Below, piece by piece: positions 1 through 37,397 of a DNA stretch of 37,397 bases. The stretch comes from Anaerocolumna sp. (GTDB lineage: Bacteria > Bacillota > Clostridia > Lachnospirales > Lachnospiraceae): NCBI GenBank assembly GCA_029239455.1, contig JAQZAX010000004.1, positions 1 to 37,397 on the forward strand. The letters run 5' to 3'. The notes under the pieces are model-generated. The model was not told where the DNA came from. It ran no database searches and was given only the letters and a program-made list of their open reading frames with translations. The position numbers and the translations under genes were made by a program. Within the stretch, counting starts at the first letter, position 1. Each line of letters opens with the position of its first letter.

Positions 1-579
1 CTTAATTCTTCCTTTGTGGATTTGAAAGTTGACAATGATGGTTTTATTTTTGGTCTTGACTTAACGAAAGGAAGAATATTTGAAAGAGATCAAGAAGGTA
101 ATTTACTGGCTGTCTTTGGCGGGCTGGGAAATCAAAAAGGTACATTTTTAACACCTGCAGCAGTTGAATATTATAACGGAAATGTGTATGTTCTGGATTC
201 TATGAAAAATAATATCACAATCTTTGAACCTACCGATTATGAAGCCATGATACGCAGCGCAACTATTCTATACAGTGAAGGAAGATATCAGGAGTCCGCC
301 ATAATTTGGGAAAAAGTTCTGCAACGAAATATTAACAGCACTTTGGCCTATGTAGGAAAAGGTAAAGCATTAACACAATCAGGTGATTACAGTGCTGCAT
401 TAGAAGCCTTTCGCTCCGGCGCCGACCGTTTTGATTATTCTCGTTCTTTTATGAAATACCGACTGGTTGTAATTAGGGAGCATGCACCGAAAGTTTTAGT
501 AGGTTTTATTCTTCTTAGTATCTTAATAAAGGGAACAAACATTTTTAGGAAATACAAAAAAAGGAGGAAAAAAGCTTGA
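1..579 (+). CDS. NHL-repeat / TPR membrane-anchored protein (3' part, cut by window edge)
   Basis: The frame is open from base 1 to the TGA at 577-579 (192 codons), so the start lies upstream of the window. The visible part has three pieces. About 75 residues of NHL/beta-propeller-like repeats come first (motifs such as DLTKGRIFERDQEGN and YNGNVYVLDSM). A TPR-like helical stretch follows (YSEGRYQESAIIWEKVLQ, then AYVGKGKALTQSGDYSAALE). The C-terminus has one transmembrane helix (VLVGFILLSILIKG) and a very basic tail. This predicts an extracytoplasmic propeller/TPR protein anchored by its C-terminus. It overlaps the next gene by 4 bp and so belongs to the same operon. Its role is unknown; context points to sugar binding or transport-complex support at the surface. 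Confidence 0.75.
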   Translation, partial: LNSSFVDLKVDNDGFIFGLDLTKGRIFERDQEGNLLAVFGGLGNQKGTFLTPAAVEYYNGNVYVLDSMKNNITIFEPTDYEAMIRSATILYSEGRYQESAIIWEKVLQRNINSTLAYVGKGKALTQSGDYSAALEAFRSGADRFDYSRSFMKYRLVVIREHAPKVLVGFILLSILIKGTNIFRKYKKRRKKA

Positions 580-1208
580 AAAAAATTAGTCTAAAGAAAA
601 CAAAAGCTAGTAATCCTTTTCATGTTATCTTTCATCCTTTTGATACCTTTTATGATGTGCGGGTTAAGAATGAAGGCGAAGTAGTATTTACAGTATTAAT
701 CCTATTGGTGTGGTTTCTGGCAGGAATATATAAACGACAAAGTACCGGTTATATCTTTAATTATAATAAATTAAGCGAACTAAATATATTTTTACAAACT
801 GCGATTGTAGTTATTCCATTTACAGTGTGGGCATGTGCCAACTGGGTAATGAGTATATTCATGAATGGAATTGGAAGATTCCGGGATATTTGGATTGTAA
901 GTGCCTACTCAGCAGTACCTTACGTTTTGGGAATATTTTTATCGGTTCTATTTAGTAATGTACTTTCTAGGACGGAGCCATTTGCAGATTATGTAATGTT
1001 TTTCGGAACTGCCTGGAGCTTGATTCTATTATTTATTGGAACAATGGTAATACATGATTATAAATTTACTCAAAATATACTCTCTACTATACTTACGGTT
1101 GGTGTAATGTTTGCCATTTTATTTTTGGCAATGCTGTTCGGAAGTTTATGGAGTGAACTGGTGTCTTTTATTAAGACGGTAACTAGGGAAATTTTATTCC
1201 GGTTATAA
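576..1208 (+). CDS. Yip1-family polytopic membrane protein
   Basis: This 210-residue protein has about five hydrophobic segments (approximately residues 37-53, 71-95, 105-130, 140-160 and 168-192), and the short basic N-terminus faces the cytoplasm. The N-terminal HPFDTFYDVR stretch and membrane layout fit the Yip1/YIP1-family proteins of Firmicutes. The start is TTG at 576, overlapping the upstream stop by 4 bp, with a strong AAGGAGG about 8 bases ahead. Yip1 proteins next to DUF5696 proteins and carbohydrate ABC transporters are a recurring arrangement in clostridia (recalled, not searched). The biochemical function is not known. The neighbours suggest it assembles or positions the flanking surface proteins with the importer. 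Confidence 0.75.
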   Translation: MKKISLKKTKASNPFHVIFHPFDTFYDVRVKNEGEVVFTVLILLVWFLAGIYKRQSTGYIFNYNKLSELNIFLQTAIVVIPFTVWACANWVMSIFMNGIGRFRDIWIVSAYSAVPYVLGIFLSVLFSNVLSRTEPFADYVMFFGTAWSLILLFIGTMVIHDYKFTQNILSTILTVGVMFAILFLAMLFGSLWSELVSFIKTVTREILFRL

Positions 1209-1228
1209 TGAGGAAAGGAGGGAACAAG

Positions 1229-3475
1229 TTGATTAAGAAAGTTATTGCTTCTATTTTACTAACGGGTGTTGTTCTGGGCGTATTTTTCGCAGCCAAAAAT
1301 ATTATGATTATGGATTCAGATAATGCAGAAGAAAAAAATATGACATGGCAGGCCGAAAAAAATGAGGCACTTGGTTCAAATAAAATAAAAGTTACGGAGA
1401 ATGACCGTTTCACCCTCTATTTCTCAGAAGATTCTGGGGAAATTTCGATTGAAGATAAGGCTACAAAATCTGTTTTATTATCTAACCCAGTAGGGATTGA
1501 CGAAGATCCTATCGCTGCTGGTATGAATAAAATGAATATGCATTCTCAACTTTTGGTAGAGTACGTAGACCCGCAAAGCAACACGTATATGGTGAATAAT
1601 TATACCGGCAGTATAAAAGAAGGTACTTATACTTATGAGCTTAAAGATAATGGCATCTATATTACTTATGCCTTTGGTAAAACTGGTTTTGAAATACCAG
1701 TTTACTATGGTCTTGGCAAAGATTACGTAAAAACTCAGATATTATGCGATAAAATTAAGCAGCACGGTACATTTAAAATATCAGCAATTACCTTCCTGCC
1801 ATATATGGGCAGCGCCACCGCAGATGAGGAAGGCTACCTGGTTATTCCTGATGGTTCAGGTACTTTAATACATTTTAACAATCAGAAACAAACTTACCTG
1901 AATTATTCTTCTGTTGTGTATGGTAGAGATAAAGCTTTAAATGCGAATTCCCAAACAGAAGTAAAAGAAGAGATTACCATGCCGGTATTCGGTATCAAAA
2001 AGCAAAGTGGTGCCATGCTTGCTGTTATTGATAAGGGTGAATATCAGGCGGAAATCAAAGCAGAGGTTGGAGGTAAAAGCAGTGTTAATAACACGGTTTA
2101 TTCCCAAGTTCGATTTATTCAAAGTGAACGAAGTACTTTATTAGAGAATAGTGCCAATGAACAGGAAGCCACTATGTTATCTGAACAGCTTATGAATTTT
2201 ACATATGAAGTTCGTTATTATTTATTGGAGGATAAATCAGCAGGTTATTCCGAAATGGCCCTACGGTATCAGAAGTACTTAATGGAAGAAAAGGGAATGA
2301 CTTCCCGTATGGAAACAAAAACCAATGAAGTTCCTATGAATATAGATTTAATTGGTTCTGTTAAAAAGCAAGCTACCTTTTTAGGAATACCATATAAAAC
2401 GGTAGAAATATTAACTACCTATCAGCAAGCTTTAGACATGACCAAAGAACTGAAAGAGAAAGGTACTAGTATTAATTTACGATATATTGGATTTATGAAC
2501 AATGGACTAAAAGATAAACTTCCGGCAGACATTACCTATGAAAGTAAGCTGGGAGGTAAGAAGGATTTTAAAGAGTTACTTACCTTTACCCAGGAGAATG
2601 GAGTTGGTTTTTATCCAAGCTTTGACTTGATTAATATGTATAAGAATGGTAATGGATTTAATTCCATCTTTGATTCTGTTAGAAATGTCAGTCGAGCTGC
2701 TTCTCTGCAATATAGTTTTTTACTTAGTTCCGGGAAAAAGGACAACAGCATATCACCCTGGTATTTACTAAAACCTGAAAAGTTGTCAGAAATTGCAGAT
2801 AAACTTGTTAAATCCCTAGAAAAAAATGGAATTAACACCATTGGCTTGGAGGGAATATCCAATGCAGTTTATTCTGATTTTAAGAAAGACAGTGTTTCAA
2901 GAAATGATGCGGGTGCTTTCTATGTAAAAGCTCTGGAGAACATTTATCAGAAAAAGGATTCGATTATGCTGGATAAGGCTTATGCCTATGCGTTCCCCTA
3001 TACGGATGTTATAGGAAATGTTCCAACAAATTCAAGTGGTTATGATATTACCGATGAAGATATTCCTTTTTACGAAATCGTAATGTCAGGTTTTGCAGCC
3101 CTATATGGGGAACCTGTTAATATGAAGAGTAATACCAGAGATTATCTTTTGAAATTAGTGGAATATGGGGCATGGCCCAGCTATTTATTCGTGAGTAATA
3201 ATCCGACCGTGCTTGTGAATACAGACTATTCCTATCTTTACGGCGTGGAATATGAAGCATGGATGGAACAATTACAGGAGACCATAGCATTTTTTAATCC
3301 TTTAAAAGAACTGTTTGGAAAATCAATTTTAAACCATGAGAAGATTCTAGACGGTGTTTATAGAATTACTTATCAGGATGAAACTAAGGTTTATGTAAAT
3401 TACAATAACTATGATGTGAATACAGATAACATACTTGTAAAAGCGTTAGATTATACAGTGACTGGAGGGGAATAA
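1229..3475 (+). CDS. DUF5696 family surface protein, possibly glycosidase-like
   Basis: From the TTG at 1229 this is 748 residues. An upstream ATG at 1208 would put the ribosome binding site (AAAGGAGGG, 1214-1222) inside the gene, so 1229 is preferred. Residues about 5-23 form one N-terminal membrane anchor or uncleaved signal. The body starts with a beta-rich region (FTLYFSEDSGEISIEDKA), continues with an alternating alpha/beta region resembling a TIM barrel (about 360-640), and ends in a short beta domain (GVYRITYQDETKVYVNYNNY). That layout recalls several glycoside hydrolase clans. Acidic residues in barrel-strand-like positions include D466 (YPSFDL) and E541 (IGLEGISN). The family is of unknown function. 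Glycosidase activity is inference from layout and context. Confidence 0.75.
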   Translation: MIKKVIASILLTGVVLGVFFAAKNIMIMDSDNAEEKNMTWQAEKNEALGSNKIKVTENDRFTLYFSEDSGEISIEDKATKSVLLSNPVGIDEDPIAAGMNKMNMHSQLLVEYVDPQSNTYMVNNYTGSIKEGTYTYELKDNGIYITYAFGKTGFEIPVYYGLGKDYVKTQILCDKIKQHGTFKISAITFLPYMGSATADEEGYLVIPDGSGTLIHFNNQKQTYLNYSSVVYGRDKALNANSQTEVKEEITMPVFGIKKQSGAMLAVIDKGEYQAEIKAEVGGKSSVNNTVYSQVRFIQSERSTLLENSANEQEATMLSEQLMNFTYEVRYYLLEDKSAGYSEMALRYQKYLMEEKGMTSRMETKTNEVPMNIDLIGSVKKQATFLGIPYKTVEILTTYQQALDMTKELKEKGTSINLRYIGFMNNGLKDKLPADITYESKLGGKKDFKELLTFTQENGVGFYPSFDLINMYKNGNGFNSIFDSVRNVSRAASLQYSFLLSSGKKDNSISPWYLLKPEKLSEIADKLVKSLEKNGINTIGLEGISNAVYSDFKKDSVSRNDAGAFYVKALENIYQKKDSIMLDKAYAYAFPYTDVIGNVPTNSSGYDITDEDIPFYEIVMSGFAALYGEPVNMKSNTRDYLLKLVEYGAWPSYLFVSNNPTVLVNTDYSYLYGVEYEAWMEQLQETIAFFNPLKELFGKSILNHEKILDGVYRITYQDETKVYVNYNNYDVNTDNILVKALDYTVTGGE

Positions 3476-3476
3476 A

Positions 3477-4379
3477 TTGAAGCAAAAAGTTAGACGTAAA
3501 ATGTCCTATCAGACGAAAAAACAAATTTATGGTTTCTTATTTATACTCCCTTGGTTTATTGGCTTTTTATTGTTTTTTGCACAACCATTTGTAGAATCAT
3601 TTAAGTATGCTTTCCAAAAGTTAGAGCCATCCTCTCAAGGATTTGTTGGAACCTATGTTGGGCTTGATAATTTTAAGTTTGCAATATTTCGAGATACGGC
3701 TTTTTTAAGAGAATGTGTTAATTCTCTCGGTAATCTAATTCAGGTTCCCCTTATTCTTATCTATAGTATAGCATTTGCACTATTAATTAAGGGTAAATAT
3801 ACAGGAAGAAGTTTTATGAGGGCAGTTGCATTTTTACCAGTTATTATTGGCTCCGGAGTTTTAATGCAGATAATCAAAGAAGATGTTTTTTCCCAAGGAA
3901 TAAAAGGAGGTAATTCCGTGTATCTTTTTGCTTCTGGAGGAGGCTTGCAAGATATCTTTGTTGCCATGGGGCTCAATCAGGGAATTATTAATTTTATTAA
4001 TCGAATCATTAGTCAGATATTTGATTTGACTTGGAGATCTGGTGTACAAATCATGTTGTTTTTAGCTGGATTACATAACATACCAGAATATGTATACGAA
4101 GCTGCTTCCTTAGAGGGAGCAAGAGAATTCGAAAAATTCTTCAAAGTAACTCTGCCGTTACTGACTCCAATGATTTTATTAAATACCATTTACAGTGTGA
4201 TAGATTCATTTTCCGATTATGGCAATCAGATTATTCAGATGATTTATTCCACTACTTTTGATCAGGTAAGACTAGGATATGCCAGCGCACTATCTATTAT
4301 ATATTTCTTTATGATTATCATGGTATTAGGACTTGTTTATTTCATCATTCGGAAATATATTGTTTCACCGGACGAATAG
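3477..4379 (+). CDS. Carbohydrate ABC transporter permease (MalF/UgpA type)
   Basis: The 300-residue protein has six hydrophobic segments and the cytoplasmic EAA loop (YEAASLEGAREFEKFFKVTLP) that docks on the ATPase. It is the first permease of a CUT1-type sugar importer. The start is TTG at 3477, one base after the previous stop, with GGAGGGG 6 bases ahead, so translation is probably coupled. It pairs with the next permease and the binding protein at 5374. No ATPase gene lies in the operon; such importers usually share an MsmX-type ATPase encoded elsewhere. The substrate is not readable from this protein. The two GH32 genes downstream suggest fructo-oligosaccharides or sucrose-like sugars. 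Confidence 0.9.
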   Translation: MKQKVRRKMSYQTKKQIYGFLFILPWFIGFLLFFAQPFVESFKYAFQKLEPSSQGFVGTYVGLDNFKFAIFRDTAFLRECVNSLGNLIQVPLILIYSIAFALLIKGKYTGRSFMRAVAFLPVIIGSGVLMQIIKEDVFSQGIKGGNSVYLFASGGGLQDIFVAMGLNQGIINFINRIISQIFDLTWRSGVQIMLFLAGLHNIPEYVYEAASLEGAREFEKFFKVTLPLLTPMILLNTIYSVIDSFSDYGNQIIQMIYSTTFDQVRLGYASALSIIYFFMIIMVLGLVYFIIRKYIVSPDE

Positions 4380-4388
4380 GAGGGCATC

Positions 4389-5327
4389 ATGAGGATACGA
4401 AAAATAAAAACTATATTATTTAAAATTGCAAAGTATATGGTCCTTGCTGCATTAGCATACCAATTGTTGTATCCGGTTCTTTATATGATTAGTATGTCTC
4501 TTCGTGCACCTGTGGATGCTTACGATCCAAGTATTATCTGGATTCCGAAGAATTTAACATTTACTAGTTTTAAGGAAGCTTTTCAAGCTATGAAATACCT
4601 GGCTGCACTAAAAACAAGTTTATTGATTGGTGTAGGATGTGCTTTATTAGATGTTGCATCCTGTGCACTTGCAGGCTATGGTTTCGCACGTTTCAATTTT
4701 AGATTTAAAAATATTTTCTTCGGAATGGTAATTTTAACCTTAATTGTACCCACACAAACAATTATTCTTCCTTTCTTTTTAAATATGAGATATTTCGATT
4801 TAAATGGATTGATAGGAGTAATTGGTAGGGCAACGGGAGGACCGGATAGTATTAATTTAATTGGCAATAAAATTAGCTTTTATCTACCTTCCTTATTAGG
4901 TGCCGGCATACGCTCTGGATTATATATATTCATATTTCGCCAGTTTTTTGCATCTATGCCGTCAGCGCTTGAGGAAGCAGCGTATGTGGATGGAAGCGGA
5001 CCATTACAAACCTTTTTAAAGATTATGTTACCTAATGCCAAGAACGGTATTGTTACTGTATTTCTGTTTTCCTTTGTTTGGCATTGGAATGATTATTATT
5101 TATCAAATCAACTTCTTGGAACGGCAGCTAGAACCATGACGGTAGCATTATCCTCTCTTCGTGTCGATTTGGCAGCTTATATCGGAGGGCAGACCATTAG
5201 TGATCCTATTGGAATTGTTACCAGAATGCAGGCAGGTGCAATTCTTACTATATTACCATTATTTATTTTATATTCATTTACACAAAGATTTTTTACAGAC
5301 AGTATTGAACACATCGGTATTAAATAG
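4389..5327 (+). CDS. Carbohydrate ABC transporter permease (MalG/UgpE type)
   Basis: This is the second inner-membrane permease of the importer, 312 residues with six predicted helices. Its EAA loop reads LEEAAYVDGSGPLQTFLKIM. It starts 9 bases after the upstream stop, with AGGAGGG directly ahead of the ATG at 4389. The protein is somewhat longer than the family's usual 275-285 residues: there is an insertion between helices (around residues 140-165, GRATGGPDSINLIGNK) in the external loop. It should form a heterodimer with the 3477 product and receive substrate from the 5374 lipoprotein. Confidence 0.9.
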   Translation: MRIRKIKTILFKIAKYMVLAALAYQLLYPVLYMISMSLRAPVDAYDPSIIWIPKNLTFTSFKEAFQAMKYLAALKTSLLIGVGCALLDVASCALAGYGFARFNFRFKNIFFGMVILTLIVPTQTIILPFFLNMRYFDLNGLIGVIGRATGGPDSINLIGNKISFYLPSLLGAGIRSGLYIFIFRQFFASMPSALEEAAYVDGSGPLQTFLKIMLPNAKNGIVTVFLFSFVWHWNDYYLSNQLLGTAARTMTVALSSLRVDLAAYIGGQTISDPIGIVTRMQAGAILTILPLFILYSFTQRFFTDSIEHIGIK

Positions 5328-5373
5328 AATGCCGTTGTTAATAAATTATTAATTAATTTAAGGAGGATGTATT

Positions 5374-6747
5374 ATGAGAAAACAATTTAAAAAGATGTTT
5401 GCTTTATTATTAGCAGGAACCTTGGTATTAACATCTTTTACAGGGTGTAGCAAAGGGGTAGAAAAAGACAAAGAGATGAATGCAGAAGTAACAGAAACTA
5501 CGGAAAATGGGGCAGAAGAAACGACGCAAGCTGAGACTAAGGAAGAGGTTTCTTCTCTTCCTGAAACATTGGATAATCCTAATATAACAATATTATGGCA
5601 CACTTCAGAAGAGACTTACCAAACAAATAAACAAAATGATCCCAATGCCTTTGATGCTGTATGGAGCGTATTGCCTGAGTTTGAAGCTAAATATGGTGGT
5701 AAGGTTGAAGTAAAAGCAGTAGGCTGGGGCGAGATGAAAGATACATTGATTAATATGGTGAATGCAGGTGAAGTATGTGATTTGGCACAAGCCAATGATC
5801 AAAACTTCCCGATTTATCCAGTGAAGAAATTAATTCAACCAATCTCTGGGTATATTGATGCCAATGATGATTTCTGGTATGACGGTATAACCAATGCCTT
5901 TACCTTTGGCGGTGAATCCTATGCGGTAGGTAACGATGCAACTCCAATCGTATTATATTACAATAAGAGTCTATTTGAGAGTAATGGTGTGAAAAGTCCA
6001 GGTGAGTACTATGCAGAAGGCAATTGGAATTGGGACACATTTAAAGAAGCAGCGGTTAGTATGACCGGTGATACTGATGGTGATTCTGTAAACGATCAAT
6101 TCGGATTTGGATGGTGGGATGGAGACTACGGCGTATTTATGACTACCAATGGTGTTACGAATATGGCGTATAATCAAGATGGTACCATTGGAACCAATTT
6201 TGGTACAGAAAATGCAAAGGAAGCGGTTCAGTTTATTCAGGATGCTTATGTTAAAGATAAATATATTGATGCTTCTAAATCCGGAGATTACTTTATGAAT
6301 GAATTCAAGAGTGGAAAAATGGCCATGACATTAGAATATGGTTTTAACGGATTTACTGCATATGCTAGTGATTATGAAGTTGATTTTGTTCCGCTTCCAG
6401 TAGGACCAAAAGGAGAGAAAGATAAGGCAGCCGGTGGTTTAACTGGATGGTGCGTTCCGGTTACTGCTTCTAATGGAGAAGCTGCAGCAGCATTTGTACG
6501 TATGTCCTGTGAAATGTATGGAGAACATATCAATTCAATTAATGTAGAAAAGTATGGACAGGAAAAGGTTGATTTATTTAATACTCTGGCACAAAATGTA
6601 TTATTTGCACCAATTGGTATTGAAAAATACTGGGACGCTAACTGGACAATTGTTTCAGGAATCAGAGAGGGCACACCAATCAGTACTTTCTTACAGGTAG
6701 CAGATGAACAGATTGCAGAAGGCGCAAAAATTACAATGGAACAATAG
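5374..6747 (+). CDS. Sugar ABC transporter substrate-binding lipoprotein
   Basis: The 457-residue protein has a basic N-terminus, a hydrophobic core and a lipobox ending at C25 (TSFTGC), so it should be lipid-anchored outside the membrane. An acidic, Thr/Glu-rich linker (about 30-65) precedes a family 1 extracellular solute-binding fold (NITILWHTSEE, PIVLYYNKSLFESNGV, GNWNWDTFKEAA). Many exposed Trp residues around 190-260 fit sugar stacking. A short Asp-rich stretch (GDTDGDSVNDQFG) resembles a dockerin-like calcium loop, as often seen in this family. The ATG at 5374 follows AAGGAGG. The gene lies 46 bp after the permease and 92 bp before the GH32 gene, with a stem-loop in between. Confidence 0.9.
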   Translation: MRKQFKKMFALLLAGTLVLTSFTGCSKGVEKDKEMNAEVTETTENGAEETTQAETKEEVSSLPETLDNPNITILWHTSEETYQTNKQNDPNAFDAVWSVLPEFEAKYGGKVEVKAVGWGEMKDTLINMVNAGEVCDLAQANDQNFPIYPVKKLIQPISGYIDANDDFWYDGITNAFTFGGESYAVGNDATPIVLYYNKSLFESNGVKSPGEYYAEGNWNWDTFKEAAVSMTGDTDGDSVNDQFGFGWWDGDYGVFMTTNGVTNMAYNQDGTIGTNFGTENAKEAVQFIQDAYVKDKYIDASKSGDYFMNEFKSGKMAMTLEYGFNGFTAYASDYEVDFVPLPVGPKGEKDKAAGGLTGWCVPVTASNGEAAAAFVRMSCEMYGEHINSINVEKYGQEKVDLFNTLAQNVLFAPIGIEKYWDANWTIVSGIREGTPISTFLQVADEQIAEGAKITMEQ

Positions 6748-6787
6748 TAATATGAGTTTGTAACAAAATTATAATTAAGCATGAATA

Positions 6788-6823
6788 GGAGGGTGTTTCC
6801 AGTTGTTTAAAGAGACACCCTCT
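6788..6823 (+). promoter_or_regulatory. Intercistronic stem-loop between binding-protein and GH32 genes
   Basis: GGAGGGTGTTTC (6788-6799) pairs with GAGACACCCTCT (6812-6823) with G-U wobbles, giving an 11-12 bp stem and a 12-base loop. No long T run follows, so it is more likely an mRNA-stabilising or processing hairpin than a full terminator. Such hairpins after binding-protein genes typically let that cistron accumulate above its neighbours. Confidence 0.6.
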
Positions 6824-6839
6824 AACAAAAGGAGATACC

Positions 6840-8471
6840 ATGCGTATATATCAAATAGCATTTCTTTTATTGTTAACAGGCAGTTTATTGACAGGCTGTA
6901 ACAATAAAAATACAAGAGAGCAGATAAATCCAGATAATACGGATAATTTAACTGAGCATAGTACGGACTCTTTAAATAATGGGACTTCACAGGATAAAAA
7001 GGAGAATAGTATGGAGTATAACAAGGAAACGGAAGATAGTCAGAGTGAGGAGATTCCATACACCCTGTTTGCTAAGCCACCAAAAGGATGGGTAGGTGAT
7101 ATTATGCCAATGACTGATAAAGATGGTATTCAACTATATTACTTACAGGATTGGAGAGATAATGCGGAAGGTTTTCATCCGATTCATAAGTTCTCAACAA
7201 ATAATTTAGTAAATTATTCTTATGATGGTGAAATGGTACCTCTTGGCGGCTCTAGTGATCCGGATTTAGCCATCGGAACTGGAAGCATTTTGGTAGTGGA
7301 TGGTGTCTATCATTGTTTTTATACCGGACACAATTACAAGTTTCCGGAACAAGGTAAAAATAAAGAATGCGTGATGCATGCAGTTAGTACAGATAATATA
7401 AACTGGACAAAAATTCCGGAGGATACTTTCCTGGCACCAGCAGGGTATGAAATTCATGACTTTAGAGACCCTTTTGTTTTTTATAATGAAGAAGAGGGGA
7501 AGTATTGGTTACTCATCGCAGCGAGAAAGAATGATCTTGGAGGTGTAGTTGCAAAATTTACCTCTAAGGATCTAAAAACCTGGGAGGTACAAGAACCTTT
7601 ATATGCACCTGAATCTTATTTTATGCTGGAATGTCCGGATCTTTTTAAATTGGGAGATTACTGGTACCTGGTTTTTTCTGAATTCAGTCATGAAAAACGT
7701 ACCCACTATGTAATGAGCAAGTCGATAAATGGTCCCTTTATGGCACCAGTTGAGGATGCATTTGACGGAAATGCTTTCTATGCAGCCAAGACAACTGAGT
7801 ATCAGGGAAAACGTTATATTGCCGGATGGATTCCAACGAAACCGGAGGAAAAAGATAGTAATAAGTATGAATGGGCAGGTAATATGTCTGTAATGGAATT
7901 GGTGCAAAATGCAGATGGTACCTTATCTGTTAAGATGGTTGATCAGCTTAATGATTATTTTGACGCACCGGATACCCTTACAGTAAAGGAATCAATTGGA
8001 GATGCATCATTTAATGACAGTAAAGCAACACTTTCCACTGTAGAGAATGCAGAAGCTTCAGGAATTAATTTCGGAAGAATTCCACAAACCATGTTAGTAA
8101 CTGGGAAAGTAACATTCGAAGAAGATGGAAGAGGTGCAGGTTTTGCATTTGGAATAGAAGATGATTTTACAAAAGGGTTAGGTATTCATTTAGATTCTCA
8201 AAATGATTTAATTCGATACGATGCAAGTATGATACAAAGAATGCGTTATGCTAATCCAAATAGCAAGGTTAACTTTAACTTTGAGACGGGGGTAACCTAT
8301 ACTTTTAAACTTGTAGTTGAAAAAGATTTAGCTGTGGTTTATTTAAACGATGATATTGCCTTAAGTACAAGAATATACCGTATGCAGAATAATGACTGGG
8401 GCTTGTTTTGCATAGGAGGAAAAGTAGTATTTGATGACCTAAAAATTATGACTTCCAAGGAGATAAAATAA
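6840..8471 (+). CDS. Extracellular GH32-family lipoprotein (fructan-active enzyme)
   Basis: The 543-residue protein has a lipoprotein signal ending at C20 (LLTGC), followed by an Asn/Asp/Thr-rich linker to about residue 75. A five-bladed propeller of the GH32/GH43 type follows. The usual WMNDPNG block is replaced by GDIMP (D87 as candidate nucleophile). The other two active-site blocks are present: FRDP (D210, transition-state stabiliser) and LECPD (E264, acid/base). The C-terminal 150 residues form a beta-sandwich (GKVTFEEDGRGAGFAFGIE). It most likely cleaves beta-fructosyl linkages at the cell surface, feeding the importer. AAGGAG sits just ahead of the ATG at 6840. Exact specificity (levan, inulin, sucrose) cannot be read. 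Confidence 0.82.
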   Translation: MRIYQIAFLLLLTGSLLTGCNNKNTREQINPDNTDNLTEHSTDSLNNGTSQDKKENSMEYNKETEDSQSEEIPYTLFAKPPKGWVGDIMPMTDKDGIQLYYLQDWRDNAEGFHPIHKFSTNNLVNYSYDGEMVPLGGSSDPDLAIGTGSILVVDGVYHCFYTGHNYKFPEQGKNKECVMHAVSTDNINWTKIPEDTFLAPAGYEIHDFRDPFVFYNEEEGKYWLLIAARKNDLGGVVAKFTSKDLKTWEVQEPLYAPESYFMLECPDLFKLGDYWYLVFSEFSHEKRTHYVMSKSINGPFMAPVEDAFDGNAFYAAKTTEYQGKRYIAGWIPTKPEEKDSNKYEWAGNMSVMELVQNADGTLSVKMVDQLNDYFDAPDTLTVKESIGDASFNDSKATLSTVENAEASGINFGRIPQTMLVTGKVTFEEDGRGAGFAFGIEDDFTKGLGIHLDSQNDLIRYDASMIQRMRYANPNSKVNFNFETGVTYTFKLVVEKDLAVVYLNDDIALSTRIYRMQNNDWGLFCIGGKVVFDDLKIMTSKEIK

Positions 8472-8476
8472 TATAA

Positions 8477-9964
8477 ATGACAGAAAATTTAGTTAAAAGA
8501 GCCAATGAATTTATTATAGAGAATAAGCATTTAGTGAATCAGGAATTTAGACAGCATTATCATATGATGCCGCCAATCGGATGGATGAATGACCCTAATG
8601 GCTTTTCCTTATTCAAGGAAGAGTACCATTTGTTTTATCAACATTATCCATATAAAGAAAGCTGGAATGAAATATATTGGGGGCATGCAATCTCCAAGGA
8701 TTTTATCACTTGGAAAGATGTAGATGTGGCATTGGCACCAGATAAAGAATATGATAAGGCAGGTTGCTTTTCAGGTACTGCACTTGTAGAAGACGATCTG
8801 ATAAGCCTGATCTATACCTGTGTCCATGGTAAGAAAGGTGAAGAAATTCAAGAACAGGCCATGGCTTATAGCACCGATGGGATTCATTTTGAAAAATTTG
8901 AAGAAAATCCGGTGATTAAAACAGAGGACCTTCCTGATGGTATATACCCTACTGATTTCAGAGATCCTAAAATCTTTAAAGAAGGGGATCACTATTACTG
9001 TATGGTAATGGCAAAGGATAAAATAAATGGCGGCAGGATGTTGCTATATACATCAGCGAATAAAAAGAATTGGAGCTATGTAAGGGATGTCCTTCCTTTC
9101 AATCCTGAATTTGGGATTATGCTTGAATGCCCAGATTATTTTATTCTGAATGGAAAGGCTATTTTACTCATGTCGGTCATTGACTTAAAAAGACAGGGAT
9201 TTCGTTTTACGAATAAGCAATCTTCCATATATATGATTGGCAGTTATAACAATATAGATGGATTTGTGCAAGAGGTTCTTGAAGAAGCAGATATGGGTTT
9301 TGATTTTTATGCACCACAGACTGTACAAACGATGGATGGACGCGTTGTAATGGCTGCATGGATGCAGGCCTGGGAAGAAAGTCTACCGACGCAGGATCTT
9401 GGTCATGGTTGGGTTGGCTCTATGATATTGCCTAGGGAACTTGAGTTAAAAGAAGATGTTATATACCAGAAACCGGTAAGGGAAATTGAACAATACAGAG
9501 AAGACCTCATGCAATATGAAAACGTCTTAGTAACAAACCAACAGGACTGCCTAACGCTAAATGGATTAGAGGGTAACAGTATTGAACTGTATTTAGAAGC
9601 AGACTTAACAAATGCAGATGATTTTACAATTCACCTAATGAAGACAAAGGAAGAAGAATGTATCTTAACCTATAATAAGTCTTTAGGAACAATCTGCTTT
9701 GACAGGGGTAAATGCGGTTATGAAATAATTTCTAAAGGATTTGAGAAAGAGCAGTTTCGTAAGTTTGAGTTACCTCTCCTGGAGAATGTCTTAAACGTCA
9801 GAATATTTATTGATACTTGCTCTATAGAAATTTTTCTGCAAGATGGTATGCGGACCATAACTTCTTGTGTATATCCAAAAGGAAAAGACTATGGTATTGC
9901 ATTCTCAGCAGTAGGAGAAGCAGTATTAAAAACAATTAAAAAGTGGAAGATTATAAATAATTAG
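8477..9964 (+). CDS. GH32 beta-fructofuranosidase / sucrose-6-phosphate hydrolase-like
   Basis: This 495-residue protein has no signal peptide and should be cytoplasmic. It has all canonical GH32 blocks: GWMNDPNG with nucleophile D39, FSGTA, FRDP with D163, and MLECPD with acid/base E217, then the C-terminal GH32 beta-sandwich (VRIFIDTCSIEIFLQDG). It hydrolyses imported fructosides to fructose plus the rest. No phosphotransferase system is nearby, and import here is by ABC transporter, so an unphosphorylated substrate is more likely than sucrose-6-phosphate. It starts 5 bases after the previous stop. The nearest AAGGAG (about 8457-8462) lies inside the upstream gene 14 bases from the ATG, which suggests translational coupling. 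Confidence 0.9.
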   Translation: MTENLVKRANEFIIENKHLVNQEFRQHYHMMPPIGWMNDPNGFSLFKEEYHLFYQHYPYKESWNEIYWGHAISKDFITWKDVDVALAPDKEYDKAGCFSGTALVEDDLISLIYTCVHGKKGEEIQEQAMAYSTDGIHFEKFEENPVIKTEDLPDGIYPTDFRDPKIFKEGDHYYCMVMAKDKINGGRMLLYTSANKKNWSYVRDVLPFNPEFGIMLECPDYFILNGKAILLMSVIDLKRQGFRFTNKQSSIYMIGSYNNIDGFVQEVLEEADMGFDFYAPQTVQTMDGRVVMAAWMQAWEESLPTQDLGHGWVGSMILPRELELKEDVIYQKPVREIEQYREDLMQYENVLVTNQQDCLTLNGLEGNSIELYLEADLTNADDFTIHLMKTKEEECILTYNKSLGTICFDRGKCGYEIISKGFEKEQFRKFELPLLENVLNVRIFIDTCSIEIFLQDGMRTITSCVYPKGKDYGIAFSAVGEAVLKTIKKWKIINN

Positions 9965-10006
9965 ATGTGCATTTGAAAACTAGGAATGTTTAAATGAAAT
10001 CTCATG

Positions 10007-10035
10007 TTGTACATATGTAAAATTCGTGGTATAAT
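10007..10035 (+). promoter_or_regulatory. Promoter of the LacI/fructokinase pair
   Basis: TTGTAC (10007-10012), a 17-base spacer and TATAAT (10030-10035) lie just upstream of the LacI gene. A 10-bp palindrome TACATATGTA (10010-10019) overlaps the -35 box and could be an operator. The sequence shows the elements; use is inferred. Confidence 0.6.
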
Positions 10036-10055
10036 AAATTTTGGGGGGTGATATT

Positions 10056-11096
10056 ATGCCGGAGAAAATTACGATACAAGATATGGCAGATGAACTTGGA
10101 TTATCAAGAAATACAGTTTCCAAAATATTAAATGGTAAGTATACAGGCCCTAATGAAACAAGGGAGCGTGTGATACAAAAGGCAATGGATTTACAATATA
10201 AAGGATATGGGGTCTATGATAAATCATCGGATTTTGAGTCAGATTTATCGGAAGTAAAGAACATTATGATTCTTTCAAAAGGGAATTTCCGAGATTCCAT
10301 TTTCTTTTCAAATATTATTGATGGGGTACAGAAGGTTATTAGAGAAAGCACCTGTAATATTTTGGTGTCCATTATTTTAGAAGATGATATAAAGACACTT
10401 AAGATTCCACCCAATATCAATAAAAATTTAGTTGACGGTATCATATGTATGGAAGTATTTCAAAAAGATTATATTGAGAAACTGCTTAGTCTTTCAATAC
10501 CCCTTGTATTTGTAGATTTTTATAATAACCCTAGGGAAATTACAGGTAAATACGACGTTATTATGATGGATAACGAATACAACGTATATGATTTAACAAA
10601 ACGCCTAATTGACCGAGGCCTTAAAAGAATTGGTTTTGTTGGTGATACGGAGCACTGCAGAGGTTTTTATGAACGATATAAAGCATGTAGGGACGCTCTA
10701 CGAGATCATGGTAACTACAATATAGATGAGAACAGCATTATTTATCCCAATGGACCAGATTATTTTGATGTACAATGGATGAGTAGAATGCTTTTATCTA
10801 AAAAAGAGCTACCAGAAGCCTTTGTATGTGCCAATGATGCACTTGCTGCCTGTGTTTTAAGAGGATTAGGGGCAATTGGGAAAACAGTTCCTGCCGATGT
10901 AGAATTGATATCCTTTGATAATACGGTTGAGTCAGAACTGGTCAACCCCAAACTAACTACGGTTGGGACCTTTAAATATGATATAGGGATTAGTGCTGCA
11001 GAAAATCTACTTTTGCGCATTCAGGAACCAGATAGAAAATCCCAAATTATTTATATTGAAACTGAAATTATTGAACGTTATTCAACAAAGATATAA
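10056..11096 (+). CDS. LacI-family transcriptional regulator
   Basis: The 346-residue protein has an N-terminal LacI helix-turn-helix (ITIQDMADELGLSRNTVSKI) and hinge helix, then a periplasmic-binding-protein-like sensor domain (NIMILSKGNFRDSIFFSNII, GFVGDTEH, AFVCANDALAACVLRGL). The ATG at 10056 is chosen because GGGGGGTG sits 5 bases ahead. The longer reading from TTG 10041 would place that site inside the gene. It most likely represses the fructan genes and releases on fructose or a fructose phosphate, but no operator upstream of the main operon can be inspected because that region is outside the window. It has its own promoter and is followed 27 bp later by the kinase. Confidence 0.9.
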   Translation: MPEKITIQDMADELGLSRNTVSKILNGKYTGPNETRERVIQKAMDLQYKGYGVYDKSSDFESDLSEVKNIMILSKGNFRDSIFFSNIIDGVQKVIRESTCNILVSIILEDDIKTLKIPPNINKNLVDGIICMEVFQKDYIEKLLSLSIPLVFVDFYNNPREITGKYDVIMMDNEYNVYDLTKRLIDRGLKRIGFVGDTEHCRGFYERYKACRDALRDHGNYNIDENSIIYPNGPDYFDVQWMSRMLLSKKELPEAFVCANDALAACVLRGLGAIGKTVPADVELISFDNTVESELVNPKLTTVGTFKYDIGISAAENLLLRIQEPDRKSQIIYIETEIIERYSTKI

Positions 11097-11122
11097 TCTG
11101 ATTATAAAAGGAAGATAAATAA

Positions 11123-12034
11123 ATGGAAAAATTACTCACCATAGGAGCTGTATTATGGGATATATTCCCAGATGAAATACATATTGGAGGAGCACCGTTT
11201 AATGTGGCAGCCCATGCTGCCAGACGGGGTATGAAAGCCTATATCTTAACCAGAATAGGCAAGGATGAACTAGGAGAAAAGTCACAAACTGAGTTTCAGC
11301 AGTTAAATGTTCATAATGATTTTGTCCAACTGGATGAAGAAAAACCTACCGGAATTGCTAAGGTTACATTTTCTTCTCCAGGAATTCCTGAATATGATAT
11401 TCCAGAGGATGTTGCTTATAACAACATTCAATGCACGGAGTTATTATTATCCCAGTTGGAAGAGCACAATTTTGATTTCATATATTTTGGTTCAATGGAA
11501 CAAAAAAGCCTTATAAATCGATACACTATTTCTGAAGTTCTTAATAAAGCTAAAAAAAAGTATGTCTTTTTTGATGTTAATATCCGATTTGGATTTTATC
11601 CCCTTGAGGTTATGGAGAAATCCTTCAGAGCTGCAGATATTGTTAAAATTAACGATGAGGAGGCACTGCTTTTATCAAAATTGTTCTATGGTGAATCAAT
11701 GGATTTTGAAGCATTTGCTTTAAAAGCATCAAGTGATTTTCATATTCGTATCTTTATCATTACCTTAGGAGCCAAAGGATGTATCATATATGATCAAAAG
11801 GAAAGTCGCTTTGAAATGGTACCAGGGTTTAAAGTACAGGTAGCAGACACTGTTGGTTCTGGTGATGGTTTCTGTGCAGCATTTATGGAGACTTTTGCAA
11901 GAACAAATAATCCTTTTGAAGCTGCAAGAGAAGGGAATCGCTTAGGTGCTTATATTGCTTCGAAAAGTGGTGCAATCCCAAAGATAGAATGGGAAGAATT
12001 AGAAATGATAGGTAAAACGCAATTGAATAAATAG
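11123..12034 (+). CDS. PfkB-family carbohydrate kinase (fructokinase)
   Basis: The 303-residue ribokinase-type enzyme has the N-terminal substrate-binding block IHIGGAPFNVAAHAARRG and the C-terminal ATP/anion-hole motif DTVGSGDGF, with catalytic base D248. The close GGAPFN and the short N-terminus are typical of bacterial fructokinases rather than ribokinases. It phosphorylates fructose released by the GH32 enzymes, linking the operon to glycolysis. It is co-transcribed with the LacI gene 27 bp upstream (RBS AAAGGAAG) and followed at once by an intrinsic terminator. Confidence 0.88.
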   Translation: MEKLLTIGAVLWDIFPDEIHIGGAPFNVAAHAARRGMKAYILTRIGKDELGEKSQTEFQQLNVHNDFVQLDEEKPTGIAKVTFSSPGIPEYDIPEDVAYNNIQCTELLLSQLEEHNFDFIYFGSMEQKSLINRYTISEVLNKAKKKYVFFDVNIRFGFYPLEVMEKSFRAADIVKINDEEALLLSKLFYGESMDFEAFALKASSDFHIRIFIITLGAKGCIIYDQKESRFEMVPGFKVQVADTVGSGDGFCAAFMETFARTNNPFEAAREGNRLGAYIASKSGAIPKIEWEELEMIGKTQLNK

Positions 12035-12044
12035 AATTTTATAG

Positions 12045-12074
12045 ATTGGATTTCAGATGGAATCCAATTTTTTT
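12045..12074 (+). terminator. Intrinsic terminator of the fructan locus
   Basis: ATTGGATTTC pairs with GGAATCCAAT around the loop AGAT (12045-12068), one G-U wobble, followed by a run of seven T. It lies 11 bases after the kinase stop. Confidence 0.88.
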
Positions 12075-12250
12075 GCTTAATATAAAAGTTCGCCCTAGAG
12101 ATTATTCACGAAAATTGAAAGAATTAATATACTAATAGTAAGCATAAATTTAACATATTTTCTGTTGAGAAACATATAGTGTAAGATAAAAAGATATGAT
12201 GCAGCCTGTTAATATTCTTTATCAAGGATTGAGTGAATAAGGAGGACACT

Positions 12251-12505
12251 ATGGAATTTTTAGCACAGTATGTTGTAGCTTTAATTGTTGGTATATGTTT
12301 AGCCTTCGGATACATTATCAAACACAGTCTCAATTTTATACCAAATAAGTACATTCCGTTAATTATGGGTATTACAGGTGTAATACTTAACGTATGGCTA
12401 AATGACTGGACATTTAATCCTGGGATTTTGCTTGGGGGGATGGCTTCAGGGTTAGCATCAACCGGAGCATTTGAAATGATTCGAAATATTACCGAAAAGA
12501 GGTAA
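12251..12505 (+). CDS. Small phage-type holin family protein (orphan)
   Basis: The 84-residue protein has two to three membrane segments (about residues 3-22, 31-50 and 54-75) and a short charged tail. The pattern IIKHSLNFIPNKYIPLIMG followed by a Gly/Ala-rich helix matches the Hol44-like phage holins often called phage_holin_5_2. The ATG at 12251 follows AAGGAGG; an upstream in-frame GTG at 12233 would bury that site. No endolysin, portal or other phage gene lies near, so it is a domesticated or stand-alone membrane protein. The 216 bases before it hold only the kinase terminator and AT-rich sequence. Confidence 0.72.
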   Translation: MEFLAQYVVALIVGICLAFGYIIKHSLNFIPNKYIPLIMGITGVILNVWLNDWTFNPGILLGGMASGLASTGAFEMIRNITEKR

Positions 12506-12660
12506 AACAGGGATACGAATATTTTATGATAGAAAAATAAGAAATAGCAGTGGTTTTCCATTCAATTTAAAGATAGTAACCTATATACTTTCATTATTCA
12601 TGTGGTTACCAGCATTAATGGGTTATTAGTTTTTAGAAAAATTTAATAATATCATAATAA

Positions 12661-12691
12661 AAACTTTATGGTGCCTGACACCATAAAGTTT
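12661..12691. repeat. Hairpin with GGTGCCTGACACC at its apex (dispersed 13-mer, terminator-like)
   Basis: AAACTTTATGGTG (12661-12673) and CACCATAAAGTTT (12679-12691) are perfect inverted arms of 13 bp around CCTGA. The central 13 bases are GGTGCCTGACACC, the reverse complement of the 13-mer repeated at 24407, 26023 and 26931. T-rich sequence follows, so it may end transcription from the holin gene. Here the 13-mer is the tip of the hairpin, whereas in the long copies it forms the base. Confidence 0.85.
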
Positions 12692-12711
12692 TGTTAGTTT
12701 TATTCACAGGA

Positions 12712-12740
12712 TTGACAGTTAAATTACAATCATGTATTGT
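12712..12740 (+). promoter_or_regulatory. Promoter of the XdhC-like gene
   Basis: TTGACA (12712-12717), a 17-base spacer and TATTGT (12735-12740) lie 36 bases ahead of the start codon. Confidence 0.55.
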
Positions 12741-12775
12741 ATAAAATATGAAAATTACATAGATAGGAGCCTGCC

Positions 12776-13798
12776 ATGAGTTTTTATACAGCGATTCAAA
12801 GTTTAGATAAACATAAAACCAATATTGCAATTACAGTTGTGAGTGGAATTTTTGCAGGGGAGCACTTACTGCTCTCTGACGGTGTTAAGGTTTATGAATC
12901 AAAGGATAGTATTGATTGGGAACCTATCACCAGGCAAATTCCGCAACTTAAGAAGAGTCAAACCATTACAATAAATAACGAAAAGGTATTTTATGAGTTT
13001 ATACAACAAAGCTACCAGGTAGTGGTATGTGGAGCAGGGCATATTTCCATGCCAATTATAAAAATGTGCCGCATGCTTAATTTACCCGTAACCGTTATAG
13101 ATGACCGCCCATTCTTTGCAGATAATGCAAGAAGAGAAGAGGCAGATAAGGTTATCTGTGAACCGTTTTTGCAGGCACTGTCTCAAATAAATGGAGATAC
13201 AGGAACCTTTTTCGTAATCGTAACCAGGGGGCATCGATATGATCAGGTATGTCTGGAACATATTATTGATAAAGAAAATGCATATATTGGAATGATAGGC
13301 AGCAAACTTCGAGTGAAAAAAGTACTGGAATATCTGGTAGACAAGGGAATATCTAAGGAGAAACTGGATCAGGTATATACACCCATTGGATTAAAAATTG
13401 GAGCAGAAACGCCCGCTGAAATCGCTGTTGCCATAATGGCACAGATAATTGATGTAAAAAATAAGAATATCGGAAGTGACGGTTATACGGAGGAAATACT
13501 TGAGGGGATTATAAATGACAATGCGCATAATATTCCCAAAGCACTAGTCACCATTGTTTCAAGAAAAGGTTCTGCACCAAGGGAAGTAGGTACGAAGATG
13601 GTTATTTTGGCTGATGGTACTATGGTAGGAACCATTGGAGGAGGATGCGTGGAGGCAGATATTAGGCAGGTGGCACTTGACTGTATAAGAAATCAGGAAT
13701 GCAGGCTGGTTGAAAATGATATGACAGGTATCAACGCAGAAGAGGAAGGTATGGTTTGCGGTGGTATCATTGAATTGTTTGTTGAATATATTCCATAA
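12776..13798 (+). CDS. XdhC/CoxI family protein with swapped domain order
   Basis: The 340-residue protein has an N-terminal beta region (about 1-78). A Rossmann domain of the XdhC_C type (about 80-225) follows, with dinucleotide loop VVCGAGHISMP, the VTRGHRYD block and the GSKLRV / IGLKIGAETPAEIAVAI blocks. A C-terminal XdhC_CoxI domain (about 245-340; SRKGSAPREVGTKM, GTIGGGCVEADIR, GMVCGGIIELF) ends the protein. In well-studied XdhC proteins the CoxI-type domain comes first. The family inserts sulfurated molybdenum cofactor into hydroxylases such as xanthine dehydrogenase. No such enzyme or cofactor gene is visible nearby, so the partner must be encoded elsewhere. RBS TAGGAG precedes the ATG. 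Confidence 0.85.
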   Translation: MSFYTAIQSLDKHKTNIAITVVSGIFAGEHLLLSDGVKVYESKDSIDWEPITRQIPQLKKSQTITINNEKVFYEFIQQSYQVVVCGAGHISMPIIKMCRMLNLPVTVIDDRPFFADNARREEADKVICEPFLQALSQINGDTGTFFVIVTRGHRYDQVCLEHIIDKENAYIGMIGSKLRVKKVLEYLVDKGISKEKLDQVYTPIGLKIGAETPAEIAVAIMAQIIDVKNKNIGSDGYTEEILEGIINDNAHNIPKALVTIVSRKGSAPREVGTKMVILADGTMVGTIGGGCVEADIRQVALDCIRNQECRLVENDMTGINAEEEGMVCGGIIELFVEYIP

Positions 13799-13870
13799 AG
13801 GATAAGAAATAGAATGAGTAATATAAGCTTTCCTTTTTTCTAAAAAGTTGTTATGATATAAAAAATAATT

Positions 13871-13920
13871 ACAAAATACGAAATCATATCATGATTTTGT
13901 TATATAAGAACGTATTTTGA
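13871..13920 (+). promoter_or_regulatory. Leader with two alternative inverted-repeat pairings
   Basis: ACAAAATACG (13871-13880) can pair with CGTATTTTG (13911-13919). Its first seven bases, ACAAAAT, can instead pair with ATTTTGT (13894-13900), with AAATCAT/ATGATTT (13881-13887 and 13891-13897) nested nearby. The 187-base leader shows no SAM-box, T-box or cobalamin consensus that I can recognise. A switch is possible but unproven. Confidence 0.4.
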
Positions 13921-13985
13921 TGTAAAACGTTTATTAGATAAATGAAGATATGTTTAGAATCTTTTAGCCTAAGGAGACAACCAGA

Positions 13986-15770
13986 ATGAATATAAATAAA
14001 TATTTAGAGCAACATAAATTAATCATGGATGGAGCCATGGGCACCTATTTTTCCAGAATAACCAACAATGAAAATGCAATTTCTGAAAATGCGAATCTTG
14101 ATGAGCCAGAAACCATTCTTTTGATTCATAGGCAATATATTGAAGCCGGCGCCAGGCTAATTCGTACCAATACCTTTGCTGCCAACAGACAAACTCTTGG
14201 AATTAGTGAAGAAAAGCAAAGGGAGCTTATTACTGCAGCTTTTGGTTTAGCAAAAAAAGCAGCAGAAGAATCAAAAGAGAGAGTTTATATTGCTTGTGAT
14301 ATAGGACCGATTGCTGAAAATGGCTCAAGAACGGAAGAAGAAATACTTGCGGAATATAAATATATTTGCGATGTATTTTTGCAAGAAAAACCAGAAGTAA
14401 TCTTGTTTGAGACATTTTCTGATTTTCGATATATTCGAAAGCTTATCCCTTATCTTCGCGAAAAATCCCCGGATTTATTCATTATAACGAATTTTAGTTT
14501 AAATAAAAACGGATACAGTGCCAGTGGAATAAGTGCCGTTACTTTATTAGAAGAGATAGCAGCTACCGATGGAATTCAGGCAGGCGGCTTTAACTGCGGC
14601 ATTGGTTCCGGTCATATGTATCAGATGCTAAAACGAATCAGTTTCCCCGAAAATAAATATATCGTGGCCGCACCCAATGCAGGTTATCCGGAACAGCTCC
14701 AGAACCGCATGGTATTCATGGATAATGAAGGGTATTTCAGCGAAAATATGTATCGGACCTCGGGACTTGGGATTGATATTATTGGAGGCTGCTGTGGGAC
14801 AACCCCAAGCTATATAAGTAATGTGGCAGCCCGAATTAACGTTAATATAATAAACAGAGAAAACCGGATTAGTTATACCCATAAAGATAGTTCAAACAAA
14901 GAAGTTCGAAAGAATGAATTCTATGAATTGTTTCATAGTGGCAAAAAGGTAGTTGCTGTAGAATTAGATCCTCCTTTTGATGCTTTAGATGAGAAGATTT
15001 TGGATTGTGCTTATAAATTAAAATCCACTGGGACAGTTGATATTATAACCATCGCAGACTCTCCGATGGGAAGAAGCAGAGTGGATTCTATTCTTATGAG
15101 CATAAAGATTGCAAAAGAAACCGGACTCGAGGTAATGCCTCATGTAGCCTGCAGAGACAAGAATATGATAGCCATGCGTTCCGGTTTACTTGGAGCGTAC
15201 CTGAATGATATCAGAAATATTTTAATTGTAACGGGAGACCCGATTCCAGTTGAAAATCGTCAGTCTGCCACCGGTGTATTTGACTATAATTCCATACAGC
15301 TAATGCAGTTTATGCAGGAGATGAACCGAGAACATTTTAGTGAGGAACCCATATATTTTGGAGGAGCACTAAACTATGGCAGAGGCAGTATTGATAAAGT
15401 AATAGAAAGAATGGAAAAGAAAATTGCTGCCGGTGCAAAATATTTTCTAACTCAGCCAATCTTTATGGAAGAAGATATTGAACGCATTCAACTCATTAAA
15501 AGTAAAGTTGATACTAAGATATTATGCGGTATTATGCCCCTTGTAAGTTATAGAAATGCTAATTTTATCAAAAATGAAATTACAGGTATTCATGTGCCAG
15601 ATGAAGTGGTGGCACGGTATCGTCCGGATATGACAAAAGAAGAGGCAGAGTGGGTGGGTGCCCAAATTGCAAGTGAAATTATTGAGAAATTGAGTCCTTA
15701 TGCAGACGGATATTACTTTATGCTTCCATTTAACAGGGTAAGCCTTATGGAGAAGATCCGTATTGTCTAA
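13986..15770 (+). CDS. Homocysteine S-methyltransferase / methylenetetrahydrofolate reductase fusion
   Basis: The 594-residue protein has two enzymes. Residues 1-290 form a zinc-dependent homocysteine S-methyltransferase barrel (MDGAMGTYF; Zn ligands C204 in FNCG and C269/C270 in GGCCGTT). Residues about 315-590 form a MetF-type methylenetetrahydrofolate reductase (VVAVELDPPFD, VDIITIADSPMGRSR, ILIVTGDPIP, YFLTQPIF). The same fusion is known as YitJ in Bacillus. It makes 5-methyl-THF and can transfer a methyl group to homocysteine. It opens a three-gene operon with a phosphoesterase and B12-dependent methionine synthase. The ATG at 13986 follows AAGGAG. Confidence 0.92.
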   Translation: MNINKYLEQHKLIMDGAMGTYFSRITNNENAISENANLDEPETILLIHRQYIEAGARLIRTNTFAANRQTLGISEEKQRELITAAFGLAKKAAEESKERVYIACDIGPIAENGSRTEEEILAEYKYICDVFLQEKPEVILFETFSDFRYIRKLIPYLREKSPDLFIITNFSLNKNGYSASGISAVTLLEEIAATDGIQAGGFNCGIGSGHMYQMLKRISFPENKYIVAAPNAGYPEQLQNRMVFMDNEGYFSENMYRTSGLGIDIIGGCCGTTPSYISNVAARINVNIINRENRISYTHKDSSNKEVRKNEFYELFHSGKKVVAVELDPPFDALDEKILDCAYKLKSTGTVDIITIADSPMGRSRVDSILMSIKIAKETGLEVMPHVACRDKNMIAMRSGLLGAYLNDIRNILIVTGDPIPVENRQSATGVFDYNSIQLMQFMQEMNREHFSEEPIYFGGALNYGRGSIDKVIERMEKKIAAGAKYFLTQPIFMEEDIERIQLIKSKVDTKILCGIMPLVSYRNANFIKNEITGIHVPDEVVARYRPDMTKEEAEWVGAQIASEIIEKLSPYADGYYFMLPFNRVSLMEKIRIV

Positions 15771-15782
15771 CAGGAGGTAATT

Positions 15783-16865
15783 ATGCAGGCAAAGGTTGAA
15801 CGAATTCACATAGATGATAATAAGAGAATTATTGTAATCAGCGACATTCATGGAGATATTGACAGTTTGAAAGAATTGTTAATGGAAATTAAGTTTCAAT
15901 CGGATGATGTCCTGATTTTAAATGGTGATATGGTGGAAAAGGGACCAAAAAGCCTTGAAACTCTTCACTATATCATGGAACTTAGCAATTCTCATACCGT
16001 CTATTCTGTATGCGGTAATTGTGATGCAATTGCCAGAGCAGTTTATCATGAGGATAGGAATAAGGAACTCCTTATGTATTTATTGATAAGAAAGGACACA
16101 TTATTAAATGAAATGTGCCATGAGTTATCTATTTCACTTGATGAGAATTCCGATATGCTACAGATAAAGGAGAAATTGAAAGAACATTTTACGAAAGAAT
16201 TGGAATGGATCAACCAACTGCCTGATATAATTGAAACCAAGAATTTTATATTTGCCCATGCAGGTACCAGGCCTAATAACCTGGAGCAACAAAAGCATAA
16301 TTATGTACGTAGTACTAAGGCTTTTATGGAACAGGGACTGTCTTTTTCGAAATATTGTATTGTTGGACATTGGCCGGTTTCTCTATATAATACTAAGAAA
16401 CCCTGCGGGAATCCAATTATTGATGAAGAGCGCAAGATTATCAGTATTGATGGCGGTAATGTTCTTAAGTTAGACGGACAGCTAAATGCACTTATAATTC
16501 CTCATAAGAATGCAAACGAATTCTCATTTCATTCCTATGATAAGTTAAAGACAGGAATTGCTAAGGATTCCCAGGAAGAAAGTACAGATTCCTGTCATAT
16601 CCTATGGACAGATAATCTGATTCGGGTTATGGAAAAAGAAGAGGAATTCTCCTATTGTGAACAAATATCTACTAAGAAAAGAATGTGGATTTTAAATAAA
16701 TACATTTATGAAGATATGTATGGCTGTCACTGTGAAGGCTCAACGGATTATAAACTACCCATAAAAGCTGGAGACGTAGTTAAAGTGGTAGAAATAACAA
16801 ATAAAGGGTATCTTATTAAGAAGGATGGAATTACCGGATGGTATTACGGTAGTCTCCTTATGTAA
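15783..16865 (+). CDS. Calcineurin-like metallophosphoesterase with C-terminal SH3-like domain
   Basis: The 360-residue protein has the full two-metal phosphoesterase signature: SDIHGD (D21, H23), LNGDMVEKG, VCGNCD, FAHAGT and VGHWP. This matches the PPP serine/threonine phosphatase type, including the YNT...IDGG closing segment. The last 65 residues look like a bacterial SH3 domain (MWILNKYI ... GYLIKKDGITGWYYGSLLM), which is unusual for a cytoplasmic phosphatase without a signal peptide. It lies 12 bp after the MTHFR fusion and 23 bp before metH, with its own AGGAGG, so it belongs to the operon. The substrate is unknown. A regulatory or housekeeping role for the methyl-transfer enzymes is only an idea from position. 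Confidence 0.85.
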   Translation: MQAKVERIHIDDNKRIIVISDIHGDIDSLKELLMEIKFQSDDVLILNGDMVEKGPKSLETLHYIMELSNSHTVYSVCGNCDAIARAVYHEDRNKELLMYLLIRKDTLLNEMCHELSISLDENSDMLQIKEKLKEHFTKELEWINQLPDIIETKNFIFAHAGTRPNNLEQQKHNYVRSTKAFMEQGLSFSKYCIVGHWPVSLYNTKKPCGNPIIDEERKIISIDGGNVLKLDGQLNALIIPHKNANEFSFHSYDKLKTGIAKDSQEESTDSCHILWTDNLIRVMEKEEEFSYCEQISTKKRMWILNKYIYEDMYGCHCEGSTDYKLPIKAGDVVKVVEITNKGYLIKKDGITGWYYGSLLM

Positions 16866-16888
16866 TTGTACGAAAGTGAGGAAAGTAA

Positions 16889-19447
16889 ATGACAAACTTG
16901 GAATTTTTAGATCTGATTCAGAATAAAATTGTGCTCTTAGATGGTGCAACAGGCAGCAATCTTCAAAAAGCAGGAATGCCTACCGGTGTGTGTCCTGAAA
17001 AATGGATTCTTGACCACCCGGGTGTTTTAGTAGATTTACAGAAGGGTTACATTGCAGCAGGGTCAGATATACTATATGCACCTACCTTTACAGCGAATCG
17101 TATCAAGCTGGAAGAATACGGTCTGGTTGATAATATAGAAACCATTAACCGTGAGTTAGTGAAACTTTCAAAATTGGCAATTAAAGAATCCGGGGTAGAA
17201 GAATTGGGTCGTAAGGTGTATGTGGCTGGAGATTTAACTATGACGGGAGAACAGCTTTATCCTATGGGAACATTACAATTTGAAGAATTAGTTGAAATAT
17301 ATAAGGAACAGATTGCCTATATGCTTATGGAAGGAATTGATCTGTTTGTAGTTGAAACGATGATGAGCCTGCAAGAGTGTAGAGCTGCAGTGCTGGCTGT
17401 TAAGGAAACTTGTGATTTGCCGGTAATGGTAACTCTGACATTTAACGAAAGCCTAAAAACGTTATACGGCACTGACCCGGCAACTGCCATGATGGTACTT
17501 CAGAATATGGGAGCTGATGCAGTGGGCGTAAATTGCTCCACTGGTCCGGAACAGATGTGTAAGGTAGTCAGTCTTATGAAGGAGTATGGGACGGTGCCAA
17601 TTATTGCAAAGCCCAATGCAGGACTACCTTCCCTCGTAGATGATGAGACAGTCTATGATATGGAGGCAAAACTTTTTGCAGTTGAGACAAGAAAACTGGT
17701 GGAAGCCGGCGCAAGTATAGTAGGTGGTTGCTGTGGTACTACACCGGATCATATTGCTCTGCTTGGGAAGGAAATAAGTTCTATAAAGCCTCATAGCATA
17801 AATCATAAAAAGAAGAGAGCCTTAACAACAGAAACCATGACGTTAGATATTGATCTTAATGGCAGATTTATGATAATAGGGGAACGTATTAATCCTACTG
17901 GCAAGAAAGTGCTGCAGGCTGAGTTAAAGGAAGGGAAATTGGATACGGTAGCAGCCATGACCCATGATCAGGTAGAGAATGGAGCAGCCATTCTGGATAT
18001 TAATATGGGGATGAATGGTATTGATGAGAAGGAAATGATGGTTAAGGTAGTACAAGAGGTTACGGCAATCGCTAATATACCTTTATGTATTGACTCAAGC
18101 CATGTAAGTGTTATTGAAGAAGCCCTCCGTATCTATCCTGGACGTGCACTTATTAACTCTATTTCATTGGAGAAGGTAAAATTCGAGAAATTGCTACCAA
18201 TTGCAAAGAAATATGGTGCCATGTTTATTCTTCTCCCCTTATCTGATGAGGGGCTTCCAAAAGATATAGATGAGAAGAAGGAGATTATTCATACGATCTT
18301 AGAAGCTGCAAAGAAGCAGGGTCTGTCAGAGGAAGATATTATTGTGGACGGTCTGGTGAATACAGTAGGAGCAAATAAGGACGCTGCAATACAGACCCTG
18401 GAAACTATTCGCTACTGTAAGGAAGAACTGGGATTAGCAACGGTTGTTGGATTGTCTAACATTTCTTTTGGACTTCCGGAGAGACAATTTGTTAACAGCA
18501 CATTCCTTGCCTTTGCGATTCAGGCAGGACTGACCATGGCGATTGCGAATCCTTCTCAGGACCTACTCGTTAACACTGCATTTGCGGCAGATTTATTAAA
18601 AGGTAAAGAAGAAGCTGATATTCGCTATATTCATCGTGTAACTTCCCGTACCATGACCATAACCAGTGGAAAAACCGCGCCTAAAGATGGGTCCACGGTG
18701 GATAAAACTTCAGAAAATACCAATACTCAAAGTAAAAGTGTAAATGATAAAGGGGGTCAAGGCAGCAAAGAAACCAATGGAGTTGTTGTTTCCGGTGGAG
18801 ATGTAGCGGCAGAATTACCCAAAAATGAAATTTACAAGGCTGTAATAAAGGGAAATCGAAGAAACATAATTGAACTGGTAAATCATTCATTAAAGGAAGG
18901 GAAATTGCCTTCTGACATTCTAGACCATATGTTGATTCCAGCAATTAATGAAGTTGGAGTGCTATTTGATAAACAAATATATTTTCTGCCACAGTTAATA
19001 TCCTCTGCTGAAACCATGAAAATGGCCATTGAATTGTTAGAGCCTATGCTAAAGAAAGATCAGAATGAGAAAAAGCTTGGCACGATTGTATTAGCAACCG
19101 TATCCGGAGATATACATGACATTGGTAAAAACTTAGTTGTTCTTATGCTAAAAAATTATGGTTTTAACGTAATTGATTTGGGGAAAGATGTTCCCTCAGA
19201 AAAGATTATTGAAGTTGCAAAAGCGGAAGATGCAGATATTATTGGACTTTCTGCTTTAATGACAACTACAATGACTGAAATGAAGAAAGTGATTCAACTT
19301 AAGAAAGAAGCAGGCTTAAAAGCTAAGATAATGATTGGTGGAGCTGTTATTACCCAGAGTTATGCAGATGAAATTGGAGCTGACCGCTATTCGAAAGATG
19401 CCGGAGAGGCTGTCATCGTTGTAAAAGAACTCATGGGTATAAAGTAA
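16889..19447 (+). CDS. metH: Cobalamin-dependent methionine synthase lacking the reactivation domain
   Basis: The 852-residue protein contains, in order, a homocysteine-binding barrel (1-290; zinc ligands C216, C281, C282), a pterin-binding barrel for methyl-THF (about 320-590; MIIGERINPTGKK, LDINMG, IDSSH), a Ser/Thr/Asn-rich linker (about 592-640), a helical cap, and the B12 Rossmann domain with GDIHDIGKN (cobalt ligand H743). It ends after that domain, about 350 residues short of E. coli MetH, so it has no AdoMet-binding reactivation domain. Shorter MetH proteins of this type are known in clostridia and need a separate reactivase. It is the last gene of the operon and shares its substrate with the 13986 fusion. 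RBS GAGGAAAG. Confidence 0.92.
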   Translation: MTNLEFLDLIQNKIVLLDGATGSNLQKAGMPTGVCPEKWILDHPGVLVDLQKGYIAAGSDILYAPTFTANRIKLEEYGLVDNIETINRELVKLSKLAIKESGVEELGRKVYVAGDLTMTGEQLYPMGTLQFEELVEIYKEQIAYMLMEGIDLFVVETMMSLQECRAAVLAVKETCDLPVMVTLTFNESLKTLYGTDPATAMMVLQNMGADAVGVNCSTGPEQMCKVVSLMKEYGTVPIIAKPNAGLPSLVDDETVYDMEAKLFAVETRKLVEAGASIVGGCCGTTPDHIALLGKEISSIKPHSINHKKKRALTTETMTLDIDLNGRFMIIGERINPTGKKVLQAELKEGKLDTVAAMTHDQVENGAAILDINMGMNGIDEKEMMVKVVQEVTAIANIPLCIDSSHVSVIEEALRIYPGRALINSISLEKVKFEKLLPIAKKYGAMFILLPLSDEGLPKDIDEKKEIIHTILEAAKKQGLSEEDIIVDGLVNTVGANKDAAIQTLETIRYCKEELGLATVVGLSNISFGLPERQFVNSTFLAFAIQAGLTMAIANPSQDLLVNTAFAADLLKGKEEADIRYIHRVTSRTMTITSGKTAPKDGSTVDKTSENTNTQSKSVNDKGGQGSKETNGVVVSGGDVAAELPKNEIYKAVIKGNRRNIIELVNHSLKEGKLPSDILDHMLIPAINEVGVLFDKQIYFLPQLISSAETMKMAIELLEPMLKKDQNEKKLGTIVLATVSGDIHDIGKNLVVLMLKNYGFNVIDLGKDVPSEKIIEVAKAEDADIIGLSALMTTTMTEMKKVIQLKKEAGLKAKIMIGGAVITQSYADEIGADRYSKDAGEAVIVVKELMGIK

Positions 19448-19464
19448 GAGCGGATGAAGGGAAG

Positions 19465-19559
19465 ATTCTAAATGCAGAATAATAGACGAATTCTAAATGC
19501 AGAATAATAGACGAATTCTAAATGCAGAATAATAGACGAGTCCTAAATGCAGAATAATA
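19465..19559. repeat. 25-bp tandem repeat, 3.8 copies
   Basis: Units start at 19465, 19490, 19515 and 19540. The first three read ATTCTAAATGCAGAATAATA plus GACGA almost identically; the last ends after 20 bases with two changes at its start. Each unit carries a small inverted repeat ATTCT/AGAAT around AAATGC. It lies 18 bases after the metH stop in a 365-base gap that otherwise holds the promoter and operator of the next operon. Confidence 0.92.
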
Positions 19560-19605
19560 TGATTTTATTATAAATCTTAAATTTGTATAAAATCTCTCAT
19601 CCCCC

Positions 19606-19633
19606 TTGACAGTAAAAAGAATATGGATATAAT
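19606..19633 (+). promoter_or_regulatory. Promoter of the MarR / ABC exporter operon
   Basis: TTGACA (19606-19611), a 16-base spacer and a perfect TATAAT (19628-19633). The predicted start of transcription falls inside the adjoining palindrome. The 5' leader to the MarR start is about 170 bases and contains a further inverted pair TGCCAC/GTGGCA (about 19733-19772) and GCAGGTCTACCTGC just ahead of the gene. Confidence 0.8.
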
Positions 19634-19637
19634 TTAA

Positions 19638-19666
19638 TTAACCTACTCAACTATTGAGTAGGTTAA
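19638..19666. promoter_or_regulatory. Perfect 13-bp inverted repeat, probable MarR operator
   Basis: TTAACCTACTCAA (19638-19650), CTA, then TTGAGTAGGTTAA (19654-19666) is a perfect dyad beginning 5 bases after the -10 box. Its place over the transcription start fits repression by the MarR protein encoded next. Because a T-rich run follows, the same sequence could also act as a weak terminator in RNA. Confidence 0.8.
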
Positions 19667-19812
19667 TATTTTTTTATAGAAAGTTCTTTGAACGGAAGTG
19701 AAGAGTGAAAGTAAATTTAGAAAAAGAAAGGTTGCCACAGTGTGATTCTTTCACTCCTTTTTATTTGTGGCAGCATCGCAGGTCTACCTGCCATATGCAA
19801 TGGGTGTAAATT

Positions 19813-20298
19813 ATGGAAAAACCTTTAGCCCATGAATTTCTTGAAGTTATGAATAGTATGCATAAATTAACAAGTAGACATCACTCCATGTATCCTCTGC
19901 ATCCGGGTGAATTTATGATGTTAGGTGCAATTCATCATTTTATGAATGAGAGTACTATGGATCAATTAGTCTATCCCGGAGTAAAAGTTGGAGACTTAAG
20001 TGAAGTAGTTCACTCTACGAAATCTGCTACTTCAAAAATGTTACGATCTGTGGAAGATAAAGGGTACATTGAACGAGTCGTGGATAAAAATGACCGCAGG
20101 GTGGTATATGTTAAACTTTCGGAAAAAGGGGAAAAAATTGTGAAGGATACTATAAAAACCAAGAGAGAGTTTGCAAATCGTACCATTCAAAAACTAGGGG
20201 AAGAAGATTCCAGAGATTTAATCCGTCTCATGAGAAAGTTCTATCTTGCCATGGAAGAAGTACTAGCTGATAAAGAAATGACAGAAAGGAGAAAGTAA
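19813..20298 (+). CDS. MarR-family transcriptional regulator
   Basis: The 161-residue winged-helix protein has the MarR pattern: helix-turn-helix VGDLSEVVHSTKSATSKMLR, wing KGYIERVVDKNDRRVVYVKL, and flanking dimerisation helices. It is the first gene of an operon with two ABC exporter half-genes, the arrangement of an autoregulated drug-efflux system. The ribosome binding site ahead of ATG 19813 is weak (GGGTG only), consistent with low production of a repressor. Its stop overlaps the next start by one base (TAATG). Effector unknown. Confidence 0.9.
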   Translation: MEKPLAHEFLEVMNSMHKLTSRHHSMYPLHPGEFMMLGAIHHFMNESTMDQLVYPGVKVGDLSEVVHSTKSATSKMLRSVEDKGYIERVVDKNDRRVVYVKLSEKGEKIVKDTIKTKREFANRTIQKLGEEDSRDLIRLMRKFYLAMEEVLADKEMTERRK

Positions 20299-22544
20299 TG
20301 CTCAAATTAATAAAATACTTAAAAAAATATACCGGTTTGATACTTATTGTTTTTGCATTATTAATGATACAGGCATTAAGTGATTTATCGCTGCCAAGTT
20401 ATACTTCCGATATTGTGGATGTAGGGATTCAGCAGGGAGGAATTGAGAGCACCGTACCTGAAGCTGTTAGGGAAAGCCAGATGAATAAACTGCGATTCTT
20501 GTTGGATGATGCCAGTGAAAATATAATTTTTGAATCCTATCGGTTAATATCAAAGGATAATTTATCCCAGGAGGAGTTTGAATCCTATCTTAAGGAATAT
20601 CCCATTCTATCCAGTGAAAACCTGTATGTATTAAATACCAAAGTGGAAGCTAAGCTGACTCAGTTAAATGATATATTTACCAGGGTATTTCTATTAGTGA
20701 ATGTGCTAAACGGTGAATCTGAACAGGCAGAAGCTACTAAGAATCAACTGCTGCAGCAAATGCCAACTGCCCTTGCAGACCAGACGTTGTTTGAAATTGT
20801 GATTCAGATGCAGCCGGAACAGGCAGATTTCATCATAAAATCCATTGAAAAGCAAGTAACAGTGATGCCTAAGGCCATTCAGGAACAGAGTGCCGTTGCC
20901 GTTGTAAAAGCAGAATATGATGCCATAGGAATAGATATTGATAGAATCCAGACTGAGTATATATTTATAGCTGGAGCTAAAATGATAGGGTTAGCCTTCG
21001 TTGGATTGGTTGCAACTGTCTTAGTTGGATTTTTGGCAGCTAAAATTGCGGCCGGACTTGGAAGAGATTTAAGAACTCAGGTATTTCATAGGGTTGTCAA
21101 TTTCTCCAACAAAGAATTTGATAAGTACTCTACGGCAACTTTAATTACAAGAAGCACCAATGATATTCAGCAGGTTCAGATGATGATGGTTATGATGCTT
21201 CGTATAGTTATATATGCTCCAATTTTAGCAATTGGAGGAGTCATCAAGGTTTTAAATACCAATACTTCCATGACCTGGATTATCGCTCTTGGAGTTGTTG
21301 TGATTATGGGATTTGTAGGTACCTTGTTTTCCATAGCTATGCCCAAGTTTAAATTAATGCAAAAATTAGTGGATCGTCTGAACCTGGTTACCAGAGAAAT
21401 ATTAACTGGATTACCGGTAATACGAGCATTTCATAAGGAACAATATGAAGAGAAGAGATTTGAAGAAGCCAATTATGATTTAACAAATACAGGCTTATTT
21501 GTAAACCGTGTCATGGCTTTTATGATGCCTACCATGATGTTTATTATGAACGGTATTACAGTACTTATCATGTGGAAGGGTGCTAAAGGAATTGACCTTG
21601 GAAATATGCAGGTCGGTGATTTGATGGCATTTATTCAGTACACCATGCAAGTAATTATGGCTTTCTTTATGTTGACCATGATATCTGTAATGCTTCCAAG
21701 AGCTACCGTATCTGCGGCGAGAATTGGTGAAATTATTGATACAGATCTTACTATACTTGATCCTGATAAAACGGAAGAGTTTATCGATAGTAAAAAAGGA
21801 TATGTGGAGTTTGAGAATGTTTCTTTCCGTTATCCAAATGCAGAAGATGATGTAATATCAGATATTACATTTACCGCAAAGCCTGGTGAGACAACAGCCA
21901 TTATTGGAAGTACCGGCAGCGGTAAGTCTACCATTGTAAACCTGATTCCTAGATTTTATGATGTAACAGAGGGTGTAATCAAAGTTGATGGTGCTGATAT
22001 CCGAAAAGTAACGCAACATGACTTGCGTGAAAAATTAGGGTATATTCCTCAAAAAGGTATTTTATTTTCCGGAACCATTGATTCGAATATTCGTTATGGT
22101 AAGCAGATGGCTACCGAGGAAGAAGTTAAAAAGGCAGCCATGATTGCACAGGCATATGATTTTATAGAAGAGAAACCGGATCGGTATAACACGGCCATTT
22201 CACAGGATGGAACGAATGTATCCGGTGGTCAGAAACAGCGTCTGTCTATTGCACGAGCGATTGCTAAGGATCCTGAAATTTATATATTTGATGATAGTTT
22301 CTCAGCGTTGGATTATAAAACTGATGTGGCTTTAAGAAAGGCACTAAAATCGGAAATAAGCAATAGTACCGTGATTATAGTAGCCCAAAGAATCAGTACC
22401 ATTTTACATGCGGAGCAGATTCTTGTTCTTGAAGATGGTAAAATAGTAGGTAAAGGTACACATCATGAACTTATGAATCACTGTGAAGTTTACCAGCAGA
22501 TTGCTTCATCACAGCTTTCAAAGGAGGAATTAGCCAATGAGTAG
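20298..22544 (+). CDS. ABC exporter half-transporter with large extracellular insert and degenerate Walker B
   Basis: The 748-residue fusion has a membrane domain and C-terminal ATPase. Between the first helix (about 12-30) and the second (about 220-245) lies a roughly 185-residue helical extracytoplasmic insert. The ATPase has Walker A GSTGSGKST (K543), canonical signature VSGGQ (641-645), and a Walker B ending FDDSFSALD, where D666 stands in the place of the catalytic glutamate. With the partner gene this makes one degenerate and one working ATP site, as in BmrC/BmrD and LmrC/LmrD type heterodimers. Probable role: export of drugs, lipids or peptides. Overlaps the MarR gene by one base and the partner by 8. 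Confidence 0.9.
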   Translation: MLKLIKYLKKYTGLILIVFALLMIQALSDLSLPSYTSDIVDVGIQQGGIESTVPEAVRESQMNKLRFLLDDASENIIFESYRLISKDNLSQEEFESYLKEYPILSSENLYVLNTKVEAKLTQLNDIFTRVFLLVNVLNGESEQAEATKNQLLQQMPTALADQTLFEIVIQMQPEQADFIIKSIEKQVTVMPKAIQEQSAVAVVKAEYDAIGIDIDRIQTEYIFIAGAKMIGLAFVGLVATVLVGFLAAKIAAGLGRDLRTQVFHRVVNFSNKEFDKYSTATLITRSTNDIQQVQMMMVMMLRIVIYAPILAIGGVIKVLNTNTSMTWIIALGVVVIMGFVGTLFSIAMPKFKLMQKLVDRLNLVTREILTGLPVIRAFHKEQYEEKRFEEANYDLTNTGLFVNRVMAFMMPTMMFIMNGITVLIMWKGAKGIDLGNMQVGDLMAFIQYTMQVIMAFFMLTMISVMLPRATVSAARIGEIIDTDLTILDPDKTEEFIDSKKGYVEFENVSFRYPNAEDDVISDITFTAKPGETTAIIGSTGSGKSTIVNLIPRFYDVTEGVIKVDGADIRKVTQHDLREKLGYIPQKGILFSGTIDSNIRYGKQMATEEEVKKAAMIAQAYDFIEEKPDRYNTAISQDGTNVSGGQKQRLSIARAIAKDPEIYIFDDSFSALDYKTDVALRKALKSEISNSTVIIVAQRISTILHAEQILVLEDGKIVGKGTHHELMNHCEVYQQIASSQLSKEELANE

Positions 22545-24402
22545 TGAGAATAAATCTTTAAATCAATCCAAAGGCAGAGGACCTATGGGTGGTGGACCAA
22601 TGGGCGGCGGACCAATGGGTGGAATGGGAGGACCAAAAGCGAAAGACTTTAAAGGTTCCATTGGTAAATTAGCGGACTATATGAAGGAATTTAAGATTCG
22701 TCTTCTGTTTGTATTTCTATTTGCAGTTGGCAGTACTATTTTTTCTATTGTAGGACCTAAGATATTAGGTAATGTTACTACAGAGATATTTGAGGGTCTG
22801 GTAGAAAAAGTATCAGGAACCGGGGGAATTGATTTTGAACGAATCGGTAAAATTCTTTTAGTACTCCTAGGTCTTTATGTAATAAGTTCCATTTTTTCAC
22901 TGATACAGGGATTTATTATGACGGATATTTCACAGAAAGTAACATTCCGATTAAGAAAGAATATTTCTGAGAAAATTAATCGGATGCCCATGAATTATTT
23001 TGATAAAACAACCCATGGTGAAGTATTATCAAGAGTGACAAATGACGTTGAAACCCTGAACATGAGCTTAAACCAAAGTGTACAGCAGATCATTACATCT
23101 ACCACCATGATTATTGGCGTATTAGCCATGATGCTCTCTATTAGTTTCACTATGACACTTGTTGCAGTATTAACACTTCCCGTATCTATGGGACTGATTA
23201 TGTTTATTATGAAGAAGTCTCAGAAGTATTTTAAAGAACAGCAGGAATACCTTGGGCATGTCAATGGTCAGGTGGAAGAAGTTTTTAGCGGACACAACAT
23301 TGTGAAAGTTTTTAACGGTGAAGTAAAAGTAATTGAAGATTTTAACAAAGCAAATGATACTTTATATAAAACTGCATGGAAATCTCAATTTTTATCCGGT
23401 ATGATGCATCCGATTATGATGTTTGTTGGCAACCTGGGTTATGTTGCTGTAGCTATTATGGGTGGATATTTGACGGTGAAAAAGAGTATTGAAGTTGGTG
23501 ATATTCAGTCCTTTATCCAATATGTCAGAAACTTTAACCAGCCAATCGCACAGTTAGCACAGGTTTCTAACCAATTACAGCAAACTGCGGCCGCAGCCGA
23601 ACGAGTTTTTGAATTCTTAGAGGAAGAAGAGGAGGAGGCATCCATTTTCAATCCGGTTTCCACAGAAAATATAGATAGCCGTGTGGAATTTAAACATGTG
23701 AAATTTGGTTATGATCCTGAAAAGACAATTATTAAAGATTTTTCAGCTAAAATTGAGCCGGGACAAAAAATAGCAATTGTTGGACCGACCGGTGCTGGTA
23801 AAACCACCATAGTGAAACTGCTCATGCGTTTCTATGATATTAATGAAGGATCAATTTTTATTGATGGCAATAATATAAGGGACTTTAATCGTGGAGAACT
23901 GCGCCAGATATTTGGTATGGTACTTCAGGATACCTGGCTGTTTAATGGTACCATTATGGAAAATATTCGCTACGGTAAAGAGTCTGCTACAGACCAGGAA
24001 GTGATAGAAGCCGCCAGGGCAGCTCATGCACATCACTTCATATCTACTTTACCTGATGGTTATCAAATGGTACTAAACGAAGAAGCAAGTAATGTTTCAC
24101 AGGGACAAAAGCAGCTGCTTACCATAGCCAGGGCAATACTTGCAGATCCTAAGATTCTTATTCTCGATGAGGCTACAAGTTCGGTGGATACGAGAACCGA
24201 GATCCGAATTCAAAAGGCCATGGACAATTTAATGCATGGCAGAACAAGCTTTATCATTGCACATCGCCTATCTACCATCCGTGATGCCGATTTAATCCTC
24301 GTCATGAAAGACGGCGATATCATTGAACAGGGCAATCATGAAAACCTCATTAGCGAGAATGGATTCTACGCCAGTTTATATAATTCACAGTTTGAAATGT
24401 AA
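22537..24402 (+). CDS. ABC exporter half-transporter with Gly-Met-Pro rich N-terminus
   Basis: The 621-residue partner of the 20298 product starts with a cytoplasmic tail containing three MGGGP-like repeats (residues about 14-30), then six membrane helices and an ATPase. Walker A is GPTGAGKTT (K422). The signature is degenerate (VSQGQ, 520-524). Walker B is intact, LDEATSSVD with catalytic E545. The intact E545 pairs with the canonical signature of the partner, and the partner's D666 pairs with this VSQGQ, giving an asymmetric heterodimer. AAGGAGG inside the upstream gene precedes ATG 22537. The stop is followed directly by a long hairpin repeat. Confidence 0.9.
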   Translation: MSSENKSLNQSKGRGPMGGGPMGGGPMGGMGGPKAKDFKGSIGKLADYMKEFKIRLLFVFLFAVGSTIFSIVGPKILGNVTTEIFEGLVEKVSGTGGIDFERIGKILLVLLGLYVISSIFSLIQGFIMTDISQKVTFRLRKNISEKINRMPMNYFDKTTHGEVLSRVTNDVETLNMSLNQSVQQIITSTTMIIGVLAMMLSISFTMTLVAVLTLPVSMGLIMFIMKKSQKYFKEQQEYLGHVNGQVEEVFSGHNIVKVFNGEVKVIEDFNKANDTLYKTAWKSQFLSGMMHPIMMFVGNLGYVAVAIMGGYLTVKKSIEVGDIQSFIQYVRNFNQPIAQLAQVSNQLQQTAAAAERVFEFLEEEEEEASIFNPVSTENIDSRVEFKHVKFGYDPEKTIIKDFSAKIEPGQKIAIVGPTGAGKTTIVKLLMRFYDINEGSIFIDGNNIRDFNRGELRQIFGMVLQDTWLFNGTIMENIRYGKESATDQEVIEAARAAHAHHFISTLPDGYQMVLNEEASNVSQGQKQLLTIARAILADPKILILDEATSSVDTRTEIRIQKAMDNLMHGRTSFIIAHRLSTIRDADLILVMKDGDIIEQGNHENLISENGFYASLYNSQFEM

Positions 24403-24476
24403 AAAAGGTGTCAGGCACCGTGAATAAAGTATGAACGAACTCGTTCATACTTCGTTCACGGTGCCTGACACCTTTT
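24403..24476. repeat. Long hairpin repeat with GGTGTCAGGCACC at its base, acting as terminator
   Basis: A 74-base inverted repeat has arms of about 35 bp with two mismatches and a tiny loop near GAACGAACTCGTTC. The left base is GGTGTCAGGCACC (24407-24419) and the right base is GGTGCCTGACACC (24460-24472), flanked by AAAA and TTTT. It starts immediately after the ABC exporter stop codon and should terminate that operon. The same 13-mer occurs at 26023, 26931 and 12667. Confidence 0.93.
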
Positions 24477-24631
24477 CGTGATAAAGTTACAGAAAACAAT
24501 GAATGAAATGAGATAAAATCAGTAATAAATAGGATATTGATTAATTTGTTATAATATTATATCGTATTAGTATGTATTATATATAAAAAGAAAAAGTTAT
24601 ATAGGGTATAACATGAAAGGAGTTCATATAT

Positions 24632-26023
24632 ATGAGTGATAATAAAATGATACAGATTCATTCACCACTAGATGATTCTATCGTAGGAGCTGTTCCGGCG
24701 TTAAGCCGTGAAGAAGTTGACGCAGCAGTTCAAAAGGCCAGGAAAGCCTTTTATGGATGGAAGGAAACACCGCTAAATGAAAGAACTGAGATAATGTATA
24801 AAGCAGCAGATTTATTAGTTCAACATGCAGATGCTTTAACGGAGCTTCTTATTAGAGAGATAGGAAAAGATAGAAAGAGCGCAAAATCTGAAGTTGTAAG
24901 AACTGCAGACTTTATAAGATTTACTGCAGATACAGCAAAAAGTATTCATGGCGAAAGTATTCAAGGTGATAACTTTTCTGGCTTTAGTAAGGAGAAATTC
25001 GCTGTGGTAACCAGGGAACCGGTAGGGGTTGTGTTAGCAATTTCACCTTTTAATTATCCGGTTAATTTAGCTACATCAAAGATAGCACCAGCACTTGTTT
25101 CGGGGAATACGGTTGTATTCAAACCTGCTACAACAGGAAGTTTATCAGGGCAGGAATTAGTTAAAATATTTGAAGAGGCAGGACTTCCAGAAGGTGTTCT
25201 TAATATCATAACAGGAAAAGGCAGTGAAATTGGCGATTATATAGTAACCCATCCAGGTATAAATTTCATAAACTTTACCGGAAGTACAGAAGTTGGCTTA
25301 TCCATATCCAAGCAGGTTAATATGGTGCCTTTGTTAATGGAGTTAGGTGGTAAAGATGCAGCAATTGTTTTAAAGGATGCAGATCTGGATTTTGCAGCAA
25401 AGAATATTATTGCAGGTGCATTTTCCTATTCCGGACAGAGATGTACCGCAGTAAAGAGAATTTTAGTGCTAAATGAAGTAGCGGATCAGCTCATTGATCA
25501 ATTAAAAGTTGAAATGGTAAAACTAAAGGTTGGCAATCCTTTAGAGAATCAAGTTGAAATTGTTCCATTAATTAATACAAAGGCTGCGGATTTTGTTTGG
25601 GAGCTGATTGAAGATGCAACTGCAAAGGGTGCTAAATTAATCTATGGGGGTAAACGGGAAGGCAATTTAATCTATCCGACCTTATTTGATCATGTTACTA
25701 CAGATATGAGGGTAGCCTGGGAAGAACCATTTGGCCCCGTATTACCAATTCTTCGTGTTAACTCAATTGAGGAAGCGTTAGAGATCGCCAATGCATCCGA
25801 GTATGGTTTACAAAGTGCAGTATTTACAGAAAATATTAGAGATGCATTTTACGTTGCAAACCGCTTAGAAGTAGGAACGGTTCATATTAATAACAAAACA
25901 GAACGCGGTCCGGACCACTTCCCATTCTTAGGCGTTAAAAAATCCGGTATTGGAACTCAGGGAATCCGTTATTCTATCGAATCCATGACCAGAGTTAAGG
26001 CTACTGTGGTAAATTTGAAATAG
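24632..26023 (+). CDS. gapN: NADP-dependent non-phosphorylating glyceraldehyde-3-phosphate dehydrogenase
   Basis: The 463-residue aldehyde dehydrogenase has EPVGVVLAISPFNYPVNL, FTGSTEVG, catalytic MELGGKD (E237) and SGQRCTAVKR (nucleophile C271), then EEPFGPVLPI. The last third follows streptococcal GapN closely (GTVHINNKTERG, FPFLGVKKSGIG, QGIRYSIESM). GapN oxidises glyceraldehyde-3-phosphate directly to 3-phosphoglycerate, making NADPH instead of ATP. AAAGGAG precedes ATG 24632. The 229-base upstream gap contains the hairpin repeat and very AT-rich sequence with no clear promoter. The stop codon TAG shares its G with the next hairpin repeat. Confidence 0.9.
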   Translation: MSDNKMIQIHSPLDDSIVGAVPALSREEVDAAVQKARKAFYGWKETPLNERTEIMYKAADLLVQHADALTELLIREIGKDRKSAKSEVVRTADFIRFTADTAKSIHGESIQGDNFSGFSKEKFAVVTREPVGVVLAISPFNYPVNLATSKIAPALVSGNTVVFKPATTGSLSGQELVKIFEEAGLPEGVLNIITGKGSEIGDYIVTHPGINFINFTGSTEVGLSISKQVNMVPLLMELGGKDAAIVLKDADLDFAAKNIIAGAFSYSGQRCTAVKRILVLNEVADQLIDQLKVEMVKLKVGNPLENQVEIVPLINTKAADFVWELIEDATAKGAKLIYGGKREGNLIYPTLFDHVTTDMRVAWEEPFGPVLPILRVNSIEEALEIANASEYGLQSAVFTENIRDAFYVANRLEVGTVHINNKTERGPDHFPFLGVKKSGIGTQGIRYSIESMTRVKATVVNLK

Positions 26024-26108
26024 GTGTCAGGCACCGTAAACAAAAAAAGAACGAACTGTGAACAAATGTTCACAGTTCGTTCTTTTTTTGTTTACAGTGC
26101 CTGACACC
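26023..26108. repeat. Long hairpin repeat overlapping the stop codons of gapN and the MerR gene
   Basis: An 86-base inverted repeat has arms of about 41 bp with one mismatch. The left base is GGTGTCAGGCACC (26023-26035), the right base is AGTGCCTGACACC (26096-26108), and the tip is around GAACAAATGTTC. Its stem contains matched A7/T7 tracts, so it can terminate from both sides between convergent genes. The first base is the last base of the gapN TAG. The right arm encodes the final residues (Cys-Gln-Ala-Leu) and TAA of the MerR gene. Confidence 0.95.
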
Positions 26109-26859
26109 CGGTATAAACTAAGATAGCATCTCGTAGAAACTTTGCAGCTCCAGGCTGTTCTTTATCATAGTATGCGGTAAATCTTTCATCGTCAACATAC
26201 ATATGTGCAAGTACAGCATGTGCCTCTTTGGAATAGTCGGCCCAATAAAGACATATCCATCTTTTGTGCATATCAGCAACTTCCTGCGCCAGGTCACCTG
26301 ATGGATCGCCGGTTGCCATTGCAAGTTTAAGATTTTCTAAAATTGACTCGGCAAGATCGGTAGCTTCCTTATATTCATCCTGGGACATGTTCATCAGTTT
26401 TTGATTGGATTTATTAACAGCATTATTGCCGTATTTTTTACGGACCTCCTCACCATATTTTTGTTCATTTTCATTGACTAGATTTTTCTTGAATCCTTCA
26501 AATTTTTCTTTATCTGACATTATAATTCTCCCTTCTGTCATAGCAATTGTTTTCTCAACATTTGCAATTAATTGATTTAATTGTTCTCTTTTTTCTAGCA
26601 GTTTTTCATGATGGGCCTTTAAAGCAGTAGGTCCGTGAAATGAGGAGGAACTCATGATTTCATTAATATTATCAAGACTAACACCAAGTTCACGATAAAA
26701 TAAAATCTGCTGCAGCCGGTCTACTTCAGAGCGTCCGTATATTCTATAACCTGAAGAACTAATTCGGGCAGGCTTTAGAAGATTAATCTCATCATAATAC
26801 CTAAGTGTTCGCTCACTTATTCCTGCTAATTTACTTAATTTATGCACGGTATATTCCAT
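26092..26859 (-). CDS. MerR-family regulator with TipAS-type effector domain
   Basis: The 255-residue protein has an N-terminal MerR helix-turn-helix (YTVHKLSKLAGISERTLRYYDE), a coiled coil (about 75-120) and a TipAS antibiotic-recognition domain (about 125-250; EVADMHKRWICLYW, HAVLAHMYVDDERFTAYYD, AAKFLRDAILVYTG), as in TipA and Mta. The start at 26859 is chosen because AAGGAG lies 6 bases upstream. An in-frame ATG at 26895 falls within the -10 box and cannot be used. Divergent MATE transport gene next door is a likely target, with hydrophobic drugs as effectors. The C-terminal four codons come from the hairpin repeat. Confidence 0.9.
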   Translation of the reverse strand: MEYTVHKLSKLAGISERTLRYYDEINLLKPARISSSGYRIYGRSEVDRLQQILFYRELGVSLDNINEIMSSSSFHGPTALKAHHEKLLEKREQLNQLIANVEKTIAMTEGRIIMSDKEKFEGFKKNLVNENEQKYGEEVRKKYGNNAVNKSNQKLMNMSQDEYKEATDLAESILENLKLAMATGDPSGDLAQEVADMHKRWICLYWADYSKEAHAVLAHMYVDDERFTAYYDKEQPGAAKFLRDAILVYTGCQAL

Positions 26860-26890
26860 ATCTGACTCCTTTCTTTCCGGGTACATTACT

Positions 26891-26921
26891 ATCATAAACC
26901 TTTACGTAGCGTCAATGTCAA
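26891..26921 (-). promoter_or_regulatory. MerR-type promoter with 19-bp spacer
   Basis: On the minus strand TTGACA (26921-26916), a 19-base spacer TTGACGCTACGTAAAGGTT and TATGAT (26896-26891). The long spacer with a central TACGTA is typical of promoters that MerR proteins twist into activity, so autoregulation is likely. Confidence 0.85.
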
Positions 26922-26929
26922 GCATTTTA

Positions 26930-27026
26930 TGGTGTCAGGCACCATTACAAAATTCTTGCGAAATACTTACAAAATTCTTACGAGCACACTTATTTCGTAA
27001 AATTTTCGTAAAGATATCTAACACCA
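26930..27026. repeat. Decayed copy of the hairpin repeat between divergent promoters
   Basis: GGTGTCAGGCACC (26931-26943) is intact on the left. The right end keeps only ACACCA (27021-27026), and inner arms CGAAATA/TATTTCG (26959-26965, 26991-26997) and AAAATT/AATTTT still pair. It also holds a 17-bp direct repeat TTACAAAATTCTTRCGA at 26945 and 26967 (22-base period). It lies 9 bases upstream of the MerR -35 box and 15 bases upstream of the MATE -35 box. Confidence 0.75.
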
Positions 27027-27040
27027 ATTGTAAAAAATCA

Positions 27041-27069
27041 TTGATATTTTAATTTGAAAGGTTCATAAT
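27041..27069 (+). promoter_or_regulatory. Promoter of the MATE transporter gene
   Basis: TTGATA (27041-27046), a 17-base spacer and CATAAT (27064-27069), 46 bases ahead of the start codon. Its spacer is normal length, unlike the MerR gene's promoter. Confidence 0.65.
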
Positions 27070-27114
27070 GTTATTTACGACTAAAAAAAGAGTAGTAAAG
27101 AAAGGTTTTTGCAT

Positions 27115-28443
27115 ATGTTTTCGAAACAACAATTATACAAATTAATCGTTCCACTTATCATTGAGCAAATATTTGCGGTTACTGTGGGCATGGCGGATGT
27201 TATTATGGTAGCCAGAGTAGGAGAGGCAGCTGTATCGGGAGTTGCCCTTGTGGATACTCTTAATATATTACTTATTAATATATTCTCAGCCTTGGCGACT
27301 GGTGGTGCTGTAGTGGCTGCACAATATTTAGGGCAGAAGGATGAGAAGAATGCTTCTAAATCCGCAGGACAACTGCTATTATCTGCAGGTGCAATCGCCA
27401 TAGTAATTACCTTGATTTCCTTAGTGGGTAATAAAATTATCTTAAGGCAGATATATGGTTCTATTGATGCAAATGTAATGCAAGATGCCTCCCTCTATTT
27501 TTATTTTACAGCATTATCTTTTCCTTTCTTGGCTATATATAATTCAGGTGCGGCGTTGTTTCGTGCCATGGGAAATTCGAAGATTTCTATGATGGTATCC
27601 TTGATTATGAATATCATAAATGTGGTGGGAAATGCCATTATGATCTTTGGATTTCACGCAGGAGTTGAAGGCGTTGCAATACCTACCTTAATATCCAGAG
27701 TTGTGGCTGCTGTTACTATTATCGCTCTCCTACATAATAAAGAACTGCCAATTCATATTAAACATCTGCTCCATATTGGTTTTCATTGGATTATGATTAA
27801 GAGGATTCTTCGCATCGGAATTCCGAACAGTTTAGAAAATAGCATGTTTCAAGTTGGTAAAATCTTAGTTCAGGGACTAATTGCAAGTTATGGGACAGCT
27901 GCAATCTCAGCAAATGCTATCTCTAATAATATAGCATCCATTGGAAATATCCCGGGTGCGGCAATTGGTCTCTCCATGATTACTGTAGTTGGACAATGTG
28001 TCGGTGCAAATGACTATCACCAGGCAAAGCAATATACTATAAAGTTAATGCGCTTAAGTTACATCATAATGTTCTTCTTAAATGTATTAATTATATTTTT
28101 AGCAAAACCGATGATAGGACTATATGGACTATCTGAATTAACATCATCTACTGCATTACAAATAGTGATTTATCATAGTATTGCCTGTGTGATATTTTGG
28201 CCCGCCTCCTTTACATTACCAAGTGCACTTCGGGCTTCTAATGATGTAAAATATACCATGGTAACAGCCATAGCCTCCATGTGGCTTTGTAGAATCGGAT
28301 TAAGTTATGTGTTTGGAAGTTTATTGGGATTTGGAGTTGTCGGTGTTTGGTTTGCCATGTTTACAGACTGGATATTTCGAGGGATATCCTTTACCTGGAG
28401 ATTCTTTAGCGGGAAATGGAAACAGCATGGGTTTGGCTACTAG
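27115..28443 (+). CDS. MATE-family efflux transporter
   Basis: The 442-residue protein has about twelve membrane helices in two six-helix halves. MATE-like features include LIVPLIIEQIFAVTVGMADV at the start, GGAVVAAQYLGQ in the first half, GIPNSLENSMFQVGKILVQG at the start of the second, and IPGAAIGLSMITVVGQCVGA. It exports cationic drugs or metabolites driven by sodium or proton gradients. ATG 27115 is used with AAAGAAAGG 9 bases ahead; an in-frame TTG at 27109 is too close to that site. It is divergent from the TipAS-type MerR gene, suggesting shared drug-responsive control. Confidence 0.9.
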   Translation: MFSKQQLYKLIVPLIIEQIFAVTVGMADVIMVARVGEAAVSGVALVDTLNILLINIFSALATGGAVVAAQYLGQKDEKNASKSAGQLLLSAGAIAIVITLISLVGNKIILRQIYGSIDANVMQDASLYFYFTALSFPFLAIYNSGAALFRAMGNSKISMMVSLIMNIINVVGNAIMIFGFHAGVEGVAIPTLISRVVAAVTIIALLHNKELPIHIKHLLHIGFHWIMIKRILRIGIPNSLENSMFQVGKILVQGLIASYGTAAISANAISNNIASIGNIPGAAIGLSMITVVGQCVGANDYHQAKQYTIKLMRLSYIIMFFLNVLIIFLAKPMIGLYGLSELTSSTALQIVIYHSIACVIFWPASFTLPSALRASNDVKYTMVTAIASMWLCRIGLSYVFGSLLGFGVVGVWFAMFTDWIFRGISFTWRFFSGKWKQHGFGY

Positions 28444-28496
28444 TGGAGCCTTTAGCTGCTCCTGAAGAAATGGACATCAATGGAAACGTGAATAAA

Positions 28497-28560
28497 CAAA
28501 AAGGGCTATATGGTATACTAAGTGACTTCACTTAATAAATTCCATATAACCCTCTTTTTT
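28497..28560. terminator. Bidirectional terminator between MATE and pepF genes
   Basis: AAGGGCTATATGG (28501-28513) pairs with CCATATAACCCT (28542-28553) with one bulged or mismatched base. An inner AAGTGA/TCACTT hairpin sits within the loop. A-rich sequence on the left and a T run on the right let it work on both strands. Confidence 0.85.
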
Positions 28561-28591
28561 CGCAAATAATAATATATTCCGCTATTATCTT

Positions 28592-30349
28592 TTAAGCCTT
28601 GCTTAACTCAATGAACTGATCAATAGAATCAGATACTATCTTAAGACTTTGTCTCCAGAAATCCGGATTTGTTAAATCAATATCTGCCATTAATGCTACA
28701 TCTTCTGCAGATTTTACCGGAGTTGCATTTAAAAGTGCTCGGTATTTAGGAACGAAAGCTTCTCCTTCTTTTAGGTATTGTGCATACAAACCTTTGGCAA
28801 ATAATCCGCCAAAAGCATAAGGGAAGTTATAATAGCTTTCAAATTCACTGTAATAATGGCTCTTGCAAACCCACATATAAGGGTGCAGGCAGGAGTGATC
28901 AAGTCCATCACCATAAGCTTTTTTCTGTGCATTTAACATCATTTCCTCTAATTCTTCTGCAAACATAAACGTTTCTTTTCGTTTAGAAAATACTTCACTT
29001 TCAAATAAGAATCTAGAATAAATATCACATATAATCTGTGTTACATCTTGAAGACTACTTTCCAGTAAATCCATTTTCTCCTTACCTTCTGATTCAGCAA
29101 TAGCAGCATTCATGATTACTGTTTCATTAAAGGTGGAAGCAGTTTCAGCAACAGGCATTGAATATTCTACATTCAAAGGCAGGTGTTCCTGAATATTAAA
29201 TCCATGATATGCATGACCGAGTTCGTGGGCAAGTGTTACCACATCGCCTAAGGTTCCGTCAAAATTAGTCAGAATACGGCTCTGTTTAGCAAAGGGCAGG
29301 TTCTCACAGAATGCTCCACCTACTTTACCGGCATGGGGGAAAAAGTCAATCCATTCATTATCAAAGGCTTCTTCAACCATATCGGCTAAATCATCTGCAA
29401 ATCCACGGAAATGTTTTACCAAATACGCCTTTGCTTCTTCCGTAGTAAAGGTACGGGAACTTTCACCCATAGGAGCAAACAATTCATACCAGGGAAGTCC
29501 GTTTTTATGTCCAAGCATCTCAGCTTTTCGCTTAAGATAAGAATGAAACTTTGGCAAATACTCTTTAATTGCCGTAAACATGGCATCTAGAGTTTCCTGT
29601 TTCATCTTAGACTGGATTAATGTCATAGTGAGAGGAGACTCATGGCCTCTGAGTTCAGTAATGGTATTTACTTGGGATTTGATGTTATTTAAAGAAAATG
29701 CAACGGCATCCTTTATCTTATGATAAGATGCAAGTTCTGCCTCATAAGCTTCTTTACGAATGGTAACATCACTGCTGTAAGCTAAATTTCTAGCGGCAGA
29801 TAAAGGTATCTTTTCGCCTCTATAGTCTACTTCCAGTGTTGAAGTTAAATATTGTTGCATCATTGACCAAGCAGAACCAGCAGAAAGGTTTAATTTTGCA
29901 ATTACTTCTTCCACATCATCACTTAATGTGTATTCAGCTTCTTTCACCATTTCGAATAATAGGTATTCATAGCCTTTTACTTTTTCATTTTCAGCAATCA
30001 ACTGATCTAAATTCTCAATTTTAGCAACATATTTTTTGATTGTTGCATGTTCTTTCGATAATCTGCTGAGTAATTCTTCAATTCTGCCTAAAACAGAAGC
30101 AGTTTCACTATCAGCTGTGTTAGTTGCTTGTCTTAACTGGGTGTAAAAATTTAATTTACAGGATAAAACATAATAATCTTCTAATTGCGTAAGAATTTCA
30201 GGTAGTGCAATTTTAGGATCTTTCTTATCTAAGGTAGAAACATATTCCTTGATTGCAGCTATTCTTTCATTCAGTTTTTGAAGGTCTGATGTGAACTTTT
30301 CATCCTCAAAACCTTTGTACAATACATCCAGTGACCATTCTTTATTCAT
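28592..30349 (-). CDS. pepF: Oligoendopeptidase F (M3 family)
   Basis: The 585-residue cytoplasmic zinc peptidase carries the HELGH motif at 375-379 within TLAHELGHAYHG, and ETASTFNE downstream with the third ligand. The N-terminal helical half (WSLDVLYKGFEDEKF start, oligopeptidase F domain) and the length match the pepF/M3 clade. It degrades imported or internally released oligopeptides of roughly 7-17 residues. The ATG follows AGAGG. It is a single-gene unit on the minus strand with a terminator after it. Confidence 0.93.
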   Translation of the reverse strand: MNKEWSLDVLYKGFEDEKFTSDLQKLNERIAAIKEYVSTLDKKDPKIALPEILTQLEDYYVLSCKLNFYTQLRQATNTADSETASVLGRIEELLSRLSKEHATIKKYVAKIENLDQLIAENEKVKGYEYLLFEMVKEAEYTLSDDVEEVIAKLNLSAGSAWSMMQQYLTSTLEVDYRGEKIPLSAARNLAYSSDVTIRKEAYEAELASYHKIKDAVAFSLNNIKSQVNTITELRGHESPLTMTLIQSKMKQETLDAMFTAIKEYLPKFHSYLKRKAEMLGHKNGLPWYELFAPMGESSRTFTTEEAKAYLVKHFRGFADDLADMVEEAFDNEWIDFFPHAGKVGGAFCENLPFAKQSRILTNFDGTLGDVVTLAHELGHAYHGFNIQEHLPLNVEYSMPVAETASTFNETVIMNAAIAESEGKEKMDLLESSLQDVTQIICDIYSRFLFESEVFSKRKETFMFAEELEEMMLNAQKKAYGDGLDHSCLHPYMWVCKSHYYSEFESYYNFPYAFGGLFAKGLYAQYLKEGEAFVPKYRALLNATPVKSAEDVALMADIDLTNPDFWRQSLKIVSDSIDQFIELSKA

Positions 30350-30422
30350 AGTAACCTCTTTCTAAGGGATAGAGTTTAAATATGGTAAGAATTCTATTCC
30401 CTATTTATAAATAATATCCATA

Positions 30423-30440
30423 TATGTAAATATTTACATA
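30423..30440. promoter_or_regulatory. Perfect 18-bp palindrome upstream of pepF
   Basis: TATGTAAATATTTACATA is a perfect dyad lying about 75 bases upstream of the pepF start in the 242-base divergent gap. It looks like an operator for a dimeric regulator; I do not recognise the regulator. Confidence 0.6.
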
Positions 30441-30505
30441 CCCTAGTAGTATATCATATCATGGCGATTTCAACCACATTTTTTTTACAAATTTTATTAA
30501 ATATA

Positions 30506-30535
30506 TTTACAAATTTTATTAATTTCTATTATAAG
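30506..30535 (+). promoter_or_regulatory. Possible promoter of the M23 gene
   Basis: TTTACA (30506-30511), 18 bases, TATAAG (30530-30535). The -35 box lies in the second copy of a 17-bp direct repeat TTTACAAATTTTATTAA (30484-30500 and 30506-30522). The region is so AT-rich that chance matches are likely. Confidence 0.4.
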
Positions 30536-30591
30536 TAATAGGAGTAATTTTTATAACATAAAATAATATTAAGTTTGTAATCGAGGTGCTC

Positions 30592-31818
30592 ATGAAAATA
30601 AAGTTCAATATAAAAAAGGGGATTATGTGTGAGCTTGTATTAGTGATACTATTTGCTTCCTATTTTATTTACAGGAACGTAATGGTGGATTCCATAGATG
30701 CCTTCCTTCCTACAGCAGAAAAAGATTATATCAAATGGGTTGATTTTAATGTATCCTCTTCGGCGATGGAAGATGCTTATGTATATGATGTGGAATCCCA
30801 GACAGAAGAAGTTAAACTAAATTGGATTGAATTACTTGCTTATCTTGGTGCAAAATATGGAGGAGATTTTTCAAAATATAAAGAAAAAGACCTGAATGCG
30901 CTGGTGGAGAAGCTGAAAAGTCAGGAAGAAAACATCGGAACTCTGACGGAAGACATGAAATATTATGATTATTTTCTAGAAGCCTATACGGCTGTGCTTG
31001 GTGGCCTTGTGGGTGAATATGAGATTCAGGTTACAAGCGAGGAGAACCCAGAGGAGAAGGTTTGGGTTAAGAAATATGGGCTAAAGGCTTTTTTACCTAT
31101 AGCAAAATTTTTCCCTTATAGTGATTATGATGATTTTGGAGTATCTAGAACCTATGGCTATAAAAGAAGGCATCTTGGACATGACATGATGGGGCAGGTT
31201 GGAACCCCAATTATTGCAGTAGAATCTGGTTATGTTGAGGCCCTTGGATGGAATCAATATGGCGGCTGGAGGCTGGGAATCCGTAGTTTTGATGGTAAAC
31301 GTTATTATTACTATGCACATTTAAGAAAGAACTTTCCATATAATAAGTCTCTTGAAGTGGGAAGTGTCGTTCAGGCAGGCGATGTCATCGGCTACCTTGG
31401 CAGAACTGGCTATAGTAAAACAGAAAATACGAATAATATCAATACTTCACATTTACACTTTGGCATCCAGTTGATTTTCGATGAGTCCCAGAAAGAAGGC
31501 GTAAATGAAATCTGGATTGACTGCTATGACATTATCAGATTTCTTTACCGTAACCGTTCGGAGACAGCGAAGAATCTTGAAACAAAGGAATGGTACCGCA
31601 TCTATGAAATGAAAGATCCAGCTGTTGATGAATATCTGGAGAATAGGAAGAATAATCAGGGTCCTAATATAGATTCCAATCACAATACGGATGGAGTTGA
31701 GGGTGATTACGAAAATAATATTAATACTGATTCGGAAAATGATATTAAGAACCAGCAGCAAGACGGGAGTACAGAACCTAACGGGGAAAATGAAAATCAG
31801 GGCGAACCCATTGATTAA
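30592..31818 (+). CDS. Membrane-anchored M23 (LytM-type) metallopeptidase
   Basis: From the ATG at 30592 (GAGG 5 bases ahead; GTG 30586 is also in frame) this is 408 residues. An N-terminal membrane helix (about 9-27) anchors the protein outside the cell. A helical spacer follows, then an M23 domain with zinc ligands H194 and D198 (HLGHDMM) and the HLH pair H287/H289 (SHLHFG); all catalytic residues are present. The last 55 residues are a low-complexity Asn/Asp/Glu/Gln tail. It probably cuts peptidoglycan cross-bridges or stem peptides. The domain's complete ligand set argues for activity rather than an EnvC-like regulator. Confidence 0.88.
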   Translation: MKIKFNIKKGIMCELVLVILFASYFIYRNVMVDSIDAFLPTAEKDYIKWVDFNVSSSAMEDAYVYDVESQTEEVKLNWIELLAYLGAKYGGDFSKYKEKDLNALVEKLKSQEENIGTLTEDMKYYDYFLEAYTAVLGGLVGEYEIQVTSEENPEEKVWVKKYGLKAFLPIAKFFPYSDYDDFGVSRTYGYKRRHLGHDMMGQVGTPIIAVESGYVEALGWNQYGGWRLGIRSFDGKRYYYYAHLRKNFPYNKSLEVGSVVQAGDVIGYLGRTGYSKTENTNNINTSHLHFGIQLIFDESQKEGVNEIWIDCYDIIRFLYRNRSETAKNLETKEWYRIYEMKDPAVDEYLENRKNNQGPNIDSNHNTDGVEGDYENNINTDSENDIKNQQQDGSTEPNGENENQGEPID

Positions 31819-32143
31819 TAAAAATTACAAACCACAGGTTAGAGTTGAAATTGATATGGAAGAAGAAAAAAGAGCTCAAAGGAGTGTTGATGAAGGTCAT
31901 TCTCCTTGGCGATTGGATCCTGCTTTTGTAGCCCAGGTATTTGCAAGCCTGCTCATTCATCCGGAAGGCATTCAAGGAGATTATCCCATTCCATATGAAG
32001 ACATTACAATCACCGAACATAGCAGTGCAGATGCTATTGCTGGAATTGCTACCAAAGATTCACCAGCGACCCGTGTATATTTAAAACGTTTGGTTCGACA
32101 GGATACTACAGGAATCTGGACGGTTGTAGGGTATGATAAATAG
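31811..32143 (+). CDS. Small conserved protein of unknown function, coupled to the M23 gene
   Basis: The best start is TTG at 31811, giving 110 residues and overlapping the M23 stop by 8 bp. An ATG at 31856 would give 95 residues; neither has a strong ribosome binding site, so coupling is likely. The frame reads open further upstream, but that part is the M23 tail in another frame. The protein is acidic at the N-terminus, then has a compact alpha/beta-looking domain (SPWRLDPAFVAQVFASLLI, VYLKRLVRQDTTGIWTVVGY). I recall similar stand-alone proteins in clostridia without known function. No signal peptide or membrane segment is visible. Confidence 0.7.
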   Translation: MINKNYKPQVRVEIDMEEEKRAQRSVDEGHSPWRLDPAFVAQVFASLLIHPEGIQGDYPIPYEDITITEHSSADAIAGIATKDSPATRVYLKRLVRQDTTGIWTVVGYDK

Positions 32144-32257
32144 AATCATAAACAACAGGATACCTTAAGAATTGAGTATTCTCTGATTAAGCTATGACAT
32201 ATGGCTAATTGAATATTGATGATAGTATATATAACTTAGTAAAACAGTCGGATGAAA

Positions 32258-32373
32258 GAGTGAGATGAAAGAGTGAGATAAAAGAGTGAGATAAAAGAGT
32301 GAGATAAAAGAGTGAGATAAAAGAGTGAAATAAAAGAGTGAAATAAAAGAGTGGAATAAAAGAATGGAATAAA
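32258..32373. repeat. 13-bp tandem repeat, about nine copies
   Basis: Units of GAGTGAGATAAAA begin at 32258, 32271, 32284, 32297, 32310, 32323, 32336, 32349 and 32362, drifting to GAGTGAAATAAAA and GAATGGAATAAA at the right end. A partial GATGAAA precedes the first. The array lies in the 541-base gap between the small M23-linked gene and the DUF2087 gene. Confidence 0.95.
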
Positions 32374-32394
32374 GAGAAATGCTTTATCACTACA

Positions 32395-32433
32395 TAAGCT
32401 GGTGACTTCCGTTAAGCGGATAGCGCCGGCTTA
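32395..32433 (+). terminator. Imperfect GC-richer hairpin, possible terminator
   Basis: TAAGCTGGTG (32395 on) pairs with the CGCCGGCTTA end (to 32433) through G-U wobbles, plus TCCG/CGGA nearer the loop, followed by TTAAGTTTTTG. It is the only GC-rich patch in the gap and follows the 13-bp array. Confidence 0.45.
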
Positions 32434-32474
32434 TTAAGTTTTTGAGCATATTTATTCGACTATCCCTTGTTAAT

Positions 32475-32544
32475 AATCTTAAGTAATTAATCTTAGATAA
32501 TTAATCTTAGGTAATTAAACTCAAGTAATTAAACTTTAAATATT
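32475..32544. repeat. 14-bp degenerate tandem repeat, four to five copies
   Basis: Units AATCTTAAGTAATT, AATCTTAGATAATT, AATCTTAGGTAATT, AAACTCAAGTAATT and a weak fifth start at 32475, 32489, 32503, 32517 and 32531. The unit differs from the 13-bp array 100 bases away. Confidence 0.85.
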
Positions 32545-32598
32545 GCAGTATTATATAACTTTATATATAAACAAATTATAAAAATGTTTATATATACA

Positions 32599-32633
32599 TA
32601 GACATATTTTATTAAATATGGTAATATACCATA
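32599..32633 (+). promoter_or_regulatory. Promoter of the DUF2087 gene with palindrome over the -10 box
   Basis: TAGACA (32599-32604), 17 bases, TAATAT (32622-32627). The palindrome TATGGTA-ATA-TACCATA (32617-32633) covers the -10 box, a position suited to repression, possibly by the regulator encoded downstream. Confidence 0.55.
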
Positions 32634-32684
32634 GAAAAATACAAATAGAGAAATACAAATGTAGAATTAGTAGGAGGCATTTCT

Positions 32685-33449
32685 ATGGAACAGAAAGAAT
32701 ACTTATGGAACAATACAGTGGAAGAAATTATGGGTGGCTACATTGAGAACCAAGAAGGATATGCCTGTATTTTTTGTGGCGTAGGATATAAGAAAGGCAG
32801 AATATATAAAATTGGCGAAGAATTATTTGATTCCTATGGAGCCATTAAAAACCATATAGGGAATACCCATGGGAATACTGCCCACTATTTACTGGCGCAG
32901 GAACCGTTGTTAGTTGGAATATCGGATGTTCAGCAGCAAATATTAAGGCTAATGTCTGAGGGAAGAGACGATAAGAGTATTGCCACAGAAGTAGGCATCG
33001 CCCAGTCAACGGTAAGAAATCACAGATTTAAATTGAGGGAAAAAGAAAAGCAGGCGAAACTATATCTTGCGTTAATGCAATCCTTAGAAGAAAAGACAAA
33101 CAGAGCAATTCATGAGACAGATAACGGTTTGATTGAAGACATCCACCAGTCAGCTACCATGATTGATGATCGTTATAACATTACGGATGCAGACCGTAAA
33201 AAGACAATAAGTACTTACATGGACGAAAATGGTGCAATAAAGCAGTTCCCATCAAAGGAAAAGAAAAAAATCATACTGCTAGGCGAAGTAATGAAAAACT
33301 TTGTACGAAATCGGGAATATAACGAAAATGAAGTCAATAGAATCTTAAAGCGCATCTATGAAGATTTTTCAACCCTGCGAAGAGCACTGATTGAATACGG
33401 ATTTTTAGACCGTTCTGATGATTGCAGCATTTATAGGGTGAAAGAGTAA
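32685..33449 (+). CDS. Zinc-finger / HTH / DUF2087 transcriptional regulator
   Basis: The 254-residue protein has three parts. An N-terminal zinc-finger-like unit has C28 and C31 (CIFC) and H57 and H62 (HIGNTH). A LuxR-type helix-turn-helix follows (about 83-120; QQQILRLMSEGRDDKSIATE, then AQSTVRNHRFKLRE). The C-terminal DUF2087 domain (about 180-254; IKQFPSKEKKKIILL, RRALIEYGFLDRSDDCSIYR) ends the protein. Proteins of this make-up are predicted regulators in clostridia with no known target. AGGAGG lies just before ATG 32685. The gene stands alone, with tandem arrays on both sides. Confidence 0.85.
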   Translation: MEQKEYLWNNTVEEIMGGYIENQEGYACIFCGVGYKKGRIYKIGEELFDSYGAIKNHIGNTHGNTAHYLLAQEPLLVGISDVQQQILRLMSEGRDDKSIATEVGIAQSTVRNHRFKLREKEKQAKLYLALMQSLEEKTNRAIHETDNGLIEDIHQSATMIDDRYNITDADRKKTISTYMDENGAIKQFPSKEKKKIILLGEVMKNFVRNREYNENEVNRILKRIYEDFSTLRRALIEYGFLDRSDDCSIYRVKE

Positions 33450-33499
33450 GAGTGTAAAAAAGTAAAGTAGAAAAAAGAAATAAAAATAGTAAAACAAAA

Positions 33500-33574
33500 A
33501 AACACAAAAGAAAGAAACACAAAAGAAAGAAACACAAAAGAAAGAAACACAAAAGAAAGAAACACAAAAGAAAG
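33500..33574. repeat. 15-bp tandem repeat, five perfect copies
   Basis: AAACACAAAAGAAAG is repeated without change from 33500, 33515, 33530, 33545 and 33560, within a purine-only-plus-C stretch (33450-33620). It begins 50 bases after the DUF2087 stop. Perfect identity suggests recent expansion by slippage. Confidence 0.96.
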
Positions 33575-33692
33575 TATATAGAAAAAGCAAAAGAGAAAAG
33601 AATAAAAAGTAAAATATTAATTTTGGGAAAAAGTAAGGTCAATTTATAAAGGATAATTAGTTTCGGATTGTAAGGTAAAGTAATTACTAGAG

Positions 33693-33723
33693 ATATAAGG
33701 GAACTCCAGGAGTTCCCTTATAT
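33693..33723. terminator. Perfect hairpin at the 3' end of the HD-domain gene
   Basis: ATATAAGGGAACTCC and GGAGTTCCCTTATAT are perfect 15-base arms around a single A (stem about 13 bp, loop 5). It touches the stop codon of the minus-strand gene and lies between convergent genes. No long T run follows on either side, so it may protect 3' ends as much as terminate. Confidence 0.7.
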
Positions 33724-34289
33724 TACAATTCAAGTTCTGCACTCAGACTACGCATTGCTAATATAGTTTTGTCAATTAACTCATTTAATTCCCAGCCAAG
33801 CATATCAGCGCCTGTACGGATTACATCTCTAGAACAGCCGGCAGCAAAATTAGTAGTTTTAAATTTCTTCATCACAGACTTTACTTCCAGGTCTGACACG
33901 CTTTTAGAAGGGCGCATAATGGCAACGGCTCCGATTAGTCCGGTTAATTCGTCTACGGCATACAAAACTTTCTCCATAAATAATTCGGGTTTGATAGTAA
34001 CAGTAATTCCATAGCCATGACTTGCCGTGGCACGAATGATAGTTTCATCAATATTAAGTTCCCTCATCAACTCCTGACTTTTGATACAGTGTTCCTCTGG
34101 ATATAATTCAAAATCCAAGTCGTGTAACATACCTACGGTTTTCCAATAGTCAACCTCATTAGGAGCAAATTCCTCTGCAAAATATCCCATTACACCAGAA
34201 ACAATTTTACCATGTTTTAAATGAAATTCGTCCTTATTATATTGTTTTAATATTTCATAGGACTCCTCTACAGATGGTATATAACTCAT
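33723..34289 (-). CDS. HD-domain hydrolase family protein
   Basis: The 188-residue protein has an HD-type metal-binding core: an upstream His (LKHGKIVSGVMGYFAEEF), the HD pair in GMLHDLDFELYPEEHC, and later His and Asp residues (TASHGYG, YAVDELTGLIGA). This family comprises metal-dependent phosphohydrolases; related stand-alone HD proteins are often annotated only as hydrolases. No partner domain is fused. It is a single gene on the minus strand with a clear promoter. Substrate unknown. Confidence 0.8.
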   Translation of the reverse strand: MSYIPSVEESYEILKQYNKDEFHLKHGKIVSGVMGYFAEEFAPNEVDYWKTVGMLHDLDFELYPEEHCIKSQELMRELNIDETIIRATASHGYGITVTIKPELFMEKVLYAVDELTGLIGAVAIMRPSKSVSDLEVKSVMKKFKTTNFAAGCSRDVIRTGADMLGWELNELIDKTILAMRSLSAELEL

Positions 34290-34337
34290 TTTATCACGAA
34301 CCTTTCTTCTCTTTTTGTAGTATAAATAATACTCCCT

Positions 34338-34366
34338 ATCTTAGTACCAATAATAACGATTGTCAA
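34338..34366 (-). promoter_or_regulatory. Promoter of the HD-domain gene
   Basis: Minus strand TTGACA (34366-34361), 17 bases, TAAGAT (34343-34338), about 50 bases ahead of the start codon. Confidence 0.75.
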
Positions 34367-34497
34367 CACCTATAGCGCACTGGGAATAACAGGTAATTGC
34401 GAAATTAATAAAAAGTGAAAAGCAATGGAATTTCTTTAGGGGTAATTAGAATTAACAATCAACCGATAGCGATTAGAATTATATGTAAAATATTAGA

Positions 34498-34526
34498 TTG
34501 ACAGATGCATACGAAAAAATTATAAT
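34498..34526 (+). promoter_or_regulatory. Consensus promoter of the NlpC/P60 and dipeptidase genes
   Basis: TTGACA (34498-34503), exactly 17 bases, TATAAT (34521-34526): a perfect match to the sigma-A consensus and the strongest promoter in the window. Confidence 0.85.
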
Positions 34527-34532
34527 TTAAAA

Positions 34533-34696
34533 AACAGGGAGTATTCGCTAGGGGTCTAGATTGGTGCCGGAGTTTGTTTCGTAGATTATATTTACTAAGA
34601 ATAACCATAACACTCATAGATGGATTGGCAGAATATCAAATCCATTTTATGAATATGATAGACTAATCCATGGCAATAGCAGAAAGGTTTGGATAC
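34533..34696 (+). promoter_or_regulatory. Long untranslated leader ahead of the NlpC/P60 gene
   Basis: Transcription from the consensus promoter would leave about 160 untranslated bases if the GTG at 34697 is used. The leader contains ATGGATT/AATCCAT (34620-34645) followed by TTTT, a weak terminator-like hairpin, and a GC-richer patch around 34550-34575. No known riboswitch consensus is recognised. The whole gap from 34290 holds only this, the two promoters and AT-rich sequence. Confidence 0.4.
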
Positions 34697-35518
34697 GTGA
34701 AATATGCATTGGTAAATAGTTCCATAGTCTCTTTAAGAAAAGAACCGGATTACAATAGTGAGTTAGTGGATGAAGCGCTTTATGGGATGAAAGTCAAGGT
34801 ACTTGAGAAAGTAAATGCAGAATGGTATCTGATTCAGACTCATTACGATTACACCGGATATGTGAGTAGCAAAGAATTGCTGTTTGATTTACTAAAGATA
34901 GCAGTCTGGGAGGACGGAATAAAAAAGACAGTGATACATAGCTATGCAGATGTACTCACCGTTCCCAAGGTGCAAGGCGTTATAGAAATTAGCCTTACCA
35001 GAGGAGCCATAATCTGCGTTGTGGCACCGGCCGATGATAATGGCTGGGTAATGGTCTGTTTGTGTGATGGGACCATAGGTTATATGAAACAAGGATTTCT
35101 GGGGGAGTATACGACATCCTATTACAACATAGGAGAAGACAGACTCAGATATAACATTGTTCAGACAGCACTATCTTATTATGGCACCCAATACCGGTGG
35201 GGAGGAAAAAGTTCTCTTGGAATTGATTGTTCCGGACTATGTGCAATGGCATATATGATAAATGGAATTATTATCTATCGGGACGCAGACATGAAAGAAG
35301 AATTCCCTGTTCATGAAATTGAATATGAAGCCAGGAAGCCGGCAGATTTATTATATTTCCCAGGCCATATTGCTATATATATGGGAAAGGATAAATACAT
35401 TCACGCAACGGCAAAAAACGGTAGTGATGGGGTAGTAATTAATAGTTTAAACCCGAAGGATGAAGATTACAGAGAAGATTTAGCAAAAAGTATTAGGGCG
35501 GTTGGAAGTATATTTTAA
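34697..35518 (+). CDS. SH3-NlpC/P60 cell-wall peptide endopeptidase
   Basis: The protein has two SH3-like domains (about 1-65 and 70-135) and a C-terminal NlpC/P60 domain with catalytic C178 (DCSGL), H224 (GHIAIYMG) and H236 (IHATA). GTG at 34697 is preferred because AGAAAGG lies 9 bases upstream and the product begins at the usual SH3 boundary (273 residues). An ATG at 34670 in frame (282 residues) has no ribosome binding site. There is no signal peptide, so it fits the cytoplasmic YkfC-type enzymes that cut gamma-D-Glu-diamino-acid bonds in recycled peptidoglycan peptides. The M19 dipeptidase gene follows after 17 bases. Confidence 0.85.
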   Translation: MKYALVNSSIVSLRKEPDYNSELVDEALYGMKVKVLEKVNAEWYLIQTHYDYTGYVSSKELLFDLLKIAVWEDGIKKTVIHSYADVLTVPKVQGVIEISLTRGAIICVVAPADDNGWVMVCLCDGTIGYMKQGFLGEYTTSYYNIGEDRLRYNIVQTALSYYGTQYRWGGKSSLGIDCSGLCAMAYMINGIIIYRDADMKEEFPVHEIEYEARKPADLLYFPGHIAIYMGKDKYIHATAKNGSDGVVINSLNPKDEDYREDLAKSIRAVGSIF

Positions 35519-35535
35519 TAACAGGAGGAATTCTT

Positions 35536-36531
35536 ATGAAAGTTGCAGACATGCATTGTGATACCATTGCAGAGATATACTATGCACTTCGAGACGGAAG
35601 GGAAGGCGGAAGTCTTGGGAAAAATCTTTTACATGTTGATTTGGAAAAAATGGAAAAGGGAGATTATTTGTTACAGAATTTTGCCATGTTCGTACATACG
35701 AGGAAACATGAGGACCCCTTCGCCTATTGTCTGAAATTAATTGATGTATTTTATCATGAGCTGGAAGCTAATCAGAATAAAATTGCACTGGCATTAAACT
35801 ACGAAGATATTATGAAAAATCAGAAAGCAGGTAAAATATCAGCATTCTTAACCATAGAAGACGGTGCAGTTACAAAAGGGAGCTTGGTAAACTTACGAAC
35901 CTTATACCGTCTCGGCGTCAGATTAATTACGCTAACCTGGAATCATGAAAATGGCATTGGCTACCCGAATTATATCCTGGAGCAGGGGAAAGTACCAGAC
36001 CAGAACTTTGTGGACACGGTGAATGGACTAACCGATTTTGGCATAGAATTTGTTACAGAAATGGAACGACTTGGAATGATAATAGATGTATCCCATTTAT
36101 CAGATGCAGGCTTTTACCAAGTGTTACATAATACTAAGAAACCATTTACAGCAAGTCATTCCAATGCGAGAGCAAAATGCAATCATAACAGAAACCTTAC
36201 GGATGATATGATACGCCATATTGCAAACCGTGGAGGGTTAATAGGAGTTAACTATAATCCTCCTTTCTTAGATCTTCTGGACATTGGAAAGAAAGACGCA
36301 GGAACTATCTCTGCGATTGTGGATAACATAGAGTACATTGCGTCTGTTGGTGGATATGAATGTGTTGGATTAGGGTCTGATTTTGATGGGATTAAAGGTC
36401 ATAAAGAGTTACCGGATGCTTCAGCCTTACCTTTATTAGAGGATGTCATGAGGAAAAGAGGAATGAAGCAGCAGGAGATAGAAGCCGTATTTTACAAAAA
36501 TGTTCTGCGGCTATATAAAGATGTATTATAG
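35536..36531 (+). CDS. Membrane-dipeptidase family (M19) dipeptidase
   Basis: The 331-residue protein has the M19 metal site: N-terminal ADMHCDT (H and D ligands), TIEDG, then IDVSHLSD and TASHSNAR histidines, and GLGSDFDG. There is no signal peptide, so it is cytoplasmic like most bacterial members. The family removes dipeptides with a D-amino acid at the C-terminus, for example L-Ala-D-Glu. Next to the NlpC/P60 enzyme this makes a short cell-wall peptide recycling pathway: the endopeptidase releases L-Ala-D-Glu, the dipeptidase splits it. AGGAGG precedes ATG 35536. Confidence 0.9.
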   Translation: MKVADMHCDTIAEIYYALRDGREGGSLGKNLLHVDLEKMEKGDYLLQNFAMFVHTRKHEDPFAYCLKLIDVFYHELEANQNKIALALNYEDIMKNQKAGKISAFLTIEDGAVTKGSLVNLRTLYRLGVRLITLTWNHENGIGYPNYILEQGKVPDQNFVDTVNGLTDFGIEFVTEMERLGMIIDVSHLSDAGFYQVLHNTKKPFTASHSNARAKCNHNRNLTDDMIRHIANRGGLIGVNYNPPFLDLLDIGKKDAGTISAIVDNIEYIASVGGYECVGLGSDFDGIKGHKELPDASALPLLEDVMRKRGMKQQEIEAVFYKNVLRLYKDVL

Positions 36532-36561
36532 CATATACGATATCTCATACAAGCCTTTTAG

Positions 36562-36599
36562 TAGCCAAAAATCAGGCCAGTTGGCATGATTTTTGGCTA
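36562..36599 (+). terminator. Hairpin after the dipeptidase gene
   Basis: TAGCCAAAAATCA (36562-36574) and TGATTTTTGGCTA (36587-36599) are perfect 13-base arms with an inner GCC/GGC pairing. The T run lies inside the stem rather than after it, so termination strength is uncertain. Confidence 0.65.
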
Positions 36600-36700
36600 T
36601 AATCTTGATGATATAGGAACGGTGTTTTCGGCAGTTCTACGTCAAATTGAAGATATATACTGCACACTTCATTATTAGTAATTTATAAATCAGGCACCAT

Positions 36701-36727
36701 TTGATAAGAACATGGATATATTATAAT
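36701..36727 (+). promoter_or_regulatory. Possible promoter of the NMT1-like binding-protein gene
   Basis: TTGATA (36701-36706), a short 15-base spacer, TATAAT (36722-36727). A 9-base fragment TCAGGCACC (36690-36698) of the dispersed 13-mer lies just upstream; it could be chance. Confidence 0.4.
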
Positions 36728-36759
36728 GATATTAGTGTTTACTTATAAGGAGGATTACA

Positions 36760-37397
36760 ATGAAGAGGAAGGGATTCATTGTACTGATGATTTTTGCACT
36801 GATTTTAGTTGGATTAAGCGGATGTAAAAAAGAGGATAAGCTCATTCAAATTCAACTAAATGAAGTTGCCCACTCCATGTTCTATGCACCACAATATGCG
36901 GCAATTGAACTTGGTTACTTTGAGGAAGAGGGGCTAGACGTTGAACTTGTAAATGGACTTGGAGCTGATAAGACAATGACAGCAGTGTTAGCTGGTGACG
37001 CAGACATAGGTTTCATGGGCGCAGAAGCTTCGATCTACGTATATAATCAAGGCGCAGAAGATTATGTAGTTAACTTCGCACAGTTAACCCAGCGAGCTGG
37101 TAACTTCTTAGTATCTCGTGATGCAAATGAAGATTTTACATGGGACAATATGAAAGGTAAGACGGTTATTGGTGGAAGACAAGGTGGTATGCCTCAGATG
37201 GTATTCGAGTATATCTTAAAGAAGCAGGGAATCGATCCTAAGAATGACTTAACTATCATTCAGAATATCGATTTTGGTCTGACATCTCAGGCATTTGCTG
37301 CTGGTACCGGAGATTACACCATTGAATTTGAGCCTAGTGCAACGGCTCTTGAACTTGAAGGAACCGGTAAAGTTGTTGCTTCTTTAGGTGTTGAAAG
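36760..37397 (+). CDS. SsuA/NMT1-like ABC substrate-binding lipoprotein (3' end outside window)
   Basis: The reading frame opens at ATG 36760 after a strong AAGGAGG (36747-36753) and runs without a stop to the window edge (212 codons seen). The signal ends in a lipobox at C22 (GLSGC). The mature part is of the NMT1/THI5 or SsuA type: SMFYAPQYAAIELGYFEEEG, VLAGDADIGFMGAEASI, GKTVIGGRQGGMPQMVFEYI. Such proteins deliver nitrate, sulfonates, taurine or thiamine precursors to an ABC importer, whose permease and ATPase genes should follow to the right. The ligand cannot be told, and no TPP riboswitch is seen upstream. Confidence 0.88.
   Translation, partial: MKRKGFIVLMIFALILVGLSGCKKEDKLIQIQLNEVAHSMFYAPQYAAIELGYFEEEGLDVELVNGLGADKTMTAVLAGDADIGFMGAEASIYVYNQGAEDYVVNFAQLTQRAGNFLVSRDANEDFTWDNMKGKTVIGGRQGGMPQMVFEYILKKQGIDPKNDLTIIQNIDFGLTSQAFAAGTGDYTIEFEPSATALELEGTGKVVASLGVE

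Follow-up and report, generated by a model that had tools for sequence, protein, structure and literature searches.

DUF5696, a relative of GH129 glycosidases, in a putative composite importer of the CUT1 ABC type for glycan fragments

Genes at the start of the contig

The window is the whole stretch of DNA that was analysed, 37,397 nucleotides of Anaerocolumna sp. (contig JAQZAX010000004.1, referred to here as C3), and the features of interest lie near its start (Table 1). The NHL/TPR and Yip1 genes overlap by 4 bases, the stop codon of Yip1 shares one base with the first ATG of DUF5696, and a single base separates DUF5696 from the permease gene that follows. The original prediction, made from the DNA alone, described three overlapping or abutting genes that run into permease genes, and the open reading frames confirm this. 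Because base 1 of the window is also base 1 of the contig, the NHL/TPR gene is truncated at its 5' end and the genes upstream of it are missing. The upstream half of the set, with the large solute-binding protein (SBP) and permease pair 1, lies past this contig edge and was outside the view of the original prediction. Another contig, C171 (L151), may carry the upstream half of the window's set or part of a third set.

Table 1. Genes and DUF5696 residues at the start of the window
Feature	Position	Strand	Basis
NHL/TPR protein, 3' end, open at contig start	1..579	+	ORF list; TPR below threshold
Yip1-family membrane protein, ~5 TM	576..1208	+	PF04893 E 1.2e-16; TTG start preceded by GGAGGA
DUF5696 protein, anchored by an N-terminal TM segment; fold GH129-like by homology	1208..3475	+	PF18952 E 2.1e-179
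CUT1 permease A2 (pair 2), EAA loop EAASLEGA	3477..4379	+	weak PF00528; clade A2
CUT1 permease B2 (pair 2), EAA loop EAAYVDGS	4389..5327	+	PF00528 E 3.3e-14; clade B2
Small solute-binding lipoprotein	5374..6747	+	PF13416 E 3.4e-22; lipobox read from sequence
GH32 lipoprotein, BT1760-like C-terminal domain, candidate surface fructanase	6840..8471	+	PF00251 E 2.1e-32, PF16346 E 4.3e-8; lipobox LTGC
GH32 without signal peptide, candidate cytoplasmic beta-fructosidase	8477..9964	+	PF00251 E 9.7e-92; TIGR01322 above cut-off
LacI-family regulator	10041..11096	+	PF13377, PF00356
PfkB-family sugar kinase, candidate fructokinase	11123..12034	+	PF00294 E 2.1e-38
DUF5696 E548 (originally E541), GH129 nucleophile column	2849..2851	+	alignment
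DUF5696 D589, GH129 acid/base Glu column (first Glu, SSEEV motif)	2972..2974	+	alignment
DUF5696 D473 (originally D466), non-catalytic column	2624..2626	+	alignment

In the DUF5696 reading frame, a TTG codon at 1229 lies 6 bases 3' of AAAGGAGGG and is probably a better start than the ATG at 1208. Residues are numbered here from the ATG; the original numbering counted from the TTG, and its D466 and E541 correspond to D473 and E548 in the longer frame. The Yip1 protein scores 61.6 bits against a PF04893 cut-off of 28.6. The permease at 3477-4379 matches PF00528 with an E-value of 5.9e-4 and 20 bits, below the Pfam cut-off of 26.4, but still falls in clade A2 of the permease tree. A hydropathy scan gives five transmembrane segments in Yip1, one N-terminal segment in DUF5696 and one C-terminal segment in the NHL/TPR fragment. 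For this fragment (1-579), the Pfam matches to TPR all stay below threshold and there is none to NHL; NHL (PF01436) is above its cut-off in two complete homologues, L036 and L034. A C-terminal transmembrane segment is present in all 49 NHL/TPR homologues that are not fused to Yip1, and 44 of the 49 have an N-terminal hydrophobic segment.

Two marks of a CUT1 importer, a pair of permeases with an EAA loop and a sugar-type solute-binding lipoprotein, are present in the window. Three MalK-type ATPase matches (PF17912) were found on other contigs of the genome. CUT1 importers that share an MsmK/MsmX ATPase, such as Athe_0595-0598, likewise combine two permeases and binding proteins in a locus without an ATPase (PMC12838199, PMC8579813); the set described here differs from them in having two permease pairs of four clades, an SBP of ~980 residues and an NHL/TPR-Yip1-DUF5696 core. 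The GH32 genes point to fructan as the substrate of the window set, and another set of this genome points to alpha-glucan. Glycoside hydrolases of many families flank the surveyed sets, as judged from the matches listed in a Pfam scan of 125 of the 225 same-strand flanking ORFs.

Conservation of the set

The survey comprised 82 loci, namely the window, L003 (the one locus returned by a scan of genome contigs), 40 loci from the order of the window and 40 from its phylum. The usual order is large SBP, permease pair 1, NHL/TPR, Yip1, DUF5696, permease pair 2 and small SBP; L129 (genus g225), for example, has large SBP, A1, B1, a fused NHL/TPR-Yip1, DUF5696, A2, B2 and SBP. NHL/TPR and Yip1 are each found upstream of DUF5696 in 80 of the 82 loci, and in 31 of the 80 loci with Yip1 upstream the two are fused. 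The proposed tie to a sugar importer is borne out by the two permeases of pair 2, which a script counted downstream of DUF5696 within 2.5 kb in 78/82 loci; pair 2 is also present, with longer overlap, in L113, L118 and L127, and L119 ends at a contig end. DUF5696 and Yip1 occurring mostly without transporters, the outcome that would have spoken against the original prediction, is not what this neighbourhood survey found. Pair 1 lies upstream in 59/82 loci, at least four permeases share the strand in 64/82, and the large SBP (~980 residues) is present in 62/82. It was not seen in the other 20; the contig is cut at or before its position in the window, L105, L107, L121 and L130, and L109 and L113 are among the loci without such a cut.

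In the order sample, 24 of 146 genomes have a DUF5696 match above 370 bits, as do 33 of 348 in the phylum sample; the two samples have at least G000 and G005 in common. The larger tallies of matches over the cut-off, 31 (order) and 35 (phylum), also count weak cross-matches to other proteins, GH129-like ones among them. The survey leaves out 6 of the 47 order-sample places above 370 bits, three fragments of 90-268 bits and 9 of the 49 new strong places of the phylum sample. Yip1 adjoins DUF5696 in five of the six omitted order-sample places, and the sixth begins at a contig end.

The association also holds when it is approached from Yip1. Among the 146 order-sample genomes, this Yip1 subfamily (profile built from 37 of 49 sequences) adjoins DUF5696 in 47 of its 48 strong matches of at least 118 bits. 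The single exception is G040, whose set is broken between Yip1 and DUF5696 into two retained halves, SBPL-A1-B1-NHL/TPR-Yip1 and DUF5696-A2-B2-SBP. Remnants of Yip1 are present in G076 (L153). The NHL/TPR-Yip1-DUF5696 arrangement is not due to chance.

In a tree of permeases of 240-420 residues, the four classes separate into pure clades (58 A1, 58 B1, 77 A2 and 75 B2), with a support of 0.65 for the A2 split, and all four retain EAA-type loops. The distance matrices of the seven components, compared over 57 complete loci, are correlated with r of 0.79-0.94, against a highest shuffled value of 0.27; this co-variation is in part due to linkage. Three large SBPs were scanned for carbohydrate-binding modules, with clear matches only in L036, where CBM35/CBM6-like stretches precede the binding domain, weak matches in L003 and none in L043.

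The same gene order has been reported in the xylan locus (XDL) of Caldicellulosiruptor (Anaerocellum) bescii, where the operon xloEFG-X-GH129-axoFGE encodes an SBP, two permeases, X, GH129, two permeases and an SBP (PMC8579813). Xylanase genes share its operon, xylan induces its expression and the regulator XynR binds its operator (PMC8579813, PMC12285236). This order matches that of the surveyed loci, and that of the window in its 3' half, the likeness being one of gene order and not of sequence. The descriptions differ in that the middle gene of C. bescii is an unnamed X and the gene at the DUF5696 position is called GH129 (PMC8579813). Judging by gene order, the XDL is probably the same system. 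The names Yip1, NHL and DUF do not occur in the available parts of PMC8579813 and PMC12285236, nor do Yip1, NHL, DUF, Xlo, Axo and GH129 in those of PMC12838199, and no description of the set under its protein names was found in the main texts of the open-licence literature.

The authors of the XDL work saw in these C. bescii genes two distinct CUT1 transporters for xylan, XloEFG and AxoFGE (PMC8579813), and the sets surveyed here could likewise be two ordinary CUT1 importers side by side, co-inherited for regulation, with NHL/TPR, Yip1 and DUF5696 as loose accessories such as assembly factors or stress proteins. A binding protein goes with each permease pair, EAA loops are present in both, the halves in G040 have come apart, and the large SBP was not seen in 20 loci, all of which agree with this reading. 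However, NHL/TPR and Yip1 sit between the permease pairs, pair 1 precedes the core in 59 of the loci, the clades are pure and the components co-vary strongly, and we consider two independent importers unlikely.

DUF5696 and the GH129 glycosidases

The original prediction gave DUF5696 a beta/barrel/beta layout like that of a glycosidase, and profile comparisons agree with it. The DUF5696 profile matches NagBb of GH129 with an E-value of 3.5e-10 and, among its best solved relatives, 8rzk and 8rzg with 3.2e-12 and DagB with 4.4e-12, the DagB value being a sum over individually weak stretches of which the best reaches 0.003. An hhalign comparison with GH129-like proteins gave a probability of 98.7 and an E-value of 3e-16 over 495 columns, covering the barrel and the flanking beta regions. 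On this profile evidence DUF5696 is homologous to the GH129/GH101 glycosidases, which include the alpha-N-acetylgalactosaminidases NagBb (PDB 5wzn) and EngBF. It differs from them in being anchored to the membrane at its N terminus and in having its gene between permease genes. The homology rests on profiles because the AlphaFold model of DUF5696, made from a two-sequence alignment (window and L003), is poor (pLDDT 37, pTM 0.36). The profile was built from 38 of 42 sequences. PF18952 is the sole Pfam match of the window protein, with no match to PF11308 or PF12905 up to an E-value of 0.01; five of the six GH129-like proteins were included in the Pfam scan. No relative turned up in one scan of viral contigs.

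DagB (ZGAL_3152, PDB 5opq) is a GH129-like 3,6-anhydro-D-galactosidase composed of an N-terminal beta-sandwich, a TIM barrel and an Ig-like C-terminal domain (PMC5698469). It differs from DUF5696 in that it is enzymatically active and belongs to a marine polysaccharide locus, for which no link to an ABC importer was found in the available parts of PMC5698469.

The catalytic columns were placed by alignments at ~15% identity, with six GH129-like proteins as controls; these are close mutual relatives (52-66% identity) and form a narrow control. Asp435 of NagBb is catalytic (PMC5698469), and counting from His395 and Trp398 (PMC8106489) along L028, we infer that position 435 corresponds to Asp 426 of L028, in the AYLDVF motif. 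The Asp of HLDGW had been considered as the nucleophile and was dropped given the catalytic role of Asp435 (PMC5698469). The AYLDVF column is Asp in 6/6 controls; in DUF5696 it is acidic in 14 of 82 proteins (seven Asp, seven Glu), the residues found including Arg in 22, Ser in 12 and Thr in 10. The acid/base column, the first Glu of SSEEV, is acidic in 30 of the 82, and the corresponding acid/base Glu of NagBb is presumably Glu478. Both columns are acidic in 4/82 DUF5696 proteins, with the canonical Asp/Glu in 1/82, compared to 6/6 of the GH129-like proteins. No acidic residue is invariant across the 82 proteins, and the positions conserved in common with the GH129-like proteins are G, Y, T, R and P. 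On these alignments, the family has mostly lost its catalytic residues, the AYLDVF Asp and SSEEV Glu that set GH129/GH101 apart from it.

The original prediction named D466 and E541 as acidic sites at strand ends. E541 (E548) does fall on the nucleophile column; D466 (D473) falls on no catalytic column, and the alignments rule out the two as a catalytic pair. The D473 column, which is Asp in 21 of 42 DUF5696 proteins, lies one residue beyond the Asp column of the HDQY motif.

DUF5696 had also been proposed to trim oligosaccharides at the cell surface before import. Since the family has mostly lost its catalytic residues, trimming is unlikely as a family function, and an active glycosidase, perhaps only in some members including that of the window, appears quite improbable. 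The homology itself speaks for activity, as does the GH129 label of the gene at the DUF5696 position in C. bescii (PMC8579813), and the window protein is acidic at both columns (E548 and D589), but in the order Glu/Asp rather than Asp/Glu. Catalytic machinery can move, since DagB is active although it keeps just one of the catalytic pair of NagBb (PMC5698469). Against these points stand the mere 4 of 82 proteins with both columns acidic, the lack of an acidic residue invariant across all 82 and the two GH32 enzymes that the window locus already has for fructan, the chemistry of which is unlike that of GH129.

A probable composite importer

The core could instead be a sensor or gate that reports outside glycan and controls the importer or its genes, with the NHL propeller and TPR regions suggesting protein-protein contacts and the GH129-like fold able to bind a ligand uncut, but this is very improbable, as no kinase, anti-sigma or other output domain was found among the core proteins scanned and LacI-type regulators adjoin both sets of the window genome.

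The explanation we favour, and hold to be reasonably probable, is that the window opens with the 3' half of the genes for a conserved composite importer of the CUT1 ABC type, which takes up glycan fragments and in which DUF5696 is non-catalytic. DUF5696 is probably a sugar-binding subunit of this importer. In this organism, the surface GH32 would cut fructan outside the cell, and the membrane-tethered large binding protein would hold the glycan chain. DUF5696 would be tethered beside pair 2, its old active-site cleft serving as a non-catalytic sugar-binding or guiding groove, while the NHL propeller/TPR part outside and Yip1 in the membrane would keep both permease pairs in one complex. Uptake would be powered by shared MalK/MsmK-type ATPases, and the cytoplasmic GH32 and the kinase would complete the processing of the sugar. 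The capture of sugar and its hand-over to the importer, as originally proposed for these genes, are plausible.

Sus-type capture in Bacteroidota combines a surface enzyme, a surface glycan binder and a dedicated importer, with a separate set for each glycan. The suggested likeness to Sus stands for this role in outline only: ABC import takes the place of the SusC-type TonB-dependent barrel and SusD, neither of which was found by Pfam among the genes scanned. A bolder and tentative version, which we think unlikely, is a single-membrane counterpart of Sus, where two permease pairs, the tethered large SBP and a dead glycosidase would grip the same long glycan chain in one complex, and long oligosaccharides or whole polysaccharide chains would be imported with little cutting outside. 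The DUF5696 cleft would then be a variable specificity groove, and one chassis would serve for fructan, alpha-glucan, xylan, mannan and pectin.

The gene order is already in print as that of the C. bescii xylan locus (PMC8579813). What is new is the recognition of a unit that spans the phylum, the identification of the middle gene as NHL/TPR-Yip1 and the loss of catalytic residues. These findings also advise caution, as the fold alone is insufficient to call a DUF5696 protein a glycosidase. With the composite importer, DUF5696, a Pfam family of unknown function, would gain an evolutionary origin and a likely role, and two transporters, an unnamed gene and a GH129, formerly separate, would become one unit. 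Glycan capture by single-membrane bacteria is less understood than Sus, and the set would offer a concrete complex for it.

The gene set around DUF5696

The original prediction recognised three genes at the start of the window, the end of an NHL/TPR gene, Yip1 and DUF5696, and these were found as open reading frames, with Pfam matches for the latter two. The window opens with the first base of contig C3, which belongs to a draft genome of 2.46 Mb in 185 contigs, 75% complete. For DUF5696, TTG at 1229, 6 bases after AAAGGAGGG, is a likelier start than ATG. Downstream of the small solute-binding protein (SBP), LacI regulator and PfkB kinase genes accompany two GH32 genes (Pfam), and a fructan locus would be the natural reading. 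Inspected by eye, the frames at 12776-16865 resemble XdhC-type, methionine-cycle (homocysteine methyltransferase/MTHFR-like) and phosphoesterase proteins, which are unrelated to the importer set.

Genes at the start of the window
Gene	Coordinates	Remarks
NHL/TPR, 3' end	1-579	ORF call
Yip1	576-1208	PF04893, E 1.2e-16
DUF5696	1208-3475	PF18952, E 2.1e-179
Permease	3477-4379	first of two after DUF5696
Permease	4389-5327	second of two after DUF5696
Solute-binding lipoprotein	5374-6747	after the two permeases
First GH32	6840-8471	lipobox; BT1760-like C-terminal domain
Second GH32	8477-9964	no signal; passes sucrose-6-phosphate hydrolase subfamily cut-off

The survey covered the window's own phylum and 14 control genomes. 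In the order, 31 of 146 genomes have PF18952 above cut-off (24 strong; seven with weak cross-matches only), and in the phylum sample 35 of 348 do (33 strong; two with weak cross-matches only); two controls gave signals, both below cut-off. Neighbourhoods were read at 82 loci (the window, L003, 40 of 46 further places in the order above 370 bits, and 40 of the 49 additional strong hits in the phylum), using component profiles seeded from window proteins. The tie of DUF5696 and Yip1 to an importer holds: NHL/TPR and Yip1 each lie upstream of DUF5696 at 80 loci, fused in 31, and two permeases (A2, B2) follow within 2.5 kb at 78. Downstream permeases are also present, with a longer overlap, at L113, L118 and L127; L119 is cut. 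A second pair (A1, B1) lies upstream at 59 loci, at least four permeases share the strand at 64, and a small SBP is found at 66. A large SBP (>850 residues, median 983) is present at 62; of the 20 loci where it is absent, the sequence breaks off at or before its place in the window, L105, L107, L121 and L130, and the uncut ones include L109 and L113. At L130 (2862-5721), B1 is divided into pieces of 189 and 215 aa by an opposite-strand frame of 442 aa, which looks like an insertion.

NHL/TPR and Yip1 are missing at two loci only: L121, whose contig starts within DUF5696, and L047. The L047 genome, G040, retains both halves of a set divided between Yip1 and DUF5696, one on C16 (L047) and the other on C8 (L152), where the large SBP, A1, B1, NHL/TPR and Yip1 occur without DUF5696. 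Over the same 146 genomes the Yip1 profile gave 48 strong matches, 47 of them adjoining DUF5696 by coordinates, the exception being G040:C8. Of five weak matches, G076 has four and G050 one; these are marginal or fragmentary. One 10.7-kb contig of G076 (L153, C95) carries four separate pieces that resemble C-terminal portions of Yip1-subfamily proteins, and no DUF5696 or permease was found on it with the survey profiles.

Co-variation and topology of the components

The permease classes, labelled by position alone, all form pure clades: A1 (58; support 1.0), B1 (58; 0.99), A2 (77; 0.65) and B2 (75; 0.99). The EAA-type coupling loop is kept in all four, with EAG in 40 of 58 A1. At the 57 loci with all seven components, pairwise correlations of the distance matrices are 0.79-0.94, against a maximum of 0.27 over 999 shuffles per pair; part of this could arise from linkage alone. 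By median divergence, A1 (0.49) and B1 (0.51) are the most conserved components and DUF5696 (0.75) the least, which would fit a DUF5696 that faces variable ligands or is under weaker constraint.

Hydropathy scans gave NHL/TPR proteins without the Yip1 fusion a C-terminal segment in 49 of 49 and an N-terminal one in 44. DUF5696 has an N-terminal segment in 77 of 82 and a lipobox-like motif in 21. Since the large SBP mostly has an N-terminal segment (52 of 62) and rarely a lipobox-like motif (two), it is probably tethered by an uncleaved helix; the small SBP has such a motif in 29 of 66. Among three large SBPs scanned with Pfam, that of L036 has CBM35 barely above and CBM6 below cut-off, both before the SBP domain, that of L003 a weak CBM35 only, and that of L043 no CBM match.

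Origin and catalytic residues of DUF5696

The DagB layout is described as an N-terminal beta-sandwich, a TIM barrel and an Ig-like domain (PMC5698469). A profile of 38 DUF5696 proteins matches the GH129 structure NagBb (5wzq, E 3.5e-10) in one stretch over the barrel (i-Evalue 5e-9), and GH129-like DagB (5opq, E 4.4e-12; 8rzk and 8rzg, 3.2e-12) through a sum of individually weak stretches. The weak PF18952 matches L028-L033 are GH101/GH129-like proteins, by Pfam scans of five of the six, and hhalign aligns the profile with these six over 495 columns (probability 98.7, E 3e-16). Together these matches support the predicted beta/barrel/beta layout. The six proteins are of ~620-660 aa and of the same order, with catalytic-type motifs intact; the five scanned match DUF5696, GH101, GH129 and DUF6259 simultaneously, linking these Pfam families.

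Catalytic columns were placed by counting from NagBb His395 and Trp398 along L028, which puts Asp435 on the Asp of AYLDVF and position 478, whose Glu we take to be the acid/base, on the first Glu of SSEEV. Asp435 is reported as one of two catalytic residues (PMC5698469) and Trp398 as a stacking residue (PMC8106489). In a joint alignment of the 82 DUF5696 proteins with the six GH129-like controls, a narrow set (52-66% mutual identity), the nucleophile column is D in 6/6 controls and, in DUF5696, D in 7, E in 7, R in 22, S in 12 and T in 10; the acid/base column is E in 6/6 controls and acidic in 30 of 82. Four proteins have acids in the two columns together (window E/D, L048 D/E, L137 D/D, L131 E/D), one of them the canonical D..E. 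No acidic residue is invariant among the 82; the positions kept in at least 93% are G, P, A, Y, L, T, R, F and N. The residues originally singled out, D466 and E541, correspond with the TTG start to D473 and E548 of the ATG frame; E541 lies on the nucleophile column, but D466 (Asp in 21 of 42) on no catalytic column. Pseudo-glycosidase is the best label for DUF5696 as a family, within which the window protein, as an individual member, could conceivably be active.

Cargo and a putative composite importer

Of 225 same-strand frames of at least 200 residues flanking 68 loci, 125 were given to Pfam. The matches listed include GH10, GH3, GH66, GH67, GH13, GH127, GH43, GH31, GH4, GH16, GH26, GH30, GH42, GH35, GH5 and GH106, with apiosidase, fucosidase, pectate lyase, uronate enzymes and LacI-type regulators, beside unrelated genes. 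In the window's genome, the second set (L043) is accompanied by GH66, GH13 and LacI, which points to an alpha-glucan as its cargo. Another contig of this genome (L151, C171, 1-8768) carries GH125, GH65, a small SBP, a large SBP of 1009 aa and an A1 gene truncated by the contig end; this may be the upstream half that the window's set lacks, or a piece of a third set.

The conserved set, the co-variation, the homology of DUF5696 and its loss of catalytic residues are evident at the level of sequence. A composite importer with a non-catalytic DUF5696 seems to us a fairly probable reading, its individual details less so. In such a complex, cut glycan would be held close to two pairs of CUT1 permeases; DUF5696 would bind or guide it, NHL/TPR and Yip1 would serve as a scaffold, and shared ATPases may power uptake. 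The window's genome has three matches to a MalK-type ATPase, and a shared MsmK ATPase is described in C. bescii (PMC8579813). The suggested parallel with Sus is confined to role.

For one genus, a locus of matching gene order has been published before. In C. bescii, the xylan degradation locus is given as xloEFG-X-GH129-axoFGE followed by xylanase genes, with two CUT1 transporters; on xylan its proximal genes rise in the 10- to 100-fold class and distal ones 4- to 9-fold (PMC8579813). XynR is reported to bind the operator with a Kd of 161 nM, and 11 Caldicellulosiruptorales genomes to carry the locus (PMC12285236). Compared by gene order, the loci of survey genus g225 (L129) match it, with a fused NHL/TPR-Yip1 at X and DUF5696 at GH129. 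A partial literature search found no account of a phylum-wide composite unit, the nature of X or the catalytic-residue loss. If the C. bescii locus is the same DUF5696 set, it would be a xylan-induced uptake locus there, and the importer reading would gain support.
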